Part shown: one piece after another, positions 1 through 64,000 of the stretch | Layout of the letters: every line of letters begins with the position of its first letter | How positions within the stretch are numbered: position 1 is the first letter of the stretch | DNA from: Thermomicrobiales bacterium | GTDB lineage: Bacteria; Chloroflexota; Chloroflexia; Thermomicrobiales; UBA6265 | Assembly: GCA_019637585.1 (NCBI GenBank) | Contig: JAHBVL010000001.1 | Span: 1 to 64,000, forward strand | Length of the DNA: 64,000 bases | Reading direction: 5' to 3' | The notes under the pieces: generated by a model | Databases searched by the model: none | Told to the model about the DNA's origin: nothing | The model's input: only the letters and a program-made list of their open reading frames with translations | Program-made: the position numbers and the translations under genes

Positions 1-366
1 ACTCGCTGCTCCACCATTGCCATTCCCGCCGGTCACACTCCCCCCAGAGGTGTTCCCCCCGGTGGTGTTCCCGCTGGCACTCCCACCATTGCCGCCGGTG
101 GCGTTGCCGCCAATCCCGACCGCACCAGTGCCATTCCCGCCATTCGCGCTCGCCGACCCACCCGTCGCCGAGCCACCGGCCTGGCCGTTCGCCCCATTGC
201 CGCCCGCACCACCAACAACAGCGCCCGAGCTCCCGCTCCCGCCATTGCCGCCCTGCGCGTCTCCTTCACTGTCCTGCGCCCCCACACCGCCAACCGCATA
301 GGTCAGCATGCTCACCACCAGGGCTATCGTCCCCAGCAGCCGCGCCATCCGCTCTCGTCCACTCAT
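1..366 (-). CDS. Gly/Asn-rich secreted protein, N-terminal part
   Basis: The reading frame starts with ATG at 366 and runs off the left edge of the window. The first ~30 residues form a signal peptide: basic MSGRERMARLL, a hydrophobic core, then VGA before Gln as a likely cleavage site. The rest that is visible is low complexity, made of GGN, GGS and GGA-type units with Thr and Ser, resembling PGRS-like or other glycine-rich surface proteins. A purine-rich AAGGGAAG stretch lies just upstream of the ATG. The function is unknown; a cell-surface or matrix role is inferred from composition only. The + strand frame opposite encodes a Pro-rich translation that is simply the complement of the glycine codons. 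Confidence 0.72.
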   Translation of the reverse strand, partial: MSGRERMARLLGTIALVVSMLTYAVGGVGAQDSEGDAQGGNGGSGSSGAVVGGAGGNGANGQAGGSATGGSASANGGNGTGAVGIGGNATGGNGGSASGNTTGGNTSGGSVTGGNGNGGAAS

Positions 367-1426
367 CCCGCTTCCCTTTCCCACCATCTCACTTCTCCTA
401 CTGCTTCCCATCCCTGCCCCAGGGCTCCTCTGTCTCTGCAATCTCCATCGCTCGCTGCGTCGCTCAGGTCCCATCCAGGCCTCCCATCCCTCCGGGCCCC
501 CCTCGACAGAGTTGCCACACAATCTGATTGGGGCGTTCGTACGAGCAGGCAATCGATTCGGACACAGCAAAACCCCGAGCGGTGCCGCTGTCGGCTCGCT
601 CCGGGTGACATGCCCAGATTCGAATTGCACAGATTCCCACGAAAGCCCCGTCTTCCCAACACCACGTCTGGTGTCATTGCGCAACCTGATGCGGAAACTG
701 GCCATGTTCCGTATCAGGCCGACGAAGCGCTAACCACAACTACTCTCGAACTTTGCGGTTCCTCTTCCCTACTCCACCATGGACTCACGCCCAAGGCGCC
801 ATCGGTTTGCGGTTACCGGCCATATTACAGAGTGTCCGAACAGGATGCAAGACTCCAGATGGACCTCTTTTCCGGCTCTTTCAGATGTCGACACCAGCTG
901 AACGTTCGGCCACCGAGCATCGCTTTACCTCTTATATGGAGCGCCGGCGGAGCAAAGATTCTGCACAGCGGGCCAGGCTGCGAAACCAGTCAACCCGCCC
1001 AATTGGCCGCGTCCGGGCCGATTCTGGCGCAATTCGGCCACTTTTAGTCGCAAACGGCCACACGCCCGTTGTTGATAGTGGTATCCTAGAAGTCCAGTGC
1101 GGAACTCGAAAACGAAACGCTTAGTTCGCGATCGAGCTCGGGGCCGGTGGTCCGGTGCGCGCGATCGATTCCGATCACGCCCGACATCAGACCTCCGGTG
1201 CATGGCTAGTGACGCAGCGTAATGCCCGTTCCGGAGTTCTTCACTGAGCCGCTGGCCGTCATCTGGCGTCCTGCGGCTGAGTCGATCGCGTGGATTCGTG
1301 GCACGGAATCCGCGTTTACGGCTCCGGGGCACGTGCTTCTCTGCTGATACCAGCAGGATGCACTCGTTTCGCGCGGAGTGCTGGCGCTGGAAGATTCCAG
1401 CGCGACCGAGATTTCGAAGGAGAATC
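367..1426. other. long non-coding gap upstream of infA
   Basis: About 1.06 kb without a credible gene. Several open frames of 100-190 codons cross it on both strands, but none has a convincing ribosome site, recognisable motif or consistent composition. I saw no tRNA-like cloverleaf. A small hairpin (CTGCTGATACCAGCAG) lies near 1340 in what would be the infA leader. The leader is long, which would allow post-transcriptional control, but I recognise no known element. Confidence 0.4.
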
Positions 1427-1726
1427 ATGGCTCAGAAGAAAACTGTCTACCGTAAGCCCCCGGCCAGAAAACCTGCCGGTGGCGTGGTCACGGAAGAGCG
1501 GGGACCGCGCAGCAATCCTGACGCGATCGCCGTTGAGGGGCGCGTACGCGACGCGCTGCCCAATGCGATGTTCACTGTGGAACTGGAGAGCGGTCAGTCG
1601 GTTCTCGGTCATCTCGCCGGCAAAATGCGGAAGAACTACATCCGCGTGCTGCCGGGCGATCGGGTGACTGTGGAACTCTCGCCGTACGACCTTACCCGCG
1701 GACGTATCACGTTCCGCCACCGCTAG
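1427..1726 (+). CDS. infA: translation initiation factor IF-1
   Basis: A 99-residue protein whose residues ~33-99 match the S1/OB-fold of bacterial IF-1, including [35 protein letters not shown] and the terminal [10 protein letters not shown]-1 binds the 30S A site and helps IF-2 and IF-3 during initiation. The usual length is ~72 residues; here a basic N-terminal extension of ~30 residues ([15 protein letters not shown]) is added. The ATG at 1427 is chosen because GAAGGAGA lies just upstream; an in-frame start further up would add residues unlike any IF-1. The gene stands alone, not in the usual ribosomal-protein operon, and is followed by a zinc-ribbon gene. Confidence 0.93.
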
Positions 1727-1838
1727 TTGGAACGCCAACGCGAAGGAGTACGCCGGGCACAGAGTACTGACCGATTTTTGGACCTGATCATCTGTGGCGG
1801 AGCCGAGGTGGCCCTGCCTTTTCGAGGAGAACATACAC

Positions 1839-2183
1839 GTGAGCGATCGCACTCTGACCTGCCGTGACTGCGGGCAGACGTTTACTTTCACTGCTGGTGA
1901 GCAGTCGTTCTATGCTGAGCGCGGCTACACCGAACCGCAGCGCTGCCCGGCTTGCCGGCAGGCGCGCAAGGCCCAGCGCTCCGACAGCGGCTATGGCGAC
2001 AGCTATGGTGGCGGCGGTGGCGGTGGTGGCGGATATCGCGCCGAGCGGACGATGCATCCGGCTGTTTGCAGCGCTTGCGGCAAGCAGACCGAAGTGCCGT
2101 TCCTGCCGACGCAGGACAAGCCGGTGTACTGCCGCGAGTGCTTCCAGGAGCGCCGCGCCATGAGCTCGTACAACCGGTACTAG
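1839..2183 (+). CDS. zinc-ribbon protein with Gly-rich linker
   Basis: A 114-residue protein starting at GTG 1839 with GAGGAGA eight bases upstream. Two treble-clef or zinc-ribbon halves are visible: TCRDCGQTFTFTAGEQ with CPACRQARK near residues 6-45, and CSACGKQTEVPFLPTQDKP with YCRECF near 75-105, joined by a Gly/Tyr-rich linker. This matches the small 'probable zinc-ribbon' family (zf_Tbcl type) common in Chloroflexota and other phyla. Its role is not established; nucleic-acid binding is plausible. It lies 112 bp downstream of infA on the same strand and is followed by a strong terminator, so the two may share a transcript. Confidence 0.85.
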   Translation: MSDRTLTCRDCGQTFTFTAGEQSFYAERGYTEPQRCPACRQARKAQRSDSGYGDSYGGGGGGGGGYRAERTMHPAVCSACGKQTEVPFLPTQDKPVYCRECFQERRAMSSYNRY

Positions 2184-2199
2184 ATCGTCAGCGATCTTC

Positions 2200-2234
2200 A
2201 ACGGCCCAGTCGAGATTCGACTGGGCCGTTTTTT
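2200..2234 (+). terminator. Rho-independent terminator
   Basis: A near-perfect stem pairs AACGGCCCAGTCG with CGACTGGGCCGTT around a short loop and is followed by a T run, 17 bases after the zinc-ribbon stop codon. It closes the infA/zinc-ribbon transcript. Confidence 0.9.
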
Positions 2235-2235
2235 G

Positions 2236-2297
2236 TTCATAGTTCATGGTTCATAGTTCATAGTTCATAGTTCATAGTTCATAGTTCATAGTTCATG
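2236..2297. repeat. 7-bp tandem array (TTCATAG)
   Basis: About nine copies of TTCATAG in a row, with one or two TTCATGG variants, sitting directly behind the terminator and between convergent genes. There are no spacers. It is the first of several heptamer arrays in the window. Confidence 0.95.
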
Positions 2298-2353
2298 GAA
2301 CGATTGTCGATGGGTGGGGGACCGTTCTCCGCGATGGGCTTCGGGCTCCGGAC

Positions 2354-4063
2354 TTACGCAATGCTCCAGGCAAAGTCGAAATCGCAGCCATGATTGGCCT
2401 GGGTTACGTGCTCGGCGTGGAGCCAGCCGTAACCACGACGGAGTTGCGGGTCTCGTTCGGGCAGGCCGGACTCGGCAACTCGCCTGGCGATCTCCTCCTC
2501 CGCAACGTGGAGCGTGATCCTTCTCCCTGAAACGTCCAGTTCGACGAGATCGCCATCGCGCACGGCCAGGAGCGGACCACCCACCGCAGCTTCCGGTGCG
2601 ATATGCAACACCACGGTGCCAAAGGCCGTACCGCTCATTCGGGCGTCGGAGATGCGAACCATGTCCCGGATGCCCTGTTCGAGGAGTTTTTTCGGAATGG
2701 GGATCATGCCTGCCTCGGGCATGCCGGGACCACCAATCGGCCCGGCATTCTGGAGAACCAGCACATCCTGTGGCGTCACGTCCAGATCCGGGTCGTGCAC
2801 CCGGCGGGCCATATCTTCGAGCGATGTGAACACGACTGCCCGGCCGGTGTGCTGAAGGAGCGCCGGCGTCGCGGCGGCGTGCTTGATCACGGCTCCGTCT
2901 GGCGCCAGGTTGCCATACAGAACGGACAGCCCCCCTTCCGTGTCGAACGGTTTGTCGACCCGCGCAATGACGTCGTCCCGCAGCGTGCCCGGCGTGCCGG
3001 CCAGATTCTCGCCCACGGTTTTTCCCGTCACGGTCATTGCTTCGGCGTTCAACTGGGGCAACAACTCCTTCATCACCGCCGAGATGCCACCGGCTTCGAA
3101 GAGTTCCGCCATCTGGTAATCCCCAGAGGGTTTGACGTTCGCCAGCAGAGGAGACTCCCGGCTGATGCGATCGAAATCGGCAAGATCGAGGGGGATACCC
3201 GCTCGCCGGGCGATGGCCAGCAGGTGGACAATCCCGTTGGTCGATCCCGCAATGGCACAGAGAACGCGAATGGCATTCTCGATCGAAGCGCGAGTCACGA
3301 TCATCGAAGGACGCAGCCCTTCTTCGATCATGTGCACGATCCGCCGGCCCGCATCCTCGGCGTGGCGAAGACGAGCCGAATCAGGAGCCGGAATCGCCGC
3401 GTTGTTCGGCAGGGTCATGCCAAGTGCTTCGGCGACGCTGGCCATCGAGCTGGCGGTTCCCATGACCGTGCAGTGTCCATGCGACCGAAAGAGGAGTCCC
3501 TCGACCTCCGAAATCTCGTCCTGGTTCAGATTTCCGGCCCGGTACTCGGTCCAAAGACGGCGGCAATCGGTGCAAGCGCCCAGGTCTCTGCCACGCCAGC
3601 GGCCGGTGAGCATGGGCCCGCCGGTGACCATGACGGCCGGCACATCGGCACTGACCGCGCCCATCAGCTGGGCTGGCGTCGTTTTGTCGCAACCTGCGAG
3701 AAGCACGACGCCATCGATCGGCTGCGCACGGATCATCTCTTCGGTGTCCATGGCCATCAGGTTGCGCAGGAACATCGATGTGGGAGAAATGAAGAGCTCG
3801 CCGAGTGAAATCGTGGGGAACTCGAGCGGGATGCCGCCTTCCTGGAGTACACCCCGCTTGACCGCTGCAGCAACCTCGCGCAGATGAGAATTGCAGTGGT
3901 TGAGCTCGCTCCAGGAATTGGCAATGCCAATAACCGGTTTCTCCAGATCCTGGTCGGTGAGCCCCATCCCTTTGGCAAACGCACGCCGCATGAACGTCGA
4001 GAAGTCGGCGTCGCCATACCAGGTGAGCTTGCCTCTCTGCGAGAGATCGGCCGACCGGGACAT
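2354..4063 (-). CDS. IlvD/Edd-family dehydratase (probable sugar-acid dehydratase)
   Basis: A 569-residue member of the IlvD/Edd family of iron-sulfur dehydratases. The three expected cluster cysteines are present: ELNHCN (~57), AGCDKTTPA (~125) and SHGHCTVMGT (~198). The late DARMSGTAFG motif carrying the catalytic Ser is also present. The region around WYGDADFSTFMRRAF and GGPMLTGRWRG resembles pentonate dehydratases (L-arabinonate/D-xylonate type) more than biosynthetic IlvD, so dehydration of a sugar acid to a 2-keto-3-deoxy acid is more likely than branched-chain amino acid synthesis, but that is inference. ATG 4063 is preferred, with AAGGAG eight bases upstream; GTG 4066 is the alternative. 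It is monocistronic. Confidence 0.88.
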   Translation of the reverse strand: MSRSADLSQRGKLTWYGDADFSTFMRRAFAKGMGLTDQDLEKPVIGIANSWSELNHCNSHLREVAAAVKRGVLQEGGIPLEFPTISLGELFISPTSMFLRNLMAMDTEEMIRAQPIDGVVLLAGCDKTTPAQLMGAVSADVPAVMVTGGPMLTGRWRGRDLGACTDCRRLWTEYRAGNLNQDEISEVEGLLFRSHGHCTVMGTASSMASVAEALGMTLPNNAAIPAPDSARLRHAEDAGRRIVHMIEEGLRPSMIVTRASIENAIRVLCAIAGSTNGIVHLLAIARRAGIPLDLADFDRISRESPLLANVKPSGDYQMAELFEAGGISAVMKELLPQLNAEAMTVTGKTVGENLAGTPGTLRDDVIARVDKPFDTEGGLSVLYGNLAPDGAVIKHAAATPALLQHTGRAVVFTSLEDMARRVHDPDLDVTPQDVLVLQNAGPIGGPGMPEAGMIPIPKKLLEQGIRDMVRISDARMSGTAFGTVVLHIAPEAAVGGPLLAVRDGDLVELDVSGRRITLHVAEEEIARRVAESGLPERDPQLRRGYGWLHAEHVTQANHGCDFDFAWSIA

Positions 4064-4141
4064 CACATAAGCTCCTTCGGGTTGTGCGAGGGTCAGGAAA
4101 CGCTGCTCCGGCGCCAGCGGAGCCGGAGCAGCGGATTGCGA

Positions 4142-6148
4142 TCAGGAGAGTGTCCAGACCTCGAATGCCGAGTATGGCGTCGAGCGCCCAGGCTCGGTCG
4201 TGCTGTTGACCGTAGCGGTGCCGATCCAGATATCCCCGCCGATCTGCGAAAGCGACAGGTCGAGGGTTGCGATATCGATGCCATTCAGCCGAGCGGTTCC
4301 AGTGGCGCCCTGAGCCGTGATCTCGAGGACGTTCACCTGGCCGGGACCCGTCACCAGGTTCGTCACCATCCCTGTGGCAATCGATCCCTGGTTGATTCCG
4401 TAGGACAGCCGCCATTCCCCACTGGAGAAGACCGTGAAGCGATACTCATTGCCATCGGCCGGGTTTTCCCGGAAAGCGATCGTGATATCCCATGGCGCCG
4501 AAATGCTGTTGGGAACCGTGAAGGTCGCTGTCGTGTAAAAGTCGCTCAGCGTGGCTCCACTCCGAATCGCCGTGATCGTCGATGCGTCCTCGACGATTGC
4601 GCCGGAGAGCGGTCCGATTACGCGTGTTACCGGCGCTGGGCCAGCCGTGCCCGTCCCACTTCTGGTACCTGTTCCCGTTCCGGTGCCTGTGCTCGGCCCC
4701 GTGCCGCGGGTACCAGTGCCGGTGGTGGTTTCCGTGCCAGTCGTCGTCCCGGTACCGGTGCGGGTGCCGGTTTCCGTCGTCGTCCCCGTGCCAGTCGAAG
4801 CGGTACCGGCGGCCGCAAGATCCCAAACCCGGAAATCAAACATCTCCATGTGCAGTGAGCGAGTATCGCCATCGATGTTGGCGCTGAAAAGGACATTGAA
4901 CTCCACATCGCTGGCGACCGGCTGGCTAGGCAGCGTGAATGTGCCGGCTGCCGTGCGGGAGTTGAAGGTGACTGTGCCGGTCGTTCCGGAAACGAGCAGA
5001 CCGAAGGTGTTCACCGTCCCTGGGGCGAGGTTCGCGTTGAGCGGGCCATTGGCAACGCTCTGGATCTCCGCTTGCACGGGATCATAGACGGCGAGCCACT
5101 GGGTAGTCGCCCCGTTTGTGCCAAACACAACGCTGTAGCAATTGCCGGAAGGATCGATCCAGAAGCAGAAGCCGACCGCCCAGAATCCAGCGGGTTCAAC
5201 GGCGGGAGCCACAAACGAGACTTCCGTATAGAACGAGGATGTCTGGACGCCAGAGGAGAGGAACTTCGAGTCGCCGTCGAACATGTCGGCCGATGCGGTC
5301 AGCGGACCAACCGTCGCCGGGTTCGCCTGCACCCAGGCGATGCCTTGATCGAAGGTAAGCGGACCAGCAGGGGCACCGGTTGTGCCGGTCGTTCCCGTGG
5401 TGCCAGTGGTTCCAGTTGTGCCGGTCGTTCCTGTGGTGCCGGTCGTTCCAGTTGTGCCGGTCGTTCCCGTGGAACCCGTCGGCAAGCCGTGATCGCTCAC
5501 GACCAAGTTGTCGAACACGCCGAAGAGGTTGTCTGCAGCGCCACCGGTATTGCCGATCCCGATGTAGTTGAGACCGGAGTCATAGGTGGCGTCTGTTTCG
5601 GAGATGACCACATTGCCGTTCAGCATGCCGGTGATCTGGCCGTCGAAGCAGTCGAGGGCCAGCTCGTTGAACTGATTCGCTCCGGGGGTCATGAATTGCG
5701 GCACGGAGACCTGCGCCAGGAGGACAGACCCGGTTGCATCCTCGCGCCAGAGCGCAGCTTCGCCCGTTGTGGGAATGATGAGGAAGAGATATCCCTGATG
5801 GTCGGTTCCGGCTCTGCATCCAACGAAAATGTAGATCTCCCGTTCATCGGCGCCGCCGATGCCCGCATCGATCCTCATCGTCGAGTTGTACATCACCGGT
5901 GTATTGATGAAGCTGAAGATCTCGCCCTGATAGGAAGGGCTCACCGCCTGGGCGATAAATTGGCCATTGCGGTATTGAAAACTGTATTGCCCTGGATCGG
6001 GCGAAACCTGCGACAGAAGTCCCAGAGCGGGGTTGCTCATATCGTCGGAATAGGTCGTTTGAGCAGCCACCGGCATGGTTACCGACGGCAGAAGCGAGAG
6101 CACAAGCACAAGTGCGGCGCCCAGGAAGATCGATCGTAGCCTGGTCAA
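4142..6148 (-). CDS. secreted multi-domain protein with GTT/GTE linkers
   Basis: About 668 residues. A TTG at 6148 preceded by GGGGACGGAG gives a textbook signal peptide (MTRLRSIFLG..., cleavage after PVAA before Gln); longer starts up to 6217 are possible but poorly supported. The mature protein has three ~170-residue beta-rich domains, each built around a strand pattern ending in an F/VWxL-type motif, reminiscent of LamG/concanavalin-like (3-keto-disaccharide hydrolase) sandwiches. They are separated by a (GTT)n linker near residues 230-265 and a Thr/Gly-rich linker (TGTGTTTETGT type) near 465-530. No catalytic residues are recognisable, so a glycan-binding or surface role is a guess. The next gene is a paralogue in the same orientation. 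Confidence 0.72.
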   Translation of the reverse strand: MTRLRSIFLGAALVLVLSLLPSVTMPVAAQTTYSDDMSNPALGLLSQVSPDPGQYSFQYRNGQFIAQAVSPSYQGEIFSFINTPVMYNSTMRIDAGIGGADEREIYIFVGCRAGTDHQGYLFLIIPTTGEAALWREDATGSVLLAQVSVPQFMTPGANQFNELALDCFDGQITGMLNGNVVISETDATYDSGLNYIGIGNTGGAADNLFGVFDNLVVSDHGLPTGSTGTTGTTGTTGTTGTTGTTGTTGTTGTTGTTGAPAGPLTFDQGIAWVQANPATVGPLTASADMFDGDSKFLSSGVQTSSFYTEVSFVAPAVEPAGFWAVGFCFWIDPSGNCYSVVFGTNGATTQWLAVYDPVQAEIQSVANGPLNANLAPGTVNTFGLLVSGTTGTVTFNSRTAAGTFTLPSQPVASDVEFNVLFSANIDGDTRSLHMEMFDFRVWDLAAAGTASTGTGTTTETGTRTGTGTTTGTETTTGTGTRGTGPSTGTGTGTGTRSGTGTAGPAPVTRVIGPLSGAIVEDASTITAIRSGATLSDFYTTATFTVPNSISAPWDITIAFRENPADGNEYRFTVFSSGEWRLSYGINQGSIATGMVTNLVTGPGQVNVLEITAQGATGTARLNGIDIATLDLSLSQIGGDIWIGTATVNSTTEPGRSTPYSAFEVWTLS

Positions 6149-6332
6149 TTTCTCCGTCCCCTTTCGTCCAGACTCCCGGTTCCGGACCTTAATCATTGCG
6201 AGCAGCCATTCTCTCACAGTAGTTCAAGAACGGCTTCAGTCACACAAATGGTTCCATGCCGATGCCGATCGACGAATGCTTCACGAGCCGGCGTCAACGA
6301 CCGGAATCTCCACTGCTTTGGCGCGTCTCCTC

Positions 6333-8189
6333 TCAGGTCGTTGCCGGCAGTTCCCAAACCTGGAAACCGGAAAATCCAATCGACCGCCCGGTCACAGTCG
6401 AATTCGGAAAGAATCCGGTGCCAGCCAGGACATCGCCGCTTTGCAGCACCGGAGAAAGATCGAGGGTGCCGGCGAACACGCCATTGATCGCCAGATATCC
6501 CATTGCCCCGTGAGCGACGAGTTCGATCGTGTTCGATGCGCCGGGTTGGACGTTGAGTGAACCAGCCGATCCAGCATCAGATACGGGGTCGAGCCCGAAC
6601 GCCAGAAACCAGTCGCCATCGGCTTCCAGAATCAGCCGCACTCCAGAGGAGTCGGTCCCCTGCCGGATACCCAGACCAACATCCCAGCCAAGAGAGCCGT
6701 CTGAAGGGGTTTGGAAGGTCGCAGCCACATAGACGTCGGCCACATTGACGTTGGCCGACCAGTAGCTGAGCGTCTCCGCCTGCTGCTCCATCGCGCCCTG
6801 AAGTGGGCCAGCCAGTGGAGATGTCGCCAGCGCAGCGCTCCGGAGCTGGTCGAATGTGGCAGCTGGGTCGTTGCCGGTTACTGCGGCCTGTCCCGACGAC
6901 ACCGAGGCAGCCACTGGCAACGCCCAGACAGCGTAGTCCTGAACTACGAGCTCTCGCCCGTCGACAGCGTTGGCGACAAAGAATCCCGTGCTGGCGAACA
7001 CGTCGCCTGTCTGGGTCGACTCGGAGAGATCGAGATCGGCGATCACCTGACCATTGACCGCAAAACTCCCACTCGACCCCTGTGCGGCAACTTCAATGGT
7101 GTTGAGCGCCCCGGGGCCGGTAGCCAGGCCCGACAGCTGACCGTGCGCTACCAGCGTTCCACTACCGATCGAGAGCGACCAGGTACCCGACGACTCGATG
7201 ATGATGCGGGCTTCGGTATCCGCGCTTCCATATCGAATCGCCAAACCGATGTCCCAGGGCATCGACGTATTCATGGGATTGACGAAGGTCGCGGAAACGA
7301 AGAGATCGTAGAGATCGACGCCGGCGGGAATCCAGGGAAAGTCCGTCGAGGATTGGACCAGCGTCTGTGATACCGGCCCGGCAACCGGCGATTGAGTGAG
7401 GGCAGCTGCCTTGATTTGATCGAAGCTGCTCCCGGTCACCAGTTGCGGTACGGATTGCGCCGCCACGGTTGCCTGGGGCTGGAGTGTGGGAATCGCCGTT
7501 GATGCGGCGAGCTGATCTGTCGCAGCGCGACTGAGATCCGAAACAGCCAGGTCGTCGAACACCATGAAGAGATCGGATGGCGCTTGCGGCTGAACGCCGC
7601 CGCCAATATAGGAGAATCCCGCGGCGAAGGTCGCATCAAACTCCGACACAACGACTTGCCCGTTGACCTTGCCGGTGATCAGCTGCTGATAACACTCGAT
7701 GTCAATTGTGTTGAAGCCACCACCAGGCGATATTGCCGCTGAAGCATTCCCTTCGGCGAGCAGCTGCGCATTTCCGGGGATAAGCGCCCAGAGGCGAACG
7801 GTTCCGGAGGCCGTGTGCACCTCGAGGGCATATCCATCATCCTGATCGCCGGCGCGGCAACCGACAAACGCATATTTGCCTATTCGATCGTCTTCGATGA
7901 ACACGCTGACACTGGTCGCGGAATCCGTCAATGTTCCGACTGAGATGTAGCTGAAGAGATCGCCAGAGAAGTCAGTCGCGTGAGCCTGGATCTTGTACTG
8001 GCCGCCGGTGTAGATGTAGGTGAAGCGCGACTCGTCAGGCGAGTCCTCCGTGAGCAATGGACTGACGCCGTCCATAGCGTCGAACCAGGTTGGCGAAGTT
8101 GCCGGTTGGCCGCCTACGGCAACCGGCGGAAGTGCGGCGCCGACGATCAAGGCAATCAGGGCGAACATCATGCGACTTCGGGAACTCAC
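6333..8189 (-). CDS. secreted multi-domain protein, paralogue of the neighbour
   Basis: About 618 residues from GTG 8189, chosen because GGAAGG lies ~10 bases upstream; an ATG at 8171 or a longer start at 8273 are alternatives. The signal peptide (MMFALIALIVGAALPPVAVGG) is followed by Gln. Three repeated beta-rich domains are visible. Each carries an SWSLSIGSG/WFLAFGLD-like strand, a 'GPGALNTIEVAAQGSSG' type strand and an xVWxLP ending; shared phrases such as PWDIGLAIR and GWDVGLGIR show domain duplication. The domain plan is that of the 4142-6148 product without the GTT linkers. A tandem gene duplication is likely. The biochemical role is unknown. Confidence 0.72.
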   Translation of the reverse strand: MSSRSRMMFALIALIVGAALPPVAVGGQPATSPTWFDAMDGVSPLLTEDSPDESRFTYIYTGGQYKIQAHATDFSGDLFSYISVGTLTDSATSVSVFIEDDRIGKYAFVGCRAGDQDDGYALEVHTASGTVRLWALIPGNAQLLAEGNASAAISPGGGFNTIDIECYQQLITGKVNGQVVVSEFDATFAAGFSYIGGGVQPQAPSDLFMVFDDLAVSDLSRAATDQLAASTAIPTLQPQATVAAQSVPQLVTGSSFDQIKAAALTQSPVAGPVSQTLVQSSTDFPWIPAGVDLYDLFVSATFVNPMNTSMPWDIGLAIRYGSADTEARIIIESSGTWSLSIGSGTLVAHGQLSGLATGPGALNTIEVAAQGSSGSFAVNGQVIADLDLSESTQTGDVFASTGFFVANAVDGRELVVQDYAVWALPVAASVSSGQAAVTGNDPAATFDQLRSAALATSPLAGPLQGAMEQQAETLSYWSANVNVADVYVAATFQTPSDGSLGWDVGLGIRQGTDSSGVRLILEADGDWFLAFGLDPVSDAGSAGSLNVQPGASNTIELVAHGAMGYLAINGVFAGTLDLSPVLQSGDVLAGTGFFPNSTVTGRSIGFSGFQVWELPATT

Positions 8190-8366
8190 GATACAAACAC
8201 CTTCCCGCCAGCACCAAACGGACGCAGCTTCTGCAGATTGCTGTTCTTTCGTGATTCGAGTATATCGACTCACCGCCTGCGTGCGGAAGTCACTCGCGTG
8301 ACGTGCTTTCCGCTGCGGGCGTGGCGAGGATGGGAGCTGGTGGAAGGGAGACTACGAAGCGGCGCT

Positions 8367-8675
8367 CTACGCGGTTTGGCGAATTGGCCGCGCTCGTTCG
8401 ATTCTGGCTCGTTCCTGTGGCGAATTCATGGCTTCCCAGAGATCGCTCCGTCGCTGCACATTCAGCCAGAAGTCGGGACTCGTTCCGAAAACGCGAGCCA
8501 GCATCAAAGCGGTTGGAGCGGTGACAGCGCGACGCCCAGTGCAAAGCTCATTGACGTGCTTGCGCGGCACGCCCATCGCCTCCGCGACAGCGCCTTGTGT
8601 CAGTTGCAGGGGCTCAATGAACTCCTCACTCAGGATTTCACCAACGGTTGCAGGTTTGCGAGTGGTAAGCAACAC
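8367..8675 (-). CDS. higA: HigA-type antitoxin
   Basis: A 102-residue XRE-family helix-turn-helix protein of the HigA/VapI type. PATVGEILSEEFIEPLQLTQ is followed by the HTH (AVAEAMGVPRKHVNELCTG) and the typical TALMLARVFGTSPDFWLNVQ. It neutralises the toxin encoded just upstream and normally represses the shared promoter. It starts eight bases after the toxin gene ends, so the two are co-transcribed in the toxin-first order characteristic of higBA. Confidence 0.9.
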   Translation of the reverse strand: MLLTTRKPATVGEILSEEFIEPLQLTQGAVAEAMGVPRKHVNELCTGRRAVTAPTALMLARVFGTSPDFWLNVQRRSDLWEAMNSPQERARIERARPIRQTA

Positions 8676-8683
8676 CTCTCACC

Positions 8684-8980
8684 TCATCGATAACTGTGAT
8701 TGTCCAGATAGACCTGGCTCGCCTCGCCGGTATCCGAATCCCAACGAAATATCAACCGCCACTGCTGATTCACTCTCACGGAGCAATAGCCCTCCAGATT
8801 GCCTTTCAGCTTCTCGAAGCGGTTTCCGGGAGGGCTCCGAAGGTCGGCATCATTGGTCGCGTCGTCGATCATCTGCAACCTGCGAAACAATCTGGACTCC
8901 AGATCACCGGGAATCCGCGGGGAACGCAGATCGCCAACGTAAAAGTCGCGCAGCCAAGTGTCACGAAAACTCGCGATCAA
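8684..8980 (-). CDS. higB: HigB/RelE-family toxin
   Basis: A 98-residue RelE-superfamily toxin. MIASFRDTWLRDFYVGD, the central RKLxMIDDA-like helix region (RRLQMIDDATNDADLRSPP), the GNRFEKLKG segment and RVNQQWRLIFRW are all HigB signatures. Members are ribosome-dependent mRNA interferases. It is paired with the HigA gene immediately downstream. The module is isolated, with no integrase or other mobile gene next to it. Confidence 0.9.
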   Translation of the reverse strand: MIASFRDTWLRDFYVGDLRSPRIPGDLESRLFRRLQMIDDATNDADLRSPPGNRFEKLKGNLEGYCSVRVNQQWRLIFRWDSDTGEASQVYLDNHSYR

Positions 8981-9086
8981 GAAACTCGGCCCTGTCCCAT
9001 TGTACCGCCCGATAGCCCATAGCTCAAACGGTCATCTCCTTCCGCGACTCCGGGTATCGATGCAGTTGGAGTCCTGGCGGGCATGG

Positions 9087-10343
9087 TTAGCCAGCCAGGG
9101 CCTCAGGAATCGACTTTTCGATGATGGCGATGATTTCGTCTGCTTCCTGCTCTGTCGTGACGAGAGGCGGCGCGACGCCGATCCAGTCGTGAGCCGGGCG
9201 GGTGAGCAAACCGTTGCGACGACACGCCGAATAGACCGCCCGGCCGATCGGCTCGTGGAATGCCAAACAGCGCATCATCCCCACGCCGCGCACTTCCGAA
9301 ATGGCCGGCTGGCGTTCGCCGAGATCGCGCAGCCCGTCGGCGAGATAGTTGCCGACGCGCTGGGCATTGCCCACGACATCGTTCTCCACCAGGTAGCGGA
9401 CGACCGCCTCGCCAACCGCGCAGGAGACCGGGTTTCCACCGTAGGTGTGCCCGGACAGAAATTGAATGCCCTGGGCCGGATCGCCCCAGAAGGCGTTGGC
9501 CACCTTGTCGGCAATGAGGATGGCGGCCAACGGGGCATACCCACCGCTGATCCCCTTGCCGCAGGAGAGAATGTCGGGCCAGACGCCGAACATCTCAGCG
9601 GCGAAGATGTGGCCGGTGCGACCGAAGCCGGTGATGATCTCGTCGAAGATCAGCAGAACATTGTGTCTGTCGCAAATCTCTCGCAGTTTGGGGAAGTAAT
9701 CCGGATCGGGAACGCGCACGCCAGCGGACAGCATTACCGGTTCGGCAATGACGGCCGCGATGCTCTCGGCGTTCTCGCCAACGATCGCTTCTTCGATATC
9801 TTCCGGCGTGCGACGAGGCACGTGGATGAATCCCTCGGGATAGGGATCGTATTTCGACTTCCACTCGGGCTGCGCGGATGCCGCGCCGGCGAAACCGGTG
9901 CTGCCGTGATAGGAACCCCAGCGGGAGATCACCTTGTATTTGCGGGGGTTGCCGGTCTGCGCGTGATACTGGCGAGCCATCTTGATGGCGAACTCGTTCG
10001 CCTCCGACCCGCCGCTGGCGAACTTGACGGTGTTGAATTGATCGGGCACCAGACTGCAGAGATACTCGGCCAGCTTGATCGCGGGCGGGTTGGTCGACAT
10101 CGTCGGGGCACTGAAGGAGAGCGTCCGCATCTGCTCGGCGGCGACATCGGCAAACTGGGACATCCCATGGCCCAGGTTGACAGTGAAGACGCCGGACAGC
10201 CCGTCGATGTACTCCTTCCCGAAGACATCCCACACCCGGACGCCGACACCTCGCTCGAGGACGAGCGGATCCTGACCGAATGATTTCATCTGATTGAAGT
10301 CGACCATGACTTTGGCCGTATCGAGCGTCTTCTGGTCGGTCAC
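9087..10343 (-). CDS. class III (PLP-dependent) aminotransferase
   Basis: A 418-residue fold-type I aminotransferase. The GTG at 10343 is chosen for its AAAGGA site; the longer frame to 10418 adds unlikely residues. Visible landmarks are the PLP-phosphate region GGSEANEF (~111), SYHGST (~144), the cofactor Asp in LIFDEIITGFGRTG (D234) and the Schiff-base Lys in CGKGISGGYAPL (K263). The substrate cannot be told from sequence; omega-amino-acid:pyruvate or related aminotransferases are closest by motif. It stands alone on the - strand. Confidence 0.9.
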   Translation of the reverse strand: MTDQKTLDTAKVMVDFNQMKSFGQDPLVLERGVGVRVWDVFGKEYIDGLSGVFTVNLGHGMSQFADVAAEQMRTLSFSAPTMSTNPPAIKLAEYLCSLVPDQFNTVKFASGGSEANEFAIKMARQYHAQTGNPRKYKVISRWGSYHGSTGFAGAASAQPEWKSKYDPYPEGFIHVPRRTPEDIEEAIVGENAESIAAVIAEPVMLSAGVRVPDPDYFPKLREICDRHNVLLIFDEIITGFGRTGHIFAAEMFGVWPDILSCGKGISGGYAPLAAILIADKVANAFWGDPAQGIQFLSGHTYGGNPVSCAVGEAVVRYLVENDVVGNAQRVGNYLADGLRDLGERQPAISEVRGVGMMRCLAFHEPIGRAVYSACRRNGLLTRPAHDWIGVAPPLVTTEQEADEIIAIIEKSIPEALAG

Positions 10344-10508
10344 GAAATGTGTCCTTTCGGGCTGGGCAAAAAACCAACGCACATTCCGGGATTGTCGCAT
10401 AGCAGCGGAGAGCAGCAAGGTTCAGTTCGACTATGATTGCCGCATCTCACGTCCAGCGTCCGTTGAGTTGTGACACGCTGCTGATCGCCTGCTCAAGGTA
10501 GCCACAAG

Positions 10509-10923
10509 TTGAGCGAATATCTCTCGTGGAATGAGATCGCGTCGGCTGCCGGCAATGTCGCGCTCAATGTCGTCGTCGCGCTGACACTGGCCTCGGCGTT
10601 GATCGTCTCGTTCGCGCTCTTTGGCCGGCGCTATTCACTCGATCAGCGGGTTTTTCCATCGGTTTCCGCTCGTCAGCGGCAGTTGTTTGGCCTCCTCGGC
10701 TTTTATCTGCTCCTTCTCTCCGGTCTGGAGATCCTAAATCCACCAAACCTTGAATTTCTGACATCCGAGTCGATCGCCTTCCGGCCAAGTTTTCTGAACG
10801 ATCAGTTCATGGGTCTGACGCTTCAGGACCTCATTTCGGTCGCTGTGCTGGCCACGCTGCTGATCGCCTTCGTTCTGCGGGTCCGTCAGCTCAATCGCAC
10901 GACGCGCCATTTCCCCGCGCCAG
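10509..10923 (+). pseudogene. 5' part of a frameshifted membrane protein
   Basis: Starting at TTG 10509, this frame gives about 138 residues with three hydrophobic helices (VVVALTLASALIVSFALF, LFGLLGFYLLLLSGLEIL, LISVAVLATLLIAFVL) and then RVRQLNRTTRHF. Beyond ~10915 the same frame turns into Arg/His-rich nonsense and stops at 11255. The next frame (+1), which opens after a stop at 10861, picks up with more membrane helices. The simplest reading is one gene broken by a single-base indel near 10905-10925; two overlapping genes, or programmed frameshifting, are less likely alternatives. Confidence 0.55.
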
Positions 10924-13164
10924 GTGACGGAAGGTTCCAGCCGGGTTGCCCGGAGTTCCTTCGGCGAGCGGACCGCGACCCTTCGTTTCGTCTTCGGATT
11001 CGTGGCCGTCTCGTTGCTGATTGCCATCATTGCCCCCAGTCTCGCGGTGTTCGGGACGGAGAGTGTCGGCACGATCATCATCCTCGGTCTGTTTCTGATC
11101 GGTGGTGTGGCGAGCTATATCGAAGCCATGCAGATTGGCGCGGCCTACTCTCACGAATCTCGCATCTTTCTGGTCACCCAGTTTTGCCGGTATGTCTTCA
11201 TCCCCAGCTGGACGCTCTATCTGGTCATCGCCCTGCTCGGATATCTACTGCATAGTGGATTGCCCGGTCACTTCGCCGACGATCCGAGCATGAGCTCGAC
11301 TCCCGAGCTGACCCGAACGGTGTCGAAAATCGTGGCCGGGTGCCTGGTTGTGCTGGCCGCCTACCTGGTTTGCTGGGGCGTGCAGGGATTCACTATTCGG
11401 CTGCAGCGCTTTCTCGTTGTCGCCGCCCTGGCTCCCGCTGTTCTGCCGATGATGAAATTGTCGGCCGTAGTCGCCGGAAAGGGTGACGCGATCTCGACCG
11501 AACCGGGCACGGGGTTCGCGACGCTGTATGCCGTGGTTCTGCTCATCGTGCCGCTGATCGCGTATGTCTTTTCGGCTCCCGAACACCATGCTCACGCCCG
11601 AGCCAGCACAATCGCCTACGTACCCAGTCTGGGATGGGCTCCGCTGGCGATCGGCCGGTCGCTGAGTGGCAAGAGTGGCGACGAACAACTCCGCTGCGTT
11701 CCCTTTTCCACACCCGAAGAGCTGCTCGATCATATGGTCGGACGGAAATCGCGCGGTGTTCCGACGAGATTGCCGGGATCGGCACGGGTGAGGCACAGAC
11801 TGGTCAAGGCGCTGCGTTGGCACCACGACTTCGACGCCATCGTCATCGATCTGCGCAGCGCGATCCGCCTGTTCGATGCGTTCGAACAACAGGGGCGGCT
11901 CACTTCTCAGAATGGCGGATACCGGATCGTCGCCGGGATCTGCCGGCGGGAGGACGTTGTCATCCGGCGACACCTCTCGGACGGCCAGGCGGCGCCTGCT
12001 TACGCCATCTGGTCCGATTCGCCCTATGTGCCCCGCAATGAAATCCTGGAGCGCGAGATTCTCGCATCGCTTCGACATTTCGATCCGGCGTTGAAGGGAG
12101 TCGACTATCTCCCACCGAACTGCATTCTGGAACGGCTGCACCCCGGAGCGATCGCCGTCATCGCCGAACCGTTCGCATCCGCGCTTCTGGAACGGGGCGA
12201 GGTGAGCGGGGATATCGATCGTCTCGACGTGAAAACGCTGGGCGACGCATCGTGGCTCTACGAGCACTACGACGTCCTCATCGTCCGCTCCGATGAGGGC
12301 GGCAACGAAGCGTCCCAATTCCTGGACATGCTGATTGCGGGACGGAATTGGCTACGCACGAAACCGGGACCAACCGGGATCGGCGGTGTTTTCGCCCGGC
12401 AGATTGCCGCAGAGCTCGAGGGGGTGAAGGTCGCCGACCTCGACGCCGGCGAACGGACCTATCTCGGTCCCGGAGCGATCAATGTCTGCCTGGTGCTGAC
12501 CAACTATCAGGATGGTTCGGTGATCGATCCGGACGACGAACGTGCCGGATCGAACTGGCAGGAGGTGCGTTCGGTCTACGGCCATCTGCAAGATGCCGGT
12601 CTGGTCAGCGCTCTGTCCCTCGAACACCTGGCCAAGCTGATCGATTGCCGCTTCATCCAGCAACAGACGGCGGTCAATGGACAGAGCGCCACCTATCCGC
12701 TGCAGATGAATCGCTACCTGACCAATGACACGCCAGGCAAGGTCCGGGACATGATCGATGCCCTGCACATCGACGATATCGATCTCTCGTTTCTTCTCGC
12801 TCAGCGCATCTCCGGCGCTGGAGGGGTGGGGTTGGTCTACATGCTGCCGACGCATGAGGCGGACAATCGCCGCATCCATCGAGCAGCCCACCGGCACGAG
12901 TGGATCGCCGCCGGGCGGACCGGGATCGTGGCTATTCGCATCCCAAATGAACCTCGATCGCTCCGGCAGATGCTGGACGTCGTTCACCGCGACGAAACGC
13001 TGAGCATCGACACGCTTGCCGCGTTTCCCGGTTCGGATGGACGCGCCATCGCCCTGATGTCGTTTGGGGACATCACCGAAGCACATCTGACACGCCTGCT
13101 GTCCGACCTGCGCGAGCATGGATTCGACATTGCCACGGACCCGGCCCAGTGGTCGAACGCATAG
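10924..13164 (+). CDS. large multi-pass membrane protein, unknown function
   Basis: 746 residues from GTG 10924. The first ~215 residues contain about six membrane helices (for example FVFGFVAVSLLIAIIAPSL, LYLVIALLGYLL and YAVVLLIVPLIAYVF). The remaining ~530 residues look cytoplasmic and contain no motif I recognise, although QRISGAGGVGLVYMLP and the repeated alpha/beta pattern suggest one or more folded domains. With the 5' fragment it would form a ~885-residue protein with nine helices. Several Asp-rich stretches (DFDAIVIDLRS, YDVLIVRSDEGG) could be Rossmann-like. Function not assigned. Confidence 0.7.
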   Translation: MTEGSSRVARSSFGERTATLRFVFGFVAVSLLIAIIAPSLAVFGTESVGTIIILGLFLIGGVASYIEAMQIGAAYSHESRIFLVTQFCRYVFIPSWTLYLVIALLGYLLHSGLPGHFADDPSMSSTPELTRTVSKIVAGCLVVLAAYLVCWGVQGFTIRLQRFLVVAALAPAVLPMMKLSAVVAGKGDAISTEPGTGFATLYAVVLLIVPLIAYVFSAPEHHAHARASTIAYVPSLGWAPLAIGRSLSGKSGDEQLRCVPFSTPEELLDHMVGRKSRGVPTRLPGSARVRHRLVKALRWHHDFDAIVIDLRSAIRLFDAFEQQGRLTSQNGGYRIVAGICRREDVVIRRHLSDGQAAPAYAIWSDSPYVPRNEILEREILASLRHFDPALKGVDYLPPNCILERLHPGAIAVIAEPFASALLERGEVSGDIDRLDVKTLGDASWLYEHYDVLIVRSDEGGNEASQFLDMLIAGRNWLRTKPGPTGIGGVFARQIAAELEGVKVADLDAGERTYLGPGAINVCLVLTNYQDGSVIDPDDERAGSNWQEVRSVYGHLQDAGLVSALSLEHLAKLIDCRFIQQQTAVNGQSATYPLQMNRYLTNDTPGKVRDMIDALHIDDIDLSFLLAQRISGAGGVGLVYMLPTHEADNRRIHRAAHRHEWIAAGRTGIVAIRIPNEPRSLRQMLDVVHRDETLSIDTLAAFPGSDGRAIALMSFGDITEAHLTRLLSDLREHGFDIATDPAQWSNA

Positions 13165-13265
13165 CGGTCAGGTCCCCAATTTTCCACGGGTCGATGCTAC
13201 GATAGCTGCAAAGCGCTATTGCACGAAAGAAACGCGAAGAGATCCCGCCGCGAGGGGTGCAGACG

Positions 13266-13733
13266 ATGATGGAAATCGGTCAAGGGGGATTCGCCGCGCA
13301 GCGCGTGCTGTCGAGCGACGATTCCTCCCGGCAACGGTTCGCGGGCGCCGCGAACGATCCTGTGCTTTCGCCGGCTGGCGCCACGCAGTTCGGCGATCAA
13401 GTCCATTGTTCCGTTTCGATCTATGCGGAGATCGTCCTCGGGCCGGGCGCCGGCAATGCCCTGGAGGGGGTGTTGCAGCTCGAGATCGCCGACGGCGGCG
13501 CTATCGACAGTGGCAGCCTGGATGTCGGCGGGCAATCCTACGCGCTCGTCGGTCAGGCGAATGGCCGCACCATCCGGTTGCTCGTCGAGGTGGAGAACGG
13601 GCAGCTGGTCGCGTTTACGGGCACGGCAGAGCAGCCACTCGATCTCTGCACAGGCACGATCTACGGTCAGTTCGGAGGACCGGAGATATCGAACGTCGGC
13701 TCCTGGAGCGGAGCCGCCATGGGGAGCGGTTGA
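13266..13733 (+). CDS. small exported-family protein with degenerate signal
   Basis: 155 residues from ATG 13266, with GAGGGG eight bases upstream. From AGATQFGDQVHC onward it aligns with the products of the next two genes: one Cys near the start, GNALEGVLQLEIADGGAIDSG, QANGRTIRLLVEVENG, a second Cys in LDLCTGTIYGQFGGP and a final GSWSG. It therefore belongs to the same ~120-residue two-cysteine beta domain family. Unlike its neighbours it lacks a hydrophobic signal core: SRQRFAGAANDPVLSPAGA looks like a decayed Tat signal. It overlaps the next gene by one base (TGATG). Confidence 0.65.
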   Translation: MMEIGQGGFAAQRVLSSDDSSRQRFAGAANDPVLSPAGATQFGDQVHCSVSIYAEIVLGPGAGNALEGVLQLEIADGGAIDSGSLDVGGQSYALVGQANGRTIRLLVEVENGQLVAFTGTAEQPLDLCTGTIYGQFGGPEISNVGSWSGAAMGSG

Positions 13734-14725
13734 TGAACGCCGAGCGCTTCGATACCTGGTCGAGAGCCCGCGTTCTGGGCATCACGCGACGACGACTGCT
13801 GCGAACGGTGTCCGCCGGGAGCGCTGGTGTTGCGCTCTCCCGTTTGGCTGGAACATCGGCCCAGTTTGGCGGCACGACAACGTGTCAGTACACCGTGCAG
13901 ATGACGACATCGCACGGACCCTCCATTGGAACCAGTTACTCGGGAACGCTGAACCTGGAAATCGGCGACGATGGGGCGATCGAGACAGGGACATTCACAC
14001 CGGCCCTGGCGACCTCTCAGCCGGTTGTCGGCCAGGCGAACGGCCATGGAGTCGATCTGCTGATTTCCCTGCCGGACGGCGGTGTTCTTTCGCTGACTGG
14101 TTCTGGAACCCAACCCATCGACACATGCGATGCCTCGATTCAGGGGTATTTCGGTGGTCCTGCAGCAACCGATCTGGGCACCTGGGAGGCCGAGCCGGGC
14201 GAGTCCGCCGCCAGCGGATCGGGATCTCAGGGCGCCCAGCAAAGCGGGCAGTCCTCCCAGCCTGTCTGCCCACCAGCAGAGTGCGGTCTCGCCTTCGTAC
14301 AGGACCCGGTCACCTGCCAGTGCGTCTGCGCTCCCGGTTTGCCGCCTTGCGGGGGCAACTGCTGCCCGGCCGGATCGAGCTGTTCCGAGGGCATCTGCCT
14401 GTGCCCAGGCGATGCTATCCAGTGCGGAACATCCTGCGTCGGCCCGTGCGGCGCCAATCAGTACGTCGATTACGACACCTGCCTGTGCACCGATGAGGAG
14501 GTTCCCGCCTGCACCCAGTCGGGCGGCGCCTGCCAGCAGGGCTTCCAGTGCTGTACGGGGTATTGCCAGAACGGCATCTGCGCCAGTTGCAACATCTCGA
14601 TCTGGGCGCAGGTCTGCGATGAGCAATGCGTCGATCTGCATACCAATCCCTATTACTGCGGCTCGTGTCTGAACAACTGCCTCATGCAGCAAAAGCAGGC
14701 ATGCCAAAACGGTGTCTGCGTTTAG
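13733..14725 (+). CDS. Tat-exported protein: beta domain plus Cys-rich tail
   Basis: 330 residues from ATG 13733, overlapping the previous stop. The N terminus carries a twin-arginine signal (ITRRRLLRTVSAG..., cleavage after GTSA before Gln). Residues ~40-155 form the small two-cysteine domain shared with both flanking genes (CQYTVQM, GTLNLEIGDDGAIETG, TCDASIQGYFGGP). After a Ser/Gln-rich linker the C-terminal ~145 residues are Cys-rich (CPPAECGLAF, CVCAPGLPPCGGNCCPAG, CQQGFQCCTGYC). The tail resembles the modules of the larger Tat Cys-rich proteins further right, so this gene joins two families. Role unknown. Confidence 0.75.
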   Translation: MNAERFDTWSRARVLGITRRRLLRTVSAGSAGVALSRLAGTSAQFGGTTTCQYTVQMTTSHGPSIGTSYSGTLNLEIGDDGAIETGTFTPALATSQPVVGQANGHGVDLLISLPDGGVLSLTGSGTQPIDTCDASIQGYFGGPAATDLGTWEAEPGESAASGSGSQGAQQSGQSSQPVCPPAECGLAFVQDPVTCQCVCAPGLPPCGGNCCPAGSSCSEGICLCPGDAIQCGTSCVGPCGANQYVDYDTCLCTDEEVPACTQSGGACQQGFQCCTGYCQNGICASCNISIWAQVCDEQCVDLHTNPYYCGSCLNNCLMQQKQACQNGVCV

Positions 14726-14771
14726 CCGGCGCCCAGGAGCTGGACTCGTACCGGTATGAGTGGAGAGCAGG

Positions 14772-15233
14772 ATGGATCCGAACCGATTCGATGACTGGTC
14801 CCGATCGCTGGCCCGGCGGTTTTCCCGGCGGCAGATGGTGGGTTCTGCCGCGGCTCTCGGCGGCGCGACGCTGGCGCCGAGCGCTACTGCCGCTCAGTTT
14901 GGTGGGCAGAATTGCCAGTTCCAGGTGCGGGCCTCTATTGCGGCTGGCCCCTCCGCAGGGGCGAATCTGGAAGGGACGCTCGAGTTCACGGTCGATGCCG
15001 ACGGCGCAATCACGGCCGGATCGATGACGCCAGTCGGCAGCACGGCGATGGAGGTGCGGGGCAGTGCACGCGGCCGCGCCCTCGATCTGGTTGTCTCATT
15101 GCCGGACAACAAGGAACTCTCGTTCTCGGGCGCGGTCGCTCTTCTGGGCGACTCGTGCACCGGGCCAGCGGCCGGCGTTTTTGCCGGCCCCGAACCGGGC
15201 GATCTCGGGGCCTGGCGGGCGGAGACCGCCTAG
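14772..15233 (+). CDS. small Tat-exported two-cysteine protein
   Basis: 153 residues from ATG 14772, preceded by a purine-rich GGAGAGCAGG. It has a Tat signal (RRFSRRQMVGSAAALGG, cleavage ATAA before Gln) and one ~110-residue domain (NCQFQVRASIAAGPSAG, LEGTLEFTVDADGAITAG, SCTGPAAGVFAGPEPG). It is the third tandem member of this family and the simplest form: signal plus domain. It converges with the - strand giant surface-protein gene 25 bases away. No function is recognisable. Confidence 0.75.
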   Translation: MDPNRFDDWSRSLARRFSRRQMVGSAAALGGATLAPSATAAQFGGQNCQFQVRASIAAGPSAGANLEGTLEFTVDADGAITAGSMTPVGSTAMEVRGSARGRALDLVVSLPDNKELSFSGAVALLGDSCTGPAAGVFAGPEPGDLGAWRAETA

Positions 15234-15257
15234 CCCCGAAACCTCTGCTGCCCCCGG

Positions 15258-18200
15258 CTAATTTCCAGGCAACGGCTGGAGCCCGCAGGTGAAGATACTC
15301 ACCTCGATCGGCGTTCCTTCCTCTACAACCAGATTGCCGGCCTGATCGAATCCCTTCGAATCGACAAAGCAGACGGAAGCCGGCAACTCCTCCATTTCAT
15401 AGGTATCGGGCCGCAAATCGGCGTGGGCGACACCGTCGGTATCGGTGGTCACCGAGTAGTCGATGCCAAACGGGTCGACCGAGGCGAAGGTGATCGTCAG
15501 GCCATCAACGCTTGGCTTGCATGTCGCCACATTGATCTGGCCGCCAGGACAGTCGAATGCCAGAACCGTCACGAGTGGCGTGGGCACGTTGTACCAGGAG
15601 CATTCGAGCGTTTCCCCGGCCACCAGACTCACGCCGATCTGTCCGCTCGGGCTGGCGTAAGCAAATGGGGCGAAGGGGTTGTCGGCGAAGATCGCCCGGC
15701 GGTTGCTGGAGCAGCCTGAAATGAATGCCGTATCGGTCGCTTGCGGCAGACGCATGCCGAGCAGATAGTTCCCCGCTTCGAGCGGAGCGAAGGTGATGCT
15801 GCCCTCCGCGATCGCGCCGGACACACCGGTCCTCTCCGTACCTGGCTCTGGTCCACCCAGGGTGAATTCCAGATCGTCGCCCGGTTCTTCGCAGTCTTCG
15901 GCGGGATCCGCGTCTTCCGCATAGACGTCGTAGCCGGCGTCGCAATTGGCGATAGAGAGAATCAGCACCGCGGTTTGCGATTGGCCGGTGGCCGGTGTGG
16001 AAATCACCGCCGCACCCGGAGGCTGAATCCCCGGTTGCACGGCAAGGGTCGTGACACCCGCCACCGTCGGTGTTGGAGACGGCCCGCCGGCGCCAAAGAT
16101 GTTCCCGGGAGCCCGGGTTGGTGTCGGCCCGGACGGCTGGAAGATGCTGCCGGTCCGCGTCGGCGTGGGCGTCGGCTGCGCCGGTGGCGGAGGAGGCGGC
16201 GGCGCCTGGGGTGGGACCGGTGTGACTGTGGGGGTCGCGGTGGCGGTCGGCGTTGTCGTCGGCGTTGCCGTCGGGGTGGGCGTGGGAGTTGGCTCGGTGG
16301 GATCGGCGGCGACCCAGATGCATTCCAATGAGAATCCGCCCACCAGATTGTAGAAGAGCGAATCATCTCGGTCGAAATCGCGCGATGTGAAGAGAAACTC
16401 GGCGAACTGGATCGACGTCCCTGTCGGCTTGGACGCACACAGCGTGAAACCCTTCTCAATGCCCGCCGGAGGCAAGAACTCGACCCTGATCAGTCCCCGG
16501 GCCAGATTGCTGACTTCGACGAGACTGATCTCATTTGTATCAATGGTTTCTGCAATGCCGGTGCCGCCTGTGATTCTGAAGCTCAATCCTTCCCGGCGCT
16601 TGCACTGGTCCAGCAACTGGATAACCAGCGGTTCCATCGAAGTCTGATTGTTTGCGTCTTCCAGAATCGCTTCCAATTGTGCGGTGGTGCAGACGCGTGC
16701 GTGGATGAGGACGCGGACCGGGTCTGTGGACGGCTCAGCCTCGGGACGGTCGAACCAATGGCACTGGACAATTCCGCCCGGAACGGGCGTGATCGCGAAT
16801 GCCCAGTTCTCGATGGGAACCTCGGTCATCGGAGAGGTACTGGAAACCCCATCGGTGAAGGTGGTCTGAGAGCAGAAGACTCTGGGAGCAGCGAAGAACG
16901 GTTTCTGCTCACGGCGGATGACCGACGCGCTAGGTGGCACGCCGGTCGTGAACATGAATCCGCCTTCGAGTTCTGCTTCGGCAACGACCTGCCCTCCCTG
17001 CTCGACTTTGAACGTTGTCGGGGGAAAGGCGACGAAAGCCGGGCAGTTGAGCTGGAAGTAGTCGCGGCCGACTCCATCCGGAACCGGAAGTCCCGGAGGA
17101 CAACGGAACTCGAAGATCGCGACGGCGCTGACCGCGTTTTCGTCTTCGGGCGCGAGTCCTGCCAGGGTGGGGCCGGCAAATCCCGGTATTGCGCCGGGCA
17201 GGGATATCTCCCCTGATTCCTCCGGAACGCTGCTTTCCTCGCCTTCTTCCGCCTCCTGGCTCTCAGACTCCGATCCTTCACCGGCAGACTGTGCCGGCTC
17301 CTCGGCCGCGTTGAACCAGTAGCAGATCACCTCCGGATAAGCGCTCAGATCACCGAGCTCGATACCGGGCGTCGCCGGATCGCTGGCGGCCAGATGGCCC
17401 TGCTCGGTTTCGCTATAGAGCAGCGTCGTTTGCGACCCGCAATAGGCAAATGCGGCCCGATAGTCCGGAACGGCCACCTCATAGAGGCGGATGAGCCCCG
17501 GGCCGAAATCAACGATCGCTGCGCCTGAACTGTCGGTTGGAGCCTGCTCGGAGACGAATCCGTCGTCCGAGGCGGTATAGAAGACGGCGCTTTGCGAACC
17601 CTGGGTGCACCCGGCGTTGGCCCAATCCTGGTATCCGGCGCCGGCAGCAGGAAGCGAACCGTCGCACCAGTATTTCAGGACCGAGATCTGCCCAACTGCG
17701 CCCGACTCGTCGTCGGATTCCTGCGACAAGACCGAGTCTTCACCTTCCTGGTCGGACGCTTCTTCTCCAGGGAGATCGCTCGCTGTCTCATCCTCGGATT
17801 CGGTCTCACCTTCGATCTCTTCTGCGTCTTCGGCTGGTGGAGCAGACTCGTCGGCCGCATTGAACCAGTAGCAGGTCACTTCCGGATAGGCGCTCAGGTC
17901 GCCAAGCTCGATTCCAGGCGTCACAGGATCGCTGGCGGCCAGGTGTCCCTGATCGGCTTCGCTGTAGAGGAGCGTCGCTTGCGACCCACAATAGGCAAAT
18001 GCGGCTCGATAGCCCGGAACCGCCACTTCATAGAGGCGGATGAGTCCCGGGCCGAAATCAACGATCGCCGCACCCGCGGCATCGGTCGATGCCTGCTCAG
18101 AGACAGACCCATCGTCCGACGCGGTGTAGAAAACGGCACTCTGCGATCCCTGCACGCAACCGGCGTTGGCCCATTCCTGATATCCGGCGCCAGCGGCGGG

Positions 18201-19769
18201 AAGTGAGCCGTCGCACCAGTATTTCAGGACCGAAATCTGACCACCGGCGGCCGGCTCGTCTTCGGGTTGCGAAAAGATCGAGTCTCCACCCTCTTCCTCG
18301 GACGTTTCCTCTTCGGGGAGATCGCTCGATGTTTCTCCCTGGGATTCTGTGTCCTGTTCGGTTTCGGTTGTCTGCGACTCTTCCCCGGTCTGCTCATCCT
18401 GACTCTCGACGCCGGTCGAGTCGGGCTGGCTTTCGGCCCCGCCATCTCCCGCTGCGCCGATGTTGAACCAGACACACGCCTGATATCCGTTCGGGTCGAT
18501 GTAGAGACCTAGCGAGGCAGTTCCATTCTCTATCGCGATTTGGTCGGGTGAGATCTCCTGGTAGCCTCCTCTCGCGCCCGAGCAGAAAACGCGAACGGCG
18601 GCATTAGTGGGGGGAATCGATTCGGCAATGCCGATGGCCACGCCATCGGGAGTGGTGAACTCGGGACCGGTCAGCGTATAGGGCGATCCGCCACTTCCCA
18701 GATCGCCGGCAGGACCACTCACCCGGAATTCGTGGCCATCCGTGGGGCTGCACTGCTGCTCCAACTCCTCCAGGGAAGCTTCCGGAGAAACCTCCGGGGC
18801 ACAGGTGTATTTGACGTTGGTGATGCCCGGCTCGTAGAGATTGATCCAAAGACAGGCGTATTCGCCGGCAGCGCTCGGCGCCCACTGAAATGGCATGCCT
18901 GGTTCGAGCGGCCCGCCGGTGTCGGTTGGGGTGAATGCGCCATCGACGACGACCCCGCACATGGGCCACTGCTGGAACTGGTGGTGATTCGTCGACTCGG
19001 CGGGCAGTTCACGGATGCTGATGGCCTGACCTGCGTAGCCTTCGAAGACGACCCGGCCCTGCTGGTGATCGAGGGTTCCCTGAGCCTGGAATCCTCCCTC
19101 CACGACAAATCCAATGTCTGGTGTGCCGGTGGAGCACTGCTCGTGAAATCCACCTTCGAGGAAACTCTGGACGATGTCGTCGAGGATCTCCGTGCCGACG
19201 CAGGAGATCTTGTCGATCGTCAGTCCGGACGACTGTCCACCACCGGAGGCGTTGAACCAGGTGCAGGTCACCTGAGCATAGTCGAGCAGCGCCGGGTCTC
19301 CGATGCTGATGACCCCGCCAGACGCCGGCTGATAGCTTTCGATATCGGATGCGCCACTCGCGGAGGCGGAGTAATAGCAGTGGACCCAGGGGTCGGACTG
19401 ACCTTCCGGCATCACCTCGCTCACACTGAACCCGACCCCACCCGGGATGTCCGACCACCCGGTGAAACCATTGCCGTCAGTGGTCGCGGCGTTGAAATAG
19501 TTGCCATCGAACGTCTGAATCTGGAATTCCCAGCCGCCGCCCGGGGAGGCGCAGTCGCCAAACGCCTGGCCGGCCGAAACCGAGCCCGGATCGTAGCCGG
19601 GCGGACAGAGGAGTTTGGTGACCTGGAATGTCAGATTGCCGGGCTGGGATGCCGCAGGTGGGGGAGGAATTGAGGGAACGAGGGCCAGAATCAGCGTGAG
19701 AAGGATACCCAGCATCACGATCCGGCGAGAGAGGAATCCAGACAATGGGCTACGTGCGGACACTATCAT
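15258..19769 (-). CDS. giant secreted surface protein with repeated Cys domains
   Basis: 1503 residues. GGAGG lies three bases before ATG 19769 and nine before GTG 19763, so the GTG may be the true start. A signal peptide (LGILLTLILALVPSIPPPPAAS, then Gln) leads to a series of ~100-130-residue domains. Many begin with KxxCPPG or KYWCDG and end with a CYWFNA/CTWFNA-type Cys-x-Trp-Phe motif, suggesting prealbumin-like or SpaA-like sandwiches closed by a disulfide. Acidic Glu/Ser/Thr-rich linkers separate them. Two domains near residues 505-820 are near-identical. A TPTPTPTATPTTTP stalk lies near 1200, followed by two or three more domains. No sortase motif or C-terminal membrane anchor is visible. 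A structural surface or adhesive role is inferred. Confidence 0.8.
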   Translation of the reverse strand: MIVSARSPLSGFLSRRIVMLGILLTLILALVPSIPPPPAASQPGNLTFQVTKLLCPPGYDPGSVSAGQAFGDCASPGGGWEFQIQTFDGNYFNAATTDGNGFTGWSDIPGGVGFSVSEVMPEGQSDPWVHCYYSASASGASDIESYQPASGGVISIGDPALLDYAQVTCTWFNASGGGQSSGLTIDKISCVGTEILDDIVQSFLEGGFHEQCSTGTPDIGFVVEGGFQAQGTLDHQQGRVVFEGYAGQAISIRELPAESTNHHQFQQWPMCGVVVDGAFTPTDTGGPLEPGMPFQWAPSAAGEYACLWINLYEPGITNVKYTCAPEVSPEASLEELEQQCSPTDGHEFRVSGPAGDLGSGGSPYTLTGPEFTTPDGVAIGIAESIPPTNAAVRVFCSGARGGYQEISPDQIAIENGTASLGLYIDPNGYQACVWFNIGAAGDGGAESQPDSTGVESQDEQTGEESQTTETEQDTESQGETSSDLPEEETSEEEGGDSIFSQPEDEPAAGGQISVLKYWCDGSLPAAGAGYQEWANAGCVQGSQSAVFYTASDDGSVSEQASTDAAGAAIVDFGPGLIRLYEVAVPGYRAAFAYCGSQATLLYSEADQGHLAASDPVTPGIELGDLSAYPEVTCYWFNAADESAPPAEDAEEIEGETESEDETASDLPGEEASDQEGEDSVLSQESDDESGAVGQISVLKYWCDGSLPAAGAGYQDWANAGCTQGSQSAVFYTASDDGFVSEQAPTDSSGAAIVDFGPGLIRLYEVAVPDYRAAFAYCGSQTTLLYSETEQGHLAASDPATPGIELGDLSAYPEVICYWFNAAEEPAQSAGEGSESESQEAEEGEESSVPEESGEISLPGAIPGFAGPTLAGLAPEDENAVSAVAIFEFRCPPGLPVPDGVGRDYFQLNCPAFVAFPPTTFKVEQGGQVVAEAELEGGFMFTTGVPPSASVIRREQKPFFAAPRVFCSQTTFTDGVSSTSPMTEVPIENWAFAITPVPGGIVQCHWFDRPEAEPSTDPVRVLIHARVCTTAQLEAILEDANNQTSMEPLVIQLLDQCKRREGLSFRITGGTGIAETIDTNEISLVEVSNLARGLIRVEFLPPAGIEKGFTLCASKPTGTSIQFAEFLFTSRDFDRDDSLFYNLVGGFSLECIWVAADPTEPTPTPTPTATPTTTPTATATPTVTPVPPQAPPPPPPPAQPTPTPTRTGSIFQPSGPTPTRAPGNIFGAGGPSPTPTVAGVTTLAVQPGIQPPGAAVISTPATGQSQTAVLILSIANCDAGYDVYAEDADPAEDCEEPGDDLEFTLGGPEPGTERTGVSGAIAEGSITFAPLEAGNYLLGMRLPQATDTAFISGCSSNRRAIFADNPFAPFAYASPSGQIGVSLVAGETLECSWYNVPTPLVTVLAFDCPGGQINVATCKPSVDGLTITFASVDPFGIDYSVTTDTDGVAHADLRPDTYEMEELPASVCFVDSKGFDQAGNLVVEEGTPIEVSIFTCGLQPLPGN
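17304..18240. repeat. 549-bp tandem duplication inside the giant surface gene
   Basis: The segments ~17304-17690 and ~17853-18240 are near-identical at DNA level at a constant offset of 549 bp (183 codons). Each encodes one KYWCDGSLPAAGAGYQ...CYWFNA domain. The acidic linkers between them have diverged more than the domains. The offset is a multiple of three, so the frame is kept. Confidence 0.88.
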
Positions 19770-20120
19770 CTACCTCCTGGCGCATGCGCTGAGGATGTGC
19801 CACCAGTCTGCTCCGCGCGCGGAAGCACCTCAATTCGATTCCGAGACTCCTGCACCATCTTACATGAGCATTTCGGGAAATGGGGAATGAGGAATGGGGA
19901 AACAAGAAATGGCGAACGAGATGAACACCACCGGTTGAAACCGGTGGCTAACACGCCTCATCCGTTGTGAATCTGCCCGACGCCGGAATCAAAAGCCATG
20001 TCTGATGGATCGAAGTCCGTCCCGTGGTGACACCCAGCGATGACCAACCAGTCTCGTCACCACCAATGAGGAGTCTTAGACTAGCCGTTGGCTTCAGCCA
20101 TCGGACTACGGACTACGAAG
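19770..20120. other. intergenic gap with palindromic repeats
   Basis: No gene. It holds a degenerate GGGGAAT/GAGGAAT run near 19882-19905, a perfect small palindrome CCACCGGTTGAAACCGGTGG at ~19928-19947, and the phrase GCCGTTGGCTTCAGCCATCG at ~20084. The last two recur in the gap at 42566-42992, so they are dispersed intergenic repeat units. Confidence 0.7.
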
Positions 20121-21242
20121 TCACGACACCCGATACCGCTCCACCACCTCATCGTCGATTTCGATGCCAAGACCAGGGCCGGTGGGAACGGAAACGTAGC
20201 CGTCCGTCAGTGGGAAGCGTTCGTGCGTGAGCTCCTGGTTGAGGGCGGTTTCCTGAACGCAGTATTCGAAGAGGTTCGAGCGAGGGACGGCGGCGAGGAA
20301 GTGGAGCGAGGCGGCTTTGATGATGCCGGTGCTCCAGGAATGGGTGACGATCTCTTTGTCGTGCATGGAAGCCAGCTGGGCGATGCGCAGGCATTCCGAG
20401 ATGCCGCCGGCCCGGGTGACGTCGGGTTGGACGACATCGACCCTGCCCCGTTCGATCAGATCGCGGAATCCCCAGCGAGTGACGTCTTCTTCCCCGGCGG
20501 CGATACGCGTTTCGACGGTGTCGGCGAGTTTGGCGTACGACTCGATGTCGTCGGGATAGAAAGGTTCCTCGACCCAGTAGGGGTTGTATGCCTCGAACCG
20601 GCGTACCTGGCGAATGGCATGGTCCGCCTGCGACCAACCGTTGCCGATGTCGAACATGAGATCGATATCGTCGCCGGCTGCCTTCCGGGCGGCGGCGGCC
20701 AGCGCGACGTCGAGTTCCGCGTCTTTTCCGAACGGCCCCCATCCGAGTTTGATCGCCGTGAAGCCCTGCGCCGCAAGACCGGTCACGACCCGTTCCGTTT
20801 CGGCGACCGTGTCCGGCATGAGTGTGCTGGCATAGCAGCGAAAGGAGGTGCGATGCGGTCCACCGAGGAGCTGATAGACCGGCAAGCCGAGCGCTTTGCC
20901 CTTGATGTCCCAGAGGGCGATATCGATACCAGAGATCGCGTGAACTGCGGCGCCGCGGCGCCCATAGTAGATCGAGCGCTTGAACATCTTTTCCCAGAGC
21001 CGGTCGATCTCCAGTGGATTCTCACCGATCAACAATCCGCCGAGTCCAGCGGCGTTGGCGTGGGACGCGGGAGCGTCGATGATCGCCTTGATCACATTCG
21101 GCTGGGAGTCGACTTCGCCGATGCCGGTGATCCCCTCGTCCGTGTGGACGCGGACGAGCAGCGCGTCCTGCGACCCATCCGCGATGGCGGCGTCGACCCC
21201 GGGCTGGCGGAGGACGATGGCTTCGACGTTGGTGATCTTCAT
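20121..21242 (-). CDS. mandelate racemase/muconate lactonizing family enzyme
   Basis: A 373-residue enolase-superfamily enzyme with a complete active site by motif. The general base Lys is in AIKLGWG (K165). The metal ligands are in MFDIGNGW (D198), YWVEEPF (~E225) and AAGEED (E251). His is in THSWSTG (H301) and Glu in NLFEYC (E326). The Lys/His pair and the HSW motif point to acid-sugar dehydratases, but the substrate is not determined. With the IlvD/Edd enzyme at 2354 it would suit sugar-acid catabolism, though the genes are 16 kb apart. The start ATG 21242 is conserved-looking (MKITNVEAIVLR). Confidence 0.88.
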   Translation of the reverse strand: MKITNVEAIVLRQPGVDAAIADGSQDALLVRVHTDEGITGIGEVDSQPNVIKAIIDAPASHANAAGLGGLLIGENPLEIDRLWEKMFKRSIYYGRRGAAVHAISGIDIALWDIKGKALGLPVYQLLGGPHRTSFRCYASTLMPDTVAETERVVTGLAAQGFTAIKLGWGPFGKDAELDVALAAAARKAAGDDIDLMFDIGNGWSQADHAIRQVRRFEAYNPYWVEEPFYPDDIESYAKLADTVETRIAAGEEDVTRWGFRDLIERGRVDVVQPDVTRAGGISECLRIAQLASMHDKEIVTHSWSTGIIKAASLHFLAAVPRSNLFEYCVQETALNQELTHERFPLTDGYVSVPTGPGLGIEIDDEVVERYRVS

Positions 21243-21343
21243 GCGTGATGGACTCCTGTCAACGGTTGAGACGATGTGACTGCCTTACTTCGCCGAACGG
21301 CGTGACGGCCACATCAGCAGCAAGCAATCAGCATTCTATTCCC

Positions 21344-21375
21344 AATAAAGAGACCGGGCTCATCGACCGGTCTCC
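21344..21375 (-). terminator. possible terminator after the DUF4352-like gene
   Basis: On the - strand GAGACCGG pairs with CCGGTCTC across a nine-base loop and is followed by TTTATT. It lies ~30 bases past the stop of the gene at 21406. The T run is imperfect, so this is a moderate call. Confidence 0.5.
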
Positions 21376-21405
21376 CGTTGATTGGACGCGTGTCAGAACG
21401 CCTGC

Positions 21406-22788
21406 TTACAGGTTGTTCAGTTGGTCGATCTCGTTCGGGCAGGCGGTTTCCAACTGCTCCAAGAGGACCGACGCTTCGCCCTCTCCCTCGAACGCAGCCA
21501 TGGCCGTTTCGGCCATGTCGATCGCCACCTGGGCTGAAGCGGGATCGTTGTTCTCGAGTGCAATAGCGATCTGCTCCGTCGCATCGGCCAGAACTTCGAA
21601 GAACTGGTCCGCGAAGAAGGTGTTCAAGGCAACAGCTGCGACCGGTGGATTGCTGTCCCTGGTCTCCTGGGCCAGCGTTTCGAATTGAGCGGAGGCTTCG
21701 CGCAGGGCCACCGGATCGAGATCCGCGGGTTCGACGTCCTCGAAGGTGGCGATGAGTGCGTTCGCCGAGAGGAGCCGCGTCAGCAGGCCGGAGCCCCAGG
21801 CCACGAGCCCCTCACAGTCCGGACTGCTGGGAACCGGCACAGCGGTCGGCTGTGCGGCGAGTGCCGGAGCGCCGAGTGCGAGGTCGGCCACCACACTGCT
21901 GCGCGAATAACCATCGCCATAGACGATCTGGACGATGGGGATTCCCTCCAACACCTGGAAGTAGACAAGTCCGCGCTGCTCTTCACCTGGCGCAAGATCG
22001 AGATAGTCGAAACTGACCAGTCCAGGATCAGTCGTCGTCACCCATGGTTGATCGAGGAGAAATCCCAGGTCGTCGGTCGCGTAGAAGCTCGACGGCGAGG
22101 TCGACAGGGTGCTGTTGCTCAGATTGGCGACAGTCACATCCACGGCCACGTAGCGGGAGCCTCGCGGCGGCGCCGAGTAGTCGTCATAGGCATCGAATGG
22201 ATCGCCCACGCCATTGATGGTCACCCGCGCAATCTCGGAGCCGGACGAACCAACAATGCTCACCGGCGTTCCCGCGGCCACCTGCTCGGTGCGAAGATCG
22301 GCGATGGTCGTGGTGACATCGAAGTTGGGCGAAAAGAGGATGCGGCTTATCGAGGTGCCGGAAAACGCCTCGAAGACGACCAGACCACTGGCCTCCGTAC
22401 CCGGCGCCAGCGCATCCGTGTACTCGAGCAGGGTTGCCGTCGATTCCGAATTGAGCGACATGGATGAACCGTTAGACACGAATCCGTCCGAGTCGACCAT
22501 GACGAGGTCATAGGGATCGACTTCGATCGGCCGCTGCGATCCATTCGCCACGGTGAGATCGATCGCCACGTAGTGATAGCCGCGCTGCGGTTCGTAGTAG
22601 GTGTCGAACTCCTCGAACGGATCGACCACCTCGTTGATCGTGATCGTGCCGATCTGGTTGCCGTCGACACTATAGAAAGGCACTGGCGAACCAATAGCGC
22701 CCGCGGTTTGGGCCACAACCGGAACCGGCAAGGACATCGAACCGAAAAGCGCTACCATCAGCGCCGTCACCAGGAATTTCCTCATCAT
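21406..22788 (-). CDS. secreted protein with two DUF4352-like domains
   Basis: 460 residues from ATG 22788, with GAGG eight bases upstream; a longer open frame to 22971 lacks support. A signal peptide (MMRKFLVTALMVALFGSM..., cleavage PVVA before Gln) precedes two ~120-residue repeats with the same plan: ITINEVVDPFEEFDTYYEPQRGY and VTINGVGDPFDAYDDYSAPPRG, then YVAIDLTV or YVAVDVTV. This is the pattern of DUF4352/telomeric-repeat-binding-factor-like immunoglobulin domains found in secreted Gram-positive proteins. The C-terminal ~140 residues are Ala-rich and probably helical, with two cysteines. Role unknown, probably extracellular. Confidence 0.75.
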   Translation of the reverse strand: MMRKFLVTALMVALFGSMSLPVPVVAQTAGAIGSPVPFYSVDGNQIGTITINEVVDPFEEFDTYYEPQRGYHYVAIDLTVANGSQRPIEVDPYDLVMVDSDGFVSNGSSMSLNSESTATLLEYTDALAPGTEASGLVVFEAFSGTSISRILFSPNFDVTTTIADLRTEQVAAGTPVSIVGSSGSEIARVTINGVGDPFDAYDDYSAPPRGSRYVAVDVTVANLSNSTLSTSPSSFYATDDLGFLLDQPWVTTTDPGLVSFDYLDLAPGEEQRGLVYFQVLEGIPIVQIVYGDGYSRSSVVADLALGAPALAAQPTAVPVPSSPDCEGLVAWGSGLLTRLLSANALIATFEDVEPADLDPVALREASAQFETLAQETRDSNPPVAAVALNTFFADQFFEVLADATEQIAIALENNDPASAQVAIDMAETAMAAFEGEGEASVLLEQLETACPNEIDQLNNL

Positions 22789-22992
22789 CCCATCGTCCTC
22801 CCACATTTCGAGGATCGGTGCAGAAGCTGCACCTACTATCACCAACCCTACACGTGTGTAGCCACGGAACGCAATACGCGCGCACACCAATTCCTCTGTC
22901 GATGCCACACAGGTTTGCAGAGGTTCTGGGGCTTCGGCATGCCGGAAATCGTCCTCATTGTGGCTATCCACTGTGGAAGGGGGTGATCAACG

Positions 22993-23190
22993 ATGAGCGA
23001 GCATTCCGCCGGACTGGCGGACGATATCGACGCATTGCGGTCGGTGCTGAGCAGACTGCTCCGGGAGGAGCGAGACCTTAACCGGCTCGTGACCGGCGCT
23101 GCACGGTTGACGACGTCGATCGTGCAGGCAGAGCGCCTGCGCCATCAGGTGACGAGTGACCACCAGGAGGAGGAAGGGACGTATCCATAA
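22993..23190 (+). CDS. small hypothetical protein at the head of the phage-like genes
   Basis: 65 residues, helical and charged (GLADDIDALRSVLSRLLREERDLNRLV), with GGGGGTG just upstream of the ATG. It has no known motif. It sits 18 bases before an XhlA-like gene and shares its strand, so it is probably the first gene of the terminase operon. A small-terminase role is conceivable from its position but not supported by a helix-turn-helix. Confidence 0.55.
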   Translation: MSEHSAGLADDIDALRSVLSRLLREERDLNRLVTGAARLTTSIVQAERLRHQVTSDHQEEEGTYP

Positions 23191-23208
23191 GCCCAAGGGG
23201 GAAACACC

Positions 23209-23406
23209 ATGGAATGTGCTGAACAGACGGGGGCAAGAACCGAAGTCGAACTCGGTCCCGGTACGGTCTACGAAGTCGTGACCAGAAACATGGTCAACAG
23301 TCTCTCAGACGATGTTCGGGAGATCCGCAACCGGATCAACGGGCTCTTCTGGCTGCTGGCCGGCACCGTTGCGGTCGATCTGGTGATGAAAGCGCTGTCG
23401 TTGTGA
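23209..23406 (+). CDS. XhlA-like small membrane protein
   Basis: 65 residues: an amphipathic or coiled segment (NMVNSLSDDVREIRNRING) followed by one membrane helix (LFWLLAGTVAVDLVMKALSL) at the C terminus. That layout is typical of haemolysin XhlA/phage holin-associated proteins. It lies only six bases before the large-terminase gene, so co-expression is likely. Assignment is by architecture and context only. Confidence 0.5.
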   Translation: MECAEQTGARTEVELGPGTVYEVVTRNMVNSLSDDVREIRNRINGLFWLLAGTVAVDLVMKALSL

Positions 23407-23412
23407 GGCGGC

Positions 23413-24915
23413 GTGACGAACCGGATCACCACACCTGACCGCGAACTCCTCACCGCAGCCGGATTCTCCGATCGCTATTTTCCCGATCAGACCCTGCGCG
23501 CGTACCAGACCGCACCAGCGCAAGCGATTCTCGAGAGCGTGCGTCATCAGCGAGGCGAGCAGCACGCGGTGGTTTTCAGCCGCCAGGCAGGCAAAGACGA
23601 GCTGTTGGCCCAGCTGGTGATCCAGCTCCTGGTCGAGCACCGGAAAACGGGAGGCACCATCGTGCTGGCGGCGCCGACCTTTCGTCCGCAGAGTCTGACG
23701 ATGCGCGACCGGGTTCTGGAACGATTGCGCTTCGCCGCCCGACCGATCGCGTTCAAAGCTCGCGAGGGGATGATCCTCGAGGTCGGGAGAGCGTCGGCGC
23801 GGTTTCTTTCCGCATCACCGTTGGCCAACACACGAGGCCAGACGGCGTCTCTCCTGCTGGTGGCCAACGAAGCCCAGGATATCGATCCCGATCAGTGGGA
23901 CGCCGTGTTCGATCCGATGGCAGTCACCACCAACGCCACCACCCTCTTCATGGGGACGGTCTGGAGTCGTCACACGCTGCTGGCCAGGCAGATGCGCTAT
24001 CTCGACCAACTGCAGGATGTGGCCAAAGGGCGAGTCTGGAAAGTCGACTGGACCGTTGTCGCCCAGGTGCTCGAACCCTACGGCGAGCGGGTACGCAACC
24101 GGATTGCCCAACAGGGGCGCGATCATCCCACCATCCGGACAGAGTTCTTCCTGGAAGAGCTCGACGACGCCGGTTCGCTTTTCACCGAATCGCATATCGC
24201 CCGGATGCAGGGAGATCATCCCCGCCAGTACGCAGCCACACCCGGTCATCGCTACGCGCTGCTGGTCGACGTTGCCGGCGAATCGGAAACGCCGCTTTTA
24301 CCCGGCGCTGCGGATCTCACCTCGCGGCGCGACAGCACTGCGCTGACGGTTGTGGAAATCGTTGATCCTCCCAGGGAGAGGGGTGGGTTCGATCATTTCG
24401 GTCTCCAGTGCACCTATCGAGTCGTCGACAGGAAAGCCTGGACCGGGGTGAGTCATCGGTCACTCCACCAGGAACTGGTCGACCTGGCCCGCAGAACCTG
24501 GAAAGCGTCGGTGATGATCGTCGATGCGACAGGCGTGGGGGCTGGGCTGGCGTCCTTTCTCAAAGCAGAGCTCTCGAGGCGAGTCGGTGGCTACGCGCCG
24601 GTCGATGTCGTGCCATTCCACTTCACGGCCCAGAGCAAGAGCCGGCTGGCCTGGGATTTTCTCGGACTGATTGGCAGCGGGCGCTACCAGGAGTATGCCG
24701 ACATCGCGCATCCAGGTTCACCGGAGGCAGCGTTGACGGCGGCGTTCTCGGCGCAGCTGCGATCGATCGAGTACGACGTGGCCAACGCCACGAGCAAGCA
24801 GGTGCGTTGGGGAACGCCAGCGCACCGGGGACATGACGACCTGGTCATGAGCGCCGCAATGACGGCATTGCTCGATGACTATGACTATCGCCCCCGCATC
24901 GCGCGGGGTTCGTAG
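23413..24915 (+). CDS. phage terminase large subunit
   Basis: A 500-residue packaging motor with ATPase and nuclease halves. The ATPase has an adenine/Q region (YQTAPAQ ~31), a Walker A variant FSRQAGKDE (~55-63), Walker B LLLVANEAQD (~147-156, with the terminase-type Glu) and coupling motif TTLFMGT (~176). The nuclease half has an acidic residue in YALLVDVAGE, a second in VMIVDATGVG and a third in HRGHDDLVMSAAM, giving an apparently complete RNaseH-like site. Length is normal. The GTG start at 23413 lies just after the XhlA-like stop. The gene looks intact and functional, which argues against simple prophage decay. Confidence 0.93.
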   Translation: MTNRITTPDRELLTAAGFSDRYFPDQTLRAYQTAPAQAILESVRHQRGEQHAVVFSRQAGKDELLAQLVIQLLVEHRKTGGTIVLAAPTFRPQSLTMRDRVLERLRFAARPIAFKAREGMILEVGRASARFLSASPLANTRGQTASLLLVANEAQDIDPDQWDAVFDPMAVTTNATTLFMGTVWSRHTLLARQMRYLDQLQDVAKGRVWKVDWTVVAQVLEPYGERVRNRIAQQGRDHPTIRTEFFLEELDDAGSLFTESHIARMQGDHPRQYAATPGHRYALLVDVAGESETPLLPGAADLTSRRDSTALTVVEIVDPPRERGGFDHFGLQCTYRVVDRKAWTGVSHRSLHQELVDLARRTWKASVMIVDATGVGAGLASFLKAELSRRVGGYAPVDVVPFHFTAQSKSRLAWDFLGLIGSGRYQEYADIAHPGSPEAALTAAFSAQLRSIEYDVANATSKQVRWGTPAHRGHDDLVMSAAMTALLDDYDYRPRIARGS

Positions 24916-24929
24916 AGGAGCGCTATCTA

Positions 24930-25259
24930 ATGGAAGATGCCCTGATCGAACACCAGGCCGGCGACCCGGTCGACGCGGAAGAACTGTCGGTCGTGCGCGA
25001 GCTAGCTCGCAAAGCCTACGCCGATGCCATCCCCGAGCTGATCGACGGCGGCAGCGTGGCCGAGATCATGGGATCGGTCGAGGACGCCCGGGCCGCCTAT
25101 GCCCGGGTCCTCGCCGAGGTGAAGACCCAGCAGGCCAGTCAGCAGTCGCGGCCGCCAATCGTGCCGGCAGGCGGGTTGGCGCAGGCAATCGTCGATGTCG
25201 ATCGCCTGCCGGCGTCGGAGAAGCTACGGATTGGCGTCGAAGCGGCGAAGAGGCGGTAG
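24930..25259 (+). CDS. hypothetical phage-module protein
   Basis: 109 residues from ATG 24930 with TAGAGGAG upstream, 14 bases after the terminase stop. Acidic and helical (EELSVVRELARKAYADAIPELIDGG, VEDARAAYARVLAEVKTQ). It could be a scaffold or head-assembly accessory by position, but no motif is recognisable. The gene ends right against the heptamer arrays. Confidence 0.6.
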   Translation: MEDALIEHQAGDPVDAEELSVVRELARKAYADAIPELIDGGSVAEIMGSVEDARAAYARVLAEVKTQQASQQSRPPIVPAGGLAQAIVDVDRLPASEKLRIGVEAAKRR

Positions 25260-25268
25260 TGCTCAGCG

Positions 25269-25368
25269 GGCAGTCGGCAGTCGGCAGTCGGCAGTCGGCA
25301 GTCGGCAGTCGGCAGTCGGCAGTCGGCAGTCAGCAGTCAGCAGTCAGCAGTCAGCAGTCAGCAGTCAG
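25269..25368. repeat. 7-bp tandem array (GGCAGTC then AGCAGTC)
   Basis: About nine copies of GGCAGTC pass directly into about five copies of the one-base variant AGCAGTC. The array begins ten bases after the stop of the preceding gene. There are no spacers and no open frame of interest. Confidence 0.95.
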
Positions 25369-25425
25369 ATTGTAGTTTGCCGGTCGGATGTCAACCGCGG
25401 GTACACTCTCGCCCCCCGGTTGTGC

Positions 25426-25508
25426 ATGCTCGATGCTCGATGCTCGATGCTCGATGCTCGATGCACTATGCACTATGCACTATGCACTATGCACTATGCA
25501 CTATGCAC
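25426..25508. repeat. 7-bp tandem array (ATGCTCG then ATGCACT)
   Basis: About five copies of ATGCTCG switch to about six to seven copies of ATGCACT. The array ends only a few bases from the stop codon of the - strand BNR gene. Together with the preceding array it fills nearly the whole intergenic gap. Confidence 0.95.
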
Positions 25509-25511
25509 ACG

Positions 25512-28500
25512 TTACGCTAAGACCGTAACAGCACCAAGCCCGGCATTCTTGATCGCGTCGTTGATGACCGGCAGTTCCTTCTTGACGAGCCGGTCAAACG
25601 CTCTGGCCCGCTTGTCGATCTGAGCGGCGATATCGGCGAAGGCCTCTTCGACCGCATCGGTCGGCCGGTAGTCTCCCAACTGGGCGGCCGCGGGCAGGTT
25701 GATCAGCTTGTCGAAGAGACGGGCGCCGGTGTTGATCCCGTCCGCCCATCCGGCGCGCAAGTCGGGCATGAGAATGCTCTGTTCGATCTCCAGCACCCGC
25801 TCCCGGAGTTGCGTCATCGCAGCGATCGCCTTCTTGCCCTTCGGGGCGGATGCGGCTCGCTCTTCCCAGGCGGTCAGCTGAGCTCTCAGGTCGCGCATCT
25901 GGTTGATCTTCACCACCGTTCGGTCGATCTTCCGATGCATGTCGAGGAGGAGCGCTTCCTGCTTGACGAGATCGGCATCGGGAGTCGTCACGTTGCGCGG
26001 TTTGATGACGGTCAGAGGCTGGCTGACGGAGGTGTCGCCCATCGTGAGCGTGACGGTGTATTCACCAGGCGCGACGAATGGTCCGTCGATCGTCATTTCG
26101 GCGGGTGGGTCGCTGCCGCGGATCTTGGTCGCCGGTGCATGGCGCAGATCCCAGACAACGCGATTCCAGCCGGCGCCCGCCGGTATGCGCATTTCCTTGG
26201 CTGGTGTCTCATCGGTTTCGAGTCGGCTGGAGAAGGCCCGAATGATGTCGCCCTTGCGGTTGGTGATCTCGAGACGGATGGCGCCGGCCGGAGCTTCCGG
26301 AAGATGCCAGGTGAGAATCGCCCCACGAGGCGGATTCTCGCCGGTGTCCAGATAGGTGCGTTCGGTTTGGCCAAGATCGTCGCGCCGGACGCGATACCCA
26401 CCACCGACACTACCCAGGTAATTGACGTAGCCGGGAACATCGTTGCCCCAGTCGATGCCGGGCAGAATGCGCGTGCTCGTCCGTGGTGAAAAGAGATGGG
26501 CGGCGTCTGGCACACCATCCCGAGCGACGGCCCTCAATGGGTTGATGTCGTCGATGATCCAGATCGAACGGCCGTGGGTGCCGACGACCAGATCGTCGTC
26601 ATGCACGATCAACTCATGCACCGGCGTGACGGGCAGATTCAGCCCCAACCGCATCCAGTTCTGCCCATCATTCAGCGAGACGTACACGCCAGTCTCGGTG
26701 CCGGTGTAGAGGAGTCCTGGGACGGCTGGATCGCAGCGAATCACGCGAGTGAAGTCGTTGCGAGGCAGATCGCCATCGATTCGTTTCCATGTCTTGCCCA
26801 GGTCGCGGGTCACGTAGAGGTAGGGCTCGTAGTCGTCGAGCTTGTACCGCGTACCAGCGACATATGCCGTCTTGTCGTCGAAGGGTGAGAGTTCGATACC
26901 GGAGATCATCGTCCACTCAGGGAGGTCGCCCGGTGTGACATTTTTCCAGGTTTTGGCGTTGTCCCGGCTGATGTGAATCAGACCGTCGTCGCTGCCTGCC
27001 CAGAAGAGACCCTTCTTGCGCGGGGACTCGACCAGGGAAAAGACGGTGGCGTACGTTTCAGCGCCGATCGAATCGAGATTGACTGGCCCGCCCGTTTTCT
27101 GAAGCGTGGCGGGGTCGTTCCGCGACAAGTCGGGGCTGATAGGCCTCCAGGTCTGTCCTTCGTCCGTCGATTTGAAGACCATGTTGCCGCCGACATAGAT
27201 CACGCCGGTATCGTGAGGAGAGATGACGATGGGATAAGTCCAGTTGAAGCGGTATTTGTGCTCGCTGGCGGCCAGCCCCCGGGTGTCCTCGGGCCAGGTC
27301 GTGATCAGGCGAATCTGGTCGGTCACCCGATCGTACCGCTGGAGCGCGTTGCCACCTCCCGGTGACGACCCGATGGCTCCGACGTAGATGACGTCCGGAT
27401 TGTCCGGGTGAGGCTGGATATAGCCACTTTCTCCGGTGCCGGCGACCTGGCAATGCGTCCAGTGAATCGACAGGCCGTTCGTCTGGCTGGGAACAGCGAT
27501 CGAGGTGTTGTCCTGCTGGGTGCCATAGACGACATAGGGTTCGTCGTTGCTGATGCCGAGGTGATAGAACTGGGCCGTCAGCTGGTTGTAGATGGTGCTC
27601 CAGGTGTCGCCAGCGTTGAACGAAACGCATGCGCCGCCGTCGTTGCCCTGCACGATCCGCCGGTTGTTGGCCGGATCGATCCAGATGTCGTGATTGTCGC
27701 CGTGGGGTGTCGGAATCGTGCTGAAGGTCGCGCCGCCGTCGATGCTGCGATGCAGATCGAGGTTGTTGACGTAGACCGTGTCCGAATCGACCGGATCGGC
27801 GGTGACGTGGGTGTAATACCAGGCGCGGGAGAGAAGATTCTGGTTGTCGCTGACTTTCGTCCACGTGTCGCCCATATCATCGGATCGGTACAAGCCGCCA
27901 TCCGTGGCATGTTCGATGAGCGCCCAGACACGGCCGGTCCGAGCCGGGGATGCCGACACGCCGATTTTGCCTTTCAGCCCCTTCGGCAGACCGGGCCGGT
28001 CTGAGATATCAGTCCAGGTTTCCCCACCGTCCCGGGATTGCCATAGACCCGACTCCGGACCACCGGAATTCAGCATCCAGAACGATCGCGACGCTTCCCA
28101 GATCGCGGCGTAGAGAATGCGTGGATTGGCGTCGTGGGTGATGTCGACCGCGCCCGCTTTGTCGCTGACGAAGAGCACATGATCCCAGGTCTTGCCGCCG
28201 TCGGTCGTCTTGAAAACACCACGTTCGGCGTTGGGTCCGAAGGCATGACCGAGCGCCGCAACCCAGGCAGTGTCGGGATCACTCGGATGGACTGTGATCT
28301 TGCCGATATGGCGGGTCTCCTGAAGGCCGGTGTTGACCCAGGTGCGGCCCGCATCGATGGAACGGTAGACGCCATCGCCGTGGGAGACATCGATGCGGAT
28401 CGTCGTTTCGCCGGTACCAGCGTAGATGACATTCGAATCTGACGGAGCAACCGCCAGCGCGCCGACCGATGCGGTGGTGAAGAAGCCGTCGCTGACGCAC

Positions 28501-28670
28501 TCCCAGTAGTCGCCGGCACTGGTCGTTTTCCAGACTCCCCCCGCGCAGGCGCCAAAGTAGAACGTCGCGGGATCGTGATAACTGCCGCTCACGGCGACCA
28601 CTCGTCCGCCGCGGGACGGTCCGATACAACGCGCACGAAGAAGACCGTCGAACGATTCCGGTGTCGGCAT
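25512..28670 (-). CDS. BNR/sortilin-type beta-propeller protein
   Basis: 1052 residues from ATG 28670, with AAAGGA nine bases upstream; the longer frame would add an implausible Arg-rich leader. The first ~750 residues are built of Asp-box repeats (variants of SxDxGxTW: TTDGGKTW, SRDGGETW, SDDMGDTW, SIDGGATF, STDEGQTW, TRDLGKTW), matching the WD40/YVTN/BNR-like or VPS10 ten-bladed propeller family. The C-terminal third has a beta domain and a helical, charged tail. No signal peptide is seen. Related proteins are annotated as glycosyl hydrolases, but no sialidase active site is visible. It interrupts the phage-type genes in the opposite orientation. Confidence 0.82.
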   Translation of the reverse strand: MPTPESFDGLLRARCIGPSRGGRVVAVSGSYHDPATFYFGACAGGVWKTTSAGDYWECVSDGFFTTASVGALAVAPSDSNVIYAGTGETTIRIDVSHGDGVYRSIDAGRTWVNTGLQETRHIGKITVHPSDPDTAWVAALGHAFGPNAERGVFKTTDGGKTWDHVLFVSDKAGAVDITHDANPRILYAAIWEASRSFWMLNSGGPESGLWQSRDGGETWTDISDRPGLPKGLKGKIGVSASPARTGRVWALIEHATDGGLYRSDDMGDTWTKVSDNQNLLSRAWYYTHVTADPVDSDTVYVNNLDLHRSIDGGATFSTIPTPHGDNHDIWIDPANNRRIVQGNDGGACVSFNAGDTWSTIYNQLTAQFYHLGISNDEPYVVYGTQQDNTSIAVPSQTNGLSIHWTHCQVAGTGESGYIQPHPDNPDVIYVGAIGSSPGGGNALQRYDRVTDQIRLITTWPEDTRGLAASEHKYRFNWTYPIVISPHDTGVIYVGGNMVFKSTDEGQTWRPISPDLSRNDPATLQKTGGPVNLDSIGAETYATVFSLVESPRKKGLFWAGSDDGLIHISRDNAKTWKNVTPGDLPEWTMISGIELSPFDDKTAYVAGTRYKLDDYEPYLYVTRDLGKTWKRIDGDLPRNDFTRVIRCDPAVPGLLYTGTETGVYVSLNDGQNWMRLGLNLPVTPVHELIVHDDDLVVGTHGRSIWIIDDINPLRAVARDGVPDAAHLFSPRTSTRILPGIDWGNDVPGYVNYLGSVGGGYRVRRDDLGQTERTYLDTGENPPRGAILTWHLPEAPAGAIRLEITNRKGDIIRAFSSRLETDETPAKEMRIPAGAGWNRVVWDLRHAPATKIRGSDPPAEMTIDGPFVAPGEYTVTLTMGDTSVSQPLTVIKPRNVTTPDADLVKQEALLLDMHRKIDRTVVKINQMRDLRAQLTAWEERAASAPKGKKAIAAMTQLRERVLEIEQSILMPDLRAGWADGINTGARLFDKLINLPAAAQLGDYRPTDAVEEAFADIAAQIDKRARAFDRLVKKELPVINDAIKNAGLGAVTVLA

Positions 28671-29043
28671 GATGAACGTCCTTTGGCAGAGGGCAATCGG
28701 CAAATCGCAATGGGGAAAGGATAGCTGAGGCGGGATGCCCCTCACCCTGCCCTCTCCCTTCCGGGAGAGGGTTCTCGCACTCTTCCCCCTCGCTCTCCGC
28801 CCGTAGCCTTCTCCCTTCCGCCCATCTTCCCTCTTCCCTTTTCCCGACCGCGGATTGTCCCTCACCCCCGGCCCCTCTCCCGACCGCGGGAGAGGGGAGG
28901 CGTCGGGCCGGGCGCTACGATCTCCCCGTCTTGCCGTCTTGCCGTCTCCGTCCTCGCCCCCGGCCCCTCTCCCGACCGCGGGCGAGGGGGGGATGCCATT
29001 GCCTTTTGCCCTTTGCCCTTTGCCTTTGCCTTTTGCCCATCAA
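28671..29043. other. intergenic palindromes and TTTGCCC repeats
   Basis: No gene. Palindromic units of the CCCCTCTCCCG...CGGGAGAGGGG type occur near 28748-28775, 28868-28900 and 28962-28992, interspersed with CTTGCCGT direct repeats. A degenerate TTTGCCC heptamer run lies at ~28996-29038. The region joins the next heptamer array. Confidence 0.7.
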
Positions 29044-29103
29044 CCATTTCCCATTTCCCATTTCCCATTTCCCATTTCCCATTTCCCATTTCCCATTTCC
29101 CAT
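29044..29103. repeat. 7-bp tandem array abutting the capsid ribosome site
   Basis: About eight perfect copies of CCCATTT. The last copy is followed within a few bases by AAAGGAG, the ribosome-binding site of the major capsid gene. The array therefore lies in the leader or promoter of that gene. Confidence 0.95.
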
Positions 29104-29120
29104 AAAGGAGTACCCCACCC

Positions 29121-30014
29121 ATGGCCATGACCAAAGTTGAAGCCGCGAAGCTGACCAATGACATGCTGCTGCGCGGTGTGATCGAGACGGTTGTGAAAGA
29201 GAGCCAGTTGCTGGCCAGGCTCCCCTTCATGGAGGTCACTGGAACCTCCGTGACCTATGCTCGAGAGGCAACGTTGCCGGCAGCTGCGTACTACGACACA
29301 GGTGATTCATGGTCGGAAGCCACGCCGACCTTCACGCAGGTGACAGCCAACCTGAAAATCCTCGGCGGTGACGCCGATGTGGACAACTTCCTGCAAGCCA
29401 CCTATGCCGATCCCAACGACATCGAAGCCGAGGTGATCGCCAACCGGTCGCGGGCGGTGGCAAACGCGTACGGTGATTCGTTTTTCAATGGCGATACCGG
29501 CGTCAACCCGAAACAGTTCGACGGTTTGACCAAAGTCCTGGATGGCACTGGTCAGGAATTCGCCGCGGGGGCCAATGGTGGTCAGCTGACGCTGGACATG
29601 ATGGACCAGGTGATCGATCTGGTGAAACCCGGCAAACCAGACGCCATCTTTCTCAGCCGCCGAACTCGCCGGAAGCTGAGCTCACTCCGGCGAGCCAGCG
29701 GCAATCTGCTGGAAACAGGGGTCGATGATTTCGGCAAACGCGCCCTCTTCTACGATGGCATCGCGCTGCTGGTCGACGACTATGTCAGCGACACCCAGAC
29801 GCAGGGATCATCGGGCGCGGTCTGCTCCTCCGTCTACGCGGTGAAGTTCGGTCAGGGCGAAGGCGTGCTCGGTCTGGAACATGGCGGCATCCAGGTCGAG
29901 CAAGTCGGCGAGCTGGAAACCAAAGACGCCACCCGCTGGCGGATCAAGTGGTACGCGGGCATGAGCGTGATGTCGATGCTCGGCGTGGCGCGGGTGAAGG
30001 GGATTCTGGCGTAG
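29121..30014 (+). CDS. phage major capsid protein (HK97-like)
   Basis: 297 residues. MTKVEAAKLTNDMLLRGVIE, LLARLPFMEVTG, the long beta region (GGDADVDNFLQ) and the spine-helix and P-domain-like segment (DDFGKRALFYDGIALLVDDYV) fit the major-capsid families of tailed phages with an HK97 fold. AAAGGAG lies just upstream of the ATG at 29121. There is no N-terminal prohead-protease domain and no separate protease gene nearby. It lies 3.9 kb downstream of the previous phage-type gene, with a - strand BNR gene between them. Confidence 0.8.
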   Translation: MAMTKVEAAKLTNDMLLRGVIETVVKESQLLARLPFMEVTGTSVTYAREATLPAAAYYDTGDSWSEATPTFTQVTANLKILGGDADVDNFLQATYADPNDIEAEVIANRSRAVANAYGDSFFNGDTGVNPKQFDGLTKVLDGTGQEFAAGANGGQLTLDMMDQVIDLVKPGKPDAIFLSRRTRRKLSSLRRASGNLLETGVDDFGKRALFYDGIALLVDDYVSDTQTQGSSGAVCSSVYAVKFGQGEGVLGLEHGGIQVEQVGELETKDATRWRIKWYAGMSVMSMLGVARVKGILA

Positions 30015-30057
30015 CAGCAGGGCTGCGTTGGCAGGCAAATTCCGCTCCTGTCGATGT

Positions 30058-30089
30058 CATGGATTTGCGGCGAGCTCCACAAATCCATG
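30058..30089. other. hairpin downstream of the capsid gene
   Basis: A perfect 10-bp stem pairs CATGGATTTG with CAAATCCATG around a 12-base loop, 43 bases after the capsid stop codon. There is no T run, so it is either an RNA-stabilising hairpin or a site for a regulator. The rest of the 30015-30279 gap shows nothing I recognise. Confidence 0.5.
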
Positions 30090-30279
30090 GCACGCAGGTG
30101 TGGACTGTCGATTCTGCGTCCAACCGTCAGCGTGGTCTCAAGATGCGCCGTGGTGACTTTGGGGAATCGAACAAACTGCCCACTGTCATGGGCAATTCGT
30201 CATGTGAAGGGTGTATTGTTGGTCTCACATCGGGCAGCGTGTGCCCGACGGCAAGTCCACGATCGACGAGCGTTCTGCC

Positions 30280-30552
30280 ATGGTCAGCAAACCGATCCCT
30301 ATCACCAACGACACGAATCTCGGCGAGTTGCTCGACGACGCAAGGAATGGACCCGTTCGCCTCGAGCGAGACGGCATGGTCTTCATGCTCAGCCGGGATG
30401 AGACTTCGAGAACGGAGCCTTACGATCCTGAAGCAGTACGCTCAGCGCTTCGGTCGGTTGCCGGTTCGATTTCGCCCGAAGAGGCCCTACGGATGAAGCG
30501 GCGAGTACGTAGGAGCAGAGACGAGGGCTCGCGCCCCGCCGATCGACCGTGA
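30280..30552 (+). CDS. antitoxin of a VapBC-type pair
   Basis: 90 residues from ATG 30280. The N-terminal half (ITNDTNLGELLDDARNGPVRLERDGMVFML) resembles the fold of Phd/YefM-type antitoxins, followed by a charged, probably disordered C-terminal tail that would wrap the toxin. It overlaps the PIN-domain gene by four bases (GTGA), which implies translational coupling. The upstream in-frame start at 30211 is less likely. The family is assigned mainly from the partner gene. Confidence 0.7.
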   Translation: MVSKPIPITNDTNLGELLDDARNGPVRLERDGMVFMLSRDETSRTEPYDPEAVRSALRSVAGSISPEEALRMKRRVRRSRDEGSRPADRP

Positions 30553-30962
30553 GCTACCTTGTCGATACTGATGTCCTCATAGACGCGTTCGGTGGATTGG
30601 GTGATGCGGTCGAAACACTCGACCGACTTGCAGTCGCCGGACTTTCGATCAGCATCGTTTCGTATGGAGAGATGTTTGAGGGCATGCTTCGTCCGACCGC
30701 ATCAAGTGCGCCCATGGACAATCTGCGAATCTTCCTTTCCTCGTTTGAGATACTCGGATTGAACGAGGCGACCATGGAGCGGTTTGCGCATATCCGTTCA
30801 ACGCTTCGTCAAGCTGGACAGCTGATTCCCGATTTCGATCTCCTGATTGCCGCCACTTCGCTGGAACACGACCTGACGCTGATCACGCGCAATCAGCGAC
30901 ACTTCAACCGCATTCCTCTACTCAGAATCTCCGTTCCCGGTAGCCAGGAACGGCTCTCCTAG
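30549..30962 (+). CDS. vapC: PIN-domain toxin (VapC-like)
   Basis: A 137-residue PIN-domain ribonuclease starting at GTG 30549. The acidic Mg-binding residues are all visible: YLVDTDVLID (D6), SYGEMFEG (E41) and PDFDLLIAATSL (D95/D97), with the late TRNQRHF motif. PIN toxins cleave specific RNAs such as initiator tRNA. The pair lies between the capsid gene and a Cys-rich gene. Its stop codon shares the palindrome CTAG with the convergent - strand stop, so the two genes overlap by four bases. Confidence 0.9.
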   Translation: MSYLVDTDVLIDAFGGLGDAVETLDRLAVAGLSISIVSYGEMFEGMLRPTASSAPMDNLRIFLSSFEILGLNEATMERFAHIRSTLRQAGQLIPDFDLLIAATSLEHDLTLITRNQRHFNRIPLLRISVPGSQERLS

Positions 30963-33160
30963 AGTGGATTCGGCTGGCATTGGTTGTTGCCGTCGCAGAA
31001 GTAGCCTTCGCAACACTTCACCTCGCCAGACGAACACGCTCCCAGACATCCTGCATAGGGCTTGGTGCACGTGCCGGCGTCCTGGTCACAATTGAAATTG
31101 TCGCAACAGTGGGTATCGGCCCCGCATTGTCCACCATGTGGCCGGCAGGGTGTGCAAACTCCCTGGCTGCAGAAACCATGCCCCCCACTGGCGTTGCAGA
31201 GAAGGTCGGGATGTGCGACGCAAACATTGCCCGCAGGCGCGCACGTGACGCAGCCAGAGCTCCAGCCAAACCTGTCGATGCAATGTTGCGTCGTCGTGCA
31301 ATCCACGCAGTTGTCGCCACTCGGCACGTAGGGCGAGTCGCAGACGCAAAGCCCGTTTTCGCAGTGCTTGCGGTCGCCGCAGGTGATGGTTTCGCAGGCG
31401 TCCGGCGCCGGACAGCTGGTCAGATCGGGCCGAAACGTAAGCTGGCCCTCCTGCACGCAGCAGACGCCGCCGAGGTTGGGGATGACTGCGGGCGACCCGT
31501 GTGCAACCGGTGTCCAGACGCAGCCGATGGCGGGATCGCAGGAAGGAGCCATACACGGCCCCTGGAAATAGCCACAACTTTCCGGTCCCAGCGCGCTCAC
31601 CTGAACACAGATGAGGGCCTCATCTGGCCCGAGGGGCGCACAGTTCCGTATAGCACAGGCGTCGTTCGGATCGGGGTTGCAGTCTGAAAAGGTCGAGCAG
31701 AACTGCGGCGGCAGGGTGGTCGTCGTTGTCGTCGTGGTCGTCGTCGTGGTGGTTGTCGTGGTCGTGGTCGTCGTTGGACAGACGCAGTCAGCGAGCGGAC
31801 AGGTGCAGCCAGGACCATACAACTCCTCGCAGACGGCATTGCTGCCGATGCAGTTGCTGGCTGCTCCCAGGCTGACGTCGCAGATATCGCACTCGCCGGC
31901 CGTGCAGTCGGTGTCGTCACAACACGCCCGCCCGAAGAGGCAGATCGGCGAGCCGTCGCGGATACAACAGCCGGGGGTTTCCCCGGAGCAACAGATTGCG
32001 TTGCCAGGTTCCCCGCAGACCTCGCCGCCCGCGATGGCGACGCAGGTTCCGCTCATGCAGAACTCGCAGGTCTCGCAATCGCCGTCGACGTCGCAACCAC
32101 AATACGGACCGTTTTCGCACACGCCGTTGCAGCAGATGCCGTCCTCGCCGAACTCGACCGTGCAATCTGTCCCGCAGCTTCCGCAGTTGAAACGGTCGGT
32201 CGCCATGTTGGTGCAGCCGGAGGGTCCCTGCCCGCAGCAGGTGTCATTCGGCGCGGAGCAGACCGAGGTGATGGCGCAGATGCCGTTGATGCAGTCGGGC
32301 GCGGTGCAGGTGTCGGGTTGTGAGCAGAGTTCGTCGTTGTCGAAACAGGCGCCGCTCATGCAGACCGAACAGGGACCGCGATTGGCGGCGCAGATCGAGG
32401 TATGGTCGGCGCATCGGCTGTTGACCGGATCGGAGATATCGCAGAGATCGCACTCACCGGGACAATTGCCGTCATCGCAACAGGCGCCGGCGGCGATGCA
32501 GATCGCCACGCCATCCCGCACACAGCACTGCTCGTTGGCGGCACAGCATGCGGCATTGTCCGGCCCCTGGCAGACATGCCGGTCAGCCGGGCAGCATTCC
32601 CGCTCGAAATACCACTCCGGGATCGGGAACCAGCCATTGATGACGAGGGGGAATCCAGGGAAGTAGCATTCCCCATTGCAACACCCACCATCGCAGGTGA
32701 GTTCCACCGGACAGCACATCTCCTCCGGCTGTCCCGCAAAGACCTGATCGAGACAAACCGCGCCGGCGCCGCAGCACTCTCGGTCGCAGCACTGCTGGGC
32801 ATCGGCACAGCATTCGAGACCGCAGACCGCCCGGCCCCGACCCGCCTGGCCATCGCAGCATATGGCGTGGTTGCCCGAGCGGGCGCACGTGCCAGCCGGG
32901 CAGCAGAGGGTGCTGTTGGGGCATTGGTCCTGTCCGGGTTGGCAGAGGGGTGGAGCAGGAGTGGTGCTGGTGGTGGTCGCCGGTTCTGGCGGCGGGGGAA
33001 TGGTCGGCCGGGTCCGGGCATCGCGTGCGTCGACCGAGTCGCCAATCGCGGCGCCGGAGGCCACTGCGCCGCCGAGTCCGAGGAATCCTTTCAGGATCGA
33101 ACGGCGAGATACGCCCTGCGCTACCGATCGGCAGAGTGAGTCAAATCGGCGATCGTCCAC
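30959..33160 (-). CDS. Tat-exported Cys-rich protein A
   Basis: 733 residues from GTG 33160, with GGAGGG five bases upstream. It has the family N terminus (DDRRFDSL, SRRSILKGFLGLGG) followed by VDARDARTRPTIPPPP and a Thr-rich linker. The first Cys module carries CPNSTLCCPAGTC, ARSGNHAICC, CGLECC and CCDRECCGAG. It is followed by many CC-containing modules, a linker of about 20 consecutive Thr near residue 450 coded by a GTC/GTG/GTT microsatellite, and further modules to the C terminus. Cys pairs resemble granulin-like or EB-like disulfide folds, but no exact family is recognised. Export by Tat implies folding, perhaps with metal, before secretion. Confidence 0.78.
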   Translation of the reverse strand: MDDRRFDSLCRSVAQGVSRRSILKGFLGLGGAVASGAAIGDSVDARDARTRPTIPPPPEPATTTSTTPAPPLCQPGQDQCPNSTLCCPAGTCARSGNHAICCDGQAGRGRAVCGLECCADAQQCCDRECCGAGAVCLDQVFAGQPEEMCCPVELTCDGGCCNGECYFPGFPLVINGWFPIPEWYFERECCPADRHVCQGPDNAACCAANEQCCVRDGVAICIAAGACCDDGNCPGECDLCDISDPVNSRCADHTSICAANRGPCSVCMSGACFDNDELCSQPDTCTAPDCINGICAITSVCSAPNDTCCGQGPSGCTNMATDRFNCGSCGTDCTVEFGEDGICCNGVCENGPYCGCDVDGDCETCEFCMSGTCVAIAGGEVCGEPGNAICCSGETPGCCIRDGSPICLFGRACCDDTDCTAGECDICDVSLGAASNCIGSNAVCEELYGPGCTCPLADCVCPTTTTTTTTTTTTTTTTTTTTLPPQFCSTFSDCNPDPNDACAIRNCAPLGPDEALICVQVSALGPESCGYFQGPCMAPSCDPAIGCVWTPVAHGSPAVIPNLGGVCCVQEGQLTFRPDLTSCPAPDACETITCGDRKHCENGLCVCDSPYVPSGDNCVDCTTTQHCIDRFGWSSGCVTCAPAGNVCVAHPDLLCNASGGHGFCSQGVCTPCRPHGGQCGADTHCCDNFNCDQDAGTCTKPYAGCLGACSSGEVKCCEGYFCDGNNQCQPNPL
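31716..31780. repeat. coding trinucleotide repeat (poly-Thr linker)
   Basis: A run of GTC, GTG and GTT triplets on the + strand encodes about 20 consecutive threonines on the - strand in the Cys-rich protein A gene. Similar but more mixed tracts (Thr/Ser/Pro linkers) occur at about 35886-36000 and 48180-48390 in sister genes. Length changes would keep the frame. Confidence 0.8.
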
Positions 33161-33300
33161 GCTGCCCTCCAGCCTTCTTTCCACATCGCATCGCCGACGT
33201 CAGGTCGCCAGACTCGGGTGGCGTCGTCATGCTGAATGAACTGTCTCAAGCATCTTAACGACGGGAAACGCGCCTGTAAAGGCAACGAACAGGAGGCCTG

Positions 33301-33540
33301 ATGAACGACGAGCAACAATTCCCGCAGCTCCGCGGCGCTATCGAAGCCCTTTTCGATCACGAACCGGTGGCGGTCGGAACGGCGGTGAGCATGGCCGTCA
33401 CCGGGTCACTGACCTATCTGAGTTTCTCCGGTCTGATCGACGATCGCACCATCGGTGCGCTGACCGGACTCCTCACCCTCTGGCTGCCGGTGATCGGCAT
33501 CATCCTCCGCAGCCAGTACACCCCGTTTGCTCACCGGTAG
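33301..33540 (+). CDS. small two-helix membrane protein, holin-like
   Basis: 79 residues with AACAGGAGG upstream of the ATG. Two membrane helices (VAVGTAVSMAVTGSLTYLSF and TIGALTGLLTLWLPVIGIIL) are joined by the short polar loop DDRT, with a charged N terminus and a basic tail. That layout matches small phage holins and is on the same strand as the other phage-type genes, but no family signature is certain. It is flanked on both sides by - strand Cys-rich genes. Confidence 0.5.
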   Translation: MNDEQQFPQLRGAIEALFDHEPVAVGTAVSMAVTGSLTYLSFSGLIDDRTIGALTGLLTLWLPVIGIILRSQYTPFAHR

Positions 33541-33594
33541 CTACCGGCGGGTTGCTCGCTGTCCCGGAGACGATCGAGGCGATCGGCCCGATGG

Positions 33595-33890
33595 CTAGCC
33601 CGGATTATTCAATAGGGTCTTTGCGGTGATGGCTTGTGACCACGCTTCGCGTCGTAGCGGCGATCCCTTGTGGTCGCCGATGGCCCGAAGGGCCATAAAC
33701 CGCCGCAACATGCAGCGTTGTTGGCGATTGGCGGCAATTGTGGCTCCACTCCGCTTCGCTCCATTCCGCCACCGGCGAGGACAAGCCATCGCCGCTACGC
33801 CGGTCCGGGGACGCGCTCACTTTCCCGATACATGGCGATGAGATCGCGGTCAAAGATCGTGCTTGTCGCCTATCGAATAATCCGGGCTAG
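33595..33890. mobile_element. MITE-like element with CTAG ends
   Basis: A 296-bp element with 22-bp terminal inverted repeats. The left end reads CTAGCCCGGATTATTCAATA and the right end is its complement with a single difference. Both ends carry CTAG, consistent with a 4-bp target duplication of the kind made by IS5-group transposases. Subterminal inverted repeats (GGTGATGGCTTGT against ACAAGCCATCGCC) and inner palindromes (GATGGCCCGAAGGGCCAT) make the whole element highly foldable. It has no transposase or convincing open frame, so it would need a transposase from elsewhere. The right-hand CTAG is also the stop codon of the neighbouring Cys-rich gene. Confidence 0.82.
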
Positions 33891-36800
33891 TTTCGGATGC
33901 ATTGTCCGTCGCCAAGGTGGCAGGTGAACGGCGGACAGCATTCATCGGGTTCAGTGCACGGCTCGTTTTCACCAGGGCAATTGACGCACTCCAACCCGTT
34001 GCACCGGAGACCGGAGCAACAGTCGCCTGTGTTTGCGGAACACGCTCCTCCCTCGCCAAGGCAGGTGGAGCAGATTCCGTTCGTGCAGTACGGCGCGGCC
34101 CCACAGCAGTCGCTGTCTGATGAGCATTCGCCCTGCAACGGAACGCAGCAATGACTGTTGTAACAATCGAGCCCTCCGGCACAGTCGCACGCTCCGGGAA
34201 TGACTGTCTCGCAGTTTTCGTCGAGGAGCCCCGATCCACACTGATCGCCAATGCCGAGATCCTGGGGACAGCCGAATGGCGTGCAACACCCCACGGAGGC
34301 AACGGAAACCTCCCACGAGATGCCGGCGGCTGGGCAGACGTCGCCGGGTGGACAGCATGTGCCGAGACAGCAGAACCCCTCGCCGCAATCACTCTCGGTC
34401 TGGCACATACAAACCTCGAATTCGGCGTCGAAACAGTACGGCATGAGCGCGTCGCAGCAGATCGAACCGCAACGCTCGCCCTCTGGACAGGGTTCCAGGG
34501 TCGTCGAGGTCGTGGTCGCTTCTGGGCATGAAAGCGAGGTGCAATAGAAGCCGGTCGCGGAGAGGTTCTCGGGACAGCAGTGATCATTTCCGGAATCACC
34601 AAACAAAACGTCAAGGTTCTGACAGGTCTCATTATTGTCCCGCGGTCCCGTGCATGCGCAGCCTGCAGCTGAATTGTTGTTAATACAAACCGGAGCAATC
34701 AGAACTGTCTGGCAGCATGGACGATCCTCGCTCGTGCACGCGAACGCCGTTCCATCGCCAAAACTTCCGTCGCAGATACAACGATCTGGCGCTCCCGGCT
34801 GGCCGCATCTCGGCTGACAGGTTCCGACACCTGATTGAAACTGACAGACAAGCCCGGAGCAACAGACGTCTTGCGTTCCGTGGCCAGTACATGGACGGCC
34901 GACAGGCTCGCATATCTGCGTGGTGGTCGTGGGCGCGGGCGTTGTGGTCGTGACTTCGTCGCAGCTGGAGACTTCATGGCAGTCCAGGCCGCCCCCGCCG
35001 TCATTGCAGCAAAAGCCAGTGTTGATATTGCAGGGATCGCCGTGATCCACCCACGTGCATACGCGAGGCTGATCCACGCCGTTGCCGCAGAACTCGCAAT
35101 TTCCACAGACGCTGTCATCCGGCTCACACGAAAGCATCTCGCCATCTGGCAGGCATCTCCAGCAAGAGCCCGGGCAGTTGCCCATGTCTACGACATCGCA
35201 GTTGAACGGTTCCGTCGGGTCGTCATTGATAAACGCACAGGTGTAGCAACGGGGACAGACGACTTCGGGGAGGATGCTGAAATCCCGGGCGCATTGGTAG
35301 CCGGGACTCTCCCCCGTTACAGTGCAAATCCCGCAGGCGCCACAGACCTCCGAATCGGGGAGACAGCCGTTGGCGTCGGCGTTCGGGTTCTGCGGATCGC
35401 ACCGCTGACACGCATTGCACAGCGAACAAGGAGCGGGGGTCGTGGTCGTCGAGGTCGTGGTCGCTTCCGGGCACGAAAAGGGGGTGCAAAGGAAGCCGGT
35501 CGGGGAAGAGGGCGTGGGACAGCAGTAATCATTTCCGGAAGTACCAAACAAAACGTCAAGGCCCTGACAGGTCGGATCACTTTCCTGGGGTCCTGTGCAT
35601 GCGCAGCCATGGGCTGAAAAGTTATCAAAACAAAACGGACCTGTGGATGTTTCCTGGCAGCATGGACGATCCTCGCTCGTGCATGCGAACGTCGTTCCAT
35701 CGCCAAGACTTCCGTCACAGACACAACGCGCCGGCGCTCCCGGCTGGCCGCATCTCGGCTGACAGACTCCGGGGCCCGTTGCAGTTGAACAGACAAGCCC
35801 GTAACAACAGACGTCCTGCGTTCCGTTGCCAGTACAGGAACCGCCGGCGGGCTCGCATATCTGTGTGGTGGTCGTCGGCTGAGGGGTGGTCGTGGTCGTC
35901 GAGGTGGTTGTGGTCGTCGATGTCGTAGTCGAGGTTGTCGTGGTCGTCGACGTGGTGGTACTGGTCGTGGTTGTGGTCGTCGATGTCGTGGTCGTGGTGA
36001 CGCACACATCGGTTGCAGAGTCGCAGACCAATCCTGAATCGCAGGCGCAGTCGATCTGCCCGAAACAGGTGTCGGAGAGGAGCCCGCACGGATCGCCTTC
36101 ATCGCCGAATTGTTCATCCTGGCAGGTGAGGGGCGTGCAGCAGAAAGGCTCGACCGAAATGCCGATGTCGCCATCCTCTGGAATTGCGCAGACGTCTCCC
36201 TGCGCGCAGCAGACCTGACTGCAGCAGACCCGGCCCCCCGCTTCGCAATCGACATCGTCGGCGCTGCCGGCGCAGCTGCCGTTGAAGCAGGCCCAGCAGG
36301 AGAAATCGGTGCCGGGATTGTTCGTCACGCAGAGGCGGACATCACCAACACAGCGACCGTTGAGCGGATCGGTGAGGTCGCACACGTTGCAGTCGCCGGG
36401 GCAGCCATTGTCATCGCAGCAGGCGCCGGCGGGAATGCAGATCGCCACCCCCTCGCGCATGCAACACTGCTCGGTTTCATCGTTGCAGCAGGCAGCGTTC
36501 GCTTCACCCTGGCAGACGTTGCTGGTGGGCGGACAGCATTCCCGGTTCTCGAAGAGGATGTCCGGAATCGGGAAACTGCTGACCGTCAGCGGCGCTCCCG
36601 AGGGGAAGTAACACTCCCCTTCGCAACAACCACCGTCGCACGTTTGCTCGCCCAGGCAGCAGAACTCTTCCGGCAGTCCCGGATAGATCACATCGAGGCA
36701 GACCGAGAGCGCGCCACAACATTCACCGTCGCAGCACTGTTGAGGGTCTTCACAGCATTCCAAACCGCAAACGGTATCGCCACGACCATTCTGGCCATTG

Positions 36801-37105
36801 CAGCAGATCGCCTGATTGCCGGAACGGGCACAGGTTCCCGGCGAGCAGCACACCGTGCTGTTGGGGCACTGCTGCTGGCCCGGCGGACAGGGGGCCGGGG
36901 TCGTGGTCGAGCTGGTGGTCGTCGCCGGCGGTGGTGGAGGCGGAATGGTGGGGCGGGTTCGCGCGTCCCGGGCGTCGGCATTGGTCGGAACGACAGAACC
37001 GGTTGCAACGACCCCGCCGAGACCGAGCAGACCCTTGAGGATCGACCGGCGAGACGAACCAGTCGCGAACGCACGGACCAGGGAATCGAATCGTCGCCCG
37101 TCCAT
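33887..37105 (-). CDS. Tat-exported Cys-rich protein B
   Basis: 1072 residues from ATG 37105. The N terminus MDGRRFDSLVRAFATG is followed by SRRSILKGLLGLGG and, after NADA, RDARTRPTIPPPP. The first module closely matches protein A (CPNSTVCCSPGTC, CCDGECCGAL, CDGGCCEGECYFP). A long Thr/Ser linker near residues 370-410 precedes two ~150-residue modules that are duplicates of each other (ICEPAGGSCTGNGTQDVCC and ICEPVGRPCTGHGTQDVCC). The C-terminal modules (EGERCGSICCDALMPYC) are shared with protein C. The stop codon is the CTAG at which a MITE-like element lies. Role unknown; a folded, disulfide- or metal-bearing secreted protein is inferred. Confidence 0.8.
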   Translation of the reverse strand: MDGRRFDSLVRAFATGSSRRSILKGLLGLGGVVATGSVVPTNADARDARTRPTIPPPPPPATTTSSTTTPAPCPPGQQQCPNSTVCCSPGTCARSGNQAICCNGQNGRGDTVCGLECCEDPQQCCDGECCGALSVCLDVIYPGLPEEFCCLGEQTCDGGCCEGECYFPSGAPLTVSSFPIPDILFENRECCPPTSNVCQGEANAACCNDETEQCCMREGVAICIPAGACCDDNGCPGDCNVCDLTDPLNGRCVGDVRLCVTNNPGTDFSCWACFNGSCAGSADDVDCEAGGRVCCSQVCCAQGDVCAIPEDGDIGISVEPFCCTPLTCQDEQFGDEGDPCGLLSDTCFGQIDCACDSGLVCDSATDVCVTTTTTSTTTTTTSTTTSTTTTTSTTTSTTTTTSTTTTTPQPTTTTQICEPAGGSCTGNGTQDVCCYGLVCSTATGPGVCQPRCGQPGAPARCVCDGSLGDGTTFACTSEDRPCCQETSTGPFCFDNFSAHGCACTGPQESDPTCQGLDVLFGTSGNDYCCPTPSSPTGFLCTPFSCPEATTTSTTTTPAPCSLCNACQRCDPQNPNADANGCLPDSEVCGACGICTVTGESPGYQCARDFSILPEVVCPRCYTCAFINDDPTEPFNCDVVDMGNCPGSCWRCLPDGEMLSCEPDDSVCGNCEFCGNGVDQPRVCTWVDHGDPCNINTGFCCNDGGGGLDCHEVSSCDEVTTTTPAPTTTTQICEPVGRPCTGHGTQDVCCSGLVCQFQSGVGTCQPRCGQPGAPDRCICDGSFGDGTAFACTSEDRPCCQTVLIAPVCINNNSAAGCACTGPRDNNETCQNLDVLFGDSGNDHCCPENLSATGFYCTSLSCPEATTTSTTLEPCPEGERCGSICCDALMPYCFDAEFEVCMCQTESDCGEGFCCLGTCCPPGDVCPAAGISWEVSVASVGCCTPFGCPQDLGIGDQCGSGLLDENCETVIPGACDCAGGLDCYNSHCCVPLQGECSSDSDCCGAAPYCTNGICSTCLGEGGACSANTGDCCSGLRCNGLECVNCPGENEPCTEPDECCPPFTCHLGDGQCIRN

Positions 37106-37234
37106 CGCCAGTCACCCCCACCAGAAGCGCCGCCTGGCGCTCCAGCAAGACTCTATCCGTCATTTCCAGCGTGAGAATCGAACCGATCTGATGGTATCAC
37201 CGCGAGAGCGTGGTGAGAATACCCGCGACGGCGG

Positions 37235-39178
37235 TCAATCGAGTGTCGTGACCAGCTCGATGACGTGGTCGAGCCAGAGACCGGCGCCTCCGGGTTCGAT
37301 GGGAAGGGAGCGGGCCGGAGCCGATGCCCCAAGGTTGCGAGCGACCGGGTCATCTGGGGCGAAAGCAATGACTCCCCCCGGTTCGACGAGCCGCGTGAGC
37401 ACCGCCTCCACCGGCTGGCCAAATGGCGTCAAGTGGCCGGAGGTCGAAAGCAGCGCCACGGCGTCGCAATTGCCGAAACCGAGCCCCTCGTCGACGATTC
37501 CCTGCGCGGTGACTTCGGCGACAGCGATTTCGACGGCAGGGTTGTTGAGAATGGTGCGAATGCCTGCGGCGCCACTCCGCTTGACCCCTTTCAGCTCCAT
37601 TCCACCGACGGCGAGACGTGCGTCGGTGGCCAGTCCGACGCATCTCCCGGTCTGCCCAAGCGTGCGGGCGATCGCCTCGCACATGGCTCCTGCGTCATGA
37701 CCGATTGCGGCGACGATGGGAACGCGAACGGGTGCGCCGGGAGGAAAGAGCATGTCGATGATGGCCGGGAATGGATCGCGGCCTTTGCCGACAGTGGGAA
37801 AGCGTTGCATGCGGAACCCGGAGTGAGCGTTGACATCGAGAATCGCGCCGCCGGTTTCCCAGATCGAGCGGGTCATATCCGGCGAGACGATGTCCAGGGT
37901 AGCGATGTCGAGTCCGACGATCCCGGCGGCCTGGAGGATGATCGCCCGGTTGTCGGGATGGATGTCGTCGGTCCAGTCGATCGAACGCCCACCATTGCCC
38001 ATATCGGGCCAGAGCCGGAGGCGGACGATCTCCCCGGGAGCGGGGACGTGCTGAAGCGTCAATCCGCGCCGCTGGACGAGCCAGGTTTCGACACTGCTGT
38101 CGATGGTGATGGGGCGGCAGGTATCCGTATCACGATAGCCGCGGGCTGGATTCCTGTTCTCGATCTCCACCAGTCTTTCGATCGTGTGCAGGCCATCACC
38201 GGTCACCGATGCCGCTTCCGTCTCCAGCACCGAGCTGATCGCGTTGTTGACCACGGTGACCCGATAATCGCGACCCGCCAGATAGCGCTCCACCAGAAGC
38301 AGCGACGACGGGATGGCGGCGGCCGCAGCCGGAAAGGCGCGCCGGAGTTCGTCCTCGTCACGCAGGTCGAGTACAACCCCAACGGCTCCACCCGATCGCA
38401 CCGGCTTCAGAACGACCGGATACCCGATTCTGGCCGCGATTCTCGCCGCGTGGTCGACATCGGGCGCGGCTCCTCCGTCGGGCACCGGCAGTCCGGCCGC
38501 GCGCAGATAGTTGGAGGTGACGAGTTTGTCGTGGGAAATCTCTTCGGCAAATGCGGACATCATCGACGTGGAGGTGCTGATAGCCCGCCACCGAACGGAT
38601 CCATTGCCCAGCTCGATCATTCTGCCCCGAGAATCGACCCGCGTGACGGGAATTCCGCGCGCTGCGGCGACCTCCAGCAGTGGCTGGACCGTCCAGAAAC
38701 TCGAGTGATTCGATATGCAGCGAAGCACGACCTGGTACTGCTCCGCAGCTGTCGCCGGGAACGATTCGTCGCCGCTGAGCAGTCCATTCGCCAGGCTGAC
38801 CGCCATTTCGGCGCTTGCCTTCCCGATCGCGGGGTGCGTGTGCTCGATGCCCACAGCCCACACGTCTGTTTCGGGTACGGGCCAGGCGTTGGTCTCCCGC
38901 ACTCCGATGCCCGCCAACCGCTGCAGATTGACGCCCAACGTACCGATGAGGGCGGGAGCACGCGAATCCGTGGCAGGCAAGGGGTCGAGCCGGGGTCTCC
39001 GGGTGGACGATCGAGCGAGCGCGTCGTAGAGATCGGTGAGGCTCTCCGGCTGCACGGGGGAACTGGGTAGTTCGGACGCGCCGGCACTCCGCGAGGCGAC
39101 GAGCATGCGCGTGCTCGGCTTGAGAGACCAGACCGTCGGTCCGTCGAACGACCGGCATTCGATCAGATCAATCTGCAT
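37235..39178 (-). CDS. cyanophycin-synthetase-like protein, short CphA2-type
   Basis: 647 residues. The N-terminal domain starts with the CphA-like phrase SFDGPTVWS (~10-18). The ATP-grasp spans about 210-480: SHDKLVTSNYLRAAGLPVP, GYPVVLKPVRSGG (~252-264), DWTDDIHPDN (~401-410) and GGAILDVNAHSGF (~443-455). What follows is the start of the Mur-ligase-like domain, but its P-loop (GTNGKTT in CphA) reads AIGHDAGA at ~491-498, without Lys or Thr, and the domain ends ~150 residues later. Full CphA is ~870-900 residues. A truncated, P-loop-less Mur domain is the hallmark of CphA2, which polymerises beta-Asp-Arg. The substrate here is unknown; other ATP-grasp peptide ligation is possible. Confidence 0.8.
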   Translation of the reverse strand: MQIDLIECRSFDGPTVWSLKPSTRMLVASRSAGASELPSSPVQPESLTDLYDALARSSTRRPRLDPLPATDSRAPALIGTLGVNLQRLAGIGVRETNAWPVPETDVWAVGIEHTHPAIGKASAEMAVSLANGLLSGDESFPATAAEQYQVVLRCISNHSSFWTVQPLLEVAAARGIPVTRVDSRGRMIELGNGSVRWRAISTSTSMMSAFAEEISHDKLVTSNYLRAAGLPVPDGGAAPDVDHAARIAARIGYPVVLKPVRSGGAVGVVLDLRDEDELRRAFPAAAAAIPSSLLLVERYLAGRDYRVTVVNNAISSVLETEAASVTGDGLHTIERLVEIENRNPARGYRDTDTCRPITIDSSVETWLVQRRGLTLQHVPAPGEIVRLRLWPDMGNGGRSIDWTDDIHPDNRAIILQAAGIVGLDIATLDIVSPDMTRSIWETGGAILDVNAHSGFRMQRFPTVGKGRDPFPAIIDMLFPPGAPVRVPIVAAIGHDAGAMCEAIARTLGQTGRCVGLATDARLAVGGMELKGVKRSGAAGIRTILNNPAVEIAVAEVTAQGIVDEGLGFGNCDAVALLSTSGHLTPFGQPVEAVLTRLVEPGGVIAFAPDDPVARNLGASAPARSLPIEPGGAGLWLDHVIELVTTLD

Positions 39179-39277
39179 GTCGAAGGCTCAGAGTAGCAAC
39201 GCGTTTCGCGGTGATGAGCAGCGGGATCCAGTCGATTGCTATCGTCGAGACCCCGCCACGACTCTGGAGTATCTCCT

Positions 39278-41098
39278 CTAGTACATGATGCACTGGCCAG
39301 CTGTGCACGGATAGGTGCCACCGGCACAACAGGTATCAACTCCAACCACGCACCAGTTGCCTTCGTTGATGCATCCACAATAGCCGTAACTGCTGCAGCT
39401 CCCGTTGCAGCATTGGTTGTGATTCGTGCAAGTCGAGGCCGGTCCGTCCGGAAGACAGCACAACCCGGCGGAACCGCAGGTCCCGGATGTGCACTCGCAT
39501 GTGATCTGGGTGAGGCAGGTTTCGGTGAAGGTCCCACATTGATCGCCGAGATTCCCGGCAGGGCAACTATCCGGCGAACAACACCCCCCGATCGCCGCCG
39601 CCGAAACCTCCGAGGCTGTGCCGGTATCGAGACAGATGTCGCCGGTATCGCAGCACGTGTTGGAGCAGCAGTGGTTTCCGCCGCAGTCGTTCGACGAAAG
39701 GCACTCGCCACAATACTCGGATGCTGCGTCGAGGCAGTACGGGGCATCTGCACTACAACAAATCGAACCACAGCGTTCACCAGCTGGGCAGGGCGGCAGC
39801 GTGGTGGTGGTGGTCGTCGTGGTCGGTTGCGGCGGTTCACAATTCTCCGGATTGAGCAGGCAGACTCCAAACCCTCCGTCGCAGGATGGAATGACGCGCC
39901 GGAAGCAAACATACCCGGCGCCGACATTCGCCTCGCAGTCGTTATCCGAGAAACAGTCGAAGCAGAGGCCATCATCGGAGCCAATCACGCAATGTGCGTT
40001 TCCGGCGGCATCCGCGGCGCACTCGCCTGGGGCCGAGTCAAGTTCACAAGGTTCCTCGCAGCAGCAGAAATTCTCAGCGCACGGGTGCACGCATTCAACG
40101 CCGTTCGACGCTTTGAACGGCGGGCAACCGGGGGGAAGCGTCGTGGTTGTGGTTGGGGTGATACAGACGTGCGATTCCTGGGCAGGTCCCACTTCGCCAT
40201 TCGGAGCGGCCACGCACATCTGACCAGCAGCGCAGCAGACCAGATCGCAGCAGATCTGGTTCTCCCCGCAGATGCCGTCGTTCAGGATAGGAACGCACGA
40301 CCCCGCGTTGCACGCCCAGCAGGAGGCATCGGTACCGGGGTTGTCCGCCGTGCAATCCGCGGCATCGCAGCAGGCAGTTTCCGCCCGGCAGGCGCCAGGT
40401 GTCTCCAATGTACCGTCCACCGGACAGCACTTCGGTGTGTCGCCACTGCAGCATTGCCAGTCGCTGAAGTCGACCCGACAGACCGTGTTGCCCTCTGGGC
40501 AGCAGCTCGTCTGGGCCACCCGGACCGGATGACCGTTGAGGAAAAACTCCTCGGTCTCCTCGTACCATACGGGACCCTGAATCGGGTCGAAGCAGGCGCC
40601 ATCGCAGCACTGGTTGTCGCAGGCCAGATGGGCCGGACAGCACATCTCTTCCTCGACGTTGGGACCCTCGGGGAAGACTCTGGTCAGGCAGGTGTGGTCG
40701 GCGGCGCAACACTCACGATCGCAGCAGGCATAGCTGGGAAACCTGTACTGGTCTGTTGCTACGCAACATTCGCGTCCGCAGACATGACCGGTGCAGCAGA
40801 TGGCCTGATTGCCGGAGCGGGCGCAGGTTCCCGCCGGACAGCAGACCGTGCTGTTGGGGCATTGCTCTTCGCCCGGCGGACAGGGGGCCGGTGTCGTGGT
40901 CGAGCTGGTGGTCGTCGCCGGCGGCGGTGGTTCCGGAATGGTGGGACGGGTTCGCGCGTCCCGGGCGCCGGCCTGGTCGGCAACCACAGAACCAGCTGCA
41001 GCGGCGCCGCCAATACCGAGAAACCCCTTGATAAGGGTACGACGAGAAGCCCCCTGGCCAAAAAGACGGGTCAGCTGGTCAAAACGCGTATCGTCCAT
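39278..41098 (-). CDS. Tat-exported Cys-rich protein C
   Basis: 606 residues from ATG 41098; an upstream in-frame start is unlikely because MDDTRFDQLTRLFGQG is the family N terminus. The Tat signal (SRRTLIKGFLGIGG) is followed by GARDARTRPTIPEPPPP and a Thr/Pro linker. The first module has CPNSTVCCPAGTC, CGRECC and [10 protein letters not shown], then several CC modules. After a second poly-Thr linker (TTTTTTTTLPP near 430) comes AGERCGSICCSADAPYC, matching the C-terminal part of protein B, and a terminal CNHNQCCNGSC-like segment. Shared but reordered modules between B and C indicate domain shuffling. Confidence 0.8.
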   Translation of the reverse strand: MDDTRFDQLTRLFGQGASRRTLIKGFLGIGGAAAAGSVVADQAGARDARTRPTIPEPPPPATTTSSTTTPAPCPPGEEQCPNSTVCCPAGTCARSGNQAICCTGHVCGRECCVATDQYRFPSYACCDRECCAADHTCLTRVFPEGPNVEEEMCCPAHLACDNQCCDGACFDPIQGPVWYEETEEFFLNGHPVRVAQTSCCPEGNTVCRVDFSDWQCCSGDTPKCCPVDGTLETPGACRAETACCDAADCTADNPGTDASCWACNAGSCVPILNDGICGENQICCDLVCCAAGQMCVAAPNGEVGPAQESHVCITPTTTTTLPPGCPPFKASNGVECVHPCAENFCCCEEPCELDSAPGECAADAAGNAHCVIGSDDGLCFDCFSDNDCEANVGAGYVCFRRVIPSCDGGFGVCLLNPENCEPPQPTTTTTTTTLPPCPAGERCGSICCSADAPYCLDAASEYCGECLSSNDCGGNHCCSNTCCDTGDICLDTGTASEVSAAAIGGCCSPDSCPAGNLGDQCGTFTETCLTQITCECTSGTCGSAGLCCLPDGPASTCTNHNQCCNGSCSSYGYCGCINEGNWCVVGVDTCCAGGTYPCTAGQCIMY

Positions 41099-41236
41099 GC
41101 GCGAACCCTCTGCCGCCTTCGCCACGCGGCTACTGGCTGTCCCAACTAGCTGGCATCGAACCGTCGGCAATGCTAGTCGACGCACTCCGCTTTGTAAAGC
41201 ACTCCCCGGTTCGTCCCATTCATCACGTCAAGGAGC

Positions 41237-42565
41237 ATGATCGTGCCGCAAAACGCAACTCCCTCCGCGACCCACACGACCCTTCCTCTTCAGGACGAGG
41301 ACCGGGTCCGCCTGCGGCGGTATGACGAGCTTTCTTCCTTTTATGAAGGCGCTCAATGGACGAGCCGGCCGCTGCCCGGGGAGTTCCGGCTGACGGTGAA
41401 CTACGCCCGCGCATTGATCCGCAAAGTGGCTGCCTATGTCTTTCCGGCTCCGGTCACCTTTGCCGTGCCGGCCAGCGGAGACCAGCAGCAGGCCACCCGG
41501 GCCGAGTCGGTGCTTCAGGAGATCATCGTCAGGCGCTCACTGTCGCAGCTCGACGCCGAACTAGCTGTCGAATCGGCGGTGATCGGCGATGCGGCGGTCA
41601 AGATCACCTGGCGGGCTGATGAGCGGCGCCCCATCGTGGCGCCGGTCCACCCCGGCACACTCAGCGTCCTCACCAGTGTCGGGCAGCCTCGCGATATCAC
41701 GGCGGTGTGGCAACGCTATGCCATGACGGGAGCGGAACTGAACGAGGTCATTGGCGGGGAGCTCTGGATCGATCCCGTTCGCCGGTACCAGATCGTCGAA
41801 CAGTGGACAGCGGATCGGTGGACCCTCACCGTCGACGGCCAGCTCGTCCATGACGACGCCAATCCCTATGGCTGGATTCCCTATGTGATCCTGGCCAACA
41901 ATCCGCGGCCCCTGTCGTTCTGGGGCGAATCGGATCTCGTCGATCTGATCGATGTTTGCCGGGAGCTCAATGCCCGGATGAGCGTGCTGGCCAGTGTGCT
42001 CCAGCTTTCCGGCGCGCCGATTGCCGTGCTGGAAAATGTCGACGGCGCCGAAGGGATCCGGGTGGGGCCGGGCGCTCGCTGGGAACTCCCCCGTGATTCC
42101 AAAGCCTATCTTCTCGATCTGCTGGGCAGCGGTGGCGTGTCGCTGCACGTCGACTACATCAATCTCCTCTACCGGGCGCTGCATGATCTGAGCGAAACAC
42201 CCAGAACGGCGTTTGGCGATTCCGGCAGAACGATCTCCGGCGCCGCACTGGAAGTCGAGGTGCAACCACTCATTCAGAAAGTGGCCCGCAAACGGCAGCA
42301 ATGGAACGCCTTCTACCAGCAGCGGAACGCGCGCCTGCTCGATCTCTTCGAGACGTTTGGCGAGTACGACCTGGGCGGTCTGCGGCAAACCGAGGCTCTC
42401 TGGCCACCCGTTCTGCCCAGCGATCGCGATGCCGCCGTTCGCAATGCCGTGGCGCTCGTCGATGCGGGAATCCAGAGCCGCTATTCGGCCATCGCGTCGC
42501 TGGGAGGCACCGATCCGGGCGGCGAACTGTCCAGAATCGACAGCGAGCGGGAGAGCTCAACGTGA
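41237..42565 (+). CDS. phage portal protein
   Basis: 442 residues of the SPP1 Gp6-like portal family. Typical features are a YDELSSFYEGAQW start, NYARALIRKVAAYVF, the central beta domain (AAVKITWRAD, DPVRRYQIVEQW, NPYGWIPYVILANN), the SDLVDLIDVCRELNARMS helix, and the ISGAALEVEVQPLIQKVARKR clip/stem region with a helical C terminus. Portals form the dodecameric DNA gate of the capsid and dock the terminase. It is intact and of normal length but lies 16 kb from the terminase gene instead of beside it. A GTG or ATG start at 41237 is supported by AAGGAGC upstream. Confidence 0.87.
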   Translation: MIVPQNATPSATHTTLPLQDEDRVRLRRYDELSSFYEGAQWTSRPLPGEFRLTVNYARALIRKVAAYVFPAPVTFAVPASGDQQQATRAESVLQEIIVRRSLSQLDAELAVESAVIGDAAVKITWRADERRPIVAPVHPGTLSVLTSVGQPRDITAVWQRYAMTGAELNEVIGGELWIDPVRRYQIVEQWTADRWTLTVDGQLVHDDANPYGWIPYVILANNPRPLSFWGESDLVDLIDVCRELNARMSVLASVLQLSGAPIAVLENVDGAEGIRVGPGARWELPRDSKAYLLDLLGSGGVSLHVDYINLLYRALHDLSETPRTAFGDSGRTISGAALEVEVQPLIQKVARKRQQWNAFYQQRNARLLDLFETFGEYDLGGLRQTEALWPPVLPSDRDAAVRNAVALVDAGIQSRYSAIASLGGTDPGGELSRIDSERESST

Positions 42566-42992
42566 TGCCGGGGAGCAACCCCAATCCCCTGACTACAGGT
42601 TAAAACCTGTGGCCAACAAAGTCCCTGCGGGACTGCGTCGAGAACCCCGAGGAGGGTTGGTTCGGAAACCACCGGTTGAAAACCGGTGGCCAAGACCCCT
42701 CGTCCGTAACGATGCGATCGCCGTCTGATTCCACCTGGTCAGCAGGATAGCCCCTCGGTCTGTCCCGGGCGACGCACACTCCCGGCAACAGCGTCCATCG
42801 CAACCAAATGAGGCGTATTAGCCGTTGGCTTCAGCCATCGGACCGTGATGACACGACCCCTGGTTCCGAGTTCCCAGTTCCTAGCTCCTCTTATTGCCCC
42901 TCTGCGGAGGGGTAAGGGGAGTGCTCACCGTCATTGCGACGGCTCCTCCTTCCCCTTCGCAAAGGGGAAGGAGGCCGGGAGGAAGGGGTGGG
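42566..42992. other. intergenic gap with dispersed palindromes
   Basis: No gene. Units seen are CTACAGGTTAAAACCTGTGG (~42593-42612), CCACCGGTTGAAAACCGGTGG (~42669-42689), GCCGTTGGCTTCAGCCATCG (~42820-42840), and a long perfect hairpin CTCCTTCCCC/GGGGAAGGAG around TTCGCAAA near 42945-42975. The second and third match units in the gap at 19770-20120. The last hairpin lies just past the stop of the - strand cupredoxin gene and could help end its transcript, though it lacks a T run. Confidence 0.65.
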
Positions 42993-43907
42993 CTATTCGA
43001 CGGTAATCACCTTGAACATCCCCATGGCGGCATGCACCGGCACACTGCCAGGTCCGCTCATGAAGCAGAAAGCGATGTACTGACCCGGTTGCAGATCGAG
43101 CTCGATCCAGCTCGTTTGCCCGGTCGAGAGCACTGCCGCACCCCCGGCCTCGACAAAGAGCGATGGGTCGAGCAGCGTGTCGGGGTCCGCCGCCGGCGTG
43201 GCGGCTGTTCCAAACATGCTGTCCAGCGTCGCCTGCACCTGATCGGCGGTCACGGCTTCTGGATAGGACTGAATCGCCATGAAGTGGAGGAACGATCCCT
43301 TGTTGTGGACCTGCCAGATGTGATCGCCCGCTAGAATGGAGTCTGGCATGTCGAACGCCATCTCCTGCATATCGACAGTGACGTCGGCGGCCGGATCGGT
43401 CAGTTCCGGCATGTCGCCAGTCACTGTCAGCTTCGCCGGCAACACTGCCGGCGCCGCATCCTCGTTCGCTGGAGACGCGGTGAGATCGAGAATCCAGTCG
43501 CCCGCCGTGAGGTCGACGATCGCCTCACCGCTTCCACCCGGTCCGGCCGACGCGCCACCCGCAATCACCAACTGATAGTAGATGTCGGGAGGCTGTGGCG
43601 CGGAGCGGTCGGCCTGCTCCATCACCGTCTTCATATCATCGAAAGTCTTGTCGTCCGGCACCTTCTCCAATTGAAGATCGGCGCTCAGATCCGCGCTGGA
43701 GTTCTGGACGACGAGGTGATACCGGCCGGCGGCTATCTCCGCGGGGGCTGACACGGTCGATCCGTCGGTCGACACAACCAGATCGGGAAAACCGAGAGCA
43801 GCCAGCAGCGATGCACCGGTGGACGGCGTCGACTCCTGTGCCAATCCAGCCGAAGACGCAAACAGAAGCAGCGCCACCGCGGCAAAGAGACCCATTATTT
43901 TGGACAT
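42993..43907 (-). CDS. secreted cupredoxin-like protein
   Basis: 304 residues from the ATG at 43907, with GGGAGG upstream. The signal peptide (MSKIMGLFAAVALLLFASSAGLA) is cleaved before Gln. Two beta-sandwich halves are visible: one around LVVSTDGSTVSAPAEIAAGRYHLVVQN, the second around MAFDMPDSILAGDHIWQVHNKGSFLHFMAIQ and the C-terminal QYIAFCFMSGPG with PVHAAMGM. His, Cys, His and Met in the second half resemble the type 1 copper set of plastocyanin-like proteins (H in LHFM, then C-F-M, H-A-A-M). Copper binding is inferred. It lies between the phage portal and connector genes in the opposite orientation. Confidence 0.65.
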   Translation of the reverse strand: MSKIMGLFAAVALLLFASSAGLAQESTPSTGASLLAALGFPDLVVSTDGSTVSAPAEIAAGRYHLVVQNSSADLSADLQLEKVPDDKTFDDMKTVMEQADRSAPQPPDIYYQLVIAGGASAGPGGSGEAIVDLTAGDWILDLTASPANEDAAPAVLPAKLTVTGDMPELTDPAADVTVDMQEMAFDMPDSILAGDHIWQVHNKGSFLHFMAIQSYPEAVTADQVQATLDSMFGTAATPAADPDTLLDPSLFVEAGGAAVLSTGQTSWIELDLQPGQYIAFCFMSGPGSVPVHAAMGMFKVITVE

Positions 43908-44117
43908 GGAAGTATGCCTCCCTTGGACGAACAAGGCGAAACGCAGCTATTCGACTCGGAGGAGGGTGACTATTGGAGGCGCCGTCGCGGTCCTGAGAGT
44001 CCACCTGAAATATTACTGAACAGCCGGCAGCACTACCTTAACGCCAGATGAAGATTCCCCCTTTGCCCTTCTGCCGGCTGCCTGCTCCCGACACCTTCAC
44101 GAAGGAAAGGCACAACG

Positions 44118-44717
44118 ATGGTCAATCGCGCGGACTTGCGATCCCAGCTCCGGCGCCGCCTGGAGGACACAACCGGCACGCCCTTGTGGGACGACGCGAC
44201 GCTGAACGAATTGTTGGCCGATGCCGTGAGCCACTACGGCATCCGCTTTCCGGCGGAACGGACGGTCTCGGTCGTCGTTTCGGCAGGCGATACAACGGTG
44301 CCTGTCGATTCCAGCGTGACCCTGGTGGTTGCGGTCCGGGATGGCGCCGGCGCCACCCTGCCTCGCTCCCGCCATTCTTCGGGCGAGAGCGGAAGGCAGA
44401 CATGGCGGTGGTGGAATGGCGCCGTCGTGTTGACCAGCCCAGCCGCAGCCGGAACCTGGGAGATCGACTGCCTGGGACACCGCGTACTGCCAGGCAACGA
44501 TTCCGATCCCGCCGGTATCCGGCCGGGCGACGAGGAAATCGTCGTACTGCTTGCGGCCTCGAGCGCCCTGCTGCGCCGAGCCGTCGAGCTGAGCAAACGA
44601 GGCGCCGAAACCGGCGGTCTGACACTGACCCGGATTGCCGACCGGCACACCCAGCAAGCGGAACTGCTGATCCAGGCGCGCCGGCGGCGGGCCACCGGCG
44701 GCTGGCTCAGCACCTGA
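44118..44717 (+). CDS. phage head-tail connector-like protein
   Basis: 199 residues. NRADLRSQLRRRLEDTTGTPLWDDATLNELLADAVSHY is the classic N-terminal helix pair of phage head-completion/adaptor proteins (gp6/gp15-like families), followed by a beta domain and a C-terminal helix (LLRRAVELSKRGAE, HTQQAELLIQARRRR). GAAGGAAAGG lies upstream of the ATG. It is the next + strand phage-type gene after the portal, separated from it by the cupredoxin gene. The connector call rests on this pattern and context. Confidence 0.65.
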   Translation: MVNRADLRSQLRRRLEDTTGTPLWDDATLNELLADAVSHYGIRFPAERTVSVVVSAGDTTVPVDSSVTLVVAVRDGAGATLPRSRHSSGESGRQTWRWWNGAVVLTSPAAAGTWEIDCLGHRVLPGNDSDPAGIRPGDEEIVVLLAASSALLRRAVELSKRGAETGGLTLTRIADRHTQQAELLIQARRRRATGGWLST

Positions 44718-44726
44718 TCGCTCACG

Positions 44727-45782
44727 TCATTCGACGACGGTGATGCTCCCGAGCATGATCGGATGGAGCGCGCAGAAATAGTCGTAGGTGCCGGGTGTGT
44801 CGAATGTCACCGAAAAAGTCTGACCTTTCCCGAACTGTGGGGACGCGAAACCGCTTCCTTTCGGCAACTGCGAGACGTCGTGGGGGAAGTTGTCCTTGTT
44901 CGTCCATGTCACGGTATCGCCAACGTGGATTTCCAGTGTGGCGGGCGTAAACGTGAACTGGGCGATCTCCACCTGCCATGTCTGCGGCTCGGCAATTGCC
45001 GCCGGAGTCCCCTCGGGTGTCGCAGCTGGCGCAGCACCTTCCAGCGACGCATATGGCAGCGCGATCGCCGTTCCTGCGGTCGCTGTTTCGACGGTGACAC
45101 TGGCGTTCTCGGTGATGTAGCTGAGCACCGCCGCGGTACGCACCGTTCCCGAAAGCGACTCGGTGACCCGGACCGTCGCGTTGGAAGCTGTCTCCAGATC
45201 GACTGTTGCGCTCTCACTCTCCAGATATGCGCCGTCGTAGGTCGAGGCGTTCGCCACGTCGATGTCCTGCGAGCCGGCCTTACCCGAGATGGTGGCCACT
45301 GAAGCCAGATCGAGATCGACTTCGAGATCGGCGACATCGATGTTCGTCAGCGTGGCCGTCGCCACGCCAGACAGATCCAGATCGAACTCCGGTGCGACGA
45401 GCCCGTCGAGTGTCGCGGTCACCGGACCGGTCAGGTCGAGATCGGTCAGCGTTGGGGTGACGATCAGGTAGTCGATTCCACCATGCGGGAGCATGTCGAA
45501 ACCGACCGACGCACTGAACCCAATCGTCAGCTCGCCATCCTCGACTGAGGTCGTGAAGAGTCTGGCGATCGTTTCCGGAGCGGTGATCTCCACCCGGCTG
45601 TCGTCACCGATCTCGATGACAACATTGCCCGCGCCTCGCAGGTGGATTTCATCAAATGGCTCGACATCGAGGACGGTGGTGGTCCGTTCATCGGCAGCCT
45701 GGGAACCCCTCGCCGCGAATCCAGCAACGAGCGCCAGTGAAAAGACCGTAGACAGCACCAGTATTACCCGCAGGGCTTTCAT
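44727..45782 (-). CDS. secreted GIN-domain and cupredoxin fusion
   Basis: 351 residues from ATG 45782, with AGAAAGG upstream. A signal peptide (MKALRVILVLSTVFSLALVAGF) precedes a DUF2807/'putative auto-transporter adhesin, head GIN' beta-helix (FDEIHLRGAGNVVIEIGDDSRVEIT, then repeated DLDLTGPVTATL, DLDLSGVATATL and DLDLASVATI rungs) to residue ~240. A plastocyanin-like domain ends the protein with copper ligands in NFPHDVS and YFCALHPIM (His, Cys, His, Met). The GIN-cupredoxin fusion is unusual to me. It sits tail to tail with the connector gene, only nine bases apart, and converges with it. Confidence 0.78.
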   Translation of the reverse strand: MKALRVILVLSTVFSLALVAGFAARGSQAADERTTTVLDVEPFDEIHLRGAGNVVIEIGDDSRVEITAPETIARLFTTSVEDGELTIGFSASVGFDMLPHGGIDYLIVTPTLTDLDLTGPVTATLDGLVAPEFDLDLSGVATATLTNIDVADLEVDLDLASVATISGKAGSQDIDVANASTYDGAYLESESATVDLETASNATVRVTESLSGTVRTAAVLSYITENASVTVETATAGTAIALPYASLEGAAPAATPEGTPAAIAEPQTWQVEIAQFTFTPATLEIHVGDTVTWTNKDNFPHDVSQLPKGSGFASPQFGKGQTFSVTFDTPGTYDYFCALHPIMLGSITVVE

Positions 45783-45877
45783 TGAAGCTGGGACCTTTCT
45801 GGGAGGACGAAAGACAAACGCAAAACGGCTGATTCTCGCACACGGCGACATCGTCAGAACAGGGGAGGGCAACGCAG

Positions 45878-46201
45878 ATGCCGATCGGATGGGCAAGCGA
45901 TGGCGGAGAACGACCAGCGTCGCCGGCACGTGAACCGGAGAGATTCACCTGGGCCGAGAGGGTCAAAGCCGCCGCGCAGCAGATCATCCACAACCTGACC
46001 GGTCTCGACTCTCCAGGCCGCGATCTGATTCCCACCGTCTGGACGCGCTGGGAAACCGCGATCGACGATCGCGTCTGCCAAACATGCGCCCCCTATGCCG
46101 GCCGCGCCTGGCCCGCCGCCGACGGCCCCCACCCGCCCCTCCACCCAGGATGCCGGTGCCAGCGCCGGGTGGCGTATGTAACGTGGGCAGTACGCAATTG
46201 A
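45878..46201 (+). CDS. short Mu-F-like phage head morphogenesis protein
   Basis: 107 residues. The C-terminal half carries the diagnostic pattern TAIDDRVCQTCAPYAG, RAWPAADGP and PPLHPGCRCQRRV, i.e. the Cys-x-x-Cys...His-Pro-x-Cys-x-Cys metal site of Mu gpF/SPP1 gp7-type minor head proteins. Typical members exceed 200 residues and are often fused to or next to the portal. Here the N-terminal half is reduced to ~55 residues and the gene is 3.3 kb from the portal. It may be a reduced but selected remnant, since the metal site is complete. Confidence 0.65.
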   Translation: MPIGWASDGGERPASPAREPERFTWAERVKAAAQQIIHNLTGLDSPGRDLIPTVWTRWETAIDDRVCQTCAPYAGRAWPAADGPHPPLHPGCRCQRRVAYVTWAVRN

Positions 46202-46400
46202 ACCTCTCCACGGCGTTCAAACGCCGTGCTACATGACCGAAGTCCACTGAAGTGGACTGGAAACGAATGGACCGATTGCGTTCTCAACCGTCGTTCGGTG
46301 GGCGATCGGTGCGGACAGTCCATTTCAATGGACTTTGCTCACTCAGCCCGGCCACTTTCAGTGCCGGGCGAATCTGGGCGGGTCTCGCGCTAAGCATGAA
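46202..46400. repeat. string of short hairpins
   Basis: Successive small palindromes follow one another: CACGGCGTTCAAACGCCGTG, GTCCACTGAAGTGGAC, GTCCATTTCAATGGAC and CCCGGCCACTTTCAGTGCCGGG. Each has a 6-8-bp stem with a loop of three to six bases, often TTCAA, TGAA or TTTC. This looks like a REP-type intergenic cluster, possibly of transcribed hairpins. No gene is present. Confidence 0.7.
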
Positions 46401-46406
46401 TTCTCC

Positions 46407-46466
46407 CTTCCGCCTTTCCGCCTCTTCGCCTTTCCGCCTTTCCGCCTTTCCGCCTTTCCGCCTCGC
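46407..46466. repeat. 8-bp tandem array (CTTTCCGC)
   Basis: About seven copies of CTTTCCGC, with one CTCTTCGC-like variant, upstream of the multicopper oxidase gene. It differs from the other arrays in having an 8-bp period. Confidence 0.88.
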
Positions 46467-46630
46467 CTATTGTGAAAATTGTCACAAAGCTGCAACACCC
46501 CTTCGTTCCCTGCGACGAGACCGATGCCAACCCAATGTCATCCTTTCTGAGCAACCGGCGCGGGTTGGTGACCAGGGGGTCAGCCCGGCGACTGAACGGC
46601 GAGCGTCGGCGCTCGAAGGAGAGAGATCAC

Positions 46631-47695
46631 ATGGCATCATCAGAACTGTCCACAGTCAGCAGACGGCGTCTCATGGAAGCGTTTGGCGCATTGGGTGTCG
46701 TTGGCGCCGCTGGCGCTGCAACGACCATGCTGGCCAATCCCGGCCCAGCCCTGGCCTCCACTACAACGGACCACGATCACAGCGCCGCGACCACATCCAG
46801 CGCGGCGGACGACGAGATGACCGCCGATGAAATGGACGCCATGCACGAGGCTGGCGTGCTCTCCTTCCCGGCGGAAACCGCGGGCAAGGGTGGTGAGCTC
46901 CTCGAATACGAGATGGACGGCGATGTCAAGGTCTTCAACCTGACCTGCTCCGTCGTCGATTGGGAGTACCTGCCCGGCAAGACGGTCGATGCGTGGGCGT
47001 ACAACGGCGTCGTTCCCGGACCGCAGATCCGCGTCACCGAAGGCGACACCGTTCGCATCCACGTGAAAAACGAGCTGCCACAATCGACAGCGGTCCACTG
47101 GCACGGGCTGCGTGTGCCGAACAACATGGACGGCGTCCCCTTCATCACCCAGCCGCCCATCAAACCGGGCGAGACCTTCACCTACGAGTTCCCTATCAAG
47201 GAAGGAAACGCCGGGTCCCACATGTATCACTCGCACCACAATGCGGCTGACCAGGTGACCCGGGGACTGCTCGGCGCGTTCATCGTTGAGGAAAAAGACG
47301 AAGCAGCCCGCTACGACGTCGATGTCGACTACACGATGGTGCTCAACGACGGGCCGATCGGCGCATACAGCATCAACGGAAAGAGCTTCCCCGCGACGGA
47401 ACCCGTCGTGGCCAAGGTGGGGCAGAAGGTGCTCATCCGGTTCATGAACGAGGGCCTGATGATCCATCCCATGCACCTGCACGGGTTCCCAATGCAGGTC
47501 GTCGCGCTGGACGGCTACGCCGTGCCCCAACCCTATTGGCAGGACACCGTGAACATCGCGCCCGGCCAGCGAGTCGATTGCATCGCCGAACCGGACGAAC
47601 CAGGCGTCTGGGCCTTCCACTGCCACATCCTCAACCACGCGGAGAGCAAGCACGGCATGTTCGGCATGGTCACGGCGATGGTGGTCGAGGAGTAG
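46631..47695 (+). CDS. Tat-exported two-domain multicopper oxidase
   Basis: 354 residues from ATG 46631 with GAAGGAGAGAG upstream. A Tat signal (SRRRLMEAFGALGVVG) precedes a His/Asp/Met-rich segment (TTTDHDHSA, DDEMTADEMDAMHE) that could bind copper. Two cupredoxin domains follow with all four copper motifs: HWHGLR, HSHHNA, HPMHLHG and HCHILNHAESKHGM. This set gives type 1, 2 and 3 sites, as in small laccases and related oxidases. It probably oxidises metal ions or phenolics outside the membrane. It is the third copper-type gene within 5 kb, all interleaved with phage-type genes. Confidence 0.9.
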   Translation: MASSELSTVSRRRLMEAFGALGVVGAAGAATTMLANPGPALASTTTDHDHSAATTSSAADDEMTADEMDAMHEAGVLSFPAETAGKGGELLEYEMDGDVKVFNLTCSVVDWEYLPGKTVDAWAYNGVVPGPQIRVTEGDTVRIHVKNELPQSTAVHWHGLRVPNNMDGVPFITQPPIKPGETFTYEFPIKEGNAGSHMYHSHHNAADQVTRGLLGAFIVEEKDEAARYDVDVDYTMVLNDGPIGAYSINGKSFPATEPVVAKVGQKVLIRFMNEGLMIHPMHLHGFPMQVVALDGYAVPQPYWQDTVNIAPGQRVDCIAEPDEPGVWAFHCHILNHAESKHGMFGMVTAMVVEE

Positions 47696-47744
47696 GACGG
47701 GGTCCGGAGCCCGGGGTCCGAAGTCCGGAGTGGCTTCGGACGCC

Positions 47745-47951
47745 GGCAACGCAAAGGGCTGGCACAGAGACCACCCGTACGGGCACCCCACTGTGGGTGC
47801 CCTTCGCATCCCCAGCGATGGTGATTCGAAGCCGGCATGTCTCGAAAAACTCCAGGCTTCAGACGATGACCGTCGGCAACGAGAAGGGCTGGCACGGGGA
47901 CCAGCCCGTACGGGCACCCCACTGTGGGTGCCCTTCTCACCCCCAGCGATA
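47745..47951. repeat. two ~77-bp direct repeats with GGGTGCCC hairpin
   Basis: Segments ~47745-47821 and ~47875-47951 are direct repeats 130 bp apart, about 90% identical by eye. Each starts GGCAACG, includes AAGGGCTGGCAC and ends CCCAGCGAT. Each contains a perfect palindrome, GGGCACCCCACTGTGGGTGCCC without its loop. The stretch between the multicopper oxidase and the next gene contains nothing else that I recognise. Confidence 0.8.
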
Positions 47952-48004
47952 GTGGCCGCAAGACAGGATCGTGCGCGGACTTCGGACTCCGGACTCTATG
48001 CCCG

Positions 48005-49621
48005 CTAAACCGGACAGCTACGACATGCTCCGTTGAAACATGAGCCGAATTGACCGGCTCCGCAATGACATGCATTGAAATTCCGGTATCCGCAAACGCC
48101 GGTTGCGATGTCGCAGCTGACACAGTCGACATGGCCAAGATGCGTGCAGTCGTCAGCGGATTCGCAGCCCCCTGGTGCGGCAGTCGTCGTCGTGGTCGGA
48201 GCCGGCGTCGTTGAGGTCGTCGTCGACGTTGTGGTGGTTGAGGTCGTGGTCGGCGCCGGCGTCGTTGAGGTTGTGGTCGAGGTTGTCGTCGTTGACGTCG
48301 TGGTCGGCGCCGGCGTCGTTGAGGTCGTTGTCGACGTTGTGGTGGTTGACGTCGTGGTCGAAGTGGTCGTAGTCGTCGTCTCGGCCGTGCAGGTCCCCGG
48401 AGCCGAGCAATCGCCGCCGCAGCAAATACCATTCGCGACGGATTGACAGGGAGTCGTGTCCGGGGCATCGACTGTGCAACCGCCGCGCTCGTCGCAGCGC
48501 CGACACTGTTCGCATTGGTCCCCAGCTTGCGTTGGATCGGCCACACACTCGAAGAGTCCTGTCGATTGCTCCGCGCATCGCAGACATTCGGAACAGGCTT
48601 CGCCCGGCAACGCCTCGCAGCTGCCGTCGCGACATCTCCCGCAGTTCCCGCAGTCGTCTCCCGGGCAACACCCATCATTTGCGAAACACACGTCACCAGC
48701 TTCTGATGGACAGCAGAACGGTCCGTCAGCATCATCCAGGCAAGGGTTGACGCAGGTGGAGGTCTCCGGATCACAGACGACGCAGAAGTCCCCGCACTCC
48801 TCGTCGAGGCAACACCCGCCAAGCGGTATGCACACCGCCACCCCATCCCGCTCACAGCATTCCTGGGTAGCAGGGTCACAGCACTCGGCGTTGACCTCGC
48901 CCTGGCAGACACTCCGTCCAGCCGGACAGCAGCTCCGCTCGGCCAATGCCAGACTGAAGGGAAAGCCATTGAAGGCCAGCGGTGATCCCTCGGGCAGATA
49001 GCACACTCCGTCGCAACACTGGCCATCACATGTCAGGTCGGCCGGGCAGCAGACTTCTTCCTCGATGCCGGGATCTTCCGAACCGAACACCCGGACCAGG
49101 CAAACGGATTCGCTGCCGCAACACTCCCGGTCGCAGCACTGGTGGGGATCGTCACAACATTCGAATCCGCATGGATGTCCACCAGCCTCTCCACCACAAC
49201 AGATATCGTTATTGCCCCTCCGGCCACAACTCGCTCCATCCGGACAGCAGACCCTGCCGCAGGGGTGACCTGCCGGGCAGCATTCACCGGTGATCGTGCA
49301 TTGGCCAGTCGGGCAACACCCGCCGCCGCACCCTTCGGTGCCATCGTCCGGACAGCAGAGACCATCGAAGCATCGTCCCGGCGGACAGCAATGCGCCGCC
49401 CCTTCTCCTCCGCAAAGCTGGTGGCCCGGTGTGCACACCGGTTCCGGAGGGGGAGGAATCGTGGGACGGGAGCGGCCCCCGCGAGCATCGGCGCCGCTGA
49501 GTCCGGCCGTAGCAGCAAGACCTGCACCGCCACCCAGACCGATCAAACCCTTGAGGATCGAACGGCGTGAGGCGCCCTGTCCCGCTAGTCGCGTCAACTC
49601 ATCGAACCGTTTTCCGTCCAT
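48005..49621 (-). CDS. Tat-exported Cys-rich protein D
   Basis: 538 residues from ATG 49621 (AGAAGGAAAGG upstream). The N terminus MDGKRFDELTRLAGQG leads to SRRSILKGLIGLGGG and GADARGGRSRPTIPPPP. Modules include CGGEGAAHCCPPGRC, CGGGCCPTGQC, CGRVCCPDGASCG, CGFECCDDPHQCC and CDGQCCDGVC. A long Thr/Ser linker with repeated TTSTTPAPTTTSTTT units occupies residues ~430-495, and a short Cys-rich tail (CVSCDIATGVCGYR) closes the protein. The layout and spacing match proteins A-C and E. Function unknown. Confidence 0.8.
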   Translation of the reverse strand: MDGKRFDELTRLAGQGASRRSILKGLIGLGGGAGLAATAGLSGADARGGRSRPTIPPPPEPVCTPGHQLCGGEGAAHCCPPGRCFDGLCCPDDGTEGCGGGCCPTGQCTITGECCPAGHPCGRVCCPDGASCGRRGNNDICCGGEAGGHPCGFECCDDPHQCCDRECCGSESVCLVRVFGSEDPGIEEEVCCPADLTCDGQCCDGVCYLPEGSPLAFNGFPFSLALAERSCCPAGRSVCQGEVNAECCDPATQECCERDGVAVCIPLGGCCLDEECGDFCVVCDPETSTCVNPCLDDADGPFCCPSEAGDVCFANDGCCPGDDCGNCGRCRDGSCEALPGEACSECLRCAEQSTGLFECVADPTQAGDQCEQCRRCDERGGCTVDAPDTTPCQSVANGICCGGDCSAPGTCTAETTTTTTSTTTSTTTTSTTTSTTPAPTTTSTTTTSTTTSTTPAPTTTSTTTTSTTTSTTPAPTTTTTAAPGGCESADDCTHLGHVDCVSCDIATGVCGYRNFNACHCGAGQFGSCFNGACRSCPV

Positions 49622-49706
49622 GGGAGCCCGCCTTTCCTTCTGTGGTTGGCGGCCCGGTGGGTCGTCAGCCTCTGTAAACGCCTGCTGTTGCGCCGCTCTC
49701 CTCCGG

Positions 49707-52700
49707 TTAGACGCAGAACTTGCCAAAGATCGTTGACACGCAGCTATTGCAGCACTCGTAGTGATGTTCGCAGACAGACAATGGCCGCCTGCCACAGTAG
49801 TTGTTGTCGAGGCTGACGATGCATCGCTCGAGACCTTCCTGGCAGACGCACTGAGCGTCTTCACAGACCGTGAATGGGCGTTCGCACTCGATGTCGCAGC
49901 AGGGATCACGATCGACGGTGAACGGGCGACACACCCCTAGGTGGCAGAATTCGCATTCGCCGCAAGTGAGACCGAGACATCGATCGGGACAGGCGTCATA
50001 CAGGCACTCGGTGCAGTAGCCGAAGTTGTTACAACATAATCCGAATCCGCATTGCTCGCCGCAATTGACGTTGAGGCAGCGGTGGTCATCACCGCAGATC
50101 CGGCATTCCGGACTCCTGAAATCGGTGAGGCATTCCTCCTGCTCGCAGCATCCGTCCGCAGGTGCGCAGCTGCCGTCAGGACATGGTTTCGGGCACTCGC
50201 ACTTGCGCGTACTCGGGTTGCATACAAAGTTCGGCTGAGGGCAACATCCCGGAGAGCGCGTACAGTCCTCCCGGGATCCACACATGCCCGAGGCGTGGCA
50301 GTAATTCTCGTAGCAGGCGCCCGGTAAGGGTTCCGGACAATCATCGACGCAAACGCCGTTCTCACAGACCTGGCAGGCCAGACATTGCACCGGATCACAC
50401 GTTTGATCCGCGGGATTGCAGACCTCACACGCTACGCAAAGCGACGCGCAAAATCCATCCTGGCACTCGCCACAAGGACCACACACGTCGCTGTTCTCAC
50501 AGGCCTCGGCGCACGAGCCGCCCGGCAGGCAGGGGACGCCCGGAGGACAGCTCTCCCGGCAGGCTCCCGGCGGGTGGCACATCTCCTGAGATTCGAACGG
50601 GCAGCGTGAAGCCAAATCATCTGGAAGGACGAAGCTGCCGGAGCACATTCCCGCGTGCATCTGTGCCCGGATGCAGCAATCGCACGCACCAGGGGCACAC
50701 ACCGGCGATCCATTGTCCAGACAGGCCTCCAAAGCGCCATAGACCGCTTCGGTCTGATAAGCCGTGCACGCTGGAATGCAGTTGACGGTGCTGCCGATCA
50801 GGCAGGGTCCGGTTGTCCGTGGACATGCGCATGTGCCGTTGTTGCACGTGTCCTGCCCCTGTGCGCAGGCGCGGCCGCACATCCCGCAGTTCAAATGGTC
50901 ATCGAGCAAATCGACACATTCGTCGTCGCAGCAGGTCAGGCCAGGCGGGCAGAGCCCGCCGCAGGGAGGTTCGGTGGTTGTTGTGGCCGGTGGTACCGGA
51001 CAGCGGTCGACCTGATGCACACAAATCGGAGGAAGCGGATTGTAGGTAAGCGGATCGCAGCAGATATTGTCGATCGTGTCGCATGCACCTATCTCGCAGA
51101 GGCAGGGTGCGCGTGCGCCATCTTCGTCAAGGCAGCTCGCCCCCTCTGGCCGGTTGAACGAGTCGGTGTTTGGCAGTGTCGGGCAGCTGGCGCAGAAGCC
51201 GAGATCAGGTCCCGGCGTGGTCGTGGTCGGTTCGGGCGTCGTGGTGGTCGGGCCAGACACAAAGCACTGCCGCGCGCACGTGCCATCCGGCTGGCAAAAC
51301 TCTCCGCGCGGGCACTGGCCTTGCTCGCACAGCGTCCCCAGCGCTTCACCGCAATAGGAATTGATGGTTCTGGACTGGAGACAGGTGCATCCGACGCTGG
51401 CGCAGACGTCGTCTTCAGCTTCCGGATCACAGGAGGTTGCGCAGGCGCGCAGGAAGCATGGCTGTCCGCCACAATCGAGCTGATCGTCGCAGAGCACAGG
51501 TGGCGGTGGGGTGGTCGTCGTGGTGGACGGCGACGGCAAGCATGCCGGGGTGCATGTCCTGGTAAACGTCCCGCAGAAGTAGCCAGCGGGACAGTCCGAA
51601 TGCAACACACATACGATATCGGTGGACTCGCCGCTGCAAACCCACCAGGCTTTTGACTGCTCCGTGCCGCCCCAGATGTACTTGCACGTGCAGCCATCTC
51701 CGGGACAAATGCCATCCTGGTGTACACAGTTGTTCACGCAGCCGCCTTCGAGGCAAAGTTGTCCTGTTCCGCAGTCCCCGCCTTCGCCACATTGGTCGAG
51801 CACCACCGGTGTGGGAGTTGTCGTGGTCGTTGGTTGACCCGTTGTGGAAGTTACGGGTTGGCCGGTGGTGGTCGTGCTTCCCGGCTCGCCGGTCGTCGTG
51901 GTGGCCGGGGGCGTCGTGCTCGCACACGATTGCTGGTTCAGACATGCTCCCGCGCAACAAACCCCTTTTTCCTCCAGCGCAAAGGCACATGATTCGTCGT
52001 CCTCGACAAGCTCGAAGCCACATTGATAGATGCCCAACTCGTCTTTCGCGCAAATCTGGCAACCACACGGCCAGTTTGGCCTTCCGTCGAGGTCCGGACA
52101 GCACAAGTGGACGGCGGGGTCGATGCACTCTCCGAGACAGCAAAGAATCGCTGAGTCGCTCCCACAGTCGTCATGACTGGAACAGGGAGTGGGGGGAGAG
52201 GTTGTCGAGGTGGTCGTTGGCGGCAGTTCTGTCGTGGTTGTCGTCGTTGCCGGTTGACCGGTGGTTGTCGTTGACGTTGTGGTCGTCGGCAGCTCGGTCG
52301 TCGTGGTCGTTGCGGGCGGCGCGGCAGTGGTGGTGGTCGTCGCAACGCACCCGGCTTCCGTGCACATCTCACCCGTGGTGCATGCGTCGTCACATGCCGT
52401 GCAGTTTGTCGATGTCCCCAGGCTCACGCATCCGCTGGAACAGCAATCCTGTCCAGTCTCACAGGAGTCGCCGCACTCGAGGCAATGAGCTGTCGTGCCC
52501 AGCGGCACACATGCCCCGGCGCAACATGTTGTTCCCGGCGCATCACTGCAGGGTAGCGTGAGCAGGCAACTGGAGCCTACACAGACTCCCTGCTGGCAGG
52601 TGAGGAGGCTATCCGGGCAGTCATCGCTGATGCAACACTGATCCGGACCAAGGCATGTCCCGCTGCAGCACTGCTCTCCCGGCCCATCGCAACAGACGCC

Positions 52701-53258
52701 GCCACACATCAGGTCGGGGCGGCAACACCGCTCCTCGCCGATGCAGATCGTCCCCGCGGGGCAGCACTCCCCATCGCAACACTGGTCCGGGTCATCGCAG
52801 CACTCGAAACCACACGGGACACCACCTGCAGGACCACCGCAGCATATGTCGCCGTTGCCGCTGCGTCCGCAGCTCGATCCTGCCGGACAACACACGGCGC
52901 CACAGGGATACCCCGCAACGCAGCATTGACCATTCGTGGTGCACTGCCCGGCAGCGCAGCATCCCGTCCCACATGCCTCACTGCCTGCCTCCGCGCAGCA
53001 AACACCGTCGAAACACCGCTCTGAAGGGCAACAGTATTCGGGCCCCTGTCCACCACAGAACTGGCTCCCCTCCGGGCAAACTGGAGATGGCGGCGGCGGC
53101 ACGGTCGGGCGAGTCCTTATTGGGCGCGCATTAGCCTCTGACCCGGTCGCTGCTGCCACGCTCGCTCCGCCGACGCCGAGAAATGCCTTGAGTAAAGACC
53201 GGCGAGACGCACCCCGTCCTACCAATTTCGCCAGATTGTCGAACCGGTTGCCGTCCAT
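49707..53258 (-). CDS. Tat-exported Cys-rich protein E, largest member
   Basis: 1183 residues from ATG 53258. The family N terminus (MDGNRFDNLAKLVGRG, SRRSLLKAFLGVGG) is followed by NARPIRTRPTVPPPP. The first module parallels protein D (CGGQGPEYCCPSERC, CGAVCCPAGSSCG, CGFECCDDPDQCC). At least four Thr/Pro/Gly linkers separate further modules, giving a beads-on-a-string layout. One module matches plant or metazoan-like patterns only in Cys spacing (CCDDECVDLLDDHLNCGMCG). It is adjacent to and parallel with gene D, 85 bases away, so the pair may be co-transcribed. Two neighbouring paralogues suggest tandem duplication. Confidence 0.8.
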   Translation of the reverse strand: MDGNRFDNLAKLVGRGASRRSLLKAFLGVGGASVAAATGSEANARPIRTRPTVPPPPSPVCPEGSQFCGGQGPEYCCPSERCFDGVCCAEAGSEACGTGCCAAGQCTTNGQCCVAGYPCGAVCCPAGSSCGRSGNGDICCGGPAGGVPCGFECCDDPDQCCDGECCPAGTICIGEERCCRPDLMCGGVCCDGPGEQCCSGTCLGPDQCCISDDCPDSLLTCQQGVCVGSSCLLTLPCSDAPGTTCCAGACVPLGTTAHCLECGDSCETGQDCCSSGCVSLGTSTNCTACDDACTTGEMCTEAGCVATTTTTAAPPATTTTTELPTTTTSTTTTGQPATTTTTTELPPTTTSTTSPPTPCSSHDDCGSDSAILCCLGECIDPAVHLCCPDLDGRPNWPCGCQICAKDELGIYQCGFELVEDDESCAFALEEKGVCCAGACLNQQSCASTTPPATTTTGEPGSTTTTGQPVTSTTGQPTTTTTPTPVVLDQCGEGGDCGTGQLCLEGGCVNNCVHQDGICPGDGCTCKYIWGGTEQSKAWWVCSGESTDIVCVLHSDCPAGYFCGTFTRTCTPACLPSPSTTTTTPPPPVLCDDQLDCGGQPCFLRACATSCDPEAEDDVCASVGCTCLQSRTINSYCGEALGTLCEQGQCPRGEFCQPDGTCARQCFVSGPTTTTPEPTTTTPGPDLGFCASCPTLPNTDSFNRPEGASCLDEDGARAPCLCEIGACDTIDNICCDPLTYNPLPPICVHQVDRCPVPPATTTTEPPCGGLCPPGLTCCDDECVDLLDDHLNCGMCGRACAQGQDTCNNGTCACPRTTGPCLIGSTVNCIPACTAYQTEAVYGALEACLDNGSPVCAPGACDCCIRAQMHAGMCSGSFVLPDDLASRCPFESQEMCHPPGACRESCPPGVPCLPGGSCAEACENSDVCGPCGECQDGFCASLCVACEVCNPADQTCDPVQCLACQVCENGVCVDDCPEPLPGACYENYCHASGMCGSREDCTRSPGCCPQPNFVCNPSTRKCECPKPCPDGSCAPADGCCEQEECLTDFRSPECRICGDDHRCLNVNCGEQCGFGLCCNNFGYCTECLYDACPDRCLGLTCGECEFCHLGVCRPFTVDRDPCCDIECERPFTVCEDAQCVCQEGLERCIVSLDNNYCGRRPLSVCEHHYECCNSCVSTIFGKFCV

Positions 53259-53447
53259 GTGACCTGCCTTTGCTTGTTCAGTGATCCGGTCATTTGGAAG
53301 ACGCGGCAATCTGCCGCTCGCCAATGGCGCGGATACTGCGTCGACGGGCAATTTGATAACGAAACTAGAGAATGGAGGAGAATTTTTCAACCCCGAGGCA
53401 GCGCTCTCACGCCTCTCAGCACGCACCCAAAGGCGTGAGTCGAGAGG

Positions 53448-54695
53448 TCAGGCGACCAGTTTCGTCTCCTGTTCGAGGGTCTCCGGCGCCCGCAAGAAAA
53501 AGGCCGCGCCCGAGCAAAAGAGCAGGCATGCCGTGAACACCAGGGCCGCTTCAGAGCTGGCCAGGTCCGAAATGAACCCCAGCACCAGCGCGCCCGTCAC
53601 ATAGCCGAGATCGGCGATCGTTCGATAAATGCTGAGCGCGGGCGCAATCATCCCCTTTGGCGCCAGGTCGGCGGCATAGGCGGCTGGGGCCGGTCCAGCC
53701 ACGCCGGTGCCGATTCCCCAGATCAATCCCGCCGCCAGAAATGCCGAAAAACTGCCGGCCGTGGTGAAGAGCAACATCGCCGCGCCGGAAACGACCGTCG
53801 ACACCACGATGACGCCCTTGCGCCCCAACCGATCGACCAGCATGCCGGATGGGTAGACGAGCAACACACCGGTGATCGTGATCAAACTGATCCCCAGCCC
53901 GAACTGTTCGGTCGCCAGGCCAATGTGGTCCTCGGCAAAGAGCGGAATGACGTTGAAGACCCCACCGGTCCGTGCGAAAAAAGCCACGAAACTGACAGCG
54001 CTGATCAGCACAAAGCCGGGAATTCTGATGACGAGGGCCAGTTGTTCTCGCAGTCCGAGATGGAGCTCGCTGGCGGCTCGCGCAGCTGCCGATCCGGGTT
54101 CCGGTCTGGTTTCCGGAACGAACACCAGGGCCAGAAGCGTCACCACACCAGCCAGCGCCGCATTCACCCAGAAGGGACTGGCCAACCCATAGTGCGTGGC
54201 CAACCAGCCGCCCGGCCAGGCGCCGAGCGCGACTGCGGACAGAAAAACCCCCTGGTAGATGGCCATCACCCGGCCGCGGTTGTGGCTGGATGAGATGTCG
54301 GCCGCGACGACCTGGCCGCCAGTCAGCACAACAGCCGCACCGGCGCCGTTGATGAAGCGGGCGAGCAGGAAAACAGGGTAGTTCGGAGCCAGCGCGCAGA
54401 GCGCGGAGCCAATGACGGTGAGGAGCCCACCCGCCGCCAGCGTCGCTTTGCGTCCGCGGCGGTCCGCGAGCTGGCCCGCCGGCATATTGGCGACAAAACG
54501 GGCCAGACCATACACGGCAATCGTCAATCCGATCGCCGTTTTGCTGACGCCGAAGTCCTCGGCGTAGAGCGCCGTCACCGGAATGATCAGACCAAAACCG
54601 ATCTGATTCGCGGCGATCAGCAGACAGATCCAGCCAAGAATCCCGCGCGATTCCCGGGAGAGATCGAGTGATCTGACATTGGCCCGCGTTGCCAA
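53448..54695 (-). CDS. MFS transporter
   Basis: About 415 residues with 12 predicted membrane helices. The loop 2-3 signature is clear (NMPAGQLADRRGRKATL), with the equivalent loop in the second half (YPSGMLVDRLGRKGVIV). The TTG at 54695 is preferred because GGAG lies six bases upstream; a frame to 54719 exists. The closest character is a drug or metabolite efflux permease (DHA1-like), but the substrate cannot be read from the sequence. It lies between Cys-rich gene E and the last phage-type gene, and its promoter region faces the latter divergently. Confidence 0.88.
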   Translation of the reverse strand: MATRANVRSLDLSRESRGILGWICLLIAANQIGFGLIIPVTALYAEDFGVSKTAIGLTIAVYGLARFVANMPAGQLADRRGRKATLAAGGLLTVIGSALCALAPNYPVFLLARFINGAGAAVVLTGGQVVAADISSSHNRGRVMAIYQGVFLSAVALGAWPGGWLATHYGLASPFWVNAALAGVVTLLALVFVPETRPEPGSAAARAASELHLGLREQLALVIRIPGFVLISAVSFVAFFARTGGVFNVIPLFAEDHIGLATEQFGLGISLITITGVLLVYPSGMLVDRLGRKGVIVVSTVVSGAAMLLFTTAGSFSAFLAAGLIWGIGTGVAGPAPAAYAADLAPKGMIAPALSIYRTIADLGYVTGALVLGFISDLASSEAALVFTACLLFCSGAAFFLRAPETLEQETKLVA

Positions 54696-54781
54696 ATGAG
54701 GCTCCTGCACGCCGGGCAATCGACCGGCGTCTCACAGTGTATGTGCATCGCGTCCCAGTTCACATTCGAGAAAGGTGAACC

Positions 54782-56590
54782 ATGCCCCAGATTGGTGATA
54801 TCGAGCTGGCCGGAACCTCATTCATGCTGGCGCCCGGCAGCTATCACAGAACGTCGGATGGTCCGCCCGAAGGACGCAACGGCCGGGTGGAGATCAACGA
54901 CTTCGTCGGCGGCCAGCACCGGGCGCTTCAGATGGAACGGGATACGTCGTGGGATTCCGCCGGAGTCGGGCCGGCACTCTTTGGTCAGGGCGTGGAACCG
55001 TGGCCACGCCTGGTCGTGCATACCGATGCGGTTATCTCACCGGTTTCATCGGCGCAGCGGGTTCACGCGATCGCTATTGGCGATCACGTCTATCTCGGCA
55101 TCGGGCGGTATGTCTACCGGACGGTGTCGATCGCCGCGCCGGCGTGGGCCAACGTCACGCAGGTCGCCGATCTCGGTGCTGGCCGGACGATCACCGGTCT
55201 TGCCTGGTACCAGGGAAGCCTGGCGATCGCCACCGGCAATGGTCTCGACATCCGGCTCCTCGATCTCACGACGCTGGCCATCACCACACTCCTGGCTGGA
55301 TTCAAGGGAAACTGGATCGTTGGCTACGCCAACCGTCTGATCGCCTCCGATCCCACACCGGGCAACGAATCGGTGCTCAAAATGACGACCGGCGGCGGTC
55401 TCGACACGCGGGAGCTCGATTCGCCCATCACCAACATGACGCTGCATGGCGGCAAGGTGGCCATCGCCACCCGATCCGGCATCTGGTTGCTCGGCGGGCG
55501 CTCCGATCCTGCCGCGGGCAAATGGCTCGGCGAACCGGAACCCCTCTTTTCGCATGGTACCCAGTCCAACTCCTCCGACTACCGGTTTCTGGCGTCGTTT
55601 GGCGGCAAGCTCTACACCTACCTCGCTGGCGAAGTCATGGAGTGGAATCCCAACGCCGGATCGACCCGGCAGGGTTGGCGGTCGGCGGGTCTCGAAGGTC
55701 GTCAATGCTATGGCGGCACGGTTGCCGGCAACCGGCTGGTAGTGTCGATCCAGTCGCGCTCGGGTTCGTACGAGCTCTGGGCGTGGGATGGATCGGGTTG
55801 GTGGCTGATGAGCACGACCACACTGGCCGCCCGGGTCTGGCCCGCATTTCTGGCCGGAGCCGGTGGATACGATCTGGTCGCCTTCTGGGACGGCGACGCC
55901 AATGTCGCCTACGATCTCTACGGCATGGTCAATCGCTCTGCCACCCTGCATTCCTTCGCCAGCTCCGGTTTTTTCGTAACATCCATGCTGGATGCGGGCG
56001 ATCGAACCAGCGACAAAGCGTGGCGATCGATCGGCGCGCAGTTCGCCGCTCCGTTCATTCAGGGAAATCCCGCATCGAGCGATCAGATCGGCCTCACACT
56101 GGCCTGGTCGATCGACGGCGGCGCCACCTGGACGACTGCTGCAACGACCAGCTCGTCGAATCCCGGCCAGCGGGTGCACACCCTGAGCGCAGAGCTCGAT
56201 TCGGATATCGTCACGTCGCCATTCCTGCAGATCAGGGTCGGTTGGACCTCGATCGCCGACTGGGCTCCCGTGTTGACCGGCGTCTGGGCGGAGTACGCCA
56301 TGCTCGACGCTGCTGCACGCCGCCGCCGCTGGTCGCTCGCCGTGCAGGTGCGCGACGGCGTCATCTGCCGCGATGGTTCACGCGAAACACAGTCGGGACG
56401 GCAGTTGAGCGATACCCTCTGGACCGCCTGGGAGACGAAGGCAACCGTCGATTTCCGCGATGTCGACTACGACGTCAATACCGTCGAGCGGCGCGTCCGA
56501 ATCATCGACATCGAGGAAATCGTTGCCAAACCGGCGGACGCGGCCCGCTGGGGAGAATCGACGGTGCGACTGACCTTGGCGGAAGTGTGA
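54782..56590 (+). CDS. beta-propeller-like protein, possibly phage tail-associated
   Basis: 602 residues, GAAAGG upstream of the ATG. The first ~400 residues repeat beta blades (VHAIAIGDHVYLGIGRYVYR, TGLAWYQGSLAIATGNGLD, MTLHGGKVAIATRSGIWLLGG), followed by a jelly-roll-like region with SIDGGATWTTAAT. The C terminus (AWETKATVDFRDVDYDVNTVERRVRIIDIEEIV) resembles C-terminal regions of phage minor tail proteins. It is the last + strand gene of the phage-type series. There is no signal peptide, so it is cytoplasmic or part of a particle. The tail role is an inference. Confidence 0.5.
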   Translation: MPQIGDIELAGTSFMLAPGSYHRTSDGPPEGRNGRVEINDFVGGQHRALQMERDTSWDSAGVGPALFGQGVEPWPRLVVHTDAVISPVSSAQRVHAIAIGDHVYLGIGRYVYRTVSIAAPAWANVTQVADLGAGRTITGLAWYQGSLAIATGNGLDIRLLDLTTLAITTLLAGFKGNWIVGYANRLIASDPTPGNESVLKMTTGGGLDTRELDSPITNMTLHGGKVAIATRSGIWLLGGRSDPAAGKWLGEPEPLFSHGTQSNSSDYRFLASFGGKLYTYLAGEVMEWNPNAGSTRQGWRSAGLEGRQCYGGTVAGNRLVVSIQSRSGSYELWAWDGSGWWLMSTTTLAARVWPAFLAGAGGYDLVAFWDGDANVAYDLYGMVNRSATLHSFASSGFFVTSMLDAGDRTSDKAWRSIGAQFAAPFIQGNPASSDQIGLTLAWSIDGGATWTTAATTSSSNPGQRVHTLSAELDSDIVTSPFLQIRVGWTSIADWAPVLTGVWAEYAMLDAAARRRRWSLAVQVRDGVICRDGSRETQSGRQLSDTLWTAWETKATVDFRDVDYDVNTVERRVRIIDIEEIVAKPADAARWGESTVRLTLAEV

Positions 56591-56700
56591 ACGGCGCTAC
56601 TCCGAAGCCACCTGAGCATCGCCTGGCCAGCCGGCTGATTGGGCAGGCAATGTGGTATGGAACTCCTGACAGGTCTTTGAAGTGGAGGTTCCTGCCGGCG

Positions 56701-57432
56701 TCAGACCGGCGTATTGGTCGGTGTCAAGGTTGGTGTGTTCGTCGGTGGACGCGGCGTATTGGTCGGTGTATTGGTTGGCGTGTTCGTCGCCGGACGCGGC
56801 GTATTGGTCGGAGTGTTGGTTGGAGTGTTCGTCGCTGGACGCGGCGTATTGGTCGGTGTGTTGGTTGGCGTGTTCGTCGGCGTACCGGTCGGGGTGTTTG
56901 TCGGCGTATTGGTTGGTGTATTCGTCGGCGTATTGGTCGGCGTATTGGTTGGCGTCGGCGTCGGGTCGAGACACGCCCCGCTCACACACACCTTCGGCGG
57001 CCGGCAGCAGACATCACCACAGCAGGTTGCGTCGCAACACACCCCTTCGCAGATCAGATCGTCGCGACAGCACCGCTCTTCGTACCCGGCGCCGGGATAG
57101 ACCTGATCGAGGCAAGAGTAGCCATTGGCGCAGCATTCCCGGTCGCAGCATTGCAGCGCCGTGGAACAGCACTCCCGGCCACAGGCGTATCCCTGACACG
57201 CCTGCTTCGTAGGAGTTCTGCTTGGCAGCGGAATCGCCGTTTTGGTCGGCGCCGGACTGGGCGGCGGTGGAATCACCGGCCGCTCGCGATCGGTTCGCGC
57301 GTCGGAATCGCTCAGGACAACCACGCCAGTGGACGCGGCGGCGCCAAGACCGAGCATCCCTTTGAGGACCGAGCGCCGGTTCGATCCACTGGCCATCGCA
57401 CGCACAAACTGATCAAACCGCGATCCATCCAC
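56701..57432 (-). CDS. Tat-exported Cys-rich protein F, shortest member
   Basis: 243 residues from ATG 57432. N terminus [16 protein letters not shown], Tat motif [13 protein letters not shown], then [17 protein letters not shown] single Cys module follows ([41 protein letters not shown]), and the last ~85 residues are a Pro/Thr/Asn-rich tail built of TNTP repeats, with no second module. The TNTP tail could be a wall-spanning stalk. It is a minimal version of the family and defines the core: Tat signal, Arg/Pro motif, one Cys module, stalk. Confidence 0.8.
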
Positions 57433-57719
57433 AGGAAATCACCCTCTCAAGAAATGCTGGCCCGATCGAGATGAAAGAGATGAGCGTGTCTATTGGTTCT
57501 GCCGGGAACGATCCCGATACACATTCTCAGGTTTGTTCGAGAAAATCAATCCCCTCCAGACATCAGACATCGAATGCAAAGTCGATACCCTGGCCAGATT
57601 TCGTGTGCCGATCTCACCACCTGTGAAGAGCGCCAGGATTCCTCCCGGCGCCAGTTGCTCCTCTTCCACCACAATAGCAACGGCATTCGGCAGGTGGCAG
57701 ATCGAAGGAGCATGCATAC

Positions 57720-58520
57720 ATGAACAGACGCCGATTTCTCGAGGCCTCGGCCGGTGGCATGCTGGCGACGAGGCTGGTTCGGCCCTACACGCCCGTCAGC
57801 GCCGCCCAGGAATCCGATTCACCCCAGGTCTGGGGGTTCCAGGTGATCGATGCCTACCCTCACGACCCGAATGCCTATACCCAGGGATTGGTCTACATCG
57901 CCGATGGCTTCCTGGAGGGCACCGGGCTGCGGGGTCAGTCGGATCTCAGAGAAACCGTGCTCGAAACCGGGGAGGTCCTGCGCCAGGTTCCCCTCGCCGA
58001 CGAATACTTCGGCGAAGGTATCGCTCTGGTCGACGATCGCATCTACCAGATCACCTGGCAGGAAGAAAGGGCATTTCTCTACGAGCGGGAGACCTTCGAG
58101 AAAGTCGCGGAATTCCGCTACCAGGGAGAAGGGTGGGGGCTCACCTGGAACGAGGAGCACCTGGTGATGTCCAATGGCTCGAATATGATTGTCTATCGCG
58201 ATCCCGAAACGTTCGACATCGTCAGAGAAATCGCGGTCATGGCCGGCGACCGCCCGGTGGACCGTCTCAACGAGCTCGAATGGATCAATGATGAGATCTG
58301 GGCCAACGTCTACCAAACCGACTGGATCGCCCGCATCGACTCTGAATCGGGACAGGTCAGGAGCTGGGTCGACCTTCGTGGTCTCCTGCCGCTCGCCCCG
58401 GGCGAGTCATATCCCGGGGTGCTAAACGGCATCGCCTGGGACGCTGACGGCGAGCGGCTTTTCGTTACCGGCAAGTTCTGGCCCACGCTCTTCCACATCG
58501 AGCTTCTCGCCTTTCAATAG
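57720..58520 (+). CDS. glutaminyl-peptide cyclotransferase, Tat-exported
   Basis: 266 residues of the bacterial/plant-type glutamine cyclotransferase family (five-bladed propeller). It has the diagnostic start of the mature domain: DAYPHDPNAYTQGLVY, EGTGLRGQSDLRE, GEGIALVDDRIYQITWQE, GEGWGLTWNEEHLVMSNGSN and the C-terminal YPGVLNGIAWDADGERLFVTGKFWP. The enzyme turns N-terminal Gln into pyroglutamate. A short Tat signal (MNRRRFLEASAGGM) ends at SAA before its own Gln. It sits alone between two Cys-rich genes. Many secreted proteins in this window are predicted to expose an N-terminal Gln, so it has ready local substrates. Confidence 0.9.
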   Translation: MNRRRFLEASAGGMLATRLVRPYTPVSAAQESDSPQVWGFQVIDAYPHDPNAYTQGLVYIADGFLEGTGLRGQSDLRETVLETGEVLRQVPLADEYFGEGIALVDDRIYQITWQEERAFLYERETFEKVAEFRYQGEGWGLTWNEEHLVMSNGSNMIVYRDPETFDIVREIAVMAGDRPVDRLNELEWINDEIWANVYQTDWIARIDSESGQVRSWVDLRGLLPLAPGESYPGVLNGIAWDADGERLFVTGKFWPTLFHIELLAFQ

Positions 58521-58564
58521 CCCTTCTCACCAACAGTGCGGGGCGTAGCTTCGGTCATTTCGAC

Positions 58565-58593
58565 TTGACATCCCCATTATTGCGGTTCACGAT
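58565..58593 (+). promoter_or_regulatory. candidate sigma-70-type promoter for Cys-rich gene G
   Basis: A perfect -35 TTGACA is followed after 17 bases by CACGAT, which matches the -10 consensus at three positions. It lies ~85 bases before the start of the downstream gene. The weak -10 keeps confidence moderate. Confidence 0.45.
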
Positions 58594-58676
58594 AGAGTCG
58601 ATTGCAGAAGCATCGTGGTTCAGTCGCCTGGCGAATGTCACGGTGAGACATCGCCAGGCGAGGGTGGGGAACACTC

Positions 58677-60482
58677 ATGGACTGCGAGCGCTTCGATCGG
58701 CTCACCCGCCTCCTGGGCGAAGGCGCCTCACGCCGCTCGGTGCTCAGGAGTCTCCTCGGGTTCGGCGGCGCCGTCGTCGCTGTCCCAGCCACTGAATCGG
58801 TTGCCGGCGCCCGGACCTCACGCGGCCGCCCGACCATCCCTCCCCCCGACCTACCTGACTGCCTGTTGCCCGACCAAATGTGTGGTGGTGTTTGCTGCGG
58901 CGCGGGACTGTGCAAGGAGAACCACTGTTGTGACTCTGCTTCCGCCGTCTGGTGCGGCAACGCCTGCTGCGAAAACGGACTGTGCACGACCACCGGCGCG
59001 TGCTGCGACGACGGCGCCCTGGTCTGCGGCACTCTCTGTTGCGCGCCGACTGCGTCCTGCGGGCGATCCGGGAACGCGGACATCTGCTGCGACCCGGCAA
59101 ATGGCCAGGCTCCCTGCGGACTCGACTGTTGCGCCAGCGAATCGCAGTGTTGCGGAAGAGAATGCTGCCCGCCCGACGCCCTTTGTCTGGCGCGCGTCTT
59201 CGGCGGATACCCGGAAGAACTCTGCTGCCCCGAGTCGCTGACCTGTGATGGGCAATGTTGCACCGGGACCTGCTTCAGCCCAATAGGCGAGAGTCGTACC
59301 GGTCCAAATCGGGTCTGCTGCCCGCCAGCGCTTCTCTTCTGCCCCGATCTGAACGACCCAACCCAGGGCTCGTGCTGCGAAAAGTGCTGTCACGATGACA
59401 CTGGGCTGCCGCTATGCGCCGGATCATCACAATGCTGTCCTGGTGACTGCGACGGGCTCGCCGATCCATCGCAATGCCTCGAAGGTGTGTGCATCGACGG
59501 CACATGCGCGCAACAGCCGATCTGCGCAAACGGCGAGCATTGTTGTGCGGAGGGAGGCAGCCATTGCTGTCCTGAGGGGCAGGAATGTTGTGGCGAGGAG
59601 TGTTGCGCGACCGGGACGCATTGCTGCGGCGATGGTCGTTGCTGTCCCGATGGGCAGCAATGCTGCGACGACGGATGTTGCGAAGCGGGAGCGTTCTGTT
59701 GTGAGAGCGGAGATCGTCACTGCTGCGCCGGCGAACAGGAGTGCTGCGGCGACCAGTGCTGCGATCCCGGCCGGGAATGTTGCGGCAGCGCATGTTGCGA
59801 AACGGGAGAGTCATGCTGCGAGCGAACGGTCGACGGAGCGACGGTTTTCGTTTGCATTCCCGAAGAGGCAACCTGCTGCAGCACTGACGACGAGTGCGCC
59901 GCTCTGAGCCAATGCGCACCCACCACACAAGGCAGGTTCTGGCATGAGATCAGCACCTGCGGCGCGGGCGGCTACTGCATCGTCGAGGAGGGGAACAGCA
60001 CCCTCTGCGAATCGAGCGGTCCCTGCCAGGCAGCCACTTGCGACGTGACGGCGGGCTGCGGCACGGCCATCGTGCCGAACTACACGGTGGTTTCAGGCGG
60101 CGTCTGCTGTAACAACGGAGAGTTCATCAGCGGTGGAAACTGCTGTGCCGGTCAACTCTGCCCGGCCCCCGACTACTGCACATACGAAGTTCTCTGCAAC
60201 AACAACCGGTGCCCGACCTCTCCCTGCGTTCCTGGAAATCAGCCTTGCGATTACGCATTCTGTTCCTATGAGGGCACGTGCGTGTTCGGGAACAACTGTC
60301 CGGGAGGCGTTGGCCAGAGAGGTCAGAATCAGGCCTGCGATTACAACTGTCAGTGCGCGACCTCACCGGGGAACCCGCGATTCTGCCTGAAGAGCTTTGG
60401 CGACCCCTACGGATACTGCCTGAGCTTTGGCGGGCCGGGCAATCCTCAGCCCCTCTGTCCTCCACCTCCAACGCCGACCTAG
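58677..60482 (+). CDS. Tat-exported Cys-rich protein G, densest Cys-Cys repeats
   Basis: 601 residues from ATG 58677. N terminus MDCERFDRLTRLLGEG, Tat motif SRRSVLRSLLGFGG, then AGARTSRGRPTIPPP. The first modules follow the family (CGGVCCGAGLC, CGNACCENGLC, CGLDCCASESQCC). Residues ~275-400 are an unusually dense series of Cys-Cys pairs every 5-8 residues (HCCAEGGSHCCPEGQECC, ECCATGTHCCGDGRCC, GDQCCDPGRECC), close to a granulin-like pattern. The C-terminal ~200 residues are sparser. It has no Thr linkers, unlike A-E, and is the only large member on the + strand. A disulfide ladder or metal binding is inferred. Confidence 0.8.
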   Translation: MDCERFDRLTRLLGEGASRRSVLRSLLGFGGAVVAVPATESVAGARTSRGRPTIPPPDLPDCLLPDQMCGGVCCGAGLCKENHCCDSASAVWCGNACCENGLCTTTGACCDDGALVCGTLCCAPTASCGRSGNADICCDPANGQAPCGLDCCASESQCCGRECCPPDALCLARVFGGYPEELCCPESLTCDGQCCTGTCFSPIGESRTGPNRVCCPPALLFCPDLNDPTQGSCCEKCCHDDTGLPLCAGSSQCCPGDCDGLADPSQCLEGVCIDGTCAQQPICANGEHCCAEGGSHCCPEGQECCGEECCATGTHCCGDGRCCPDGQQCCDDGCCEAGAFCCESGDRHCCAGEQECCGDQCCDPGRECCGSACCETGESCCERTVDGATVFVCIPEEATCCSTDDECAALSQCAPTTQGRFWHEISTCGAGGYCIVEEGNSTLCESSGPCQAATCDVTAGCGTAIVPNYTVVSGGVCCNNGEFISGGNCCAGQLCPAPDYCTYEVLCNNNRCPTSPCVPGNQPCDYAFCSYEGTCVFGNNCPGGVGQRGQNQACDYNCQCATSPGNPRFCLKSFGDPYGYCLSFGGPGNPQPLCPPPPTPT

Positions 60483-60890
60483 CCCGGCACTGTTCATTCG
60501 GCGGTTGGAGAACAGATCGAGTGGACCGCGTCTGCAGGTTGTAGCTGCAGACCCCCGTGTCTGCCTTCTGTAGGAAACGATCTCACCTTTGGCCGGTCCG
60601 TCTATGGGCCGTTTCGCGGCCGCCGTTCGGGCCTTGCACGACCGTCGCTGGCGATTGCGGGAGCAGACACGGGGGTCTGCGACTACGAGGAGGGAGCAGC
60701 GCGGTCCTCACGACCGCGGCGCCGTAAACGGCGCCGCTCACGGTGCGATGCCCCTATCGGGGCTTGGGCCGCCAGGTCCGAAGGACCTTTGCACCGTGAG
60801 CCCGGCCCGTTCACGGCCGGGCGGGTCTCACGGAACCGCAGATGACCCAGGCACACGCCGCATGCGGCAGAGATCTTCCCCCTGAGGGAG
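60483..60890. repeat. gap filled with strings of palindromes
   Basis: No gene. Consecutive hairpins include GTCTGCAGGTTGTAGCTGCAGAC, written in halves as GTCTGCAG and CTGCAGAC, then GCGGTCCTCACGACCGC, GGCGCCGTAAACGGCGCC, CCCCTATCGGGG, AGGTCCGAAGGACCT and CCCGGCCCGTTCACGGCCGGG-like units. Spacing is a few bases. They resemble the units at 46202-46400 but differ in sequence, suggesting a shared mode of spread, not recent copying. Confidence 0.75.
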
Positions 60891-62999
60891 TCACGACGCT
60901 TCGGTTATCTCTTCTCCGATCGCTTCGAGTGAAACCCCAACCGCCACAGCCGTCGCCGCCATCAACAGCAGGGATCTCTTCGTCGAATCATCGACATCGC
61001 ATGGTAGGGGGAATGTCAGGATGGGCGCCGGCGTATCGTCTCCGTTCACGAGCAGCACCACATCCATTCCGTCATCGGCATGCCAGACAATCCCTCGGCC
61101 CCCAGCGGCGCAATGAGCCGCGAACACAGGATGGTCGCGATCGACGCTGACGAGCAGGATCTCGGCCGATTGCGTCGTGAGAAGACTCGGACATCGCGGA
61201 TCGTCGGCATCCAGCACGAGCGTGCCGTCCGAAGCGAGGGTCGAAAGCAAGACCTCCGCGACATCGCGCCAATCGCCCGTGGGCCGGTCGTCACTCGCAG
61301 CAAGGACGACGACATCGGCGCTCTCGAACTCCACCCCCGACTCCTCAACATCCTCTGTCGTGACTTCGAGGATCGCGTACTCGACGAATGGATTGCTCAG
61401 GATCGCCCGGATGGGGTGATAGTGCTGACGATCGAGACTCGTCAGCACGCGCCCACTCACCGATGCCTGTGACGATGTGACCATACCCACTGTCTGTCCC
61501 TCACGTTCGAGCATTCGGGAGAGACGCTGCGCGACAAACGCTGAGTGCATTCCGGCAGCGAGCGCCACAACCGGGACCCGGAATGGAGCATCTTCAGGGT
61601 AGATCAGGTCGACGACCGCGGGCCCCATGTCGATCGGGTCGCCATCGGTCGGGTTGATATGAAGCAGGAATGAGGGGCTCGAGTTGACCTCGAGAATGGC
61701 GCCGCCATGCTCCCAGATCGATTTGGCGATGTCTTCCGTGATCAGGTCAATCCCACAGATATCCAGATTGATGGCTTCGGCAGCCATTCGGGCCAGGAGC
61801 ACGTTGTCAGGATGGATGTCCTCGGTGCGGTTGATGGAAAACCCGCCATAGCGCGGCCCCGACATCATCCTCAGCCTGATCACGGAGTCCGCCGGAAGAA
61901 CGGAATCGAGCGTCACGTCCTGGCTCGCCAGCATCGAGTCCAGCTCCTCATCGAACTCGGTGTACGCCAGGCGGCTTGGGTGTTCCGGGTGGCGCCGTGG
62001 ATCGGCGTTCGCCTCATCGATCAATTGGCGCACCGTGCTCCGGCCATTGCCAACCACATGGGAATGGACTCGCTCGATCACGCCCACGAGCTGGCCATCG
62101 ACGAGGAACACGCGGAACTCTTTGCCGGGAAGGAACGCTTCGACCAGAACCGCATTCCTTCCCGATCGCGCCGTCGCGGCCGCGTACGCGTCGCGCACGC
62201 TCTCCGCATCTGACAGATTCGGCGCGACCCCCCATCCGCCGGTCAGACTGACTGGTTTGACGATCACCGGATACCCGATCTCTGCCGCGGCAGACACCGC
62301 CCGTCGCGCACTTCTGACCACCTGGCCATTGGGAACGGGAATACCGCGCTGGCGCAGAATGTGGTTCGTCAACGGTTTCTGTTCGGCCGTTCTTCCGCCC
62401 AGCAGACTCGTGCTCGATGCCCGGCATCGCCAGAAACGGCGGAGATATCTGCCCGTCCCCAATTCGACGATGTCGTCAAAGGGCGGATCGTCGATCCGGA
62501 CTGGAACGCCGCGACGGCGCGCGGCCCGGATGACGAGATCCCGGCCCTCCGGCTCGGTGCGCCGGGTCATGTAGCCGCGGATGCGCGCGGCATAGGCAGC
62601 GGCAAAGTCGAAGTCAGGGTCCTCTCCGAGGAAGTGGTGGTTCAGCGTCTCGACTGCGATATCCGCCGCCGCAGTGGCGATCGCATAGTCCTCGTACTCG
62701 ACAACTGCATCGAAAATGCCGTCGCCAGACGACCAGCAGAGCGCCACCTTGACGTCATGCCCAGCCGACTGCTGAATCTCCTGCACCAGCGCGATGAAGA
62801 GCTGCTCCACCGGAACAGACGCATCGCCCTGTGGCGCGTTCTCTCCATGCTGACCTGGCGGCAGGAGCTCTCGTTCTTTGATGTTCCCCAATGACCCGGC
62901 TGCGACCGTGAACCGCGCAACTGATGTCTGCGACCACGCGTTCGGACCATTCAACCGCCGGACGTCGACCAGTCGTAGGGGTTCCTTCGATTCATTCAC
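60891..62999 (-). CDS. cyanophycin-synthetase-like protein with inactive Mur domain
   Basis: 702 residues. The N-terminal CphA-like domain has VRRLNGPNAWS (~13-23). The ATP-grasp has TNHILRQRGIPVPNG (~211), GYPVIVKPVSLTGGWGV (~242-258), GKEFRVFLVDG (~292), NRTEDIHPDN (~390-399) and GGAILEVNSSPSF (~432-444). The Mur-ligase central domain follows (~476-700), and its overall strands can be traced (AILSNPFVEYAILEV, DVVVLAASDD). However, the P-loop reads LAAGMHSA at ~480-487 with no Lys, and the C-terminal Mur domain is missing. It is the second of two adjacent genes, 33 bases after its upstream paralogue, so probably one operon. Confidence 0.82.
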   Translation of the reverse strand: MNESKEPLRLVDVRRLNGPNAWSQTSVARFTVAAGSLGNIKERELLPPGQHGENAPQGDASVPVEQLFIALVQEIQQSAGHDVKVALCWSSGDGIFDAVVEYEDYAIATAAADIAVETLNHHFLGEDPDFDFAAAYAARIRGYMTRRTEPEGRDLVIRAARRRGVPVRIDDPPFDDIVELGTGRYLRRFWRCRASSTSLLGGRTAEQKPLTNHILRQRGIPVPNGQVVRSARRAVSAAAEIGYPVIVKPVSLTGGWGVAPNLSDAESVRDAYAAATARSGRNAVLVEAFLPGKEFRVFLVDGQLVGVIERVHSHVVGNGRSTVRQLIDEANADPRRHPEHPSRLAYTEFDEELDSMLASQDVTLDSVLPADSVIRLRMMSGPRYGGFSINRTEDIHPDNVLLARMAAEAINLDICGIDLITEDIAKSIWEHGGAILEVNSSPSFLLHINPTDGDPIDMGPAVVDLIYPEDAPFRVPVVALAAGMHSAFVAQRLSRMLEREGQTVGMVTSSQASVSGRVLTSLDRQHYHPIRAILSNPFVEYAILEVTTEDVEESGVEFESADVVVLAASDDRPTGDWRDVAEVLLSTLASDGTLVLDADDPRCPSLLTTQSAEILLVSVDRDHPVFAAHCAAGGRGIVWHADDGMDVVLLVNGDDTPAPILTFPLPCDVDDSTKRSLLLMAATAVAVGVSLEAIGEEITEAS

Positions 63000-63032
63000 C
63001 AGTTGCTTTCCTCACGATTCACATTCTCTCTG

Positions 63033-64000
63033 CTACGTCTGACGGATGCTCTCCGGCGGAATGTCACGACTCACTGCAGCAGCCACGGCAAAGAGCAGCG
63101 TCAGCCTGGATTCGCGGTCGGTCTCTGCGGCATGCTCGACGATCGGCGTTGCCGATTCGCTGCCAGTCATCAGCACGACACGTTCCGAATCGGATCCAGC
63201 CATCACAACAGCCCGGCCGCGTGCATGGAGGTGAGCGCGCAACACCGGGTGGTTTTCGTCTACGCTCACCAGGATGACTGATCCAGCCGCTCGTGCCCGC
63301 AATTCGTCAGCGCGAGGGTCGGCTGCATCGAGGATGACCGTGCCCGTTTCCCCAGCCAGATCGATGAGAACCTGGGCAGCGTCACGCCAATTCTTCGTTG
63401 GTTGCTTCTCGGCACGGGTAACGATGACTGTGTCGATCGCCGAAAAACCCAACCCTCGCTCTTCGACATCGACGGCGCCAACCCCCAGCACCGCACAATC
63501 GACGACCGGGCTGCTCAGCACGATGCCGAATTGCGTCTGACCACGGTTCACCCACGGACCAAGCGGGACACCGTCGACAACCGTATCGGCTGCATGCGAC
63601 AGACCAACCACATGACCGGCACCACGAAGCACCTGTGCGACACGCTCGCACGTCGCTTCGACACCGGCCGAACCCGTGACACCCACCACAGGAATGCGGT
63701 ATGGCGTTCCGGGCGGAAAGAGCAAGTCGATATAGTCTTGCCCCACATCCCGGCTCTCTCCCTGGAGTGGCCGAATATGCACGCCAAACTCCGGTCCGGA
63801 GTTAACCTCATTGATCACGCCGCCGATCTCCCCAAGCGGCACACCGATATCGGGCGTCAGAACGTCGACACCACAGATGTCCAGTCCCACGGTTTTCACG
63901 GCAAACTCGATGAGCCGCACGTTGTCCGGATGGATTTCTTCGGTGCGTACCGCGTTCGAGCCACCATGCCCGGAACCGCCAAGATGGTGAAGGAAGAACG
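63033..64000 (-). CDS. cyanophycin-synthetase-like protein, C-terminal part
   Basis: The 5' end lies beyond the window; the frame is open to base 64000. The visible part starts inside the ATP-grasp (RTEEIHPDNVRLIEF, GGVINEVNSGPEF) and continues into a Mur-like domain whose P-loop reads VTGSAGVEAT. That is closer to GTNGKTT than in its two paralogues, but the essential Lys is still absent. The end of the protein (SRLTLLFAVAAAVSRDIPPESI) matches the neighbour's. A GTG at 63920 is not the start, because homology runs through it. This is the upstream gene of a likely two-gene operon. Confidence 0.8.
   Translation of the reverse strand, partial: FFLHHLGGSGHGGSNAVRTEEIHPDNVRLIEFAVKTVGLDICGVDVLTPDIGVPLGEIGGVINEVNSGPEFGVHIRPLQGESRDVGQDYIDLLFPPGTPYRIPVVGVTGSAGVEATCERVAQVLRGAGHVVGLSHAADTVVDGVPLGPWVNRGQTQFGIVLSSPVVDCAVLGVGAVDVEERGLGFSAIDTVIVTRAEKQPTKNWRDAAQVLIDLAGETGTVILDAADPRADELRARAAGSVILVSVDENHPVLRAHLHARGRAVVMAGSDSERVVLMTGSESATPIVEHAAETDRESRLTLLFAVAAAVSRDIPPESIRQT

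Follow-up and report, generated by a model that had tools for sequence, protein, structure and literature searches.

Glutamine at the first mature position of exported proteins as a family trait in Thermomicrobiales, with and without a plant-type glutaminyl cyclase

The preference for Gln directly after the signal peptidase cleavage site, or Q-rule, has so far been described as a feature of Bacteroidetes and explained by enzymatic pyroglutamate formation. There, according to Bochtler et al. (2018, PMC5837995), Gln occupies position +1 in 71% of the substrates on average and the pathway usually includes a glutaminyl cyclase; a follow-up study argued, for Porphyromonas, that pyroglutamate protects from aminopeptidases (PMC10653852). 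Outside Bacteroidetes, a continuum of Q-values with 'no obvious pattern' has been described, with high values in some Chlorobi, in Ignavibacterium (77%), and in a few cyanobacteria (PMC5837995). For Chloroflexota, our literature search found no earlier report of high Gln at +1. The window analyzed here, a stretch of 64,000 nucleotides from a Thermomicrobiales bacterium (contig JAHBVL010000001.1), resembles the Bacteroidetes case in that a large share of exported proteins carries Gln at +1 whatever the protein type, and in that its genome encodes an exported cyclase with an intact active site. In contrast with the 71% of Bacteroidetes, the share is about 46-68% by another predictor and is raised in one family of the order only; moreover, the cyclase is found in about a quarter of the genomes of this family, with no effect on the bias. 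High Gln at +1 outside Bacteroidetes is already known from the scattered cases above; what is new is the family boundary of the bias and its independence from the plant-type cyclase, in Chloroflexota. A lineage that is biased both with and without a cyclase separates the rule from its enzymatic explanation.

The gene at 57720-58520 (plus strand) encodes a plant-type (type I) glutaminyl cyclase of 266 residues; the first-pass annotation had already called it a glutaminyl cyclase. Its product matches PF05096 with 304 bits (cut-off 22.3; profile positions 15-249 out of 249 in total) and is the sole PF05096 match in the genome of the window, while an NCBIfam scan of this product returned no match. 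Its relatives in the PDB are 3mbr, 3nol, and the papaya enzyme CpQC (2faw/2iwa). The key positions named for CpQC are Q24, E69, N155, and K225 (PMC5837995). Alignment to 2faw and 90 relatives indicates that their equivalents are all kept, within the motifs TQG, FGEG, LNELE, and TGKFW, and these four catalytic positions are almost invariant across the 91 aligned cyclase sequences. The full-length family match and the four catalytic positions, including the Gln at CpQC Q24, are shared with the plant-type cyclases CpQC and 3mbr (Xanthomonas-type). The enzyme of the window differs in being soluble with an RR-type signal (MNRRRFLEA...), whereas its relatives in another family of the order (f3; the families of Thermomicrobiales are coded f1-f5, f1 being that of the window) are of the lipoprotein form, like those of Bacteroidetes. 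The signal is twin-arginine-like and the predicted cleavage is SAA/QESDS (the slash marks the cleavage site), so that the mature end of the cyclase would itself start with Gln, with an ambiguity of one residue (VSA/AQ versus SAA/Q). The product is an ordinary, exported, and probably active enzyme.

Besides the cyclase, eight exported products of the window had been listed as having Gln next to the cleavage site predicted for them, and all nine read as claimed when their frames are read from the sequence. On the minus strand, these are a Gly-rich protein whose gene is cut by the window edge (1-366, VGA/QDSEG), a protein with Gly-Thr repeats (4142-6217, VAA/QTTYS), an exported protein at 6333-8273 (VGG/QPATS), a repeat protein of 1503 residues (15258-19769, AAS/QPGNL), a DUF4352 protein read from an internal start before MMRKFLVTALM (21406-22971, VVA/QTA), and an exported protein at 42993-43934 (GLA/QESTP). 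On the plus strand, a Cys-containing protein with an RR-type signal (13733-14725, TSA/QFGGT) is followed by its paralog, also with an RR-type signal (about 14772-15233, TAA/QFGGQ), whose cleavage site is ambiguous by one residue (ATA/AQ), as is that of the cyclase. Since the 13733 and 14772 products are paralogs and two of the nine N termini are ambiguous, the independent cases number fewer than nine. Of the two repeat-bearing products, that of 4142-6217 contains Gly-Thr tracts (TGTTGTTG...) of collagen-like low complexity, and that of 15258-19769 contains repeated blocks (ISVLKYWCDGSLPAAG..., CYWFN), returns a weak SpaA/prealbumin-like match, and is possibly a surface protein.

Exceptions to Gln also occur within the window. 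The multicopper-oxidase-like protein (46631-47695, plus strand) reads ALA/STTT, which agrees with its having been singled out as an exception, and a further non-Gln product, absent from the earlier list, is an exported copper protein with a plastocyanin/amicyanin domain (44727-45929, minus strand, SQA/ADERT). Two large Cys-rich paralogs with an RR-type N terminus (RFD.LTRL...SRR) carry Arg at the likely +1 position: the product of 58677-60482 (plus strand, 109 Cys, AGA/RTSRG), which adjoins the cyclase gene and returned no match in a Pfam scan, and that of 39278-41098 (minus strand, 92 Cys, AGA/RDART). The Arg itself is thus read in both, but the 'clear second class' that had been built on it was not adopted, its sole basis being these two paralogs.

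Cleavage sites in this genome and in others were called with a home-made semi-Markov model, other than SignalP, of the n-, h-, and c-regions with emissions at positions -3 to -1; it was trained on pooled data, never scores position +1, and relies on start codons picked automatically. It replaced an earlier rule-based scan, dropped for cutting too early and admitting membrane proteins. On E. coli, the model recovers established mature starts, including MalE KIEEG, LamB VDFHG, OmpC AEVYN, and ModA DEGKI. Over the 463 kb sampled from the genome of the window, 17 of the 37 signal-peptidase-I candidates have Gln at +1 at the loosest cut-off, and the share rises with stricter ones, to 15/27 and then 13/19. 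The same model returns 0/17 for E. coli and 8/18 (44%) for a Persicobacter megaplasmid, used as the Bacteroidota control. The Gln share exceeds the published floor of about 48%, except that the loosest cut, at 46%, falls just under it. As the mature-region rate is about 4%, Gln at +1 is far above background in this sample and at the level of the Bacteroidota control, and the Q-rule-like bias suspected from the window alone extends genome-wide. In several of the remaining non-Gln calls, the site is misplaced by a residue or a few, and the mature protein likely begins with Gln. Across all f1 genomes with a cyclase, the excess of Gln at +1 reaches p = 3.5e-19, and it is found for Sec-type and RR-type signals alike. 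A home-made predictor, the presence of some paralogs in the window, and the one-residue ambiguities could suggest that the signal was produced by the predictor, by Ala-rich c-regions, or by paralog expansion. This is very improbable, since the model contains no +1 term, Gln is at its background rate at positions from about +2/+3 to +10, E. coli and the Q-rule control behave as described, and the bias remains after homology clustering.

The first-pass annotation tied the rule to the cyclase, as its explanation or marker, and proposed tabulating the +1 residue against phyla that lack the enzyme; the comparison across the order bears out the bias but shows no drop within f1 in the absence of the enzyme. 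Inside f1, Gln stands at +1 in 24/55 candidates from genomes with a cyclase and in 10/21 from genomes without (Fisher p = 0.80), whereas the other families of the order reach 1/8 with and 1/20 without (cluster-weighted, in the same order, 0.39, 0.31, 0.20, and 0.06; the samples beyond the genome of the window are small, with 21 candidates for cyclase-less f1 and 8 for the other cyclase-bearing families). Families f2-f5 together give 2/28, and the difference between f1 and the rest of the order is significant (p = 3e-4). PF05096 is present in 14 of the 61 relatives in the order-level set, and 24 of the 32 f1 genomes return no match, near-complete ones among them; the cyclase-less f1 genomes sampled here (G003, G012, and G021) are 91, 90, and 98% complete, respectively. 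That a species following the rule always has an exported glutaminyl cyclase holds in the genome of the window and fails in the PF05096-negative f1 genomes. Degenerate DNA patterns counted over the 61 whole genomes, noisy and dominated by background, lend weak support: f1 has a Gln to Asp/Glu ratio of 0.58 and f3 one of 0.39 (p = 0.001), and inside f1 the ratio is 0.54 with and 0.59 without the cyclase. Since f1 is biased with and without PF05096 and the other families are unbiased either way, the Gln rule is a family trait, not tied to the cyclase, and the neighboring enzyme is probably not its cause.

The strong bias and the exported cyclase with an intact active site in the genome of the window are nonetheless what a coupling of the Bacteroidetes type would produce, in which the enzyme would modify the majority of exported proteins, selection for the pyroglutamate that it makes would maintain Gln at +1, and the cyclase-less relatives would reflect recent loss or an unrecognised replacement. 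A single origin of the f1 cyclases, compatible with such a coupling, is not rejected by an AU test (p = 0.35). Against it stand the 24 PF05096-negative f1 genomes, of which the sampled ones are still biased, the PF05096-positive f3 genomes that show no bias, and the sequence of the cyclase itself, which is closer to that of a betaproteobacterium (54% identity) than to the aligned cyclases of its own family (49-51%); we therefore consider this coupling rather unlikely. In the tree, a single clade unites the f1 cyclases of G011, G014, G017, and G018, the f3 cyclases group with Bacteroidota and the f5 ones with Acidobacteriota, and that of the window stands apart from the others with weak support. 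Its higher identity to another phylum than to its own family raises the suspicion of a horizontal transfer, which the AU result tempers. Being compatible with one origin, that result leaves the patchy distribution in f1 attributable to either loss or transfer. The PF05096-negative f1 genomes may contain a cyclase of an unrecognised type, or a cyclase gene in missing contigs. An animal-type (M28, single-zinc) substitute appears unlikely from the strongest M28 matches, the full-length ones of G003 (one) and G021 (two), which carry the two-metal aminopeptidase pattern (GADDNASG, EEVG); G012 has partial matches only. The closest PDB entries to the G003 protein are bacterial aminopeptidases.

The account that we favor, and hold to be reasonably probable, is a family-wide preference for Gln at +1 in f1 that is maintained by selection on export and cleavage or by a benefit of pyroglutamate, the patchy cyclase being neither its cause nor a requirement. 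Signal peptidase I would expose Gln as the first mature residue of f1 proteins exported with Sec and twin-arginine signals, and the preference would be kept by selection at this step or by the advantage of a self-closing N terminus. The N-terminal Gln would then turn into pyroglutamate, unaided or through an exported cyclase where the genome has one, and the enzyme encoded at 57720-58520 probably cyclises, or completes the modification of, exported N termini where it is present. The closed end would resist aminopeptidases and so shield the mature proteins. Another possibility is a pure substrate preference, in which the signal peptidase I of f1 recognises Gln at P1' and pyroglutamate plays no part, which would fit a bias that is independent of the cyclase and the same in Sec and RR-type signals. 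N-terminal Gln would, however, cyclise slowly even with no enzyme, and we judge a pure peptidase preference to be unlikely. Within the favored family-wide preference, it is quite possible, though somewhat less likely than not, that the Q-rule arose in this Chloroflexota family without any cyclase, Gln being selected for itself through a cleavage preference or unaided cyclisation, and that some lines took up cyclases at a later stage. Conversely, if the f1 ancestor had a cyclase and its loss in many lines is recent, Gln at +1 could be left over from that ancestral state. Species of this family with and without the enzyme can serve as a natural experiment to tell selection of Gln at +1 for pyroglutamate from selection for aminopeptidase resistance or by the signal peptidase.

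PF05096 is found in many phyla, and 80 loci bearing it were scored for Gln at +1. The neighborhoods of the cyclase are mostly without Gln bias: the share is low around the loci of Alpha-, Gamma-, and Deltaproteobacteria and of other Chloroflexota (1/9), reaches 40% in Bacteroidota, and is elevated for Acidobacteriota (6/19) and for Deinococcota (3/7). By these loci and the counts within and outside f1, possession of the enzyme is no predictor of the bias, and the bias can persist where the enzyme is lacking. The parallel rule that had been suggested for the phylum as a whole finds no counterpart in the other Chloroflexota loci or in families f2-f5, and among the Chloroflexota sampled the bias is confined to the family. 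The PF05096 cyclases of L008, L010, and L012 (f3 and f5) are lipoprotein-like (LVSC/GPLG, LPAC/GARA), as in Bacteroidetes. Since the f3 cyclase is of this form and belongs to a separate lineage, the f3 genomes may be an unfair test of a soluble exported cyclase. Lastly, the raised Gln at +1 around the cyclase of Acidobacteriota and of Meiothermus, the latter accounting for the 3/7, was observed at L198, L203, L204, L206, L207, L224, L236, L238, L257, and L273, and at L230 and L240.
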